A DNA stretch of 64,000 nt from assembly GCA_027422505.1 (NCBI GenBank), contig JAPQWV010000018.1, positions 18,184,001 to 18,248,000 of the forward strand, given 5' to 3'. Shown here one piece after another: positions 1 through 64,000 of this stretch (the stretch's first letter is position 1; each line of letters opens with the position of its first letter). This DNA comes from Craterostigma plantagineum (lineage: Eukaryota; Streptophyta; Magnoliopsida; Lamiales; Linderniaceae). The notes below the pieces were generated by a model, which saw only the letters and a program-made list of their open reading frames with translations, searched no databases and was not told the origin of the DNA. The position numbers were made by a program, and so were the translations under genes.

Positions 1-1
1 G

Positions 2-880
2 ATCGCCCCGCCAGCGCCCGAGTGGCTCGAGTTTCGAGACGACGTACTGAGGGCCGATAGAGAAGCATTTGGGACTCTGGCCAACACCTTCCAAGAATTG
101 GAGCCAGAGTATGTTAGAGAATGCGAAAAGATCACGGGCAAGAAAATATGGTGCGTAGGGCCCGTCTCGCTTTGCAACACCGAAGAATCGGACAAGGCAG
201 AGAGAGGAAGCAAGCCCGCCATAGACGGCCAAGATTGCCTGAAATTTCTCGATTCCAAGGAGCCAAGATCGGTCCTTTACGCCTGCCTTGGGAGCTTATC
301 CACATTAGCACCTTCCCAGCTGATAGAGATAGGCACCGCCTTGGAAAATTCCGGCCATCCATTCATATGGGTCGTCAGGGATTCGCCGGAAGATTTGGAG
401 AAATGGATTTCGGAACGAGGGTTCGAAGAAAAGGTTAGAGAGAGGGGTTTAATCGTACGAGGGTGGGCCCCGCAGGTTCTGATACTGTCCCACCCTTCTG
501 TTGGAGGATTCTTGACGCACTGCGGGTGGAACTCGACGCTCGAGGGGATTTGCTACGGCGTGCCGATGCTGACGTGGCCGGTCCTCGGGGAACAGTTCTG
601 CAACGAGAGGTTCGTCGTCGACGTGGTTGGGATCGGAGTACGAGCTGGCGTGGAGCTGCCGATTGTTTTCGGAGATGCTGAGAGAGTTGGGATTCAGGTT
701 AGGAGCGAAGGGATAAGGCGTGGCATCGAAGAGTTGATGGGTGGTGGAGAAAGGAGAGAGAGGGCGTTGGAGCTTGCGACGGCGGCTAACAGAGCCGTGG
801 AAGAAGGCGGGTCGTCTTACATCAGCATCGATCGGTTTATTGAAGACGTAGTGAGGCAGCAGAAGGAGAAGAACACATGA
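2..880 (+). CDS. UDP-glycosyltransferase, UGT73-like, C-terminal part
   Basis: Family-1 plant glycosyltransferase that moves a sugar from a UDP-sugar to a small acceptor (flavonoid, terpenoid, hormone) in the cytosol. The frame is open from base 2, so the N-terminal half lies outside the window; no start is visible and the first in-frame TTG at 98 is not a start. The PSPG donor-binding box runs from about 464 to 595: it opens WAPQ, contains HCGWNS, and ends in EQF, with the terminal Gln usually linked to UDP-glucose. Upstream are the linker motif WCVGPVSL and a FIWVVR strand typical of UGTs; downstream is the C-terminal helix region ending in IEDVV. The text around the linker and the long acidic segment after it fit group D / UGT73. 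Stop TGA is 878-880. No frameshift is seen. Acceptor cannot be told from the sequence. A Tat retroelement begins about 95 bp downstream. Confidence 0.95.
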   Translation: MAPPAPEWLEFRDDVLRADREAFGTLANTFQELEPEYVRECEKITGKKIWCVGPVSLCNTEESDKAERGSKPAIDGQDCLKFLDSKEPRSVLYACLGSLSTLAPSQLIEIGTALENSGHPFIWVVRDSPEDLEKWISERGFEEKVRERGLIVRGWAPQVLILSHPSVGGFLTHCGWNSTLEGICYGVPMLTWPVLGEQFCNERFVVDVVGIGVRAGVELPIVFGDAERVGIQVRSEGIRRGIEELMGGGERRERALELATAANRAVEEGGSSYISIDRFIEDVVRQQKEKNT

Positions 881-976
881 AAGAAAATGGGCTGGGCAAA
901 GTTGGGCTTAAAATATTTGCATTTTAAAGGCTATGATATACTACTTTTTTGTAGATTAAATAATGGAAATGAATGT

Positions 977-1695
977 TGATGCCGCCGAAAAATGGATCTA
1001 CCGCGTCGGACGACTAACAGACTTCTTCCCGCCTAGATTCCACCGCGCAAGTTACCTAATCACTCGAAAACAGGATAAGGGTTGGGGGTCGTTTGCCCTC
1101 TTGCCTAGGTCAAGAGGGTAATCTCCATGTTCCAGGTGTAAAGTGGCATAAAAAGTGATGTGTAGTGTGTGTCTGTGAGTAATTAATTGGACAGAGTAAC
1201 GGTAGGATACGCGAGAAGAGACCTCCCGTTCTTGAGTGCGTTGGTAGTATTTATAGGCTTCTGCCCTTGGGCGGTTTTCCAACGGTTGAGACCCACGTTC
1301 TGCGATCCTAGGGGTCGAGCTTCCTTTTCGCTCATGATGGCACGTTTCCTAAACCTATCGAGTGTCAGGCGGTTATTCTGCACGTCTTATTTGCATCATC
1401 GTGGGCGAATCGTGGCAGTTTTCGAGTCGGATGACCGCTACTCTCGAGGGCAAGGCCTTCCCTCGGACTCGGGAAATATACCCGAGTCCTTCCTTTCCTC
1501 TCGGGGAGCTTCCTGGAGTGTTTTCGAGGGTACGAGTCCCTCGGATGGAGCGCCCGAGGATCTCCTTATGCTTACGTTCCGAGGGGCTTGGTTCTTCGTC
1601 GCAGGTGTTGTCCTATGGTCCTCGAATGAGGTTGTTAGGTTAGTTGAGATGGGTCGGGTGTTTTGCCGCGGGGTCGATTAGACCCGAGGGTAACA
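977..1695 (-). repeat. 3' LTR of the Tat element (719 bp)
   Basis: Starts TGATGCCGCC and ends GGGTAACA. Matches 11395-12168 along its length except for about six substitutions and a missing 55-bp duplicate block. Confidence 0.95.
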
Positions 1696-1710
1696 ATAGT
1701 CCCCCCTTCG
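1696..1710 (-). other. Polypurine tract of the Tat element
   Basis: On the minus strand the bases next to the 3' LTR read CGAAGGGGGGACTAT. This is the purine run expected as plus-strand primer. Confidence 0.8.
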
Positions 1711-2044
1711 AGTAGTCCAAAAGAAGTATGGTGAATTTTGGACGTTTTTGTGGGGTAGTGGCGAAATATCCGATCCATTGCGACTCCGAGGGCTGTCATT
1801 GGGTTCTTATTTCGCGTACTCTTTCCCGGGCATAGGCCCATTGCTTCTTCCTTAGGGGCCTTAAACACCGTTCCAGCTTTCAATCCACGTGTCGCGTTTC
1901 TACTGGCCGGCTCTGATGGGACGTCTGGGCAGGGATTTTCGCGCCTCTTCCCAAGTTGACGCGGATCGCCAAATTTTTTGCGCGGATCGACATGGCCCGT
2001 TGATCCGGCTTCAATCCAAGGGCTCGGATCGATGGCGTGGGGCC

Positions 2045-2052
2045 TATATATA
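2045..2052 (+). promoter_or_regulatory. TATA box ahead of the first antisense ORF
   Basis: TATATATA lies about 160 bp upstream of the ATG at 2208, followed by a pyrimidine-rich leader. It faces opposite to the retroelement's own transcription, suggesting a separate promoter for the antisense ORF. Confidence 0.5.
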
Positions 2053-2207
2053 CCCCACTTCCTTCGTCATTTCCCTTTCTTCTACTTTCTCTCACTAATA
2101 TCTCTCTTCAAGAAGTTCCCGAGCGCCCGATCCATCCAGCCTTTCTTTCCCAGCTTTTTAGGTTTTCTCGTAAGTCTTTCTCCCCTTAGCCTTTTACTTT
2201 TAGCACC

Positions 2208-4497
2208 ATGACTTCTAGCTCTAGTGATAGCTCTCGTGTAGATTCGGGTAATTTTTCCGGGGGGTCGGGTGGATCTGGTAGCTCTAGTTCAAGTAGTTCG
2301 TCCGATAACAGTAGTTCCTTTGTTGAGGGTTCTGGGGGCCCTAGGGTTGATGTGGGGGATAGCTCATGGGTAGATGTCGGGGGTCCTCGGGAGGGCTCCT
2401 CGAGGGCCTCTTCGGTAGATTCTGAGGCTACGTATACAGTCCCGATTTCGCTTCCGCCTCTTGCTTTAGGAGAGCCCTCCCCTCCCCTTGAAAGTGATTT
2501 CCCCAGTCCTGGGGCCTTCCGTCGGGCCTTTAGTGCCTGGGTCGGGGAGGTTGAGACCTTCCGAGCTGCTCGCGAAGGTGTTCGTTGGCATCAGATCAAG
2601 GTCTCTACTTTCAGACTTTCAGATCTTCCTAGGTTAGTATCTCTCTCGGGTCTTCCCGATGATTTTGAAGTTAGAATTCCCTCTCCCATCGACCTAGCCA
2701 GTAGTCCTCCCGAGGGTTTTGGTACTTATTTTTTGGATCAGGTCGAGATGGGGCTTAGATTTCCTCTACCCCGTTTTCTTGTAGATATTTGTCAATATTT
2801 TGGAATCTCCCCTGCCCAATTAGCACCGAACTCCTTTAGCCTTCTTCTCTCACTTGCTGTCATTCTTGCCCACTTTCGCGTTGAGCCCTCGATCCCTATG
2901 ATCACCTCTTTCCTGAAGCTTAATAAGAAAGAGGAAGGGAAATTCTTCTTCACCCCTTCACGCACTCCTGTTCTCATCCGAGGCAATCCCTCCTCTCATA
3001 AGGGTTGGATGAGTAAGTATTTCTTTGTTAAGCCCTCGGTAGACTGCGCCGAGTCCGCGCTAATCCCCTTCTCCTGGAGCGACCACCATACAATTTCCAA
3101 TCCTCTTCCTCCCGAAACATCCTCTAGGATCGAAACCTTCTTGGCAAGGGTAGGAAGGCGATATTGGGCAAAAAAATTCCGAGAGGAAGAACTCCTTTGC
3201 GCCCATGGTTTCTCTTCGAAAGGCGTCAAACTCACCATGACCCTAGGTATACCATTAGAGTCCCGATGCGCCCTACCTTTGGTTTAACCCCTGTTATGAC
3301 GCATGTTTTGACTTCCTACTTCTCTTTTGCAGCTGATCGGATGTCTCTTGCCGAGGTCATTGCTATCGCTGACGAGGAGGATGAGGATCTTTGCCAGCCA
3401 ACTCCCCAAGAAAATGCCCCAAATACCCGTTCAAAGGGTAAGGGCAAGGCCCCAGCTTCCTCCTCGGGGGTAAAAAAGTCTGCGCCGAAGCGAGCGGCTC
3501 CTTCCCAAGGAGGGGCTGCGGCGAAGAGAACCCGAGCTTCTTCAAGTCAACCTGTTTCCTCACCTCCGGGGGGTCCAATTGCGTTGGGTCGGGCTAAACA
3601 ACCTGCTTTCTTTGATGACCCATCAAAGGAGGAGAGCTGGGAGTTCCTTCGAGAGTTCCCTGATGAAGCTAACAGGCATTATACTCGCGAGCTCTCCTAT
3701 CTTGACCTTAGAAGCCTTCTTGGTACTACCGTCGGGCAGGTATGTATTCCTCTCTGCTTTTCACTTCATCGGGCGACTTTGATCTTACCGAACCTCCGTT
3801 AATGTAGTCGCTCTCTCTGGTGACCGAGGTCACGTAACGTGTCTCCCGGCTTGCTGAGCGAAATAAAACCTTGTCCCATGCCGAGGCCGAATTTCGCAAG
3901 CGGGTAGAGGAGCTTGAGTGAGAGGCAGTCGAGGCTAAGACTCGGGAGAAAAAGCTCCAGGAAGAAGCGGCAGAGCTCCAACGCCATCTTTCTCGATCGG
4001 AGGTGGCCCGGGTTGAAGATAGGAGGGAGTGGGAAAAGGATCTGGAGCAGAACTACGTCCCCAAGCGCACTCATCTAAACGATATGAAGACCTTCTTCAA
4101 GTGAGGCTTCTATGGGTGCATCTCCGAACTTCGAGCACACGGGTATAGTAGGGCGGATCACCCCTTCAAGTTTCTGAATGCCATCAGGACTTTGAAGGAG
4201 GCTCCTTCTGGGGGCTATTTGCCCGAACCCCGAGATGAGAGCGGTCCTTCGAGGACGCCAATTGTGCGGGCCCCCGCCGCAGTTGTGGCTGAGCCCCAGT
4301 TCGAGGAGATGCGAGGTGCCTCCGGGGAAGAAACTCGTGATGATGCTGAGGAGACCCAGGTACCGGGGGGTTCTGCTGAGGAAGAAGCCCTTAAGGAGCA
4401 AGCCGAGGAGGGAGAGAGAGAAGGCCAGGAGGTTGGAGCTTGCGGAGATGCTGAGAAGCCCGGGGAAGTTGCCGGGGGTGGAGATCAGGCCAGCTAG
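2208..4497 (+). pseudogene. Tat antisense ORF, copy 1 (gypsy-type transposase-like protein)
   Basis: Encoded opposite to gag-pol. Exon 1 (2208-3246) starts at ATG 2208 with a Ser/Gly-rich head, then a conserved region (DFEVRIP, LPRFLVDIC, ISPAQLAPNS, GWMSKYFFVKPS) of the type catalogued as putative gypsy-type transposon / Transposase_28; its biochemical role is unknown. Intron 1 is 3247-3332 (AG|GTAT ... TTGCAG), exon 2 3333-3739 encodes a basic KGKGKAP stretch, intron 2 is 3740-3807 (CAG|GTATGT ... TGTAG). Exon 3 (3808-4497) encodes a Glu/Arg-rich coiled coil and a block resembling the one in copy 2 (FYGCISELRAHGY). Exon 3 has in-frame stops at 3835, 3919 and 4102; the two TGA stops could be CGA-to-TGA changes expected from decay of methylated CpG. 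The reading frame is therefore dead, although the splice sites remain. Confidence 0.8.
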
Positions 4498-4994
4498 GCC
4501 GTTTAAACCTTTTCCTTTTATGTCTTTTCTTTCTCTTTGTCGGGGAATGTAATGAACCCTAATATATATATATATATATATATATCTTTTCTGTCCTTTC
4601 TGAACATGGCCCCCCGGGGCATAATATATGATCGAATGTCGAGCCTTCGGGCATTTTCCCTTTTTATCGCGTTTGCTCTATTTTGCTTCCGTCCCTCATA
4701 TGCTTCTCCTTATTCTCGGGTAGTCTGCCCGACAGCACGTTGCAAATCCCGAGGATATATAGCGTACTCGGGACTTTTTACGGGCATCGGGTCATTCCGA
4801 GACGTTCTCGCCCGGTCTTCATTAATTCCATAAAAGTAGCGCAGACTTAGTCCAAGCGAAAACCGAACTTACTTAAAACAGTACGCTCGAGAATTTAGCA
4901 ACGACTACTCCTAGAATATCAGGTACCGAGTCAGATGACCGTTTGAATTTTGAATTTCGGGCTTACCGACTTCTTGCCCAAGCAAGGGTCTCTC

Positions 4995-5002
4995 TATAAA
5001 TA
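4995..5002 (+). promoter_or_regulatory. TATA box ahead of the second antisense ORF
   Basis: TATAAATA sits 86 bp upstream of the ATG at 5081 with a C/T-rich leader between. Same arrangement as copy 1. Confidence 0.55.
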
Positions 5003-5080
5003 CCGACAATCCTTTAGCTTTCCCTAGATTATCCCTTCTCCTGTGTCTTCCCATTTTTGCTTCTCATTCTCAGAGTTTAT

Positions 5081-6935
5081 ATGGCTTCCTCTTCCTCTAA
5101 GGGCAAGCGTGCTGCTGCCTCTTTTCCCAAGGCGGAGTGTGTTCCTTTTGATTTTGGTAATTCTTCCAGCTTCGGGCCTGAATCGGGTTTTCGACCCGAC
5201 CCGGCTTCTAGTGTGAAATTGCCAATTCCTCAAGGTGATGTTGGGGACAAGAGTTACCGCAAGAATTTGGCTAGATGGTCTGCTGAAGCAGAAGAGGCTC
5301 GATCCAAGGTGAACCTCCCGTGGCATCGAACGAAAGTATCGACGCTTAGCCCTCAATCGCTTCGGGAGTACATCGAGAAGGCTAGGATCCCCTCTGATTA
5401 TGAAGTTCAGCTGCCCGACCCCTTGCAAGTAGTGTCTTCTCCCCCTCCTGGTTTCTTGGCGTTTTTTGCTGACCAGATAGACATGGGGTTGAGGTTCCCC
5501 ATCCCTTTTTTCCTTCTCGACCTATGTGAGGCCTTAGGCATCTCTCCTGGACAGATATTCCCCAATTCCCGTAGTTTACTACTAGCTTTAGCCATCGTTA
5601 CTCGCAAACTAATTTTCCTCTCACCACCAAGTTGGTTCTTAGTTTCTTCCGCGTGTGGGGGCGGGATGTTGGTAAATTTGTTTTCGTGCCTTCCACCGAT
5701 GTTTTCCACGATAACTTTACTGCCACCAAGGGATGGATGAACAAATTCTTCTTTGTGCGTCCCTCACCCCAGCATCGGGACCGCAGGTTTTCCTTACTCC
5801 AGTGGCGAGATCACTGTCGGGCTTCGGTGAACGACCCCGACCTTCTGCTGGCGTTCATGGACCGTGTCGGGGGTCAGAGTTTCTCGGTGAGAGAGTTGAT
5901 GTCAGCTGCTCCCTCCGATTCGGTTGCTCCTCCCCGCGTTTTAGGTATGCTTTTCCTTTATCTTTGCTTGTTAGAGGGTAGCTTTCCGGTTCTTATTATT
6001 TTTCCTTTCTCCAGTGAGTGATGGCTCGGGTGTTCTGCCCGTCATGGCGGTTCGGACCAGAGGCACTTCGGCACGCCCCTGGGAGGAGTCTGACGAGCGT
6101 TCGGATGGTACGCCCGCGGATGAGATGCCAACTCCTCATCGTGAGGTAATTCGACCTAAGCAAGTCAGGCCCTCTCCACCGACTCCTCCAGCTTCTTCCC
6201 GGGGAGGGCCCTCCTGCTCTCAGCCTGCCCCTCATCCTCATTTCCTGCTGGAGAAAGATGGAGAGTCGTCCTTATCTTATATGATGAATTTTCTTACACC
6301 TGAGGAGAAGGGCTTCGCCAAAGAACTATCCGATGACCGCTTTTGGAAAGAATGGGCCTTAGCCTTAAGCCAGGTAGACTTATTTCTCGTTTTCTTCCTT
6401 TGGATATTCACTTACATCGCATACCTTCGTCCTTAGGCTTATTCCTTATCCTGCGAGGGGAATCGGGCGGTACCGCCTTCAGCAGAAAATGGCCGAATCA
6501 GCGCGATCTTGCAATGTGGAGATGACCATGCGAGTCAGTGAGGAGGCTCAGGAGGTGGGTCGCCTGAAAGATCAGTTGGCGAGAGCTCAATTTGAGGTAG
6601 GTAAGCTTCGCCAAGAGCTTCATTCAGAGAGGGAGATCCGTCGTAGTCGGGAGTATCAGTCCGACCCCAAACTGGTCCCTGTGGAGGAAGTATCCGAGGC
6701 AGCCAACATGTACTTTAACTTTGGATTTCAAGGGTGCTTGTCCCAGATAAGGGCGAATGGCTTTCCAGAAAGTGCTCATCCCTTCAATTTCCTTAATCCC
6801 GAGGCGGCCTTTATGGCTTTAGCTCCCAGGCGTTCTCCCCCGAGGCCGGTGAAGGGAAAGAGCCTATGGGACGAGTTTGACTTAGGCGAGAGTAGTGATG
6901 CTTCCCGAGGTGGTGGTCCAGCCGAGAAGGATTAA
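5081..6935 (+). pseudogene. Tat antisense ORF, copy 2
   Basis: Second, clearly diverged relative of the 2208-4497 ORF, in tandem and same strand. ATG at 5081 (MASSSSKGK) is preferred over the upstream non-ATG codon because it follows the TATA box and matches the Ser-rich head of copy 1. Conserved blocks include DYEVQLP, FFLLDLCEALGISP and KGWMNKFFFVRPS. A one-base frameshift near 5610 moves the reading frame. Intron 1 is 5945-6014 at the same place and phase as in copy 1; intron 2 starts at 6374 and an in-frame acceptor is at 6482 (an earlier AG at 6436 would be out of frame). The last exon encodes a coiled coil (VGRLKDQLARAQFEVGKLRQEL) and FGFQGCLSQIRANGF, ending TAA before 6936. It runs convergently towards integrase. 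Apart from the frameshift it is better preserved than copy 1. Confidence 0.8.
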
Positions 6936-7763
6936 TTGGGCGACTTTATTTGGAATTCAGTTTTTAGTCCTTGCTTTTTCCTTGCTTTCCGTGGATGTTT
7001 TTATTTCCTGGTCTTCCTGTTTATCTGATGCATTTTAAATTATTAAATAAATAAAGGATTTTTAGTTACCTGAACGCTCCCTTTCGTTTGTTCTACTCGA
7101 TGTTTACTACTTCCTCCCCCTTTTGACTACCCTTGGTGAGTGCGCGAGGGATGAGGTCCCTTCTTCGGGCAGAGGGCGTCCCCCCATACCCCAAGAGAGC
7201 CTCGGCGTGTTGCCTAAGGAGATTGTCCCGATGGGTCTTTTTTGCCTCTAGCTTATATAGAGGTGGCGCTGCCTCGCGTAGAGGGATAACAGTGTGCGCA
7301 GGAGTGTTTTCCTTTCGGGAATTTCTCAGCCTCTCCTAGAGGGAATTCGATGTGCGCAGTTTACATTACCCGAGGGGAGTTGTCCCGAGGGGCCTTCTTT
7401 GCCTCTAGCTTGCATAGAAGTGGCGCTGCCTCGCGTAGAGGGATAACAGTGTGCGCAAGAAATATTTTCCCTTTAGGGAATTTCTCAGCCTCTCGTAGAG
7501 GGAAATCAGTGTGTGTAAAGGAGGTTGCCCAAGGGGGGTTATCCCAAGGGGTTCCCTGGGGCGATTGTCTTCTTGGGAGATGAGGTGTCTTCTACCCGGG
7601 TCTTCATGCCTTTTTAAGTTCTTTGAATTTCGACTCGGGGATTCCTCGTACGGAAAGAAAATAAACTTCATTAATAACTTGATATGGTTTACATCTCAAA
7701 AGCGATAGAAGTAAACTTAAGGAAATAGAGGTAGAAAAACATATGCAAATAAGGGTACTCCCT
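6936..7763. repeat. Non-coding spacer with a 157-bp tandem repeat
   Basis: Between the convergent ends of the antisense ORF and integrase. Two copies of a ~157-bp unit run from about 7220 to 7525; the shared segment TTTGCCTCTAG recurs at 7241 and 7398 and is followed by a block rich in CTCGCGTAGAGGGA. Short tandem repeats downstream of pol are common in Tat elements. No gene seen. Confidence 0.7.
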
Positions 7764-8612
7764 CTAGGGATAATGTTTCCGCAGTTTGCGGGCGTTCCAC
7801 GGGCGATCGAGCTGCTTTCCATGGGTATCCTCGAGATAGTAAGAGGCTTCCCCTGCTCTTTTGACGACTCGGTAAGGTCCTTCGAACTTGGGTTCCAACT
7901 TCTTCCTTCCTTCCTGATTTAGGATCTCTTTCATCACGAGGTCTCCTTCTTCGTACCTCTTGCTTCGGACTCGGCGATTATAGGACTTGGTCATTCTCCT
8001 TTGATAAGCGGTCATCCTGATGGCGGCTCTTTCTCTTCCTTCCTCGATAAGATCGAGATCTTCGGCGCGGAGCTGGTCGTTGTCTTCAGAGTAAGTAAGG
8101 ATTCGGGCACTTTCCATTCCAATTTCCGCGGGTAGTACCGCTTCGCTCCCATAGACCAAGCTAAAGGGTGTCTCATTGGTCCCCTCCCGAGGCGTCGTTC
8201 GATATGACCAGAAGACACTTTGAAGCTCATTGAACCAGGACTTCTCGAGCCCCTCGAGTCGGGTCTTTAACCCTTGCACTATGGTGCGATTGGTCACTTC
8301 AACCTGGCCGTTGCTTTGTGGATACGCTACCGAGGTAAATATTTGTTCTATCCCGAGCTCATCGCACCATTCCTTTAGTTTCTTTCCACTGAATTGCCTC
8401 CCATTGTCAGATACTAGTCTCCTGGGAATTCCGTAGCGGCAAATGATGTTCTTCCAAATGAAGGCGGTGATGGCGGCTTCGGTGATCTTGGCCAGGGCTT
8501 CCGCTTCAACCCACTTCGAGAAGTAGTCCACAGCTACCAGTAAAAACTTCTTTTGAGCCACGTTCCAGAGAATGGTCCGACAATATCGAGTCCCCATTGA
8601 TCGAAGGGGCAC
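7764..8612 (-). pseudogene. Tat integrase, catalytic core and C-terminal domain
   Basis: Ty3/gypsy integrase fragment: core strand VDYFSKWVEAEAL, second catalytic Asp in SDNGRQF, catalytic Glu in the GQVEVTNRT segment, then a GPY/F-type C-terminal module (FEGPYRVVKR) ending WNARKLRKHYP. The first catalytic Asp is in the neighbouring reading frame at 8534-9613, so a frameshift near 8540-8600 splits the integrase. The C-terminus is intact. The sequence closely resembles plant Tat integrases in layout. Confidence 0.85.
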
Positions 8613-9613
8613 GGAGACGTTACAGACTTCATGGCTTCAGCAGGCATTCTCTGCAAACTGGCGTGTTTCTGGCAATTGAGACAGCTTCGAACTGTCTTCA
8701 TGGCGTCTCCCTTCATTGTCGCCCAGAAAAAACCTGCGAGGAGTGCCTTCCTTACCAAGGCTTGACTCCCGATGTGACTTCCACAAATCCCCTCATGTAT
8801 TTCCCGAAGGACATACTCACCTTCTTCCTTGGATATGCATCGTAGGAGGGGTCCCGCGAAAGACCTTTTGAACAGAGTTGTATCGATTAAGGTGAACCTT
8901 TGAATCTTTCGCATGAGTTTTTGGGCTTGAGCTTTGGCCTCGGGAAGGATCTGGTGGCGCAGGTATTGGTAGATCTCGTATCTCCAATCTTCCCGGGCAA
9001 TGTCTGGCTCGGGCACGTTTTGGTCCTCGATCTGCCAAATGGCTGGGGCCTTTCCTTTTTCCTCAAGTGGACCGATGGCGCTTGCCCACTTGGCAATCTG
9101 GTCTGCCTTCTCATTCAAGGCCCGGGTGATTAAGACGATCTTAAGTTCTTCGAAGCTTCCTTTAATTTCCTCGAATGCCTTCACGTATTTTTCCAAATTC
9201 TGACCCTTGACGGCAAAGTTCCCCTCTAGTTGTTGAACCACGAGTTGAGAATCCGAGTGTACCAGTAATCGAGTGATCCCCATTCTCCGCGCTGCTCGGA
9301 GTCCAGCAAGTAGCGCTTCGTATTCTGTCTCATTGTTTGATGCCTTGTGGTCCAGCCTGATAGCCAGGTTGGTCTCTTCCCCCCAGGGTGATATGAGAAG
9401 TATCCCGACTCCATTCCCCGAGCTGCAGGAAGAACCATCCACGAACATATTCCATACCTCCTCGGGGCCATCCCCGACTATCTCCACCATAAAATCGGCC
9501 AACGCCTGTGCTTTGATCGCGGCCCGAGGCTTAAATTGAATGTCGTACTCTCCTAATTCCGTTGACCACTTGACTACCCTTCCCGAGACGTCCGGCCGTG
9601 TAGCGATCTTGTT
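8534..9613 (-). pseudogene. Tat second (archaeal-like) RNase H and integrase zinc domain
   Basis: Opens with the connection segment (VVKWSTELGEYDIQF, ALADFMVE), then a complete archaeal-like RNase H with its four acidic residues visible: FVDGSS, NETEYEALLAGL, VHSDSQLVVQQL and NEKADQIA. It is followed by the integrase N-terminal HHCC zinc domain (HEGICGSHIGSQ ... CLNCQKHA) and the first core Asp in LDIVGPF. The presence of this second RNase H is the diagnostic Tat feature. The frame is lost downstream by the integrase frameshift and upstream by a deletion inside the first RNase H. Confidence 0.85.
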
Positions 9614-10035
9614 TCGGGGCCTTTCAAGATGTGACTGACGAAGTAGATTGGTTTCTGCACCCTTTCCTCTTCCCGAACCATCACGGAACTTATGGCCCGA
9701 AGCGAAGTTGCAAGATAGACTGTTAACTCCTCCCCAGGCAATGGCTTGTTAAGCACGGGCAACTTCTTCAAATATTCCTTCAGGTCCTGGAAGGCTTTCT
9801 CGCACTCGGGTGTCCATTCAAAGTTCCGGACTTTGCGCAACACTTTGAAGAAGGGTAGGCTGCGGTCAGCGGATCGGGAGATGAACCGCGAAAGGGCTGT
9901 GATCCTCCCTGTTAACCTCTGAACTTCATTTAGATTTCGGGGGGATGTCATATCCAACAAGGCCTTGACTTTGTCGGGATTAGCTTCGATTCCTCGCCTC
10001 AGGATATCTGGGCCTGGTCCCGAAGCCACCCTCAT
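9574..10035 (-). pseudogene. Tat RT tail and truncated first RNase H
   Basis: Begins abruptly with RGIEANPDKVKALLDM, a motif that in gypsy elements follows the RT palm. Protease and the RT catalytic YXDD region are absent upstream. It continues through the RT thumb/connection (LTGRITALSRFISRSADRSLPF) into the retroviral-type RNase H (IYFVSHILKGPETR), which is cut after ETR: a deletion of roughly 100-150 bp joins it out of frame to the connection segment of the next ORF. The overlap with gag at 9980-10035 marks the deletion junction. Confidence 0.8.
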
Positions 10036-11342
10036 TCCCCGCCAGCTTGGCTCGTGCTTCGGGGTTGGTTGCGATTAACTTTTCTAGCTCTCGATTCAGC
10101 TGAAAACACTCCTCTGTAGTATGCCCGTATTCGTGGTGATAATTGCAGAATGTAAGGTGGTCGACGAAGAAAATCATTTTCCTCACATATCTCCAGTGCT
10201 CGCATTTTGTTCACGCGCAGCTTCGGGTAATCCACCCTAGGAAACGGAGGCATCGGATAGGGGCGATCATCCCTTCGGGGAAACACCCTGCGATCTTGGT
10301 TTCTCGGTGGGATCTTTCGACGCTCCCGTGGAGGACTCTTGCGTTTCCTATCCTCGGGCTCCCGAGCCTGCGATTCTTCTACTCGGACATATTTCTCGAC
10401 CCGAGCCACCAATTCCTCTACCGTGGTGGGATATTTCTTCACCAGCGATCTAAACAGATCCCCGTCCCTCAAGACATGATGGAACGCTCCAATAAGCAAC
10501 TCAGGCGCAATGTTGGGGACCTCCATCTTTACTTGATTGAAACGTCGAAGATAATCTCTTAGGCTTTCCCTGTCGCCCTGTTTAATGTTTAACAATTTTA
10601 CTGCGGAAGAAGGGCGTCTTCTGTTGCTTGAGAAGTACTTCAAAAAGTGGCTGGTTAGGTCGTGAAAGCTTCTGATTCCTCCCGGGGGCAAAAGAGTGAA
10701 CCATTGCTGGGCTCCTCCTGCCAGAGTAGTCACAAAGAGTCGGCATTTAAGGGGGTCGCTAAGCTGGTATAACGCCGCATTTCCTTCAAAAGCAGCTAAA
10801 TGGTCTTCTGGTGGCCCGGAACCATCATACTTCTTCATTTCAAAAGATCGGAAGTGTTCGGGCAATGGAGCCGTGAGCACCTCGGGAGAGAACGGCGAAG
10901 CCCGAGGGATGATTGGGGCTTCGGGCGGATTTGCGAGATTTTGAAGCTGGCGAATCTCCTCTCTCATTCTTTCCAAGTCGGCCGCCTGTTGATCGGCGTG
11001 CTGTTGATCCATGCGTTGCTGGTCGGCTCGTCTCCTTCTCTCGGCTCGGGCTCTCCTCTGCATTGACGCCAGGGGATGATCACCGTCGCTCCGTTCTCCA
11101 GTGCCCGATTGAGCGTCTCGCTCCTCATTGTCCTCGTGCTGACTTTCCTCTCGTCTGGCGTCACGTCCTCCATTCTGTCCGAATCCATTGCCTCTCCGAT
11201 TCCTTTCAGCCATCAGGACTCCCACGTCAGCACCGATTCTTTGCATCTCTTGCATGATTGCCGCGAACATCGCGGCTGGATTCGCCGGGTTCGGACTGTT
11301 GCCGTCGGGTTGCGGCACACGATCATTTTCGACAACTACCAT
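9980..11342 (-). pseudogene. Tat gag, frameshifted near its C-terminus
   Basis: Capsid-like protein of a Ty3/gypsy element. ATG at 11342, 29 bp inside the primer-binding site. An Arg/Gln-rich coiled coil (ADQQRMDQQHADQQAADLER) precedes the retrotransposon gag domain (KKYDGSGPPEDHLAAFE, FLKYFSSNRR, GDRESLRDYLRRFNQ). A basic segment follows (RKRKSPPRERRK). A frameshift near 10186 sends the frame from the ORF ending at 10032 to the one ending at 9980, which carries the NYHHEYGHTTEECFQL segment, a zinc-binding-like block normal for Tat gag. Immediately after it comes the junction of the ~2-kb deletion that removed protease and RT. Confidence 0.85.
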
Positions 11343-11370
11343 ACTGAATTTCTAGTAGTGAGAAACCTAA

Positions 11371-11391
11371 ACGTTCCCACAGACGGCGCCA
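11371..11391 (-). other. Primer-binding site of the Tat element
   Basis: Minus strand reads TGGCGCCGTCTGTGGGAACG, three bases inside the 5' LTR. TGGCGCC is the complement of a tRNA 3' end carrying CCA; this variant is widespread in plant Tat elements. Confidence 0.75.
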
Positions 11392-11394
11392 AGT

Positions 11395-12168
11395 TGATGC
11401 CGCCGAAAAATGGATCTACCGCGTCGGACGACTAACAGACTTCTTCCCGCCTAGATTCCACCGCGCAAGTTACCTAATCACTCGAAAACAGGATAAGGGT
11501 TGGGGGTCGTTTGCCCTCTTGCCTAGGTCAAGAGGGTAATCTCCATGTTCCAGGTGTAAAGTGGCATAAAAAGTGATGTGTAGTGTGTGTCTGTGAGTAA
11601 TTAATTGGACAGAGTAACGGTAGGATACGCGAGAAGAGACCTCCCGTTCTTGAGTGTGTTGGTAGTATTTATAGGCTTCTGCCCTTGGGCGGTTTTCCAA
11701 CGGTTGAGACCCACGTTCTGCGATCCTAGGGGTCGAGCTTCCTTTTCGCTCATGATGGCACGTTTCCTAAACCTATCGAGTGTCAGGCGGTTATTCTGCA
11801 CGTCTTATTTGCATCATCGTGGGCAAATCGTGGTAGTTTTCGAGTCGGATGACCGCTACTCTCGAGGGCAAGGCCTTCCCTCGGACTCGGGAATTATACC
11901 CGAGTCCTTCCTTTCCTCTCGGGTAGCTTCCTGGAGTGTTTTCGAGGGTACGAGTCCCTCGGATGGAGCGCCCGATGATCTCCTTATGCTTACGTTCCGA
12001 GGGGACGAGTCCCTCGGATGGAGCGCCCGAGGATCTCCTTATGCTTACGTTCCGAGGGGCTTGGTTCTTCGTCGCAGGTGTTGTCCTATGGTCCTCGAAT
12101 GAGGTTGTTAGGTTAGTTGAGATGGGTCGGGTGTTTTGCCGCGGGGTCGATTAGACCCGAGGGTAACA
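11395..12168 (-). repeat. 5' LTR of the Tat element (774 bp)
   Basis: Partner of 977-1695. It is 55 bp longer because the block around CGAGTCCCTCGGATGG (about 11950-12004) is tandemly duplicated to about 12059. Flanked by AATGT at 12169-12173. Confidence 0.95.
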
Positions 12169-12699
12169 AATGTTTTTTTCCATGTTAATTAATGAAGGGT
12201 CTGCATAAATTGATACATGTAATCCTTGTTCTTCGTTGACGTCTTTATTGTACCATTATTTAGTTATTATATATGATTTTATATAAGGCTGTTAAAAATC
12301 GGCCAAACCCGCCAACCCGACATGAATCGAATTCGAAAATAGCAGGTTCGGGTTGGCATTTTTGACCTGTTTACGTAAACGGGTAAACTCCGAACCCAAC
12401 CCAATTATTAAGTGGGTCAGGTTAGGGTTCGGATTTTCAACCCGAAATCAACCCATTTAACCCGAATAATATATAGTATTAAAATATTATTAATATATAA
12501 AATAAAATGATTAACCCTAACTCTCTATCCACTCTCACGCTCACATATGATGTTTTTAGAAAAAATTGCATTAGTTCTTCCTTTTTTGTTTAATTTGGAT
12601 TTATAATTCTGTTAATTTTGTTATTTTCTTTTTTCTTTTTAAATTTTAGATGGGTTGACGGGTTGGTAGATTGGGTTAGGGTTAAAGCAGGTTGGGTTT

Positions 12700-13341
12700 T
12701 GTTGGGTTATTTGGGCTCCCAACTATGTGGATAAAAGCCCGATTCGCAGCCCACTTAACACCTAAAAACTAGTACAGCTAATGCATCATCATGATTGGGA
12801 TCCACCTACTAAAAGGTGAGATCGATCGTGCCCTCAAAAATCCAAGAAAAAAGAAAATAATTTCTGCAACTTTTCTATCCAGCGACAGATTCGGATTTCT
12901 CACATTTGGAGGGGCAAACGTTGTCCGATTGGCCTGAAATTTCAGGATAAGGTAGAAGACTCATTGATCTTCATTCTCCCCAAAGGGTTTTTCATTTCGA
13001 GGTCTGTACTGTGAGTTACGAATTTCTGAAGTCTGCTGCGATTTTCTGTGACGAATTTGGTGTTTTGATCTTGTTTTGAGTTGTGGTGCTTTTGGAGCTT
13101 TGATTTGGTGTTCATAGCTCGTGTGGCTGTGTTGTGGGTGTAATCTTGCTGTAATCGAAGTGGTGATAGTGGATTTTGGATCGTTTGATCCCGTGGTTTT
13201 TACCCCGTCGAATTTGAAGGGGGTTTTCCACGTTATATTGCCGTGTTATTTCCATTTTTCCGTTGCGTTGATAATTCTTGGGCTGCCGATAAGCGTTCGC
13301 TGCCATAATATTTTGTTCGTTTATACCGTCCGATCCTAACA
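12700..13341 (+). repeat. 5' LTR of young copia element (642 bp)
   Basis: TGTTGGGTTATTTGG at the start, CGATCCTAACA at the end. Appears identical to 17340-17981. Confidence 0.96.
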
Positions 13342-13344
13342 GAG

Positions 13345-13362
13345 TGGTATCAGAGCTTGGGG
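13345..13362 (+). other. Primer-binding site, initiator tRNA-Met type
   Basis: TGGTATCAGAGCTTGGGG starts three bases after the LTR; TGGTATCAGAGC complements the 3' end of plant initiator tRNA-Met. Confidence 0.9.
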
Positions 13363-13394
13363 TTGGTTTGTCGGTATTCTTTGATAAGTGCAGG

Positions 13395-15314
13395 ATGGAG
13401 GCGAATCTAAATAGAATGGTTTGTTTGAACGGCGCAAATTATCACAAGTGGAAAGGCAAGATGAAAGATCTACTATTTGTGAAGAATTTGCATCTTCCTG
13501 TCTTCGCTTTATCAAAGCCCGATTCAAAAACTGATGAGCAATGGGAATTCGAGCACCTTCAAGTATGTGGTTTTATTCGGCAATGGGTTGAAGACAATGT
13601 GTTGAATCATATCGTGAATGAGACGCATGCAAAGTCGTTGTGGGAAAAGCTTGAGATGTTATATGCTTCCAAAACAGGTAACAATAAATTGTTTCTTTTG
13701 AAGCAGGCGATGCATTTGCGATATCAAGAAAACACGTCCATTTCAGACCACATCAATGAGTTTCAAGGGTGTTTTGATCAGTTGTTTGGCATGGGCGTTA
13801 AGTTTGAATCGGAGGTTCTCGGTTTATGGCTGCTAAATACTCTTCCTGATTCTTGGGAAAGTTTTAGAGTTTCGTTGACCAATTCGGCCCCCAATGGTTT
13901 GGTAACCTTAGAGTACGTCAAGAGCGGCGTTTTGAACGAGGAGGTGAGAAGGAAAACGCAAGGTACTTCGTCACATTCTGAGGTGCTGGTTACTGAAGAT
14001 AGGGGGAGAAGTAGATATACGGGCCAGGGTTCTAACAACCGAGGCAAGAGCAGAGGAAGAAGCAAGTCAAGATCGAAATATAAGGATCTTGAGTGTCATC
14101 ACTGTGGGAAGAAAGGACATATCAAGAGATATTGCTATAAGTTGAAGAAGGAGCAGTCGAAGAAGAATGTTGACGACGGTGATGCTCGCGTGAATACCAC
14201 CACTACTCCAGATAGCCTTGTTATTGTCTATGACGATGAGGGAATCAATCTTGTGAAAGGCGAGACTAGTTGGGTCTTGGACAGCGGTGCAGCTTATCAT
14301 GTTACGGCTAATCGGAAATTCTTTGCATCATATACTCCGGGCGATTTTGGAGTCTTGAAGATGGGCAATGATGGTTTAGCGAAGGTGATAGGTGTTGGTA
14401 CTATTTGTTTGGACACAGGATTGGGTTCGAAGTTGGTATTGAAGGAGGTCAGACATGCTCCTGATGTTCGATTGCATCTCATTTCTACTGGAAAGCTTGA
14501 TGATGAGGGTTATTCTTGCCACTTTGGTGATGGAATTTGGAAGATCACTCGAGGCTCTTTGATTGTGGCTCGTGGTAAGAAATTTTCAAATTTGTATTGG
14601 CTCAATACTAATGTTTCTGCTAGTGTTGTGAACGCAGTTGATAGCGGGAATTCTTCGAGTCTTTGGCATCGGAGATTGAGTCATATTAGCGAGAAAGGGC
14701 TCGATTGTTTGGCCAAGAAGAATTTACTTCCCGGTTTGAAAGGCGCTAAGCTAGACAGATGTGTGCATTGCTTAGCTGGAAAGCAGAAACGGGTTTCTTT
14801 TCATCATCATCCACCTCACAAGAAGGACGCTTTGCTTGAGTTAGTTCACTCAGATGTTTGCGGTCCTTTGAAGGTGAAGTCATTTGGAGGTGCTTCTTAT
14901 TTTGTCACATTTATTGATGATCATTCACGAAAGTTATGGGTTCGCACTTTGAAGTCAAAGGATCAGGTACTTGACGCTTTTATTGAGTTTCATGTTTCTG
15001 TTGAGCGCGAGACAGGGAAGAAGTTGAAGTGCATCAGAACGGACAACGGAGGTGAATATCGCGGGCCATTTGATGCTTATTGTCGACGATATGGTATTCG
15101 GCATCAGAAAACACCTCCTAAGACTCCTCAGTTGAATGGTTTGGCTGAACGAATGAACAGGACATTGATGGAGAGAGTCAGATGCTTATTGTCAGAAGCA
15201 AAGTTACCTCAACATTTCTGGGGTGAGGCCTTACTTACAGTTACTCGTATTATTAATTTGACTCCTGCAGTTGCCTTGCAGGGCGATGTTCCTGACACAA
15301 GTCTGGTATGGTAA
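13395..15314 (+). CDS. Copia polyprotein, gag-protease-integrase part
   Basis: ATG at 13395 (MEANLNRMVCLNG) is chosen because the frame upstream only contains a non-ATG codon inside the primer-binding site. Gag of the UBN2/Retrotran_gag_2 type occupies about residues 20-190; a CCHC zinc knuckle (CHHCGKKGHIKRYC) is near residue 234; the aspartic protease motif WVLDSGAAYHV is near 292; the pre-integrase zinc region (LWHRRLSH ... CVHCLAGK) starts near 423. The integrase core keeps all three acidic residues: HSDVCGP, RTDNGGEY and the Glu of AERMNRT. The frame ends in TAA at 15312-15314, shortly after the FWGEALL segment, because of a one-base shift; the rest of the polyprotein continues in the +1 frame. 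Confidence 0.92.
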   Translation: MEANLNRMVCLNGANYHKWKGKMKDLLFVKNLHLPVFALSKPDSKTDEQWEFEHLQVCGFIRQWVEDNVLNHIVNETHAKSLWEKLEMLYASKTGNNKLFLLKQAMHLRYQENTSISDHINEFQGCFDQLFGMGVKFESEVLGLWLLNTLPDSWESFRVSLTNSAPNGLVTLEYVKSGVLNEEVRRKTQGTSSHSEVLVTEDRGRSRYTGQGSNNRGKSRGRSKSRSKYKDLECHHCGKKGHIKRYCYKLKKEQSKKNVDDGDARVNTTTTPDSLVIVYDDEGINLVKGETSWVLDSGAAYHVTANRKFFASYTPGDFGVLKMGNDGLAKVIGVGTICLDTGLGSKLVLKEVRHAPDVRLHLISTGKLDDEGYSCHFGDGIWKITRGSLIVARGKKFSNLYWLNTNVSASVVNAVDSGNSSSLWHRRLSHISEKGLDCLAKKNLLPGLKGAKLDRCVHCLAGKQKRVSFHHHPPHKKDALLELVHSDVCGPLKVKSFGGASYFVTFIDDHSRKLWVRTLKSKDQVLDAFIEFHVSVERETGKKLKCIRTDNGGEYRGPFDAYCRRYGIRHQKTPPKTPQLNGLAERMNRTLMERVRCLLSEAKLPQHFWGEALLTVTRIINLTPAVALQGDVPDTSLVW

Positions 15315-17322
15315 GGATGTCTTATATGACCACTTGAGAGTTTTCGGGTGCAAGTGTTTTGTCCACGTCCCAAGAGATGAAAGGTCGAAGTTGGATGCAA
15401 AAGCAAGACAATGCATTTTCCTTGGCTATGGCGATGACGAGTTTGGCTACAGATGTTATGATCCTGTTGATAAGAAGCTTATCAGAAGCCGTGATGTTAT
15501 CTTTATGGAGGATCAGACTATTGAGGATATCGAGAAGTCAGAAAAGCCTGTTATTCAGAATGACCACTTAATTGATTTGGATCATCTACTTACACCAAAT
15601 CCAGGTGAAGCTGAGAATCAACTCGATGATCATGTTGCTGATGATGTTGCTCAGCAGGAGGAGACACATGTTGACTTGCCAGAACCTTCTGTTAGAAGAT
15701 CTACGAGAGAGAGGCGACCTTCTACTCGTTATTCATCCGATGAGTTCGTACTTCTTTCTAGTGAAGGTGAGCCAGAGAGTTACGATGAAGCTATTCATAG
15801 TCCAGATGGACACAAGTGGATTGCTTCTATGAAAGACGAGATGGATTCTTTACGAGTAAATGACACGTATGAATTGGTGGAGCTTCCTAAAGGTAAAAGG
15901 GCCTTGAAGAACAGGTGGATTTACAAGGTGAAGCATGAAGAGCACTCACTTTCTCCCAGATTTAAATCCAGGTTGGTTGTCAAAGGTTTCAGTCAGAAGC
16001 AGGGGATCGACTTTAGTGAGATTTTTTCGCCAGTTGTAAAAATGACATCTATCCGTGTCGTTTTGGGCTTGGCAGCTAGTCTTGATTTTGAGATTGAACA
16101 GATGGATGTCAAGACTGCTTTTCTTCATGGTGACCTTGATGAAGAAATTTATATGGAGCAACCCGAGGGTTTCGTTCAGAAAGAAAAGGAGAATTACGTC
16201 TGCAAATTGAAAAAGAGCTTGTACGGCTTGAAACAAGCTCCGAGGCAATGGTATAAGAAGTTTGAGTCGGTGATGATTCAAGAAGGTTATAAGAAGAATG
16301 ATACTGACCATTGTGTTTTTATGCAGAGATTCCCGGATGACGATATCATCATTTTATTACTTTATGTTGATGACATGCTTATTGTAGGTTCTTCGCCATC
16401 TCGAATTTACAACTTAAAGAAGGACTTGAGCAAGCATTTCTCGATGAAGGATTTGGGGCCGGCTCAATGCATTCTTGGGATGACGATCACACGTGACCGA
16501 AAGAACAAGAAATTGTGGTTATCTCAAGAAAAGTATATCGAAAAGGTACTGCAACGCTTTAGCATGGAGAGAGCTAAACCGGTTAGTACTCCTCTTGCTA
16601 CCTTTATTAGATTGAGCATGACACAGTGTCCTACAGACGAGAAAGAAAAAGAAGTTATGGATCGAGTTCCCTATTCATCTGTCGTTGGTAGTCTTATGTA
16701 TGCTATGGTGTGTACCAGACCCGATTTAGCTCATGCAGTTGGAGTTGTTAGTAGATTCATGTCTAATCCAGGGAAAGAGCATTGGAATGCTGTGAAATGG
16801 ATTTTGAGATATCTCCGAGGTACGTCCAACATGAGATTGTGTTTCGGTTCTGACGAGCCTATTCTTGTTGGTTATACAGATTCAGATCTGGGTGGAGATG
16901 TGGATACGAGGAAATCTACTTCGGGTTATTTGATTACATTTGCAGGGGGAGCTGTATCTTGGCAGTCCAGACTTCAAAAGTGTATTGCTTTGTCTACGAC
17001 AGAAGCAGAATTTATAGCTGTTACGGAGACTTGTAAAGAGCTTCTTTGGATGAAGAACTTCATGAGTGAGCTTGGTTTTGATCAGCAAAGGTATGTCTTA
17101 TTCTGTGAGATTCATCTCAGTAAGAATCCGACGTTTCACGGGAAGTCGAAGCATATTGATATGCGTTATCATTGGATTCGTGAGATTTTGGATTCCAAGC
17201 AGCTTGAAGTTGAGAAGATTCATACCGATGATAATGGAGCTGATATGATGACTAAGTCATTGGTGAGATCGAAGTTTGAAGCTTGTCGTACGATCGCCGG
17301 TTTGGCGATTTCCTCCACATAG
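15298..17322 (+). CDS. Copia polyprotein, RT-RNase H part (shifted frame)
   Basis: Direct continuation of the upstream ORF after a one-base shift; there is no start codon of its own that I would trust. It resumes at VWYGKDV and HLRVFGCKCFVHVP (integrase C-terminal region), then the reverse transcriptase with DVKTAFLHGDLDEEIYMEQP, SLYGLKQAPRQWYKKF and the catalytic YVDDML at about 16363. RNase H follows: GYTDSDLGGD, SWQSRLQKCIALSTTEAEF, then the KHIDMRYHWIRE segment. Stop TAG at 17320-17322, five bases before the polypurine tract. All catalytic residues are present, so a translational or sequencing explanation for the break is worth testing. Confidence 0.92.
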   Translation, partial: QVWYGKDVLYDHLRVFGCKCFVHVPRDERSKLDAKARQCIFLGYGDDEFGYRCYDPVDKKLIRSRDVIFMEDQTIEDIEKSEKPVIQNDHLIDLDHLLTPNPGEAENQLDDHVADDVAQQEETHVDLPEPSVRRSTRERRPSTRYSSDEFVLLSSEGEPESYDEAIHSPDGHKWIASMKDEMDSLRVNDTYELVELPKGKRALKNRWIYKVKHEEHSLSPRFKSRLVVKGFSQKQGIDFSEIFSPVVKMTSIRVVLGLAASLDFEIEQMDVKTAFLHGDLDEEIYMEQPEGFVQKEKENYVCKLKKSLYGLKQAPRQWYKKFESVMIQEGYKKNDTDHCVFMQRFPDDDIIILLLYVDDMLIVGSSPSRIYNLKKDLSKHFSMKDLGPAQCILGMTITRDRKNKKLWLSQEKYIEKVLQRFSMERAKPVSTPLATFIRLSMTQCPTDEKEKEVMDRVPYSSVVGSLMYAMVCTRPDLAHAVGVVSRFMSNPGKEHWNAVKWILRYLRGTSNMRLCFGSDEPILVGYTDSDLGGDVDTRKSTSGYLITFAGGAVSWQSRLQKCIALSTTEAEFIAVTETCKELLWMKNFMSELGFDQQRYVLFCEIHLSKNPTFHGKSKHIDMRYHWIREILDSKQLEVEKIHTDDNGADMMTKSLVRSKFEACRTIAGLAISST

Positions 17323-17326
17323 TCGT

Positions 17327-17336
17327 GAGGGGGGAG
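17327..17336 (+). other. Polypurine tract of young copia element
   Basis: GAGGGGGGAG three bases before the 3' LTR. Confidence 0.85.
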
Positions 17337-17339
17337 ATT

Positions 17340-17981
17340 TGTTGGGTTATTTGGGCTCCCAACTATGTGGATAAAAGCCCGATTCGCAGCCCACTTAACA
17401 CCTAAAAACTAGTACAGCTAATGCATCATCATGATTGGGATCCACCTACTAAAAGGTGAGATCGATCGTGCCCTCAAAAATCCAAGAAAAAAGAAAATAA
17501 TTTCTGCAACTTTTCTATCCAGCGACAGATTCGGATTTCTCACATTTGGAGGGGCAAACGTTGTCCGATTGGCCTGAAATTTCAGGATAAGGTAGAAGAC
17601 TCATTGATCTTCATTCTCCCCAAAGGGTTTTTCATTTCGAGGTCTGTACTGTGAGTTACGAATTTCTGAAGTCTGCTGCGATTTTCTGTGACGAATTTGG
17701 TGTTTTGATCTTGTTTTGAGTTGTGGTGCTTTTGGAGCTTTGATTTGGTGTTCATAGCTCGTGTGGCTGTGTTGTGGGTGTAATCTTGCTGTAATCGAAG
17801 TGGTGATAGTGGATTTTGGATCGTTTGATCCCGTGGTTTTTACCCCGTCGAATTTGAAGGGGGTTTTCCACGTTATATTGCCGTGTTATTTCCATTTTTC
17901 CGTTGCGTTGATAATTCTTGGGCTGCCGATAAGCGTTCGCTGCCATAATATTTTGTTCGTTTATACCGTCCGATCCTAACA
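17340..17981 (+). repeat. 3' LTR of young copia element (642 bp)
   Basis: Same length and, by line-by-line comparison, same sequence as 12700-13341. Confidence 0.96.
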
Positions 17982-18111
17982 GGTTTCGGTGTGATTTTCA
18001 ACCTGTTTAAGTAAACATGTCAGGTCAGGGTTGAAGTTTTCAACCCGTTTATTAAACGGGTTGAACCCGAAGGTGACCCAACCCGACCTGTTTACCACCC
18101 CTAATTTTATA

Positions 18112-18647
18112 CCATGAAGGACCAGTGTAAGCTATATTGGTATATCGTGTTGTGGTTTCACGGTTCAATGAAATTTTATTCGAAACTGGATGTGTGTCTA
18201 GTACTATCTACCAATTTTATTCAATATTTACATCATTCTCCACCAGGTATTTTAAAGAATGTGTACATATGTTCGTTCACTCAATTTTCACATACTTATA
18301 AAGATGCGTATTTTATTAGGTATTGTGTTGCATGAACAAAAGGGATAGTACAGGATAATAAGTCCTACTGACACTTGCATGTTATTCCAGAATTGTTGTG
18401 GTATACCAAATGTAGGCATGAATAGAAATACTTCATTATTTTGTGTCGTAATTTCTAGCCTTGTGGGTCTGTCTAGGATGAACTTCAAGATTTATTATAG
18501 TTTTACATTTTGTAGATTGATTGAAATGTTATTCACTATATATCAGAGAGATTTCTTACAATTGAAGATTGACTTTCAATCATCGGAAATAGCAGCAAAC
18601 AAAATGGCGAGTAAAGCATCATTTTCTATTCACCATGCGCTACCTAT
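18112..18647. other. AT-rich host DNA, no gene recognised
   Basis: Lies between the hAT element and the first formin exon fragment. It may be a formin intron. The segment near 18548-18600 (ACAATTGAAGATTGACTTTC) could be a decayed FH2 exon but cannot be shown. Confidence 0.4.
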
Positions 18648-18707
18648 GTCAGGAATTCATCCAAGCTGAAAGAAATATCTAAACGAGTTTTGTATCTCGG
18701 AATAATC
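18648..18707 (+). pseudogene. Formin FH2 exon fragment, duplicate copy
   Basis: Twenty codons reading VRNSSKLKEISKRVLYLGII, matching the FH2 segment that in plant formins normally reads RNS.KLK.IM..ILYLGN. The same exon occurs again at 20724-20770/21592-21611 with few changes. Here the splice acceptor AG is lost (TAT|GTCAGG instead of TAG|GTCAGG) and the frame stops soon after. Confidence 0.7.
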
Positions 18708-18819
18708 ATCACTATTTTTTTTTTTCAGTTTTTCCTCCAACTGGCGAAGGTTCCGCGACTGGAATCTAAATTAAGGGTTTTCCTCCAACTGGCGAAGGTT
18801 CCGGCGGAATCTTACAAAT

Positions 18820-18831
18820 TGGTATCAGAGC
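18820..18831 (+). other. Primer-binding site, initiator tRNA-Met type
   Basis: TGGTATCAGAGC, three bases after the left LTR remnant. Confidence 0.85.
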
Positions 18832-18850
18832 CGACGGTTATCGGACAACG

Positions 18851-20092
18851 ATGAATATTAACACTATTAATGCTCGAATCAAGGAGAAGACACCTTACCT
18901 CTTCGATGGATCGGAACCCAAAGCATGGCTCCAAAGGTGCGGGAATATTTCAACTTCTAACCACCATCAAGGAAGGAGACAAGGTTCGAATTGTCTATCT
19001 ATACATTGAAGGTAATGCTAAGGACTGGTATTTAGAGTTTTTTGGCAATAAGAATAAGGATTCTCTGACTTGGAACGATTTCAGTGATGCTGTGCTCGAT
19101 AAATTTGATCATGTGGAGTTGGTTGATGATGAAGATGAATCTGGCTTGGTTGATGAGGTCTTAATGTTGGATGACGATGTTACTGATGATATATGTATGG
19201 AATCCGAACTGGATCATTCTCCAGTGTTGGTTGATGAGATGGCTGTGTTGGATGATGCTAGTATTAAGGGTGTTATATCTGATGAACTGTCGTTAGTTAA
19301 CAGCGAATGTGTTGCTACGTATAAATTGGAGTTGAGCGGTGCGGCCTTGTCAATGTTGATTGTGCAAGATTCACTCATGGTGGTTGATGAATCCGTGTTA
19401 GGCGACGAGGAGTTTGCACGAGCTGACGTTCTTGAAGGGCGTGAACGAGTTTTATTATATCGAAATATGATATTCGATCGAGGACGATGGGAAGACGAGC
19501 GGCTACATGTGGAAGACTTCCGTAACCTACCGTTTGATCGAGGGCGTTGGTGCATATTTGAAAGAGCCAAGGTGTGCACTTCGATCGAAGAAAATCTGCA
19601 GCAAGGCGGGGCCATTTGCTGTTCAAGGACTAGCAAAACAGTACCACCCTCGCGAACGACGAAAAGGCGCTACAGCTATAGCATTACTTAGGTGGTATGG
19701 TAAGCGGCTGCTTGTTGGCAAGAACTTGAGTTTACCATTCGATCGAGGAAAATGCAACGTTGATGTAGCAATAATTGGGAGAAAACGGATGGTACCCCAC
19801 AAAGTTCAACCGAGGAATGGTATTGGCTATATGTCGCTGTGAACTCCAAAAGTTGGTTGGTGACTATCGATGAGATGCGAGACTACTCTGTTGAAAGCAG
19901 GCTTACATCGGCTGCGGATAGATTGCTTGACGTACAAATTCAAGGACGTCGTTGTATCATCGAAAGGACGATGGCTAACTTACCGTTCGACCGAGGGGAA
20001 GGAAGCATAAGTGTACTTGAGGCTTTGCTTTTCCCTTTCGATCGTGGAAAGCGTGAACGAAAGGTAGCAGATGATGGCCGTGCTTCCAATTG
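18851..20092 (+). pseudogene. Gag-like ORF with acidic and FDRG-repeat regions
   Basis: ATG at 18851 (MNINTINARIKEK) opens a retrotransposon gag domain: YLFDGSEPKAWLQRCG, then, after a frameshift near 18945, VYLYIEGNAKDWYLEFF and SLTWNDFSDAVLDKF. The main frame (18870-19691) continues as a very acidic Asp/Glu/Val-rich stretch. From about 19467 a short motif, FDRG preceded by Pro or Ile, recurs five times in shifting frames (IFDRGRW, PFDRGRW, PFDRGKC, PFDRGEG, PFDRGKR). No zinc knuckle and no pol motifs are present. Function of the FDRG region is unknown. Confidence 0.6.
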
Positions 20093-20165
20093 AACATTAT
20101 CGTCCTCATGCCCGGAGTCCACTTTCACATCCTCGAGGACGAGGATGTCTTCAACGGAGGGGTTA

Positions 20166-20575
20166 TGTTAGGACCCGAAAAATTGGTTTGGGCTCGTACA
20201 AAGTTGATAGGCTTCTAAGTGGACCAAGAGCTATTATAAATATTATATGATGTATTGGGTTATTATAGCAAGCCCAAGTATTATATTATATATACATTGT
20301 ATGCACTATCGTGAACAGTAAGCAAAAATTATCAAAGTTCTATCGTCTCTGTTCTTCTCTCAATCTCTCATCTCAATAGTCTGTTCTTCCTCAAACCTTC
20401 TATCTATTCTTCTATGTTCTGTTCGTCATCTGATCTTCTATGTTCTTCTTTTGATCTTCTCTGTTCTTCATCTCGTCTCTAAATTGGTTCATAGATACTA
20501 CATACTAGCACGCACATCAGCTGTTCGACAGAAAGCTCAAGTAAGAAACTGCAGAAATTCCGGCGGGATCTTACA
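20166..20575 (+). repeat. Right LTR of the gag-only element (410 bp)
   Basis: Begins TGTTAGGACCCG just after a purine stretch (ACGGAGGGG) and ends GGCGGGATCTTACA, matching the end of the left LTR remnant. Contains a TATA-like run near 20282 and TTCTTCTCTC-rich leader. Confidence 0.8.
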
Positions 20576-20770
20576 CAATTCCTTCTCTTCCAAGTGTCCG
20601 AGTTCAGAAAAAACTTGGATACCGTTAAAGCAGCTTGCAACGAGGTAAACCTTCCCAAAGACTAGAACTAGATAGATTTCCTCATTTGCTTGAGGGATAT
20701 TATTACCTTCATGCACTGGCTAGGTCAGGAATTCATCCAAGCTGAAAGAAATATTTAAACGAGTTTTGTA

Positions 20771-21583
20771 AAGTGTTGTAAAATTCAGCCTAGGCGACGC
20801 CTAAGCGATAATCGGCCCCCACCGAGGCGAAAATAGGCTATATGCCCGGTTATTTGCCAAAACGATTAATCGTCCGACTACATCGAAAAGTCGGGCGACT
20901 AATACTAAAAGTCGGGCGACTTATCCGAAAAATCGGCCCAAGAATCTCAAAATTCCGGCCCAATAATTTCGAAACCCCACAAAATGTTATTACTATAACA
21001 AAATTTACCATTTGGGGTTACTCCCAAAGTAGTCAATGGCAGTCAAAGCCTGCTTTAACATGCGTTGCGGTGGGGGAGGTGTTCCCATTATATAGAAAAT
21101 CTGTACAGCTTCATACCACCAAATATCCGGTGTGGGACAAAGAGAAAATACTACTACATAGTCTATAAATAAAAAATCGTATATCAACTGAAAAAAAAAA
21201 ACAGAAATTAAACTGAAATATAAGCCTATATAAATGAAAATGGAAAATATATATAAACTGAAATTAAATTATGTAAAAAATATCATTGGAAACATAAAAA
21301 TATATAAATTGAAATAAAAAAATTGAATAACTTCTTATCCGTGAAACAAAAGTTTTGTACTAATATTATTTCATTGCATTGTTGTGATTGATATTATATA
21401 TTTAAATGCTTGGATAATTTGACACAACTTTACTTTGATAAAACTTTGCATATTTGATCTATAGAAAAATAATAATGAAAAATATATATATCGTTTAATT
21501 TCCACCTAGAAACCGCCTAGGCCTTCTAGGCGCTAGGCCCCCATCGGGCGCCCGAGTAGCGCGTAGCGTATTTTACAACATCG
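20771..21583. mobile_element. hAT-type MITE inside a formin exon
   Basis: 813 bp with 8-bp duplication GTTTTGTA on both sides (20763-20770 and 21584-21591). Ends are inverted: left ...TGTTGTAAAATTC, right read inward ...TGTTGTAAAATAC. The subterminal regions carry CCTAGGCG-type motifs, a common plant repeat; the centre is AT-rich and non-coding. The insertion lies within the Tyr codon region of an FH2 exon. Confidence 0.85.
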
Positions 21584-21611
21584 GTTTTGTATCTTGGAAT
21601 AATCCCCCGAG

Positions 21612-21760
21612 GTATGTCTATCATAGATCAGAAATCTCTATTTGTTTATAATAGGTAAAACTCTTCCCTTCAATCAAAGTTATCATCATTTATGTTGGAA
21701 ATAAACTGCACTCCCTGCATTGTCTGTCTGTGAAAACATTTCTCCTTTGAAAAAACGAAG
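21612..21760 (+). other. Formin intron start
   Basis: Begins with donor GTATGT directly after the exon ending CCCCGAG; continues after the copia element to the acceptor at 28817. Nothing else seen. Confidence 0.6.
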
Positions 21761-22268
21761 TGTTGGCTGGGAAAGGAAAAAAACACAATTTCCTTAAAAT
21801 AGATTCGCTCCCTCACGTATGTGCTAGATTTTTTTAACGAGCGTCTATTTCCTACTTCGAAAATCCGGCGTTCGTTTAGCACAAAAACGACACCGACTAC
21901 GAACGGAACAAGAAATATAGCAGAAACAATTTTTATGAAGTAGTTTTTTTTTCTTTTATATGTCTTCTATTGTTGTTGTGTTTTTTTCCTTAGGCCCAAT
22001 GACCCTATTTATAGCCAAAATTTTGTAATAAAAAATAATTTTTTTATATATATGGAATACACGTTGAGTTGAGTTGAGGAGTGGTTTTTAACCACTCCAA
22101 AAAATCACTCAGTTACAAAGCCATCAACCACCTTCTAGAAGTTGGGCCATTATTGGGCCAAAATCGAAGCCCAATAGCATTTTCAAAGTCCAATTCATAA
22201 AAATAAATATTTTTTCTAAATTTCTCATTCACATATAATTTATAAAATCAATTATAAATTTTCTAACA
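21761..22268 (-). repeat. 3' LTR of the minus-strand copia (508 bp)
   Basis: Starts TGTTGGCTGGGAAAGG and ends AATTTTCTAACA; matches 28195-28741 with indels, including loss of about 25 bp near the start and of a duplicated TTCTAGAAGTTGGG block. Confidence 0.93.
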
Positions 22269-22278
22269 ATCCCCCACA
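22269..22278 (-). other. Polypurine tract of minus-strand copia
   Basis: Minus strand reads ATGTGGGGGAT immediately before the 3' LTR. Confidence 0.75.
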
Positions 22279-24207
22279 TGAATGTGAATTATTTGGTTAA
22301 CGTTTTTTGCTAATCTAATGATACTCTGCATAGAGGATAGTATGTTTACCATTTGAACTTCCTCCTTGTATGCACGCTTGGTTTACTGCAGTCCAGTAGA
22401 ACGCGATGTCTTTGACTGTCCCGCTTTTCGTGTAAACGAACCCACGTACAATACACATAAACCATTTTTCTATTGTTCAATTCTCATGGTTTTCTCCAGT
22501 ACGGCCATGGACACGTCCTGATTCTGCGAGGGTTTCTAAAGAACTAAACCTCTCAGTTCTCCTTTGAAGCGGCCCCACTTCTCCCTAACATAGGTGACTT
22601 GTCACGTCGCGAGTATTTTCTATCAATACTCTATGATAGTCATTAAAGCATCATAATGCTAGCCTTTTCCGTCATCACTGTTTCTTGACAGGAATGAGCG
22701 GGGTTATCCCCTACAATGATACCAAGTCCTAAAATTAGGTGTGGCGACCCTACTTTTCTAATTAGAATTAGTGGCGGATTTCCGCAACGTAAGCCGTGGA
22801 AGGCCCGTCTAATTAAAACTTTTTCCTAAAAGATATTATTTTACATAATAGTATCTGTACAATGGGCTGAAGCCCCAAAATGTCGAAAGGTCAAAAACCC
22901 TATCGCCGCTCCACAGGTCTTCATCCATGTACCGCCCCGCCCTCAAAAGTCCATGGAGCACCGCCACCAGCCGCCTCAGTCTTGACGCGTGTCAGCGTCA
23001 GACTCGATACCTACAACACGTAAACACTGAGCTATTGCCCAGTAGGTGAATAAAATGCAATGCAGCGTGCACTCACTCCGAATCCCAATTCTCACAACAT
23101 GATATAATGCACGCTCGTTCCCATATTTCTATCGTATCTCAATATCAGGGCCCTAGGCTGGACTCGGCACCTCGCGCGCAATAGAAATAAAATATATCGT
23201 CTGGTCGCTAACGACAGACTAGCGGTGCCCACGCCGATAGTGCGCTGATCGATCACGTCAACGTCCTCCTATCAGGTCGCCCCTTCCGCTACACAACTCA
23301 TCCGACGGTTTGCACCTAAGGTCGCTCACACCCGAGTAGACAGATCGCTCACGTCTGTCTCCCGTCAGGTGCCCCGCGAGTCCAACCTCAACTCCGCTAC
23401 GAGTCTGACTGCCAAAATTGGCACACTCTACCCCGCTCAATCGACACCTTAAGCCTTAAGGTGTCACCACTAATGTGGTCATTATCCCTCACTATGTCGT
23501 GCGATGTCATGCATATACGTAATACACATGAAACGTGATGTCACATAAAATATACGTAATCACATAATTGCAAGTAAGCGTTTACGTGTCGTAGATGAAT
23601 GATTCACCTACCTGCCCTCCTGCTATAGTCAATCAAAGGATCTGGTGGAATCCGTAATGTCGAACCTCTCAGCTAGGGTTTCGAGTTGTTGAATGTAATT
23701 GAGCTTCTTCCGTTTTCTTGCTCCTCTTTGTTTGTATTAACGTTTGTTTTTTTAAGTCACAAGGTAAGGATATACAATGAAATATAATTTTCGAAAGTTG
23801 ACATTGATTAGACATCTTGGTAACTTAACGGTTCTTACCTTAGGATTTAAGAAATCTCATAGTTATCTTATTTTATTTTTTTTATTTATTTATATATATA
23901 CATATATTTATGGGCTTGTGGGCTTTAATTTCGAATTTATTGAATTATGGCCCAATCTTATATCTTGTAGTACCATTACTTTTATTTAACTCCTCATATT
24001 TCGAAATTGATTCAAACCATAAGAATTTATATATTTGTTATGCGATTAGGGTTTCTTTATTAGACTTCCTAATTCACAAAATCACATAAGTAATTACATC
24101 AAAGTCCCGTATAAATTTTACGGGTATTACATTAGGTTGTCCCTTTGAACCTAGATCTTGGGATCTCCAGTCACATAGGTAGGGTTTTCCTTCTTAGCAC
24201 TTCTATA
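22279..24207. other. Copia 3' untranslated region with a probable inserted GC-rich repeat
   Basis: The outer parts read as ordinary 3' UTR of this copia family. From about 22735 (GTGTGGCGACCCTAC) to roughly 23650 the base composition changes sharply and the text resembles a gypsy-type solo LTR (CGACC/GTCGC-rich, no ORF). I could not find clear termini or a target duplication, so the insertion is a suspicion only. Confidence 0.35.
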
Positions 24208-25595
24208 CTAAGGCTTTAAGCCCATCCCTTTCGTCAATCTTTCAACTGCATCTCTATTTAACCCTTTGGTTAGCGGATCCGCAATGTTATCCGTCGATTT
24301 CACATAATCAATAGAGATAACTCCAGTTGAGAGCAGTTGCCTAACAGTATTATGTCGACGACGTATGTGTCTCGACTTACCATTATACATAGTATTTTGT
24401 GCTCGTCCAATAGCCGATTGGCTGTCGCAGTGTATGCATATAGGCGGCACAGGTTTTTCCATTTAGGAATATCCTCCAAGAAATGGAGTAACCATTCAGC
24501 TTCTTCTCCACATTTATCCAAGGCAAAGAACTCGGATTCCATAGTGGATCTTGCTATAACCGTTTGTTTCGAGGATTTCCAAGAGACAACAGCTCCAGCG
24601 AGTGTAAACACATAGCCGCTTGCGCTCTTAGAGTCCTTCATATCAGATATCCAGTTCGCATCTGTGTAACCTTCTAACACAGCCGGATATCGACCATAGT
24701 GTAATCCATAGTTTCGAGTATAACGTAAGTATCTCAAAACCCGTATTATAGCGGTCCAATGATCCGCACTCGGATTGCTCGTGTACGAACTCAGTTTGCT
24801 TATAGCATAAGCAATATCGGGCCTAGTACCGCTCATTAGATACATCAAGCTTCCCATAATCCGGGAGTATTCTACTTGAGAAATAGCCTCGCCGCGATTT
24901 TTCGACAAATGAACGCTTCAATTTAATGGCGTTCTGGCAACACCAGAATCATCCTTGCAGAATATGTCGAGAATTTTGTCTACGTAATGAGCTTGGCTCA
25001 AAACAAGACCGTTACTTGTTCGTATGATTTTAATTCCTAGAATCACGTCCGCAAGTCCCATATCTTTCATGTCAAATTTTGAATTTAACATATCCTTGTT
25101 AGACTTGACCATTTTGTCATTACTACCAACAACGAGTATGTCGTCTACATACAGACATAAAATGACGTAGTCATCGCCTGTTTTCTTTGAGTAAACGCAT
25201 TTATCGCTCTTATTGATTTTAAATCCGTAGTTGATCATCACGTGATCAAACTTTTCGTGCCACTTCTTAGGGGCTTGTTTCAAACCATACAAAGATTTAA
25301 TCAATCTACAGACTTTCTTTTCGGTTCCAGGAGCACGAAAACCCTCGGGTTGCTCCATATATATTTCCTCGTCTAATTCACCGTTTAAGAAAGCTGTTTT
25401 GACATCTATTTGATGTACTTCCAAATTTCTTAAGGACACGATAGCAAGTATCATCCTTATCGAATTTATTCTCGTCACAGGAGAATATGTGTCAAAGTAA
25501 TCTAAGCCTTCGCATTGCTTGTATCCTTTTATAACAAGTCTGGCTTTATATTTTTCCACAGACCCATCTGGTCTCATTTTTCTTTTAAAATCCAT
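24208..25595 (-). pseudogene. Copia RT and RNase H (minus-strand element)
   Basis: RT frame 24918-25595: KARLVIKGYKQCEGLDY, DVKTAFLNGELDEEIYMEQP, SLYGLKQAPKKWHEKF and the catalytic YVDDILVVG. It ends in a stop at 24918 and the frame moves to 24300-24908: [19 protein letters not shown], RNase [31 protein letters not shown] second shift gives the C-terminus at 24208-24462 ([39 protein letters not shown]). Catalytic residues survive but the frame is broken at least twice. Confidence 0.88.
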
Positions 25596-25730
25596 TTTGA
25601 TCCTAAAGGTTTACATCCCTTTGGGAGATCAACTAACTCCCAAGTATGATTCTGCAAATAGAATCAATCTCGCTTTTTATGGCTTCTTTCCATAAAGGCC
25701 CGTCCACGGAGCTCACTGCTTCGTCATAAG

Positions 25731-27363
25731 TCAGCGTTCCTTTTCAATTAAATATGTAACAAAGTCATCACCAAAAGATTTATCTATTCGGGCACGCTTG
25801 CTTCGTCTCGGTTCAATCTCATGAACCGTACTAGGAATCTCGGTTTCTATATCATCTCGTTTAGATGTACCGGATCCATAATCAAATTTACAAGGAAATA
25901 CATTTTCAAAGAAATACGCATTCCTCGACTCCATGACCGTGTTCTTGTGTATATCCGAAATTTTCGAATCATATACAAGAAACCGATATGACGTACTATT
26001 GTGTGCATATCCTATGAAAATACAGTTCACCGTTTTAGGACAAATTTTCACCGCTTTAGGCGTAGGTACGGCTACCTTCGCCAAACACCCCCACATTCGC
26101 AAATGTTGGTACGAAGGCGTCTTTCCTTTCCATAACTCATATGGAGTTTTATTCATTTTCTTTCGAGGTATCCTATTTAATAGGTAATTACTCGATAAGA
26201 TAGCTTCGCCCCACATATTAGGCGGTAGACCTGAACTCAGTAATATCGCATTCATCATTTCTTTTAATGTGCGATTCTTACGTTCGGCCACTCTGTTTGA
26301 TTGTGGTGAATACGGGGCGGTCAATTCATGGACGATACCATATTCCACACAAAAGCTCCCAATTGGCGCTTCGTATTCCCTGCCTCGATCACTTCGCAAT
26401 CTTTTAATTTTCTTGCCGAGTTGCGTTTCAACTTCGGTTTTGTAGAGAACGAATTTCTCTAATGCTTCGTCTTTGCTCTTAAGCAAATAAACATAGCAAT
26501 ATTTGGTGCAATCGTCAATAAATGTTAGCCACAACGTGTTTGAACGTATTTCAAATCACATAAATCGCTATGAATCAATTCAAGCGGTTCGGTACTTCTT
26601 GCTACCGAAGGGAAAGACGATCTCGTCATTTTTGCTTCAACGCAAATTTTGCATTTATGTTTGAATTTATTTCGAATGTTGGAATATGGTCCATGTTAAT
26701 TAATCGATGTATCGATTCAAAATTAACGTGACCTAATCTACCGTGCCACAAATTGGAAGATTCAAGCAAGTAAACGGAAGAACGTTTTTCATTCTCATTT
26801 ACAATGGTCATTACATTGAGCTTGAACAAACCATCACAGGCGTAACCTTTACCTACAAACACACCCGACTTAGAAAATATCACTTTGTCGGATTCAATAA
26901 CAATACGAAGACCTTGCTTGTTCAACAAGAATCGCGAAATCAGATTTTTTCATATCTCCGGAACGTATAACACATCTTTCAGCATCAATATTTTCCCAGA
27001 AGTCATTTTGAGCAGCACGCTTCCTTTTCCCTCGACGGTAGCAGCAGCCGAGTTGCCCATGTAGATCATTTCTCCTTTAATCGGCTCACAGGTAGAGAAG
27101 AGTCTACGGTTCGTGCACATATGACGTGTGGCACCGGTATCGATCCACCATTCTTGTGGATTCGACCCAATCATGTTTACCTCCGAGACCACCGCGATAA
27201 GACTCATCTCGTCAACCTCCTTGGTAATGTCTCTCACCATATTGGCTTCATGGCTTTTTTTTCGGAAGGCGACAGTCCGACGACTTGTGGCCCAATTTGC
27301 CGCAGTTGAAGTATTTTCCCTTGAACTTATAGTTTGGCTTAGCGACGCCTCCGGTCGCCCCAA
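25731..27363 (-). pseudogene. Copia protease and integrase (minus-strand element)
   Basis: Protease in 26950-27363: EWWIDTGATRHMC and LKDVLYVPEI. After a frameshift, 26626-26928 carries the pre-integrase region (NLWHGRLGHVNFESIHRL). Integrase 25731-26534 has [27 protein letters not shown] and ERKNRTLKEMMNAIL. In the second catalytic motif the usual N of DNGGEY-type sites is R (SDRGREY), and the first catalytic Asp lies just upstream in another frame (about 26530-26590). The stretch 25596-25730 leading to RT is out of frame. Confidence 0.85.
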
Positions 27364-28164
27364 GTTTCGCTTTGGGTTTAACCGCGCCTTTGCCCTTTTT
27401 AGAGCTATGCTCCACCACGTTTACTTTCGGTTCAGATGAGCTCAACACTCTCTTTTCCGACCTTTTGTTGTCTTCTTGGACTCGAAGTCTAACAATCAGA
27501 TCCTCCAAAGACATCTTCTTGCGCTTATGCTTGAGATAGTTTTTGAAGTCCTTCCAACCCGACGGCAGCTTCTCAGTGATAGCAGCGACTTGGAAAGATT
27601 CGCTCAGAACCATTCGTTCTGCATGGATCTCGTGCAAAATCAATTGGATCTCTTGCACTTGACTGATCACAGTCTTGGAATCGACCATCTTATAATCAAG
27701 GAACCGTCCGACAACAAATTTCTTTGTGCCGGCATCCTCAGTTTTATATTTCCGGTCTAACAATTCCCACGACTCCTTAGCCGTAGCGACCGCACCATAC
27801 ACGTTGTACAGAGTATCGCTTAGGGCATTCAGAATATAATTACGACACAGGAAATCAGAGTGTTTTCATGCATCAACAGCGATCACGACCTCAGCGTTCG
27901 TCTCGCCGTCATTCACCTTATGCTCGACCTCTTTCAGGTATGTTGCTAAGTTCAGCATGGTGAGGTAGAGCATCTTCTGTTGCCATCTTTTGAACGTCGA
28001 GGCTATCCCCGTAAATTTCTCTGGCTTCTCTAGGTGGTTGATCGGTACGCTTGGCTTCGTAACCACATGTATGGCAGTGGGGATAAAAGTAGTAGGGAGA
28101 ACGTCAATGTTTTCTTCGTTCTCGTAGAGTCTTGGTTGTTGAGGAAGCCCACATAGTCTGACAT
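27248..28164 (-). pseudogene. Copia gag (minus-strand element)
   Basis: ATG at 28164 (MSDYVGFLNN), 31 bp inside the 5' LTR. Gag domain text: KPEKFTGIASTFKRWQQKML, then a TGA where Trp is expected after VDA near 27865, then [37 protein letters not shown] and [15 protein letters not shown]. The zinc knuckle [18 protein letters not shown] is intact; a one-base change in the A run after it breaks the join to protease. Confidence 0.85.
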
Positions 28165-28194
28165 CTTCGTGGGATCGTCGATCTATTTTAAGAT

Positions 28195-28741
28195 TGTTGG
28201 CTGGGAAAGGAAAAAAAAATATTCGAAGATTGTGTAGTACACAATTTACTTAAAATAGATTCGCTCCCTCACGTATGTGCTAGAGGTTTTTTAACGAGCG
28301 TCTATTTCCCAGGATAGTTCAAAAATTCGGCGTTCGTTTAGCACAAAAACCACACCGACTACGAACGGAACAAGAAATATAGCAGAAACAATTTTTATGA
28401 AGTAGTGTTTTTTTTTTCTTTTATTTTTCTTCTATTTTTGTTGTGTTTTTTCCTTAGGCCCAATGACCCTATTTATAGCCAAAATTTTGTAATAATAATT
28501 TTTTTTATATGGAATACACGTTGAGTTGAGTTGAGGAGTGGTTTTTAACCACTCCAAAAAACCACTCAATTACAAAGCCATCAACCACCTTCTAGAAGTT
28601 GGGCCTTCTAGAAGTTGGGTCATTATTGGGCCAAAATCGAAGCCCAATAGCATTTTCAAAGCCCAATTCATAAAAATAAATATTTTTTCAAAATTTCTCA
28701 TTCACATATAATTAATAAAATCAATTATAAATTTTCTAACA
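28195..28741 (-). repeat. 5' LTR of the minus-strand copia (547 bp)
   Basis: Partner of 21761-22268; same TG and CA ends, followed by CGAAG. No tRNA-Met primer site is seen next to it; the adjacent bases on the minus strand (TCTTAAAATAGATCGACG) do not match a primer I recognise. Confidence 0.93.
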
Positions 28742-28890
28742 CGAAGTTATTCTTACGCATGTTGTAAGACATCATTTCAGTTTTTTGAACTTTAACCTGA
28801 CTTGTATCGACCTTCAGGTACTGCTGTTGGATTCAAATTGGACTATCTTCTGAAACTGGCCAACACCCATGTTTGCAGAGAGAATTACAT

Positions 28891-29855
28891 AAATAGTGTT
28901 ATTTTGAGACTGGAATTACAAAACTAGTTGAGTTTTTAAACCTATTACAAAACTAATCAACTTTTTTAATTTCAACTATTTTTCTTTCCATTTTAACCAC
29001 GAAAATACTTAAATACATATTTTTACTATCGTAAATTTCAAATAGCACAATACCTGTTAACAATTAAATTTTTACTCCAACTTATTTTAACTCAAATATA
29101 TTAAAAATATGTTACTTAAAGAAATAAATCAAAAGAATAATATTGACCTAACATAGACTCCCACGTTTTGCTTCGCCAATAGAAGAGATAACACAGTAAA
29201 AGAGATAATACAGTAGCAGGTTTGATCGATTTCCTTTATGAAGAAAGATTGTAAATTAGTTTGTTTCCCAACTCATCACACATTGTTCGATTTCCTTTAT
29301 ACTGAGAGTCCACTCTTTTGATTTTGATTGATCGGTTCATCATGTCGTTGTGTGATTCACATACACCTCTGTTGCAATTCATTAGTAATATATTCGAGTT
29401 GCAAAATTCTGATTTTATGGAAGGTTCGATGAGTTTAATGGAATGCTGAAAAGCTAATTTTTAATCTTTTATTTGTCTTTGACTCGCATTAAGTCTGATA
29501 TTAATGGAACGCTCGTTGCACTTAATTATGTGATGTAACTGTATTGTTCTAATATTTCATATTTCAATTGCAGGAACTATGTCGAATTCAGTTACTTTGC
29601 TATATTGGGGTGATAAATTAACCACAATTGATTTATTTCTTTAAGTAACATATTTTTAATATACTTGAGTTAAAATAAGTTGGGGTAAAAATTTAATTAT
29701 TAACACGTGTTGTGCTATTTGAAATTTACGATAGTAAAAATCTGTAATTTTAAGCGTGGTTAAAATGAAAAGAAAAATAGTTGAAATTAAAAAGTTGATT
29801 AATTTTGTAATAGGTTTAAAAGTTTTGTAATTCCAATCTCAAAATAACATTATTT
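28891..29855. mobile_element. Mutator-like MITE with ~240-bp inverted repeats
   Basis: The outer ~240 bp on each side (28891-29132 and 29628-29855) are inverted copies; both begin AAATA.TGTTATTTTGAGA and share a stretch of TTACAAAACT and CTATTACAAAA. The middle is AT-rich without an ORF. Long TIRs suggest a Mutator-type element; no target duplication is seen, so the class is tentative. It interrupts a formin exon after THVCREN. Confidence 0.6.
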
Positions 29856-30704
29856 CTGTTGCAAGGTTGGTCCATTCTTGTTGCGTTTGAAAATTTCATT
29901 TGAATATAATGCTGCATTACTACATTGTATGTTTTGCTCTAAGGTGCTTGCCCCGATGACACCTGAGCTTTTAGACTTCCACAATGATTTAGTTAACTTG
30001 GAAGCTGCGTCAAAGGTTGTTTGCTGTGTCTCTCTTATCTTTTGCTAAAATAAAAATAGAAGTTTGTAAGGAAGGGGTTATATATATAAGAGTTTTGTTA
30101 TTCTGCAGATACAAATGAAATCATTGGCAGAAGAAATGCAAGCCATCATCAAGGGTTTAGAAACGCTGAAGCTGGAATTTATTTATTCAGAGAATGATGG
30201 ACATGTGTCTGAAAATTTTCGCAAGGTGGTATTCTAGAACTTCTTGTTCGGATTATTATTGTTGTACATGATAGATTACCAAATTGTTTTTTTATTATTA
30301 CAAGATTTTAGACATTGTGGGAGTTCCTCGTTGTTGCCGAGTCTGAGATATCTTTCATAACGATCGATCTATACTCCAATGCCGTAAGTCTTTAAAATAT
30401 GCTTCTTGAAATAATAGTTTTATGTCGTCGCAGTAAAAAGTAATGGTGTGAATGTTTTGTTTACTCACAGGAAAAAAATGCAAATCTATTGGTTGCATAT
30501 TTCGGAGAAGATCCGGCGAAAAGCTCTTTCGAACTAGGTAATTAATGTCATCATGTTATCTTAACAACAACCTTATCATTATTTTACATGCTAATTAATG
30601 AGTTGGACATCTCACATATGTCATGATACTAATCAGTTCTTGCGAAGCTCTTGAACTTCGTGAGGGAGTTTCAGAAAGCTCGTGAAGAAATTGCGACAAC
30701 ATAA

Positions 30705-31419
30705 ATGGGAATTAGGAAAAAAAAAAAAGAAGGGCTGATGATGATGAAATAGAAATGCCATGGGAGTCCAACCAAGAAACTCTCGTAAAACCATCATTGT
30801 CAGCATTGAATTTCTAGGCTTGTTTTACTATTACATTAAATGGTCTTGGTGTGTCAATTTTAGAATTTAGTTACATTTTCATTCTTTGTTTATTTACGTT
30901 TTAATCCTTTAATTGGCAAGATATTTCTAGTTACACCCTTCATCATTTTACTCCTTTATTATTTATTTATTATAATTATATTCTCAACACATTATTATTT
31001 TGTATATATATTTAAAGATATATTTCGTCGTACATTATATAAATGATAAATGATTAAAAATACCAAGATATATATGTATATGTTTTAGAACATTATTACA
31101 TTTCTAAAAAAATTATTTAATTCTTTTTATAGCGATGTTATATATAGAAGCACTCGCATGTTACATATGTGCTACACTAGTATATAATATATGTGAATCT
31201 TTGTTTGCATGATTTGAGATTTTTCCTATGTTAATCAGAAACATCCAACCATAGTACTTTGGGCCCACATTCCGTTATGTTGGGTTATGGTCCCATTTAT
31301 TGGGCCTACGGACCGTTATATTGACATTGAGCACGGCGTCGTTTCGAGAACCTCTCTCCGACTTTAAGAAGCAAAGCCAGCACTCAGTCAGTACCTTTCA
31401 CCACCGCTCCACAGCATCA
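30705..31419. other. AT-rich intergenic DNA
   Basis: Follows the formin stop. Contains a poly-A-rich basic-codon tail (GGAAAAAAAAAAAAGAAGG near 30715) that would extend the formin in another frame, then AT-rich sequence with no gene. From about 31300 it may be the 5' flank of the DEG-like gene. Confidence 0.5.
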
Positions 31420-32110
31420 GAGACGTGTTCAAACGGTTTGAAAAACCGTAACCGAACAGTAACCGAACCGACGGTCAACGGTTCGGTTAACCGTGGTCAA
31501 CGGTTAAGGTTTAAACCGTAACCGAACCGTTAATTAATAAGGTTCGGTTACGGTTATCGAAATTTCTAACCGTAAACCGCCGGTTATAACCGGGTTAGAA
31601 CCGCCGGTTTTCTAATAAATAAAATTAAAAATATATTGTTCCTTGAGTTTTTTATAGTTATTTTTTTTATTGGATATTAGATACGAAAATGTCATTTTTT
31701 TACCGTTGCTTCTATGCTTCTTTTTTATTCTATGTTTCAATGATACGGAAGAAGGAAAAGGCTATAATGAGTGCTCGTCGAACACTCCCGGAAGCAAAAA
31801 TTGAGCGATCATATTTTTTTAATGTGTAATTGTGTTTTTCTAAGATGAATAAAATTTTTTATCTTATTAAATAAAATTAATTCTTTTTTACTTATTTAGG
31901 TCATTTTTTTTGTAAAAAGAAAATCCAAAAAGAAAAAATAAATTGAAACCGTAAACCGGCTGTTCAAACCGTAACCGTAACAGGCTCCTCCGGTTACAAA
32001 CCGTAACCATAACCGTGGTTACCGCGGTTCGGTTACGGTTAGAGATTTTCACTAACCACGAACCGGCGGTTATCCGTGAACCGTAACCGTGAACCGTTTG
32101 AACACGTCTA
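31420..32110. mobile_element. hAT-like MITE rich in AACCGT motifs
   Basis: Terminal inverted repeats AGACGTGTTCAAACGGTT at the left and its complement at the right (ending 32110). Both subterminal zones are saturated with AACCGTAACCG-type repeats in both orientations; the centre is AT-rich. An 8-bp target duplication is not evident. It sits in or just ahead of the first exon of the DEG-like gene. Confidence 0.65.
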
Positions 32111-32116
32111 AATTCA

Positions 32117-33985
32117 TTGCATCACCGCCGTCGCTTCAATGCCAAAGCTTCGAACGTTAAGTGTAATCAGAACCCTAATCAGAAAACCACTGACTACGTT
32201 CTGAATGGGCTTCCTTCCGTTTCTCCAGATATTATCGCGACTGCCAAAGTTTCACCTGCTATGGACTCGGTGTTGATGGTGTTTTGCGTTCATGCCGAGC
32301 CCTATTTCTCGCTTCCCTGGCAGAGCAAAAGGAAGTACAGTGGTTTCGTCGTCAAGGGAAGGAGGATTCTGACGAATGCGCACTCTGTCGAGCATCATTC
32401 GCAGGTGAAGCAGAAGAAGAGAGGGTCCGATACGGAGTATGTCGCCACAGTTCTCGCAATTGGGACTGAGTGCGATGTTGGTGAGCACCTTTTTAAGTCT
32501 TGTATCTGATCGTTTCTTTACTTTTATCGCGAATTAATCTGCAATTCTGCTGTTTCTGTGTTAGAGAGATGTAAAAAATGTTGCTTTTTGCCCGTAGGCC
32601 GTAATGGTAGCTGTAACAGTAATAATAGAACATTCAGGTTGAGTTACAAACAATCAAGGCCTAGATATCTTTTTATTTGATTATAGTCTGATAAATTTCA
32701 TTTAGAGTTTCATGTTGTTATCATATTTTGCTCTGTGTAATGGCTCTGTATACGTGTGCGTGTAATGTATAAGGAGGAAATGTAAAAACGAATGGTACAG
32801 TGAATACTTTTTGTTGGATTTTCTACGCTTATATGTAAACGTATAAGAGAATGGGGATAATGAATAAGAAGAAGAATAAGGTCGAGAGGAAGAAAGACAA
32901 AGGAGGTGATAGAATTAGGGTTAATTTTCTGCTTAATCGTAAAAGTTCCAGCTGATTATACTACCGAGATGTGGGCTCACATATGTTTTGCATTCACTTA
33001 CTCCTTTCATCCTCCTCCTTCGTAGCAGGCAAACAAACCTCATCAACATCAGCAGTAGCAGCAATTTTCTCCTTCGCCGCACCAGTGACAAATTGGCTCC
33101 TTTCCACCGCCGCACCATCTCTGATCGGGTTCATGACACTCTGTCGAACCTCAGCTGTTAGAAAGTTCCGCCATTTATAATCTCGAATGTTTTGCTAAAT
33201 CTGAATTCTGCTCTGGATAGTAAGAAAAAAAATTCATCAGATTATCATATTCTTAATTTGTTTTTACCGTATTAGAGTAACCAAGAATATATTGCAGCTA
33301 TGCTAACAGTGGAGGACAATGAGTTTTGGGAAGGATTATCGCCGGTTGAATTTGGTAGTTTACCTTCTCACGAATAGAACTTCTTTCATATGTTCATGGA
33401 TCCACTGAACTTGTTGGGTTGCGGGTTTGCTTCGATTTGGATTACAATCAAAATGAATGGATACCGTTGATAACGCAGTATGCATTTGCAGATTGATGAA
33501 CTCTGGAAATTCTGGGGGACCTGCTTTCATAACAATGGAAATTGTGTCGGGATTGCATTTCAGTCGCTCAAACATGAAGATGTGGAGAACATTGGTTACG
33601 TTATACCAACGCCTGTTATAATGCACTTCATTCAAGATTATGAGAAGAATGGGGCATATACTGGTATTGAAGAAGCTATTGCCGGCTTTCAATAGTTTTT
33701 TCTTCCTTTTTTTTTTGTTTCTTCACAAGATGTTCGTTTTGTAGGGCAGGTTTTCCTGTTCTTGGGATTGAATGGCAGAAAATGGAAATTCCCGACATGA
33801 GATTATCTATGGGATGAAACCTGTTCAGAAGGCTGTTCGTATACAATCCGACATCTCCAGAGAGTAACGTTTTGAAGCCATCAGATATAATTCTGAGCTT
33901 CGATGGGATTAATATTGCCAATGATGGAACAGGTATGATATGTATGAAAAGATTGGTTATGTATTTTTTACGCTTCAATCAGCTC
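32117..33985 (+). pseudogene. DEG9-like (HtrA/Do) serine protease pseudogene
   Basis: ATP-independent serine endopeptidase family with catalytic His-Asp-Ser and PDZ domains; the text is closest to plant DEG9. Exon 1 to 32480 holds [20 protein letters not shown], the catalytic His in LTNAHSVEH and the catalytic Asp in GTECDV. Exon 2 starts 33298 ([20 protein letters not shown]); after it about 75 bp are deleted at 33369 before LLSYVHGSTELVGL. Exon 3 starts 33492: the bases for the catalytic [10 protein letters not shown] are still there but out of frame, with an ~8-base deletion before and a one-base loss after; then [20 protein letters not shown]. Exon 4 from 33750 ([12 protein letters not shown] ... 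[17 protein letters not shown]) has further frameshifts. The C-terminal part is missing. Clearly inactive. No start codon is certain. Confidence 0.85.
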
Positions 33986-35514
33986 CTTTATATCAGTGGA
34001 ACAATTTTGGGAAATCCCATTGTCCCACATCGGTTGTTCACCCAAATTGTGGGTGATAATACTTCTATATAAACGCATACTACTACATATATTTTCATAT
34101 TGAATTAGCTAATTAGCCATTTAATTTCAGTGGCACTTGAATTTTCTTTAGTTAAAGTTTTTGTATAAATAAATAATTTTAACTGATTATTTAGTTAATT
34201 TAATAGTGGCAGATTAGGCGAACTAAATTTTTTTTATTTAATATGTCGGGTATCCGATCGGGTAAATCGAGTAGCATATTGCTACCCGATACCCGACCAG
34301 ATATACATGGTTGGGTCGGGTCGGATACCCGAAACCCGAATCCGAATGCCCACCCCTAGTATATATACCCCCAAACCCTAATTCATTAGCGTCTGTGCTT
34401 TGTGTGTTGTATGTGTGAGTGCATGTGTGTTGAATAGTAAGAAAAGCATTTTGAAAGCATTCATCATCTACACTATCACACCCCACGCCTAAGCCTTTAA
34501 ATCCACATCATTTGCGTGGTAAATCGTCCTAAGTCAGTATTGTTGGCTCGAAATAGGACCAACAAGGGAGAAGTTGTCACTCAAGAAAAGAAAACAAGAA
34601 AACATTGTGATGTTGATGTGATAGAGTTGGATGATGACGAAAAGTTAGCCGACCGATAAAAATGATAAAGAATAAAACCAAACATACATCCTCGGAGACA
34701 AAAGTACCATTTTAAAAATACAACTTGAGAAGCTCTAAGAACTAATCTTTACTTTTTTAAAAGAAATAATGTTTTCTCAATTATTGATATTGTTAGAAAA
34801 GGATTTTATGTTTCCACGACCTGGAGAAGCTCTAAGAAATATGCTTATGTTGGTTGCATGACAAAAATATGTGTAGTTTCATGGAAGGATGGGAAAGGCT
34901 TAACCTGCAATTCGAGCGCTTCGAGCTACTGAACCTTTGAAGGAAAACGCCGTCCAAGAGGTGTTTATTTATTATACAGCTTTAGTTATATTATGAGAAT
35001 CAAACAAAACAATCGCAAGTTTTTTTGTCATCGATTGCAGATGTTTGTATTTATAGCTTGGACGGAGGTGGAAAGCTTGGAGGGAAAGCTCAGGTTCTAA
35101 CGAAAACCTCGTCGGACAGAAGGTGTGCCCAATTTTTCGATAATCAGAATGTAACATATAAAATTATAATTTACGTTTAATGATATAGTAGTTTTAGGTG
35201 CATTATAAAATTAGTTTTAGAATGTAATTAGACAACTAAATATGCAAGTGTAAATTTGTAACTTTCCATATTCAAATAAATAAAGAACAAAGCAGTTTTT
35301 TTCCTTTAAAAGTTTGTTAACATATTTTTATTTTATTTTTTTTACATAAAAGCTATGATTGGTTGAAACAGTCACGCCAATTTTTTCCTGGTCGCCAGCC
35401 CGGTTTTCGGGACTACCCAACTAATCCGGCCTCGCTAGGGTCCCGACTTGGCAATGGCGGGTGGGGCTCCAAAAGGGGTGCTGCATTCGCAAGGTTTCGG
35501 ATCACACCATTTCT
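33986..35514. other. Intergenic DNA with transposon scraps
   Basis: No gene recognised. 34000-34080 resembles a TRIM/LTR edge (GTCCCACATCGGTTG, then CTATATAAACG). 34240-34365 is one end of a hAT-like repeat built on GGGTCGGGTCGG-type motifs. 35385-35500 is a GC-richer piece (GGTCGCCAGCCCGG, reverse strand GGCCGGATTAGT) that might be a SINE remnant. Confidence 0.4.
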
Positions 35515-36242
35515 AATTGAAAGTTCGTATGATGTTCGATCCCTTAATAAAATGGAAATATATGTTCTGTAGACATATTCTTCTCACGTGCAACGCATTG
35601 TGTCACCTACTAGTATATATAAACTGCATACACGAGAAAGATGATCGAAGCGCTTCATACGAGACATCAAGACATTATAAATAAAATTATTAATTGCAAA
35701 ACCATTGCGTGCAATTTCATTCATAGGATTGCTGATTAACTCATGAAATTAAACAGCGGGACAGATAAGTTTATCGTATAGATGCATTACATTGTAAATA
35801 AATAAAATCACGGAGATCTATTGAAACTTTAAAGCAGTAAATATATAGTTTAGTAGAATAAAATGAGTTGTGTCCCGCTATACGATAAACTTATCTGTCC
35901 CGCTGTTTAATTTCATTCATACGATAGTTTAGTAGAATAAATCTCCGTGATTTTATTTATTTACAATGTAATGCATCTATACGATAAACTTATCTGTCCG
36001 CTGTTTAATTTCATGAGTTAATCAGCAATCCTATGAATGAAATTGCACGCAATGGTTTTGCAATTAATAATTTTATTTATAATGTCTTGATGTCTCGTAT
36101 GAAGCGCTTCGATCATCTTTCTCGTGTATGCAGTTTATATATACTAGTAGGTGACACAATGCGTTGCACGTGAGAAGAATATGTCTACAGAACATATATT
36201 TCCATTTTATTAAAGGATCGAACATCATACGAACTTTCAATT
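35515..36242. repeat. Near-perfect inverted repeat, ~300-bp arms
   Basis: Left arm 35515-35817, right arm 35941-36242, differing by only a few bases. The 123-bp loop contains at 35823-35872 the same 50 bp that opens every unit of the downstream array (GAAACTTTAAAGCAGTAAAT to AATGAGTTGTG), followed by a short extra copy of arm sequence (CTTATCTGTCCCGCTG). Confidence 0.9.
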
Positions 36243-36425
36243 AAATGACCTTGTAATAAAATGAAATATAAATCATACGTAGTTCGATTTATGTTACTTG
36301 ATAGATTATAACATGTTTCCTAACCTTGTAATAAAATGAAATATAAATCAAATAATATGTCGGGGACTATAAATAATAATTAACCAATAATTTTCATCAT
36401 ATATTGGTGACCTAGATGCTATTCT
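36243..36425. other. AT-rich spacer with a short direct repeat
   Basis: CCTTGTAATAAAATGAAATA occurs at about 36249 and 36323. No gene. Confidence 0.6.
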
Positions 36426-36450
36426 CACTAGTACATAAAAGCACATAATT
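36426..36450 (+). other. CACTA-type transposon terminus
   Basis: CACTAGTACATAAAAGCAC has the form of a CACTA (En/Spm) terminal inverted repeat, which in plants often reads CACTAGTACAAAAA. It lies exactly at the edge of the array. The partner end would be beyond the Athila insertion and is not seen. Confidence 0.55.
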
Positions 36451-38636
36451 TCGAAACTTTAAAGCAGTAAATATATAGTTTAGTAGAATAAAATGAGTTG
36501 TGAGGGTCTTACCGTGTTCTCCTTGAGAGAAATCGCCTTAGATGGAGAGAGGTGCCGGCGGCGACTTCATATGAGCTGCTCGTGAGGGGGCAGGGTTAAC
36601 AAAAGCTATAGGCGACGGTTGTTAGGAAAAACACGTAACGGTCGCCCAAACTTGGGTCGCCTATGTGATTAACCTTGGGCGACTCATGTCTGGTAACATG
36701 CGTCACGCATAACGAAATAAAAAAAATTATAGTGCATGGGCGACTCATGTTTCGTATACATGAGTCGCCTATAATGATAACCTTGGACGACTCATTTCCG
36801 GTAACATGAGTCGCCCATACCCAAATAAAAAAAATTAGTTGTCGTTCGTGAGCGACTCATGTTTTGTCAACATGAGTCGCCTATGTGATAAAAACCTTCG
36901 GCGACTCATGTTACCAAATATGAGTCGCCCATACCCAAATAAAAAAAAAATTGAAATGTGCATGCACGCTAGTTATGGGCGACTCATGTTTCGTAAACAT
37001 GAGTCGCCTATGTTTTCACACTTGGGTGACTCATTTCTGGTAACATGAGTCGCCCACACCGAAATATAAAAAATTTAGTTGTCGTTCATGAGCGACTCAT
37101 GTTTTGTCAACATGAGTCGCCTATGTGATAAAAACCTTCGGCGACTCATGTTACTAAACATGAGTCGCCCATACCCAAATAAAAAAAAATTTAGTTTTCG
37201 TTCATGGGCGACTCATGTGTAGTTAACATGAGTCGCCCATACCAAATAAAAAAAAAATGAAATGTGCATGCACGCTAGTTATGGGCGACTCATGTTTCGT
37301 AAACATGAGTCGCCTATGTTTTCACTCTTGGGCGACTCATTTCCGGTAACATGAGTCGCCCATATCGAAATATAAAAAATTTAAAATTCGTTTATGGGCG
37401 ACTCATGTTACCGGAATGAGCGGCGCCTATGAACAGCGACACTTAAAAATTACCATAATGCCACCGCGTCTATTGCCGTCGACTGTTGCTTATTTTTATC
37501 ATAGGCGACTGTTGCTTCCCTAGAAACAGTCGCCTATGTTTTAATTTGTTTTCATTTACTTCATAGGCGACTGTTTCTAGGTTAGAAACAGTCGCCAATG
37601 CTAGAAACAGTCGCCAATGATAGCAACGTTGGTCATGGGCGACTGTTCTTTGGAAGAAACAGTCGCCTATGCGCGTAAAATTTCTTATTTTTATCATAGG
37701 CGACTGTTGCTTCCCTTGAAACAGTCGCCTATGATAGAAATTTTTTTTATTTAAATTCTGTCATAGGCGACTGTTGCTTAGAAAGAAACAGTCGCCTATG
37801 AAGGTCATTTTTTTAATTTCTTTTTGTTTTTTTATATTTCCAACCATCAAATCCAAAACAAATAAAGTCAAACATGACCATCACGGTAGCTTATAAATAG
37901 TCCAACCAACTTACAGCGATTGAACTAATACACCGACACTTTTAAGTACTCTCTTTAATTTCCATCACGGGAGACGAAGCAAAGTTTTTGCTTTCATTGC
38001 ATGACTATTCAAGAAACCAAAACTTTCGTCACTTCTTTCATATTAATCAATGTCCATATCAACCTCAAATCAAATATAACACAAACATGAGCTCAAATCG
38101 TAGAAGCTAAGCCTCGAAAATGCATAAAATACCTCCAACTTCGAAAATTCTCAATATAAGCCCAAAAACCAAAATTTCGCCACTTTTTTCCGCATTAATC
38201 AATGTCCATATCAACCTCAAATCGAATATAACACAAACATGAGCCTCAAATCGTAGAAACTAAGCCACGAAATCGCAAAATACCTCCAACTTCGAAAAAT
38301 TCGAACTCAATATAAGCCCAAAAACCGAAATTTCGCCACTTTTTTCCGCATTAATCAATGTCCATATCAACCTCAAATCGAATATAACACAAACATGAGC
38401 CTCAAATCGTAGAAACTAAGCCACGAAATCGCAAAATACCTCCAACTTCGAAAAATTCGAACTCAATATAAGCCCAAAAACCGAAATTTTCGCCACTTTT
38501 TACGCATTAATCAAGCTCCATATCAACCTCAAATCGAATATGACACAAGACTAAACCTAAAGTAACCTCAAATCGCTGAAATTAAGCCCCAAAATCGCCT
38601 AAAAAGCTAAAATAATATTTCCAAGTTTTCAAAATT
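36451..38636 (+). repeat. Array unit 1 (2186 bp)
   Basis: Starts directly after the CACTA-type end. TATA box 37892-37899; 156-bp monomers start at about 38043, 38195, 38351 and 38507. Its type 2 zone is the fullest, including a doubled AGAAACAGTCGCCAATG segment. It lacks the block holding GGGCGACGCG just before the CCATAGGCGACGG motif found in the other units. Confidence 0.9.
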
Positions 38637-41147
38637 TCGAAACTTTAAAGCAGTAAATATATAGTTTAGTAGAATAAAATGAGTTGTGAGGGTCTTACAG
38701 TGTTCTCCTTGAGAGAAATCGCCTTAGATGGAGAGAGGTGCCGGCGGCGACTTCATATGAGTTGCTCGTGAGGGGGCAGGGTTAACAAAAGCTATAGGCG
38801 ACGGTTGTTAGGAAAAACACGTAACGGTCGCCCAAACTTGGGTCGCCTCTGTGATTAACCTTGGGCGACTCATGTCCCGTAACATGCGTCGCGCATAACG
38901 AAATAAAAAAAGTTATAGTGCATGGGCGACTCATGTTTCGTATACATGAGTCGCCTATAATGATAACCTTGGGCGACTCATTTCCGGTAACATGAGTCGC
39001 CCATACCCAAATAAAAAAAATTAGTTGTCGTTCGTGAGCGACTCATGTTTTGTCAACATGACTCGCCTATGTGATGAAAACCTTCGGCGACTCATGTTAC
39101 CAAACATGAGTCACCCATAACCAAATAAAAAAAAAATTAGTTTTCGTTCATGGGAAACTCATGTGTAGTTAACATGAGTCGCCCATACCCAAATAAAAAA
39201 AAAATTGAAATGTGCATGCACGCTAGTTATGGGCGACTCATGTTTCGTAAACATGAGTCGCCTTTGTTTTCACACTTGGGCGACTCATTTCCGGTAACAT
39301 GAGTCGCCCATACCGAAATATAAAAAATTTAGTTGTCGTTCACGAGCGACTCATGTTTTGTCAACATGAGTCGCCCATACCCAAATAAAAAAAATTAGTT
39401 TTCGTTCATGGGCGACTCATGTGTAGTTAACATGAGTCGCTCATACCCAAATAAAAAAAATGAAATGTGCATGCACGCTAGTTATGGGCGACTCATGTTT
39501 CGTAAACATGAGTCGCCTATGTTTTCACTATTGGGCGACTCATTTCGGTAACATGAGTCGCCCATACCGAAATATAAAAAATTTAAAATTCGTTTATGGG
39601 CGACTCATGTAAAGTTATCATGTGTCGCCTATACCGAAAAATATAAAACGTGGAAAAGCTTGGGCGAAGCATGTTTCGTAAACATAAGTCGCCTATGTGA
39701 TATAAACATTGGGCGACTCATGTTTCGTAAAATTAGTCGCCCATAAACAAATAAAAAAATATTTAAATTTGTGCATGATAAGAAAAGAAATGTTTTTTAA
39801 ACAAGTAAAATAGTTGGGCGACGCGTTTTTTGTTACTAAATGTCGCCGAAGAGTTACTAAAGCCATAGGCGACGGTTTCTCCACAACGAGCGGCGCCTAT
39901 GAACAGCGACAATTAAAGAAAATTACCATAATGCCACCGCGTCTATTGCCGTCGACTGTTGCTTATTTTTATCATAGGCGACTGTTGCTTCCCTAGAAAC
40001 AGTCGCCTATGTTTTAATTTGTTTTCATTTACTTCATAGGCGACTGTTGGTCATGGGCGACTGTTCTTTGGAAGAAACAGTCGCCTATGATAGAAATTTT
40101 TTTTATTTAAATTCTGTCATAGGCGACTGTTGCTTAGAAAGAAACAGTCGCCTATGAAGGTAATTTTTTTAATTTCTTTTTGTTTTTTTTATACTCCTAA
40201 CCATCCAATCCAAAACAAATAAAGTCAAACATGACCATCACGGTAGCTTATAAATAGTCGAACCAACTTACAGCGACTGAACTAATACACCGACACTTTT
40301 AAGTACTCTCTTTAATTTCCATCACGGTAGACGAAGCAAAGTTTTTGCCTTCATTGCATGACCATTCAAGAAACCAAAACTTTCGTCACTTCTTTCGTAT
40401 TAATCAATGTCCATATTAACCTCAAATTAAATATAACACAAACATGAGCTCAAATCGTAGAAGCTAAGCCTCGAAAATGCATAAAATACCTCCAACTTCG
40501 AAAATTCTCAATATAAGCCCAAAAACCAAATTTCGCCACTTTTTTCCGCATTAATCAATGTCCATATCAACCTCAAATCGAATATAACACAAACATGAGC
40601 CTCAAATCGTAGAAACTAAGCCACAAAATCGCAAAATACCTCCAACTTCGAAAAATTCGAACTCAATACAAGCCCAAAAATCGAAATTTCGCCACTTTTT
40701 TCCGCATTAATCAATGTCCATATCAAGCTCAAATCGAATATAACACAAACATGAGCCTCAAATCGTAGAAACTAAGCCACGAAATCGCAAAATACCTCCA
40801 ACTTCGAAAAATTCGAACTCAATATAAGCCCAAAAACCGAAATTTCGCCACTTTTTCCGCATTAATCAATGTCCATATCAACCTCAAATCGAATATAACA
40901 CAAACATGAGCCTCAAATCGTAGAAACTAAGCCACGAAATCGCAAAATACCTCCAACTTCGAAAAATTCGAACTCAATATAAGCCCAAAGACCGAAATTT
41001 TCGCCACTTTTTTCGCATTAATCAAGCTCCATATCAACCTCAAATCGAATATGACACAAGACTAAACCTAAAGTAACCTCAAATCGCTGAAATTAAGCCC
41101 CAAAATCGCCTAAAAAGCTAAAATAATATTTCCAAGTTTTCAAAATT
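38637..41147 (+). repeat. Array unit 2 (2511 bp), type A
   Basis: Longest unit, with five 156-bp monomers (about 40400, 40551, 40707, 40862, 41018). TATA box 40249-40256. One more monomer than unit 3 explains the 155-bp length difference. Confidence 0.9.
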
Positions 41148-43503
41148 TCGAAACTTTAAAGCAGTAAATATATAGTTTAGTAGAATAAAATGAGTTGTGA
41201 GGGTCTTACCGTGTTCTCCTTGAGAGAAATCGCCTTAGATGGAGAGAGGTGCCGGCGGCGACTTCATATGAGTTGCTCGTGAGGGGGCAGGGTTAACAAA
41301 AGCTATAGGCGACGGTTGTTAGGAAAAACACGTAACGGTCGCCCAAACTTGGGTCGCCTCTGTGATTAACCTTGGACGACTCATGTCCCGTAACATGCGT
41401 CGCGCATAACGAAATAAAAAAAGTTATAGTGCATGGGCGACTCATGTTTCGTATACATGAGTCGCCTATAATGATAACCTTGGGCGACTCATTTCCGCTA
41501 ACATGAGTCGCCCATACCCAAATAAAAAAATTAGTTGTCGTTCGTGAGCGACTCATGTTTTGTCAACATGACTCGCCTATGTGATAAAAACCTTCGGCGA
41601 CTCATGTTACCAAACATGAGTCACCCATAACCAAATAAAAAAAAAATTAGTTTTCGTTCATGGGAAACTCATGTGTAGTTAACATGAGTCGCCCATACCC
41701 AAATAAAAAAAAATTGAAATGTGCATGCACGCTAGTTATGGGCGACTCATGTTTCGTAAACATGAGTCGCCTTTGTTTTCACACTTGGGCGACTCATTTC
41801 CGGTAACATGAGTCGCCCATACCGAAATATAAAAAATTTAGTTGTCGTTCACGAGCGACTCATGTTTTGTCAACATGAGTCGCCCATACCCAAATAAAAA
41901 AAAATTAGTTTTCGTTCATGGGCGACTCATGTGTAGTTAACATGAGTCGCTCATACCCAAATAAAAAAAAATGAAATGTGCATGCACGCTAGTTATGGGC
42001 GACTCATGTTTCGTAAACTTGAGTCGCCTATGTTTTCACTATTGGGCGACTCATTTCGGTAACATGAGTCGCCCATACCGAAATATAAAAAATTTAAAAT
42101 TCGTTTATGGGCGACTCATGTAAAGTTATCATGTGTCGCCTATACCGAAAAATATTAAACGTGGAAAAGCTTGGGCGAAGCATGTTTCGTAAACATAAGT
42201 CGCCTATGTGATATAAACATTGGGCGACTCATGTTTCGTAAAATTAGTCGCCCATAAACAAATAAAAAAATATTTAAATTTGTGCATGATAAGAAAAGAA
42301 ATGTTTTTTAAACAAGTAAAATAGTTGGGCGACGCGTTTTTGTTACTAAATGTCGCCGAAGAGTTACTAAAGCCATAGGCGACGGTTTCTCCACAACGAG
42401 CGGCGCCTATGAACAGCGACAATTAAAAAAAATTACCATAATGCCACCGCGTCTATTGCCGTCGACTGTTGCTTATTTTTATCATAGGCGACTGTTGCTT
42501 CCCTAGAAACAGTCGCCTATGTTTTAATTTGTTTTCATTTACTTCATAGGCGACTGTTGGTCATGGGCGACTGTTCTTTGGAAGAAACAGTCGCCTATGA
42601 TAGAAATTTTTTTTATTTAAATTCTGTCATAGGCGACTGTTGCTTAGAAAGAAACAGTCGCCTATGAAGGTAATTTTTTTAATTTCTTTTTGTTTTTTTA
42701 TACTCCTAACCATCCAATCCAAAACAAATAAAGTCAAACATGACCATCACGGTAGCTTATAAATAGTCGAACCAACTTACAGCGATTGAACTAATACACC
42801 GACACTTTTAAGTACTCTCTTTAATTTCCATCACGGTAGACGAAGCAAAGTTTTTGCCTTCATTGCATGACCATTCAAGAAACCAAAACTTTCGTCACTT
42901 CTTTCGTATTAATCAATGTCCATATTAACCTCAAATTAAATATAACACAAACATGAGCTCAAATCGTAGAAGCTAAGCCTCGAAAATGCATAAAATACCT
43001 CCAACTTCGAAAATTCTCAATATAAGCCCAAAAACCAAAATTTCGCCACTTTTTTCCGCATTAATCAATGTCCATATCAACCTCAAATCGAATATAACAC
43101 AAACATGAGCCTCAAATCGTAGAAACTAAGCCACAAAATCGCAAAATACCTCCAACTTCGAAAAATTCGAACTCAATATAAGCCCAAAAACCGAAATTTC
43201 GCCACTTTTTTCCGCATTAATCAATGTCCATATCAACCTCAAATCGAATATAACACAAACATGAGCCTCAAATCGTAGAAACTAAGCCACGAAATCGCAA
43301 AATACCTCCAACTTCGAAAAATTCGAACTCAATATAAGCCCAAAAACCGAAATTTTCGCCACTTTTTTCGCATTAATCAAGCTCCATATCAACCTCAAAT
43401 CGAATATAACACAAGCCTAAACCTAAACGTAACCTCAAATCGCTGAAATTAAGCCCCAAAATCGCCTAAAAAGCTAAAATAATATTTCCAAGTTTTCAAA
43501 ATT
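41148..43503 (+). repeat. Array unit 3 (2356 bp), type A
   Basis: Very close to unit 2, minus one 156-bp monomer. TATA box 42758-42765. Confidence 0.9.
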
Positions 43504-45451
43504 TCGAAACTTTAAAGCAGTAAATATATAGTTTAGTAGAATAAAATGAGTTGTGAGTGTCTTACCGTGCTCTCCTTGAGAGAAATCGCCTTAGATGGAG
43601 AAAGGTGCCGGCGGCGACTTCGTATGAGTTGCTCGTGAGGGGGCAGGGTTAACAAAAGCTACAGGCGACGGTTGTTAGGAAAAACACGTAACAGTCGCCC
43701 AAACTTGGGTTGCCTATGTGATTAACCTTGGGCGACTCATGTCCCGTAACATGCGTCGCGCATAACGAAATAAAAAAAATTATAGTGCATGGGCGACTCA
43801 TGTTTCGTATACATGAGTCGCCTATAATGATAACCTTGGGCGACTCATTTCCGGTAACATGAGTCGCCCATACCCAAATAAAAAAAAGTAGTTGTCGTTC
43901 GTGAGCGACTCATGTTTTGTCAACGTGAGTCGCCTATGTGATAAAAACCTTCGGCGACTCATGTTACCAAACATGAGTCGCCCATACCCAAATAGAAAAA
44001 AGAATTAGTTTTCGTTCATGGGCGACTCATGTGTAGTTAACATGAGTCGCCCATACCAAAATAAAAAAAAAATGAAATGTGCATGCACGCTAGTTATGGG
44101 CGACTCATGTTTTGTAAACATGAGTCGCCTATGTTTTCACTCTTGGGCGACTCATTTCCGGTAACATGAGTTGCCCATACCGAAATATAAAAAATTTAAA
44201 ATTCGTTTATGGGCGACTCATGTAAAGTTATCATGTGTCGCCTATACCGAAAAATATAAAACGTGGAAAAGCTTGGGCGAAGCATGTTTCGTAAACATAA
44301 GTCGCCTATGTGATATAAACATTGGGCTACTCATGTTTCGTAAAATGAGTCGCCCATAAACAAATAAAAAAAATATTTAAATTTGTGCATGATAAGAAAA
44401 GAAATGTTTTTTAAACAAGTAAAATAGTTGGGCGACGCGTTTTTTGTTACTAAATGTCGCCGAAGAGTTACTAAAGCCATATGCGACGGTTTCTCCACAA
44501 CGAGCGGCGCCTATGAACAGCGACACTTAAAAAAATTACCATAATGCCACCGCGTCTATTGCCGTCGACTGTTGCTTATTTTTATCATAGGCGACTGTTG
44601 CTTCCCTAGAAACAGTCGCCTATGTTTTAATTTGTTTTCATTTACATCATAGGCGAACCATCCAATCCAAAACAAATAAAGTCAAACATGACCATCACGG
44701 TAGCTTATAAATAGTCCAACCAACTTACAGCGATTGAACTAATACACCGACACTTTTAAGTACTCTCTTTAATTTCCATCACGGTGGACGAAGCAAAGTT
44801 TTTGCCTTCATTGCATGACCATTCAAGTAACCAAAAATTTCGTCACTTCTTTCGTATTAATCAATGTCCATATCAACCTCAAATCAAATATAACACAAAC
44901 ATGAGCTCAAATCGTAGAAACTAAGCCTCGAAAATGCATAAAATACCTCCAACTTCGAAAATTCTCAATATAAGCCCAAAAACCAAAATTTCGCCACTTT
45001 TTTCCGCATTAATCAATGTCCATATCAACCTCAAATCGAATATAACACAAACATGAGCCTCAAATCGTAGAAACTAAGCCACAAAATCGCAAAATACCTC
45101 CAACTTCGAAAAATTCGAACTCAATATAAGCCCAAAAACCGAAATTTCGCCACTTTTTTCCGCATTAATCAATGTCCATATCAACCTCAAATCGAATATA
45201 ACACAAACATGAGCCTCAAATCGTAGAAACTAAGCCACGAAATCGCAAAATACCTCCAACTTCGAAAAATTCGAACTCAATATAAGCCCAAAAACCTAAA
45301 TTTTCGCCACTTTTTTCGCATTAATCAAGCTCCATATCAACCTCAAATCGAATATAACACAAGCCTAAACCTAAACGTAACCTCAAATCGCTGAAATTAA
45401 GCCCCAAAATCGCCTAAAAAGCTAAAATAATATTTCCAAGTTTTCAAAATT
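43504..45451 (+). repeat. Array unit 4 (1948 bp), type B with deletion
   Basis: Type B signature GAGTGTCTTACCGTGCTCTC. About 200 bp of the type 2 palindrome zone are deleted (CATAGGCGAACCATCC junction near 44655). TATA box 44706-44713. Confidence 0.9.
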
Positions 45452-47604
45452 TCGAAACTTTAAAGCAGTAAATATATAGTTTAGTAGAATAAAATGAGTT
45501 GTGAGTGTCTTACCGTGCTCTCCTTGAGAGAAATCGCCTTAGATGGAGAGAGGTGCCGGCGGCGACTTCATATGAGTTGCTCGTGAGGGGGCAGGGTTAA
45601 CAAAAGCTACAGGCGACGGTTGTTAGGAAAAACACGTAACAGTCGCCCAAACTTGGGTCGCCTATGTGATTAACCTTGGGCGACTCATGTCCCGTAACAT
45701 GCGTCGCGCATAACGAAATAAAAAAAATTATAGTGCATGGGCGACTCATGTTTCGTATACATGAGTCGCCTATAATGATAACCTTGGGCGACTCATTTCC
45801 GGTAACATGAGTCGCCCATACCCAAATAAAAAAGTAGTTGTCGTTCGTGAGCGACTCATGTTTTGTCAACGTGAGTCGCCTATGTGATAAAAACCTTCGG
45901 CGACTCATGTTACCAAACATGAGTCGCCCATACCCAAATAAAAAAAAGAATTAGTTTTCGTTCATGGGCGACTCATGTGTAGTTAACATGAGTCGCCCAT
46001 ACCAAAATAAAAAAAAATGAAATGTGCATGCACGCTAGTTATGGGCGACTCATGTTTTGTAAACATGAGTCGCCTATGTTTTCACTCTTGGGCGACTCAT
46101 TTCCGGTAACATGAGTTGCCCATACCGAAATATAAAAAATTTAAAATTCGTTTATGGGCGACTCATGTAAAGTTATCATGTGTCGCCTATACCGAAAAAT
46201 ATAAAACGTGGAAAAGCTTGGGCGAAGCATGTTTCGTAAACATAAGTCGCCTATGTGATATAAACATTGGGCTACTCATGTTTCGTAAAATGAGTCGCCC
46301 ATAAACAAATAAAAAAAATATTTAAATTTGTGCATGATAAGAAAAGAAATGTTTTTTAAACAAGTAAAATAGTTGGGCGACGCGTTTTTGTTACTAAATG
46401 TCGCCGAAGAGTTACTAAAGCCATATGCGACGGTTTCTCCACAACGAGCGGCGCCTATGAACAGCGACACTTAAAAAAATTACCATAATGCCACCGCGTC
46501 TATTGCCGTCGACTGTTGCTTATTTTATCATAGGCGACAGTTGCTTCCCTAGAAACAGTCGCCTATGTTTTAATTTGTTTTCATTTACATCATAGGCGAC
46601 TGTTTCTAGGTTAAAAACAGTCGCCAATGATAGCAACGTTGGTCATGGGCGACCGTTCTTTGGAAGAAACAGTCGCCTTTGCGCGTAAAATTTCTTATTT
46701 TATCATAGGCGACTGTTGCTTCCCTAGAAACAGTCGCCTATGATAGAAAGAAACAGTCGCCTATGAAGGTAATTTTTTTAATTTCTTTTTGCTTTTTTTT
46801 TATATTCCCAACCATCAAATCCAAAACAGATAAAGTCAAACATGACCATCACGGTCTTATAAATAGTCCAACCAACTTACAGCGATTGAACTAATACACC
46901 GACACTTTTAAGTACTCTCTTTAATTTCCATCACGGTGGACGAAGCAAAGTTTTTGCCTTCATTGCATGACCATTCAAGAAACCAAAAAATTTCGTCACT
47001 TCTTTCGTATTAATCAATGTCCATATCAACCTCAAATCAAATATAACACAAACATGAGCTCAAATCGTAGAAACTAAGCCTCGAAAATGCATAAAATACC
47101 TCCAACTTCGAAAATTCTCAATATAAGCCCAAAAACCAAAATTTCGCCACTTTTTTCCGCATTAATCAATGTCCATATCAACCTCAAATCGAATATAACA
47201 CAAACATGAGCCTCAAATCGTAGAAACTAAGCCACGAAATCGCAAAATACCTCCAACTTCGAAAAATTCGAACTCAATATAAGCCCAAAAACCGAAATTT
47301 CGCCACTTTTTTCCGCATTAATCAATGTCCATATCAACCTCAAATCGAATATAACACAAACATGAGCCTCAAATCGTAGAAACTAAGCCACGAAATCGCA
47401 AAATACCTCCAACTTCGAAAAATTCGAACTCAATATAAGCCCAAAAACCGAAATTTTCGCCACTTTTTTCGCATTAATCAAGCTCCATATCAACCTCAAA
47501 TCGAATATAACACAAGCCTAAACCTAAACGTAACCTCAAATCCCTGAAATTACGCCCCAAAATCGCCTAAAAAGCTACAATAATATTTCCAAGTTTTCAA
47601 ACTT
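45452..47604 (+). repeat. Array unit 5 (2153 bp), type B
   Basis: Type B signature with ACAGGCGACGG and the CATATGCGACGG variant. TATA box 46858-46865. Confidence 0.9.
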
Positions 47605-49952
47605 TCGAAACTTTAAAGCAGTAAATATATAGTTTAGTAGAATAAAATGAGTTGTGAGGGTCTTACCGTGTTCTCCTTGAGAGAAATCGCGTTAGATGAA
47701 GAGAGGTGCCGGCGGCGACTTCATATGAGTTGCTCGTGAGGGGGCAGGGTTAACAAAAGCTATAGGCGACGGTTGTTAGGAAAAACACGTAACGGTCGCC
47801 CAAACTTGGTCGCCTATGTGATTAACCTTGGGCGACTCATGTCCCGTAACATGCGTCGCGCATAACGAAATAAAAAAATTATAGTGCATGGGCGACTCAT
47901 GTTTCGTATACATGAGTCGCCTATAATGATAACCTTGGGCGACTCATTTTCGGTAACATGAGTCGCCCATACCCAAATAAAAAAAATTAGTTGTCGTTCG
48001 TGAGCGACTCATGTTTTGTCAACGTGAGTCGCCTATGTGATAAAAACCTTCGGCGACTCATGTTACCAAACATGAGTCGCCCATACCCAAATAAAAAAAA
48101 ATTAGTTTTCGTTCATGGGCGACTCATGTGTAGTTAACATGAGTCGCCCATACCCAAATAAAAAAAAAATTGAAATGTGCATGCACGCTAGTTATGGGCG
48201 ACTCATGTTTCGTAAACATGAGTCGCCTTTACACTTGGGCGACTCATTTCCGGTAACATGAGTCGCCCATACCGAAATATAAAAAATTTAGTTGTCGTTC
48301 ACGAGCGACTCATGTTTTGTCAATATGAGTCGCCCATACCCAAATAAAAAAAAATTAGTTTTCGTTCATGGGCGACTCATGTGTAGTTAACATGAGTCGC
48401 CCATACCCAAATAAAAAAAAATGAAATGTGCATGCACGCTAGTTATGGGCGACTCATGTTTCGTAAACATGAGTCGCCTATGTTTTCACTATTGGGCGAC
48501 TCATTTCCGGTAACATGAGTTGCCCATACCGAAATATAAAAAATTTAAAATTCGTTTATGGGCGACTCATGTAAAGTTATCATGTGTCGCCTATACCGAA
48601 AAATATAAAACGTGGAAAAGCTTGGGCGAAGCATGTTTCGTAAACATAAGTCGCCTATGTGATATAAACATTGGGCGACTCATGTTTCGTAAAATTAGTC
48701 GCCCATAAACAAATAAAAAAATATTTAAATTTGTGCATGATAAGAAAAGAAATGTTTTTTAAACAAGTAAAATAGTTGGGCGACGCGTTTTTTGTTACTA
48801 AATGTCGCCGAAGAGTTACTAAAGCCATAGGCGACGGTTTCTCCACAACGAGCGGCGCCTATGAACAGCGACACTTAAAAAAATTACCATAATGCCACCG
48901 CGTCTATTGTCGTCGACTGTTGCTTATTTTCATCATAGGCGACTGTTGCTTCCCTAGAAACAGTCGCCTATGTTTTAATTTGTTTTCATTTACTTCATAG
49001 GCGACTGTTGGTCATGGGCGACTGTTCTTTGGAAGAAACAGTCGCCTATGATAGAAATTTTTTTTATTTAAATTCTGTCATAGGCGACTGTTGCTTAGAA
49101 AGAAACAGTCGCCTATGAAGGTAATTTTTTTAATTTCTTTTTTTTTTTATACTCCTAACCATCCAATCCAAAACAAATAAAGTCAAACATGACCATCACG
49201 GTAGCTTATAAATAGTCGAACCAACTTACAGCGATTGAACTAATACACCGACACTTTTAAGTACTCTCTTTAATTTCCATCACGGTAGACGAAGCAAAGT
49301 TTTTGCCTTCATTGCATGACCATTCAAGAAACCAAAACTTTCGTCACTTCTTTCGTATTAATCAATGTCCATATTAACCTCAAATTAAATATAACACAAA
49401 CATGAGCTCAAATCGTAGAAGCTAAGCCTCGAAAATGCATAAAATACCTCCAACTTCGAAAATTCTCAATATAAGCCCAAAAACCAAAATTTCGCCACTT
49501 TTTTCCGCATTAATCAATGTCCATATCAACCTCAAATCGAATATAACACAAACATGAGCCTCAAATCGTAGAAACTAAGCCACAAAATCGCAAAATACCT
49601 CCAACTTCGAAAAATTCGAACTCAATATAAGCCCAAAAACCGAAAAATCGCCACTTTTTTCCGCATTAATCAATGTCCATATCAACCTCAAATCGAATAT
49701 AACACAAACATGAGCCTCAAATCGTAGAAACTAAGCCACGAAATCGCAAAATACCTCCAACTTCGAAAAATTCGAACTCAATATAAGCCCAAAAACCTAA
49801 ATTTTCGCCACTTTTTTCGCATTAATCAAGCTCCATATCAACCTCAAATCGAATATAACACAAGCCTAAACCTAAACGTAACCTCAAATCGCTGAAATTA
49901 AGCCCCAAAATCGCCTAAAAAGCTAAAATAATATTTCCAAGTTTTCAAAATT
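47605..49952 (+). repeat. Array unit 6 (2348 bp), type A'
   Basis: Type A' signature: CAAACTTTCGAAAC at the start and ATCGCGTTAGATG. TATA box 49207-49214. Confidence 0.9.
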
Positions 49953-52109
49953 TCGAAACTTTAAAGCAGTAAATATATAGTTTAGTAGAATAAAATGAGT
50001 TGTGAGTGTCTTACCGTGCTCTCCTTGAGAGAAATCGCCTTAGATGGAGAGAGGTGCCGGCGGCGACTTCATATGAGTTGCTCGTGAGGGGGCAGGGTTA
50101 ACAAAAGCTACAGGCGACGGTTGTTAGGAAAAACACGTAACAGTCGCCCAAACTTGGGTCGCCTATGTGATTAACCTTGGGCGACTCATGTCCCGTAACA
50201 TGCGTCGCGCATAACGAAATAAAAAAAATTATAGTGCATGGGCGACTCATGTTTCGTATACATGAGTCGCCTATAATGATAACCTTGGGCGACTCATTTC
50301 CGGTAACATGAGTCGCCCATACCCAAATAAAAAAAAGTAGTTGTCGTTCGTGAGCGACTCATGTTTTGTCAACGTGAGTCGCCTATGTGATAAAAACCTT
50401 CGGCGACTCATGTTACCAAACATGAGTCGCCCATACCCAAATAAAAAAAAGAATTAGTTTTCGTTCATGGGCGACTCATGTGTAGTTAACATGAGTCGCC
50501 CATACCAAAATAAAAAAAAAATGAAATGTGCATGCACGCTAGTTATGGGCGACTCATGTTTTGTAAACATGAGTCGCCTATGTTTTCACTCTTGGGCGAC
50601 TCATTTCCGGTAACATGAGTTGCCCATACCGAAATATAAAAAATTTAAAATTCGTTTATGGGCGACTCATGTAAAGTTATCATGTGTCGCCTATACCGAA
50701 AAATATAAAACGTGGAAAAGCTTGGGCGAAGCATGTTTCGTAAACATAAGTCGCCTATGTGATATAAACATTGGGCTACTCATGTTTCGTAAAATGAGTC
50801 GCCCATAAACAAATAAAAAAAATATTTAAATTTGTGCATGATAAGAAAAGAAATGTTTTTTAAACAAGTAAAATAGTTGGGCGATGCGTTTTTTGTTACT
50901 AAATGTCGCCGAAGAGTTACTAAAGCCATATGCGACGGTTCTCCACAACGAGCGGCGCCTATGAACAGCGACACTTAAAAAAATTACCATAATGCCACCG
51001 CGTCTATTGCCGTCGACTGTTGCTTATTTTTATCATAGGCGACTGTTGCTTCCCTAGAAACAGTCGCCTATGTTTTAATTTGTTTTCATTTACATCATAG
51101 GCGACTGTTTCTAGGTTAGAAACAGTCGCCAATGATAGCAACGTTGGTCATGGGCGACCGTTCTTTGGAAGAAACAGTCGCCTTTGCGCGTAAAATTTCT
51201 TATTTTATCATAGGCGACTGTTGCTTCCCTAGAAACAGTCGCCTATGATAGAAAGAAACAGTCGCCTATGAAGGTAATTTTTTTAATTTCTTTTTGCTTT
51301 TTTTTTTATATTCCCAACCATCAAATCCAAAACAAATAAAGTCAAACATGACCATCACGGTCTTATAAATAGTCCAACCAACTTACAGCGATTGAACTAA
51401 TACACCGACACTTTTAAGTACTCTCTTTAATTTCCATCACGGTGGACGAAGCAAAGTTTTTGCCTTCATTGCATGACCATTCAAGAAACCAAAAATTTCG
51501 TCACTTCTTTCGTATTAATCAATGTCCATATCAACCTCAAATCAAATATAACACAAACATGAGCTCAAATCGTAGAAACTAAGCCTCGAAAATGCATAAA
51601 ATACCTCCAACTTCGAAAATTCTCAATATAAGCCCAAAAACCAAAATTTCGCCACTTTTTTCCGCATTAATCAATGTCCATATCAACCTCAAACCGAATA
51701 TAACACAAACATGAGCCTCAAATCGTAGAAACTAAGCCACGAAATCGCAAAAGACCTCCAACTTCGAAAAATTCGAACTCAATATAAGCCCAAAAACCGA
51801 AATTTCGCCACTTTTTTCCGCATTAATCAATGTCCATATCAACCTCAAATCGAATATAACATAAACATGAGCCTCAAATCGTAGAAACTAAGCCACGAAA
51901 TCACAAACTACTTCCAACTTCGAAAAATTCGAACTCAATATAAGCCCAAAAACCGAAATTTTCGCCACTTTTTTCGCATTAATCAAGCTCCATATCAACC
52001 TCAAATCGAATATAACACAAGCCTAAACCTAAACGTAACCTCAAATTGCTGAAATTACGCCCCAAAATCGCCTAAAAAGCTAAAATAATATTTCCAAGTT
52101 TTCAAACTT
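49953..52109 (+). repeat. Array unit 7 (2157 bp), type B
   Basis: Nearly the same as unit 5. TATA box 51364-51371. Confidence 0.9.
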
Positions 52110-54091
52110 TCGAAACTTTAAAGCAGTAAATATATAGTTTAGTAGAATAAAATGAGTTGTGAGGGTCTTACCGTGTTCTCCTTGAGAGAAATCGCGTTAG
52201 ATGGAGAGAGGTGCCGGCGGCGACTTCATATGAGTTGCTCGTGAGGGGGCAGGGTTAACAAAAGCTATAGGCGATGGTTGTTAGGAAAAACACGTAACGG
52301 TCGCCCAAACTTTGGTCGCCTATGTGATTAACCTTGGGCGACTCATGTCCCGTAACATGCGTCGCGCATAACGAAATAAAAAAATTATAGTGCATGGGCG
52401 ACTCATGTTTCGTATACATGAGTCGCCTATAATGATAACCTTGGGCGACTCATTTTCGGTAACATGAGTCGCCCATACCCAAATAAAAAAAATTAGTTGT
52501 CGTTCATGGGCGACTCATGTGTAGTTAACATGAGTCGCTCATACCCAAATAAAAAAAAATGAAATGTGCATGCACGCTAGTTATGGACGACTCATGTTTC
52601 GTAAACATGAGTCGCCTATGTTTTCACTATTGGGCGACTCATTTCGGTAACATGAGTCGCCCATACCGAAATATAAAAAATTTAAAATTCGTTTATGGGC
52701 GACTCATGTAAAGTTATCATGTGTCGCCTATACCGAAAAATATAAAACGTGGAAAAGCTTGGGCGAAGCATGTTTCGTAAACATAAGTCGCCTATGTGAT
52801 ATAAACATTGGGCGACTCATGTTTCGTAAAATTAGTCGCCCATAAACAAATAAAAAAATATTTAAATTTGTGCATGATAAGAAAAGAAATGTTTTTTAAA
52901 CAAGTAAAATAGTTGGGCGACGCGTTTTTTGTTACTAAATGTCGCCGAAGAGTTACTAAAGCCATAGGCGACGGTTTCTCCACAACGAGCGGCGCCTATG
53001 AACAGCGACACTTAAAAAAATTACCATAATGCCACCGCGTCTATTGTCGTCGACTGTTGCTTATTTTCATCATAGGCGACTGTTGCTTCCCTAGAAACAG
53101 TCGCCTATGTTTTAATTTGTTTTCATTTACTTCATAGGCGACTGTTGGTCATGGGCGACTGTTCTTTGGAAGAAACAGTCGCCTATGATAGAAATTTTTT
53201 TTATTTAAATTCTGTCATAGGCGACTGTTGCTTAGAAAGAAACAGTCCCCTATGAAGGTAATTTTTTTAATTTCTTTTTGTTTTTTTTATACTCCTAACC
53301 ATCCAATCCAAAACAAATAAAGTCAAACATGACCATCACGGTAGCTTATAAATAGTCGAACCAACTTACAGCGATTGAACTAATACACCGACACTTTTAA
53401 GTACTCTCTTTAATTTCCATCACGGTAGACGAGCAAAGTTTTTGCCTTCATTGCATGACCATTCAAGAAACCAAAACTTTCGTCACTTCTTTCGTATTAA
53501 TCAATGTCCATATTAACCTCAAATTAAATATAACACAAACATGAGCTCAAATCGTAGAAGCTAAGCCTCGAAAATGCATAAAATACCTCCAACTTCGAAA
53601 ATTCTCAATATAAGCCCAAAAACCAAAATTTCGCCACTTTTTTCCGCATTAATCAATGTCCATATCAACCTCAAATCGAATATAACACAAACATGAGCCT
53701 CAAATCGTAGAAACTAAGCCACAAAATCGCAAAATACCTCCAACTTCGAAAAATTCGAACTCAATATAAGCCCAAAAACCGAAATTTCGCCACTTTTTTC
53801 CGCATTAATCAATGTCCATATCAACCTCAAATCGAATATAACACAAACATGAGCCTCAAATCGTAGAAACTAAGCCACGAAATCGCAAAATACCTCCAAC
53901 TTCGAAAAATTCGAACTCAATATAAGCCCAAAAACCTAAATTTTCGCCACTTTTTTCGCATTAATCAAGCTCCATATCAACCTCAAATCGAATATAACAC
54001 AAGCCTAAACCTAAACGTAACCTCAAATCGCTGAAATTAAGCCCCAAAATCGCCTAAAAAGCTAAAATAATATTTCCAAGTTTTCAAAATT
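52110..54091 (+). repeat. Array unit 8 (1982 bp), type A' with deletion
   Basis: Type A' with about 365 bp lost at the GTTGTCGTTC motif near 52500, where two identical short motifs of the unit are joined. TATA box 53347-53354. Confidence 0.9.
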
Positions 54092-56244
54092 TCAAAACTT
54101 TAAAGCAGTAAATATATAGTTTAGTAGAATAAAATGAGTTGTGAGTGTCTTACCGTGCTCTCCTTGAGAGAAATCGCCTTAGATGGAGAGAGGTGTCGGC
54201 GGCGACTTCATATGAGTTGCTCGTGAGGGGGCAGGGTTAACAAAAGCTACAGGCGACGGTTGTTAGGAAAAACACGTAACAGTCGCCCAAACTTGGGTCG
54301 CCTATGTGATTAACCTTGGGCGACTCATGTCCCGTAACATGCGTCGCGCATAACGAAATAAAAAAAATTATAGTGCATGGGCGACTCATGTTTCGTATAC
54401 ATGAGTCGCCTATAATGATAACCTTGGGCGACTCATTTCCGGTAACATGAGTCGCCCATACCCAAATAAAAAAAAGTAGTTGTCGTTCGTGAGCGACTCA
54501 TGTTTTGTCAACGTGAGTCGCCTATGTGATAAAAACCTTCGGCGACTCATGTTACCAAACATGAGTCGCCCATACCCAAATAGAAAAAAGAATTAGTTTT
54601 CGTTCATGGGCGACTCATGTGTAGTTAACATGAGTCGCCCATACCAAAATAAAAAAAATGAAATGTGCATGCACGCTAGTTATGGGCGACTCATGTTTTG
54701 TAAACATGAGTCGCCTATGTTTTCACTCTTGGGCGACTCATTTCCGGTAACATGAGTTGCCCATACCGAAATATAAAAATTTAAAATTCGTTTATGGGCG
54801 ACTCATGTAAAGTTATCATGTGTCGCCTATACCGAAAAATATAAAACGTGGAAAAGCTTGGGCGAAGCATGTTTCGTAAACATAAGTCGCCTATGTGATA
54901 TAAACATTGGGCTACTCATGTTTCGTAAAATGAGTCGCCCATAAACAAATAAAAAAAATATTTAAATTTGTGCATGATAAGAAAAGAAATGTTTTTTAAA
55001 CAAGTAAAATAGTTGGGCGACGCGTTTTTTGTTACTAAATGTCGCCGAAGAGTTACTAAAGCCATATGCGACGGTTTCTCCACAACGAGCGGCGCCTATG
55101 AACAGCGACACTTAAAAAAATTACCATAATGCCACCGCGTCTATTGCCGTCGACTGTTGCTTATATTTATCATAGGCGACTGTTGCTTCCCTAGAAACAG
55201 TCGCCTATGTTTTAATTTGTTTTCATTTACATCATAGGCGACTGTTTCTAGGTTAGAAACAGTCGCCAATGATAGCAACGTGGTCATGGGCGACCGTTCT
55301 TTGGAAGAAACAGTCGCCTTTGCGCGTAAAATTTCTTATTTTATCATAGGCGACTGTTGCTTCCCTAGAAACAGTCGCCTATGATAGAAAGAAACAGTCG
55401 CCTATGAAGGTAATTTTTTAATTTCTTTTGCTTTTTTTTTTTATATTCCCAACCATCAAATCCAAAACAAATAAAGTCAAACATGACCATCACGGTCTTA
55501 TAAATAGTCCAACCAACTTACAGCGATTGAACTAATACACCGACACTTTTAAGTACTCTCTTTAATTTCCATCACGGTGGACGAAGCAAAGTTTTTGCCT
55601 TCATTGCATGACCATTCAAGAAACCAAAAATTTCGTCACTTCTTTCGTATTAATCAATGTCCATATCAACCTCAAATCAAATATAACACTAACATGAGCT
55701 CAAATCGTAGAAACTAAGCCTCGAAAATGCATAAAATACCTCCAACTTCGAAAATTCTCAATATAAGCCCAAAAACCAAAATTTCGCCACTTTTTTCCGC
55801 ATTAATCAATGTCCATATCAACCTCAAATCGAATATAACACAAACATGAGCCTCAAATCGTAGAAACTAAGCCACGAAATCGCAAAATACCTCCAACTTC
55901 GAAAAATTCGAACTCAATATAAGCCCAAAAAAACCGAAATTTCGCCACTTTTTTCCGCATTAATCAATGTCCATATCAACCTCAAATCGAATATAACATA
56001 AACATGAGCCTCAAATCGTAGAAACTAAGCGACGAAATCGCAAAATACCTCCAACTTCGAAAATTCGAACTCAATATAAGCCCAAAAACCGAAATTTTCG
56101 CCACTTTTTCGCATTAATCAAGCTCCATATCAACCTCAAATCGAATATAACACAAGCCTAAACCTAAACGTAACCTCAAATCGCTGAAATTACGCCCCAA
56201 AATCGCCTAAAAAGCTAAAATAATATTTCCAAGTTTTCAAACTT
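54092..56244 (+). repeat. Array unit 9 (2153 bp), type B
   Basis: Same length as unit 5. TATA box 55499-55506. Confidence 0.9.
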
Positions 56245-58526
56245 TCGAAACTTTAAAGCAGTAAATATATAGTTTAGTAGAATAAAATGAGTTGTGAGGG
56301 TCTTACCGTGTTCTCCTTGAGAGAAATCGCGTTAGATGGAGAGAGGTGCCGGCGGCGACTTCATATGAGTTGCTCGTGAGGGGGCAGGGTTAACAAAAGC
56401 TATAGGCGACGGTTGTTAGGAAAAACACGTAACGGTCGCCCAAACTTTGGTCGCCTATGTGATTAACCTTGGGCGACTCATGTCCCGTAACATGCGTCGC
56501 GCATAACGAAATAAAAAAATTATAGTGCATGGGCGACTCATGTTTCATATACATGAGTCGCCTATAATGAAAACCTTGGGCGACTCATTTTCGGTAACAT
56601 GAGTCGCCCATACCCAAATAAAAAAAATTAGTTGTCGTTCGTGAGCGACTCATGTTTGTCAACGTGAGTCGCCTATGTGATAAAAACCTTCGGCGACTCA
56701 TGTTACCAAACATGAGTCGCCCATACCCAAATAAAAAAAAAATTAGTTTTCGTTCATGGGAAACTCATGTGTAGTTAACATGAGTCGCCCATACCCAAAT
56801 AAAAAAAAAAAAAAAATTGAAATGTGCATGCACGCTAGTTATGGGCGACTCATGTTTCGTAAACATGAGTCGCCTTTGTTTTCACACTTGGGCGACTCAT
56901 TTCCGGTAACATGAGTCGCCCATACCGAATATAAAAAATTTAGTTGTCGTTCACGAGCGACTCATGTTTTGTCAACATGAGTCGCCCATACCCAAATAAA
57001 AAAAAAATTAGTTTTCGTTCATGGGCGACTCATGTGTAGTTAACATGAGTCGCCCATACCCAAATAAAAAAAAATGAAATGTGCATGCACGCTAGTTATG
57101 GGCGACTCATGTTTCGTAAACATGAGTCGCCTATGTTTTCACTATTGGGCGACTCATTTCGGTAACATGAGTCGCCCATACCGAAATATAAAAAATTTAA
57201 AATTCGTTTATGGGCGACTCATGTAAAGTTATCATGTGTCGCCTATACCGAAAAATATAAAACGTGGAAAAGCTTGGGCGAAGCATGTTTCGTAAACATA
57301 AGTCGCCTATGTGATATAAACATTGGGCGACTCATGTTTCGTAAAATTAGTCGCCCATAAACAAATAAAAAAAATATTTAAATTTGTGCATGATAAGAAA
57401 AGAAATGTTTTTTAAACAAGTAAAATAGTTGGGCGACGCGTTTTTTGTTACTAAATGTCGCCGAAGAGTTACTAAAGCCATATGCGACGGTTTCTCCACA
57501 ACGAGCGGCGCCTATGAACAGCGACACTTAAAAAAATTACCATAATGCCACCGCGTCTATTGCCGTCGACTGTTGCTTATTTTTATCATAGGCGACTGTT
57601 GCTTCCCTAGAAACAGTCGCCTATGTTTTAATTTGTTTTCATTTACATCATAGGCGACTGTTTCTAGGTTAGAAACAGTCGCCAATGATAGCAACGTTGG
57701 TCATGGGCGACCGTTCTTTGGAAGAAACAGTCGCCTTTGCGCGTAAAATTTCTTATTTTATCATAGGCGACTGTTGCTTCCCTAGAAACAGTCGCCTATG
57801 ATAGAAAGAAACAGTCGCCTATGAAGGTAATTTTTTTAATTTCTTTTTGCTTTTTTTTTTATATTCCCAACCATCAAATCCAAAACAAATAAAGTCAAAC
57901 ATGACCATCACGGTCTTATAAATAGTCCAACCAACTAACAGCGATTGAACTAATACACCGACACTTTTAAGTACTCTCTTTAATTTCCATCACGGTGGAC
58001 GAAGCAAAGTTTTTGCCTTCATTGCATGACCATTCAAGAAACCAAAATTTCGTCACTTCTTTCGTATTAATCAATGTCCATATCAACCTCAAATCAAATA
58101 TAACACAAACATGAGCTCAAATCGTAGAAACTAAGCCTCGAAAATGCATAAAATACCTCCAACTTCGAAAATTCTCAATATAAGCCCAAAAAACCAAAAT
58201 TTCGCCACTTTTTTCCGCATTAATCAATGTCCATATCAACCTCAAATCGAATATAACACAAACATGAGCCTCAAATCGTAGAAACTAAGCCACGAAATCG
58301 CAAAATACCTCCAACTTCGAAAAATTCGAACTCAATATAAGCCCAAAAACCGAAATTTCGCCACTTTTTTCCGCATTAATCAATGTCCATATCAACCTCA
58401 AATCGAATATAACACAAACATGAGCCTCAAATCGTAGAAACTAAGCCACGAAATCGCAAAATACCTCCAACTTCGAAAAATTCGAATTCAATATAAGCAC
58501 AAAAACCGAAATTTTCGCCACTTTTT
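56245..58526 (+). repeat. Array unit 10, A'/B chimera
   Basis: Opens as type A' (GCGTTAGATGG) but from about 57480 carries type B variants (CATATGCGACGG, GGGCGACCGTTC). TATA box 57917-57924. It breaks off inside a 156-bp monomer at 58526. Confidence 0.85.
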
Positions 58527-58856
58527 TCAACGTGAGTCGCCCATACCCAAATAAAAAAAAAATTGAAATGTGCATGCACGCTAGTTATGGGCGACTCATG
58601 TTTCGTAAACATGAGTCGCCTTTGTTTTCACACTTGGGCGACTCATTTCCGGTAACATGAGTCGCCCATACCGAAATATAAAAAATTTAGTTGTCGTTCA
58701 CGAGCGACTCATGTTTTGTCAACATGAGTCGCCCATACCCAAATAAAAAAAAATTAGTTTTCGTTCATGGGCGACTCATGTGTAGTTAACATGAATCGCC
58801 CATACCCAAATAAAAAAAAATGAAATGTGCATGCACGCTAGTTATGGGCGACTCAT
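58527..58856 (+). repeat. Partial array unit at the right edge
   Basis: Internal type 1 palindrome zone joined directly to the cut monomer of unit 10 (CACTTTTTTC|AACGTGAGTCGCCC), then interrupted by the Athila LTR after GGGCGACTCAT. Confidence 0.85.
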
Positions 58857-60599
58857 TGATAAACGTATTTTCTTACGTTTATAGGTATTATAATTGGAAG
58901 TATTTGCAAGTTAAAAAGGAGTCTTCGTGTCAAATTTGGTAATTAATTATGAGTTTACATCATTTCGGACAGTTTTGCGGCAGTTTAGCATGTCTCGTAA
59001 AATAAGGGGTAGTTGACCGATAGATCTGAAAATTGGAGGGGAGCTAGAATATTTAACGATCTTAATTCTCACAAAAGGGATTTGCATTTGAATGTCTACA
59101 TCGTGAGATATTAATTTTTGAACTTAATGCAAATTTTTTAGTGAATCAAAGTCAAGCTTTGTTTGCATGATTTCCAAGTTTTTCGACAGTTTTGCATTCT
59201 TAACAGATGAGGGGGTAAAAGTTGTCCAATGAAGCTGAAATTTTAACCAAAGATAGAAGACTTGTTAATCTTGATTCTTACTGGAGGGATTTGGATTTGG
59301 AGCTCTAGATTGAGAGATATTAATTTCGGAAGTTACTGCCGTGTTAGAGGTGGTGTTGGAGGTCAAAACACACTAAAAATGACTCCTACCTAACTTGTCT
59401 CTTCTTGGTCGAAAGTTCAACCATTATTCAAGGAAAGAGGCATGCTTTAGACCTAACTTTCGACATTGAAACACCCCATTCCATTTGAACTCAATAAAGG
59501 AGGCTAAAGTTGAAGGAATTGGGGGACAAAGTTAGCTTTCTTCAATGTGAACAAGTTAAAGCAAAGAAGACTTGCATGTACATGAGTATGACCTCCCCTT
59601 GCTATAAATAGAGGAAGGAATCATTGGGAGAGAACACACACATACACTTAGAGAAGAGAAAGAAAGGCTAGAGAGAAAGTTAGCTCATTCACTTAGCTTG
59701 TATGCTAGGTATTCGATAAACGGCTCAACGAAGAACAAGGGTACGAAGCCATAAACAGGGAAGATCTATATTTCTTTGATGTTTATTATGTTCTTAGTTG
59801 AGAAAATGAGTAGCTAATTTCTTGTGTATTTGAGATGAGATGAACCCTGACAAGATCGATCGTATGTTTTAAGTATATTTAATGTTATGCTATTGTTAAG
59901 ACTCTTTTACGAATTTATATGATTTCGATTATGTCTATGTGATTGAAATTCTTATTTACCTTATTCATGTCTATGTGTGTAAGATAGATTAATTGGGAAA
60001 TCGTACGCTGCGCTCGAGAGAGGGGTGAACGATTAGAACACTCGTAAACGAGCGGAATAAACTCGTCACTAGAGATAGGTTGAGCTACTCCGCTGGATTA
60101 GAGTCAAATCTAATAGAGGGATTAATAATGATTTAATGCAATCTTCGATTAAGTAGTTAGGGAAGCTTGCTCGGCTATTTAAGACGTAGATTAGTTGCTT
60201 ACGAGCCTCGTGTGATAAGGCGTAGTTTCGTCAGTCTTATGAACTCATACGCATGTGTTGGTAATCCTCACGGTCTAACGTTTAGCTAAAACTTTGATAT
60301 ATGTTTTCAGCAGATCGATCGAGCTAGGGGGAGTCGAAGTCTCAAATACGTTTCGCTTTCTTATCGTCGTTCATTCTCATCATTTTTATTAGTTTTGTTC
60401 ATTTATATTTCAGTTTTACAACAATCAAAGCATTTTCACTAGGATATTTAAATTCAAGTTTTTCTAATTATTTAGTTCCCTTGGGATTCGATACTCGAAT
60501 ACTCGCCATTTTATACTATTATCGATAGGTACACTTGCCTGTTGAGCGTGGTTAGTTTGTCGATATTCGTTTTATTTTATTACTCGATTCGCTCGATCA
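58857..60599 (+). repeat. 5' LTR of the Athila element (1743 bp)
   Basis: Begins TGATAAACGTATTTTC, ends GCTCGATCA. Its start is fixed by the abrupt end of array sequence. A TATA-like CTATAAATAGAGG lies near 59613. The 3' partner is not in the window. Confidence 0.85.
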
Positions 60600-60604
60600 A
60601 GTTT

Positions 60605-60622
60605 TGGCGCCGTTGCCGGGGA
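60605..60622 (+). other. Primer-binding site, tRNA-Asp type
   Basis: TGGCGCCGTTGCCGGGGA, five bases after the LTR; this is the usual Athila primer site. Confidence 0.92.
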
Positions 60623-60654
60623 ACTATTGATATTTGGAAAACTTCAGTTTATTA

Positions 60655-60831
60655 TTTTAGCTCTATTATTATTATTAATATTATTTCTTCAAACTATCTT
60701 ATTTATTTTTATCATCCTCAAAATAAAAAAAAATTATATATATATTATATTATAGTGATTATTATTTTCTTTATTATTATTGTGTGCCAGTTATTATATT
60801 ATTATTACTATTATATTATTTTTATTAGTAC

Positions 60832-60868
<37 letters not shown>

Positions 60869-61005
60869 GTTTTTACTGTTATTCTTACTTCTTTTTATTT
60901 TTTTTTTATTTTTTTCGCAATTTTTATTGTTACTTTAATTAGTATTATTATTTTTTTAATTAAATATTTTCATTGTTATTTTTATTATTTTGCTTAATCG
61001 AATTT
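60655..61005. repeat. TTA/ATT-rich low-complexity leader
   Basis: About 350 bp dominated by ATTATTATT runs between the primer site and gag. The 151-codon ORF across it is an artefact of composition. Confidence 0.85.
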
Positions 61006-61035
61006 TTTTTGGTCTAGGTACGTGTACTCTGGCGC

Positions 61036-63906
61036 ATGACCCGGAGAAACCATTCGCTACCATTAGTTGAAGGAGATCCGGAGATCGAAAGAACGTTCCG
61101 ACACAACCTACGAGAAAACGCAAGGCGAGTGGAAATGACAGAGCAGAATCGCGACGAGATGCCATTAGCAACGAGAGAACCTCCAATGAGAGAGTTGTGG
61201 AGAAACAACGCCGTAGGGTCGGTCGGCTCAGCGATAGTCCTTCCTCAAGTCCCGAACAACTTTGAGCTGAAACATCATTGGCTTCAAATGCTTCAGACGA
61301 CAGCCCAATACGACGGACTCTCCGAGGAGGATGCCTACAGACACATACGAGACTTCTTATCTGTCACCGACGCAATACGAGTACAAGGCGTAAGCGCCGA
61401 AGCCATCCGACTCTATCTATTTCCATTTTCTCTACGAGGGAACGCGAAGGAGTGGTTTAACTTACTTCCCGAGAGATCTATCACCACTTGGGACCAGATG
61501 CATGCCACCTTCATCAATTATTTCTTTCCACCTTCCAAGGCTCTCAAACTAAAGATGGACCTCACCGCATTCAAGCAAAAGGAGGGCGAAAATCTTTATG
61601 ACGTGTGGACCAGATTCAAGGCGCTCTTGAACCGATTCCCTCAACACGGGATGACGAAAAGCGAACAAATCCAGCGGTTCCACGAGTCACTGAACGACCA
61701 CACTGTACAACTATTAGACGGAGCATGCAATGGAGGTCTGTGTAATCTTAGCGCAACGGAAGGCTGGAATTTGATTGAGGATTATAGCGCTAATAGCTTC
61801 CGGCGCGGGAGTTCTGGCAATAGAGGCAAACCACCGGGAATGTACGACGTCGCTGAAACTACCGCAATCAATGCCAAGTTCGACGCTCTCCAACAACAAA
61901 TGCAAACTTTGATGAATGCGCTCTTGCCTATGAAACCGGCCGTTAATGCTGTCCAATTACAACCCACACCGAGGCCTCCCACAACTATTGCGCCTTCTCA
62001 TTCATATCCGGCGTATATTCCACCATGCACTATATGCGGAGGGAGCCACGATGCAAATCACTGCCCAGCCACTATTCTAACAGAGCAAGTCGATTACATG
62101 GGAAACTACCAAGGTCAGCGAAATTTCGTCCCGAATCGTGTTCATCCTAACCTCGCCTATGGGAATCAACAACAAGCTCCACCGGGATTTCAAAATCAAA
62201 GGTCGCATGGATACCACGGTGGAAATTCCGAAGTTGCCCCTCAAGGTCGCGGTGATAAGTTGGAGGGAATGCTCGAGAAGCTAATGGGAAAGCTCGACTC
62301 TCGCTTGGACAATCAAGAGGCGCGGTTGCAAAACACCGAATCTTCTCTACGAGCCTTGGAGAAACAAGTTGGACAGATTGCCGAATCAATCCAACAACGT
62401 CCTTCCGGTTCATTGCCAAGTTACACCGAGACCAACCCAAAGGACCACCATGTGAAGGCGGTGTCACTTCGCAACGGACGACAGCTCGAGGAAGTACCAA
62501 GGACCAAGGCGAACGTCGAGATCGAGAAGGCGAATGTCGAGATCGAGAAGGCGAATGTCGAGATCGAGAAGGCGAATGTCGAGGACGAGAAGGCCAACAA
62601 GGAGGACGAAGTCAAACCGACTATTAAGGCGTACCAACCAAAGGTCCCGTACCCAGCCAGACTCAAGAAGGAGATAGTAGACGATCAGTTCGGTAAATTT
62701 CTCTCCATTTTCAAAGCATTACATATTAATTTACCGCTTGTCGAGGCTCTTGCACAGATGCCGCGTTGGGCGAAATTCGTCAAGGACTTGGTAACGAACA
62801 AGCGCAAACTCGAAAATATCTCCACCGTTTGCCTTCGAGGGGAATGCTCGGCCATTCTCCAATGCAAGATTCCGAAGAAGCTTAAGGATCCAGGGAGTTT
62901 TACTATACCTTGTCTTATAGGAGATTTAGTTGTTCATAAGGCATTGGCCGATCTAGGTGCTAGTATAAATCTAATGCCTTATTCTATGTTCAAAAGACTA
63001 GGTTTAGGTGAGCCCAAACCCACTAGAATGAGTATTCAGTTAGCCGATAGATCTATCAAGTATCCTAGGGGTATCATCGAGGATGTACTCGTGAAAGTTG
63101 ATAAATTTATAATCCCAGCTGATTTTGTTATTCTTGACATGGAGGAGGATGAGAATATTCCCCTTATTTTAGGAAGACCATTTCTCGCTACCGGGGGAAC
63201 GATGGTCGATGTTCGTAATGGAACATTGACGTTGACTATAGATAGCGAGAAAGTGACCTTTGATATGACAGAGTCGATGAGTAACACCGAAGAGCACGAT
63301 GATAAATGCTATTACATGGATATTATTAATTGGGATAACTTCCTGACTTTGCAGGGACTCTCACAAGCCGACTCACTCTCTTTAGTGCAAGAATTTGAAG
63401 AGCCCGAGGTTGCCTTAACGACGGACGTTCACATAAATGAAGACAACAACATCAAAGACGAGCAACTCGTCAAGGTAAAGACGAGCAACGAAGAAGAAAG
63501 GGAGAAAAGCTCAATCGAGGAACCACCGACGCTCGAACTCAAGCAACTACCCGATCACTTGGAGTATGCATTCTTAGGAGAAAATTCAAAGTTACCCGTC
63601 ATCGTGGCCGCAGATCTAGAAGAGGAGCAGAAAAGCATGCTCTTGGACGTACTAAAAGAACACAAAAAGGCGCTTGCATGGAAGATCTCAGACATTCGAG
63701 GAATTAGCCCAAGCTTTTGCATGCATAAGATCCTCATGGAGGATGAGTACAAACCGGTGGTGCAACCCCAAAGGCGATTGAATCCAAACATGAAAGAAGT
63801 CGTGAAGGCCGAGGTGATTAAGTTGCTCGATGCGGGTGTTATATATCCGATCTCGGATAGCAAGTGGGTGAGCCAGTTCAAGTGGTACCTAAGAAGGGAG
63901 GAATAA
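61036..63906 (+). CDS. Athila gag-protease-RT polyprotein, frameshifted
   Basis: ATG at 61036 (MTRRNHSLPLVEGD). Retrotransposon gag domain at about residues 80-215: AYRHIRDFLSVTDAIR, LRGNAKEWFNLLP, FINYFFPPSKALKLK, DLTAFKQKEGENLYDVWTRF. A knuckle-like CTICGGSHDANHC is near 332. A run of a 7-residue repeat (NVEIEKA) is near 490-520. Protease: ALADLGASINLMPYSMFKRL near 635 and ILGRPFLAT near 713. The RT region starts near 895 (LLDAGVIYPISDSKW). A one-base loss near 63871 ends the frame at 63906. Confidence 0.9.
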   Translation: MTRRNHSLPLVEGDPEIERTFRHNLRENARRVEMTEQNRDEMPLATREPPMRELWRNNAVGSVGSAIVLPQVPNNFELKHHWLQMLQTTAQYDGLSEEDAYRHIRDFLSVTDAIRVQGVSAEAIRLYLFPFSLRGNAKEWFNLLPERSITTWDQMHATFINYFFPPSKALKLKMDLTAFKQKEGENLYDVWTRFKALLNRFPQHGMTKSEQIQRFHESLNDHTVQLLDGACNGGLCNLSATEGWNLIEDYSANSFRRGSSGNRGKPPGMYDVAETTAINAKFDALQQQMQTLMNALLPMKPAVNAVQLQPTPRPPTTIAPSHSYPAYIPPCTICGGSHDANHCPATILTEQVDYMGNYQGQRNFVPNRVHPNLAYGNQQQAPPGFQNQRSHGYHGGNSEVAPQGRGDKLEGMLEKLMGKLDSRLDNQEARLQNTESSLRALEKQVGQIAESIQQRPSGSLPSYTETNPKDHHVKAVSLRNGRQLEEVPRTKANVEIEKANVEIEKANVEIEKANVEDEKANKEDEVKPTIKAYQPKVPYPARLKKEIVDDQFGKFLSIFKALHINLPLVEALAQMPRWAKFVKDLVTNKRKLENISTVCLRGECSAILQCKIPKKLKDPGSFTIPCLIGDLVVHKALADLGASINLMPYSMFKRLGLGEPKPTRMSIQLADRSIKYPRGIIEDVLVKVDKFIIPADFVILDMEEDENIPLILGRPFLATGGTMVDVRNGTLTLTIDSEKVTFDMTESMSNTEEHDDKCYYMDIINWDNFLTLQGLSQADSLSLVQEFEEPEVALTTDVHINEDNNIKDEQLVKVKTSNEEEREKSSIEEPPTLELKQLPDHLEYAFLGENSKLPVIVAADLEEEQKSMLLDVLKEHKKALAWKISDIRGISPSFCMHKILMEDEYKPVVQPQRRLNPNMKEVVKAEVIKLLDAGVIYPISDSKWVSQFKWYLRREE
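62501..62600 (+). repeat. 21-bp coding tandem repeat in gag
   Basis: About four copies of a unit around GCGAATGTCGAGATCGAGAA, encoding NVEIEKA; the last copies are changed to NVEDEKA and NKEDE. In frame, so length can vary without breaking the ORF. Confidence 0.85.
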
Positions 63907-64000
63907 CTGTAGTGCCCAATGAGAAGAATGAGTTAATTCCGACGAGAACCGTCACGGGGTGGCGCGTTTGCATCGACTATCGAAAGTTAAACGATGCGAC
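63872..64000 (+). pseudogene. Athila RT, continuation in the shifted frame
   Basis: Resumes RT fingers (VQVVPKKGGITVV, TRTVTGWRVCIDYRKL) one frame away from the upstream ORF and runs off the window edge. Confidence 0.8.

Follow-up and report, generated by a model that had tools for sequence, protein, structure and literature searches.

The 64,000-nt stretch of the Craterostigma plantagineum genome analysed here, referred to as the window (assembly GCA_027422505.1, contig JAPQWV010000018.1 or C18, positions 18,184,001–18,248,000, forward strand), contains a palindrome-rich macrosatellite and raises the question of what its units are and how they came to be repeated. We found that each unit represents a shortened CACTA element and that, by head-to-tail copying, CACTA pieces have come to form satellite-like arrays of ~40 kb and more. 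The unusual part is this amplification; the palindromes themselves are ordinary.

Within the window the array occupies positions 36,452–58,856 (+ strand), with ten head-to-tail unit starts at 36,452, 38,638, 41,149, 43,505, 45,453, 47,606, 49,954, 52,111, 54,093 and 56,246, corresponding to spacings of 2186, 2511, 2356, 1948, 2153, 2348, 2157, 1982 and 2153 bp (mean 2.2 kb). This agrees with a preliminary description, made from the sequence alone, which had reported ten such units, each with many near-perfect palindromes, a TATA box and a block of 156-bp monomers. We identified ten monomer arrays, one per unit, and, in line with its statement that the array lacks an ORF, no stop-to-stop frame of at least 120 aa was listed between 33,722 and 60,476. 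The right end had been placed at 58,856; this position is instead the edge of a Ty3/gypsy LTR retrotransposon (58,857–64,000, + strand, running on to C18:18,253,704; LTRs 99.3% identical, TSD CTCAT). Beyond this single interruption the array resumes as part B (C18:18,253,705–18,269,461), and the whole array spans C18:18,220,426–18,269,461. Its 18 unit starts, counted in one assembly, and closest unit pairs of 99.9% identity represent the kilobase-size head-to-tail repeats and homogenisation of a satellite. The end of the tenth window unit is rearranged, and the last unit of the array retains the R TIR. At the left edge, a CACTA terminal repeat begins at 36,426 as a 3' (L) TIR stub, CACTAGTACATAAAAGC and following bases (36,426–36,448, + strand), which is the same TIR as in other elements; the TIR at the right edge is imperfect, with an altered tip. 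The 188 bp of host flank to the left (36,238–36,425, no strand assigned) recur as an inverted copy (98.4%) directly past the right end.

The unit combines palindromes of the 5' subterminal region (GGCGACTCATG) with a putative exon 1, the 156-bp monomers and palindromes of the 3' subterminal region (GGCGACTGTT). In unit 2, which is typical, the putative exon 1 region of a CACTA gene and its splice-donor-like site correspond to 38,691–38,790 on the − strand, antisense to the array, with predicted limits and splicing; by eye, this region is ~90% alike in a 13.4-kb tnp2 element. On the + strand follow the 5' (R) subterminal region (38,800–39,900), which holds 11 of the unit's 14 palindromes, of the GGCGACTCATG type, and is also present in the single elements L021, L022 and C16; the founding R|L junction (39,934–39,967), with the 6-bp microhomology CTTATT; three 3' (L) subterminal palindromes of the GGCGACTGTT type (39,975–40,154; compare L024 and L021); the TATA-like CTTATAAATAGTC (40,247–40,259), found in all ten window units; and 4.5 copies of the 156-bp repeat (40,371–41,059). 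In the tnp2-bearing C16 element, related repeats are situated between its exon-1 region and its tnp2 frame. In longer relatives the TATA-like site adjoins a leader that belongs to a captured fragment of a LOG-like gene, and it is antisense to the transposase gene, from which we infer that it is not the CACTA promoter. No donor of this leader was identified: with 40 of 343 candidates scored, each of the 41 matches listed fell on a contig already known to carry the family, as copies or as arrays.

Using a criterion of 12-bp arms with at most one mismatch, we identified 128 palindromes in 36,451–58,856; ten first-order shuffles gave 0–2, and a flank of equal length gave 7. Single elements contain palindromes of this design as well (7–17 in each of five, and 11 + 6 in C16), as does the soybean CACTA element Tgmt*, so they are not special to the satellite. 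Because five 13-kb copies carry tnp2, the palindromes are ordinary CACTA anatomy, that is, the subterminal repeats of the element, and by comparison with other CACTAs such as En/Spm they are probably binding sites for a TnpA-type transposase. Tgmt* is described as having 14 stem-loops, 12 in one border and 2 in the other (PMC2613891), and the published description matches the present family in CACTA TIRs, tnp2 and asymmetric subterminal repeats with many stem-loops; the 3-bp TSD it gives has a counterpart in part of the small elements read here. It gives one repeat set per element (PMC2613891), unlike the 18 unit starts observed here, with TIR tips lost between the copies.

Allowing at most three mismatches, the R end CACTAGTAGAGAATAAGC has 55 matches in the genome and the L end 98. 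From these, 23 facing R/L end pairs were assembled by hand, and the smaller copies paired by hand number 20 (1.0–13.7 kb). The relatives have TIRs beginning CACTA and subterminal repeats in both orientations, and those sharing the array ends include copies with the tnp2 transposase: tnp2 (PF02992) is present in all five paired 13-kb elements, and C16 combines Transpos_assoc (PF13963) with tnp2 (PF02992). Exact 3-bp TSDs border four of the six small elements for which both flanks were read (C1 TTT, C49 GTT, C397 AAC and C16 GAC); the flanking 3-mers of C5 (AAA/AAG) and C13 (TAT/ATG) do not match. C49 and C397 share identical 20-base flanks and thus probably represent one insertion. C489 was rejected as a paired element, its L and R ends pointing the same way. 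None of 150 scored tnp2 places (of 1525 candidates) was within the C18, C29 or C47 arrays, and we therefore rejected a transposase gene inside them.

These single elements have the parts of the array in common, which rules out a stand-alone satellite without kin. The suggestion of the preliminary description, a satellite amplified from a CACTA subterminal region, is borne out by TIRs, TSDs and single-copy and transposase-bearing relatives in the genome, but its unit was drawn too narrowly: the repeated piece joins both subterminal regions and also includes the putative exon 1 and the block of 156-bp monomers. It had taken an intact CACTA element with the same repeats in the same number as counting against its reading; such elements share the palindromes and 156-bp repeats in kind, but not the tandem 2.2-kb units.

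The family forms arrays at C18, C29 and C47 (46–76 kb, with CACTA ends at their edges; those of C47 were read in part), and further series of R ends are located on C1126, C1179 and C1792, of which C1126 was read. Each of the three loci has a private junction, with microhomology of 6 bp at C18, 5–6 bp at C29 and 5 bp at C47; in a random join the probability of reaching 5 bp is ~0.9%. The C18 R|L junction has 18 matches in the genome (at most three mismatches), every one of them within the C18 array, which therefore grew in situ. Under strict matching the C18, C29 and C47 junctions have 16, 25 and 14 matches, each being absent from the other two arrays as fetched, and a tree, used without support values, places 17 of 17 C18 units on one branch. 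At C29 and C47 the R end is joined to the interior of the element, not to L. Both joins involve one captured leader, at sites no more than ~10 bases apart from it, and in the same tree, again without support values, the C47 units are placed among those of C29, so their founding events may not be fully independent. C47 comprises three arrays with common flanks; in the two flank pairs that were compared, identity is 95.8% and 96.8%, over 1.8 and 3.8 kb, and on these grounds three separate insertions were rejected, the arrays being probably copies of one. An exact-match search for an empty C47 site gave no hits.

The identity of the element, its related single copies and the private junctions are established. 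On this basis we consider it likely that the arrays represent a tandem expansion in a non-autonomous CACTA (En/Spm-type), in which microhomology mediated a first tandem duplication within the element and unequal exchange followed. A break in the 5' (R) terminal region of a deleted copy would have been followed by end-joining, at 5–6 bp of microhomology, to an upstream site in the same or a sister copy, yielding a head-to-tail duplication. Unequal exchange would then have multiplied it, recently perhaps two units at once, with separate founding at the three loci compared. Two unit types alternate in C18: units A04, A05, A07 and A09 are 99.0–99.4% identical to one another, compared with 97.0–98.4% to A03, A06 and A08, and in part B the pairs B01/B03 and B02/B04 are 99.9% identical, compared with 99.6–99.7% between neighbours. 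Recent growth may perhaps have occurred in two-unit blocks, the differences in part B amounting to a few bases.

A comparable derivation, of a satellite from a DNA transposon, is reported by title for the foldback transposon Tetris, said to have supplied building blocks of a Drosophila virilis satellite (PMC4079207); Tetris is a different kind of element. The Chenopodium CACTA Jozin is described as having linked satellite arrays, one of them inside the element near its 3' end, with units of ~40 bp (a tnp2 fragment) or 171 bp (a captured array) (PMC7320549, PMC8978399). In contrast, the units studied here measure 1.4–2.9 kb, consist of the element's own ends and have three different founding junctions. 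The Triticeae repeats Afa and TM-2 are briefly mentioned as tandem repeats for which deletion derivatives of CACTA elements may be the source (PMC7320549). In the open-licence PMC literature on CACTA, TnpA, transposon-derived tandem arrays and alternative transposition, searched mainly by topic and to a small extent by the motif, we found no report of kilobase-size CACTA-end satellites. The present case fits the known transposon-to-satellite kind as a variant.

The edges of the arrays complicate this origin. Matching 3-bp TSDs were found at none of the C18, C29 and C47 arrays, and none of the three has both intact TIRs and a matching TSD round it, as a mobile CACTA macrotransposon would. C29 is flanked by AGG/CGT and bounded by two opposed R ends; C47 is flanked by AAC/TTT and keeps the element's L end and R TIR at its edges, each altered at its outermost base. 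Because the TSDs are missing, growth inside one normal insertion falls short of proof and would need an extra rearrangement, and the missing TSDs together with the inverted C18 flanks make alternative transposition a possible, if rather unlikely, explanation. Here the transposase would join ends of different copies, reversed or on sister chromatids, and re-replication would yield composite insertions with CACTA edges. The opposed R ends of C29 are also consistent with this, as are R|R inverted joins at C1126, where three such joins are spaced by 3.76 kb within the 10 kb that were read. Maize Ac/Ds events are described as yielding tandem duplications and composite insertions in which transposon ends flank duplicated DNA in a macrotransposon-like outline, although there the DNA duplicated is flanking host DNA and no many-copy satellite is described (PMC4270019). 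Against it, the founding junctions lack precise TIR joins and their 5–6 bp of microhomology is more repair-like than transposase-like; in addition, the cases described concern Ac/Ds and, as a proposal, VANDAL21 (PMC12312487), not CACTA. We thus favour microhomology-mediated duplication.

As to function, the array is most likely a by-product without a selected role. Selection of the arrays as transposase-binding platforms, either as a sink titrating the CACTA binding protein or as anti-silencing targets, appears unlikely. Palindrome-rich blocks are amplified at three loci, and, of 156 exact palindrome matches, the first 100 listed were sorted by hand, 93 of them lying inside arrays; TnpA is described as activating Spm in correlation with demethylation, and the VANC targets of VANDAL elements as forming tandem repeats in non-coding transposon DNA (PMC10398659). 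Those targets are short motifs bound by an element protein of demonstrated anti-silencing activity (PMC10398659), whereas the arrays here are known from sequence. Moreover, in 16 C18 units the palindrome arms show no extra conservation: non-CpG changes are as frequent in arms (27/2784) as in spacers (107/9968), and CpG changes are more frequent in arms (16/766 versus 6/992), which gives no sign of selection on the arms. The 156-bp repeats and exon-1 region would also be superfluous in a sink. The wider proposal, that the family repeatedly makes satellites from its own transposase-binding ends, through microhomology repair of breaks at its 5' end, and that these arrays, with palindromes in the hundreds, titrate or de-silence it, so that satellites are born within a transposon–host contest, is speculative and equally doubtful. 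Very unlikely is a hairpin-rich transcript that gives rise to small RNAs with a trans-silencing effect on the family, or a role as structural heterochromatin. One strand of 39,200–39,640 does fold far better than shuffles (z −17.8), and the units contain the exon-1 region and TATA-like site; however, CpG o/e is 1.45 in the unit consensus compared with 1.01 in the flank, giving no sign of long-standing CpG methylation decay.

Returning to origin, excised CACTA circles, multiplied by rolling-circle replication and reinserted as ready-made arrays, would account for the circle-like joining of R and L ends in the C18 unit, but this route is highly improbable in view of the R-to-interior junctions of C29 and C47 and the ends kept in the last C18 unit and at the C47 edges. 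An assembly artefact, to which the flanks common to the three C47 arrays might point, can be dismissed almost entirely, since the compared flanks have diverged like true segmental copies, C18 units differ by up to 6.4%, and a gypsy insertion with its own TSD lies inside the array.

The origin of satellites is mostly reconstructed from decayed remains. In this genome, elements that carry a transposase coexist with deleted copies and with three arrays whose founding joins can still be read, so that the stages leading from a transposon to a satellite can be put in order and tested. Should the arrays bind transposase, they would also provide a test of whether satellites can brake a transposon family or shield it.

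The satellite array on contig JAPQWV010000018.1 of the 1.71-Gb Craterostigma plantagineum genome (C18; window, C18:18,184,001–18,248,000) contains ten head-to-tail unit starts from window position 36,452 onward, spaced 1.95–2.51 kb apart. With 12-bp arms and no more than one mismatch allowed, this 22.4-kb stretch contains 128 palindromes, compared with 0–2 in ten first-order shuffles and seven in a flank of equal length. Each of these units carries the 156-bp block and a TATA-like site (10/10), and no frames of at least 120 aa were listed within the array stretch of the window. The preliminary description ended the array at 58856, which was not borne out: a Ty3/gypsy element with gag and protease matches (TG...CA, TSD CTCAT, 1.75-kb LTRs 99.3% identical) starts at 58,857, and the array picks up again beyond it, with eight further unit starts in a second part at C18:18,253,705 to about 18,269,461. 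The left edge is a stub of the 3′ (L) terminal repeat at 36,426, the right edge a 5′ (R) terminal repeat shortened to CTCTACTAG, and a 188-bp flank is present at both edges in inverted orientation (98.4% identity). Directly left of the array lies a 730-bp fold-back (35514–36243; 90.8% self-inverted) with, by eye, a satellite-unit piece of ~50 bp close to its centre. Retrotransposon coding regions, Ty3/gypsy-like and two Ty1/copia-like, occupy 7767–11351, 13293–17322 and 24921–27865.

The array-forming sequence is a CACTA element. Single loci sharing the array palindrome have the termini CACTAGTAGAGAATAAGC and CACTAGTACATAAAAGC, and 55 R-end and 98 L-end matches (at most three mismatches) were found genome-wide. 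Pairing facing ends by hand up to 80 kb apart gave 23 pairs, including three of 1.0–1.1 kb, two of 2.8–3.0 kb, four of 3.5–3.8 kb, six of 5.5–6.0 kb and five of 13.1–13.7 kb; the three largest (51–76 kb) correspond to arrays on contig C47. Exact 3-bp TSDs flanked four of the six small elements read (contigs C1, C16, C49 and C397) and were inexact in C5 and C13; because their flanks are common to both, the C49 and C397 elements are probably one insertion. A tnp2 domain was detected in all five 13-kb elements (150 of 1525 candidate places scored). On C16, where 5.8 of 13.4 kb were fetched, the frame starts with Transpos_assoc and tnp2 and points away from the R end, which is therefore the 5′ end of the transposase gene. 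Of the C16 termini, the R end carries 11 palindromes (1.5 kb read) and the L end six (0.8 kb read). C16 and a satellite unit have similar putative exon-1 regions, each with a donor-like site; between this region and the C16 tnp2 frame lie 156-bp-related repeats, which we infer to be intron 1. A single family copy contains a Ulp1 protease-like remnant (PF02902, 23 bits; L021:6238–6396).

Relative to L021, a single 3,545-bp element, the C18 unit consists of 1674–3478 and a stretch of the 271–630 region, head to tail. The unit thus comprises 5′ subterminal palindromes, the putative exon-1 region, 156-bp repeats and 3′ subterminal palindromes, without coding sequence or TIR tips. In longer relatives the TATA-like site adjoins a leader that belongs to a captured fragment of a LOG-like gene, and it may derive from the captured promoter; the donor gene was not found among 40 scored of 343 candidates. 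The 5.8-kb non-autonomous copy at C397:194062–199851 looks like a Pack-CACTA, since it contains pieces of a LOG-like gene (cytokinin riboside phosphoribohydrolase, TIGR00730/PF03641; L039:3054–4084).

Further arrays of the family were identified on other contigs. Both edges of the C29 array (C29:2,952,914–2,998,881) are R ends; its last unit is inverted, and it contains palindrome sub-units of 284–286 bp. About 9 kb away is a tnp2 domain (C29:2943629–2944264) with a related 156-bp block nearby (C29:2945724–2946185). The three C47 arrays, measured between their end matches, span 853985–905271 (51.3 kb), 1668255–1719496 (51.2 kb) and 2671777–2747701 (75.9 kb). As two compared pairs of their flanks are 95.8% and 96.8% identical, these are probably segmental copies of one giant-CACTA insertion. 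The second and third contain 712-bp tandem units, and one C47 copy apparently has another CACTA-like terminus, CACTACAAAAAAAG, nested in its left part (L026, about 2760). LOG-leader fragments are multiplied within C29 and C47 units. Contigs C1126, C1179 and C1792 carry arrays of another, more diverged type within this family, with serial R ends at steps of 3.76 kb, 9.6–9.7 kb and larger, and R|R inverted joins in the part of C1126 that was read. A tree was built from a single 310-base segment, using the 70 copies with coverage of 85% or more and no support values; in it, 17/17 C18 units and 22/22 C47 units each formed one branch, and 27/28 C29 units fell at the base of the C47 branch.

The founding join is private to each of the C18, C47 and C29 arrays, and none was found in the other fetched arrays. 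In C18 the R tip is joined to the L subterminal region at the microhomology CTTATT, with loss of the last 11 bp of the tip and, by eye, an inner 36-bp hairpin; all 18 genome-wide matches to this join lie inside the C18 array. In C47 the R tip, minus 14 bp, meets the LOG leader at TGCTT, and in C29 an R palindrome meets it at AAACA (6 bp on another count). Microhomology of at least 5 bp occurs in 0.9% of random joins within the element. One unjoined leader is left in C29 and two in the fetched parts of C47, the remnant expected from duplication in situ. In C18, two unit types alternate left of the Ty3/gypsy element, and to its right units B01/B03 and B02/B04 are 99.9% identical, slightly above neighbouring units (99.6–99.7%); this pattern points to growth in two-unit steps. 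On this basis we favour microhomology-mediated duplication within a CACTA element as the founding step, after which unequal exchange would have amplified the units. Microhomology-initiated joining between sister chromatids is proposed as a transposon-to-satellite route in reviews (PMC12628747, PMC9659126). Against this account, none of the C18, C29 and C47 arrays has matching TSDs; their absence and the mutually inverted C18 flanks would be better explained by alternative transposition. Also against it, the LOG-leader join sites of C29 and C47 almost coincide, and these two arrays may have a common history.

Substitution, CpG, palindrome-count and folding analyses showed no role of the array. 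Across 16 C18 units, non-CpG sites changed at 0.97% in palindrome arms and 1.07% in spacers, and CpG sites at 2.1% and 0.6%, respectively; the CpG o/e was 1.45 for the unit and 1.01 for the flank. One strand of 39200–39640 folds strongly as RNA (z −17.8). By hand count, 93 of the first 100 listed exact palindrome hits (of 156) fall in arrays (C18, 10; C29, 26; C47, 57), so a transposase sink would be possible in number. CACTA-linked satellites have been described in Chenopodium (PMC7320549, PMC8978399), and palindromic ends in a soybean CACTA element (PMC2613891). We found no earlier report of kb-size satellites from CACTA ends in the open-licence PMC literature. As far as the searches of that literature show, kilobase-size units that are built from the ends of an element, start from different microhomology joins and occur alongside their source family are new.
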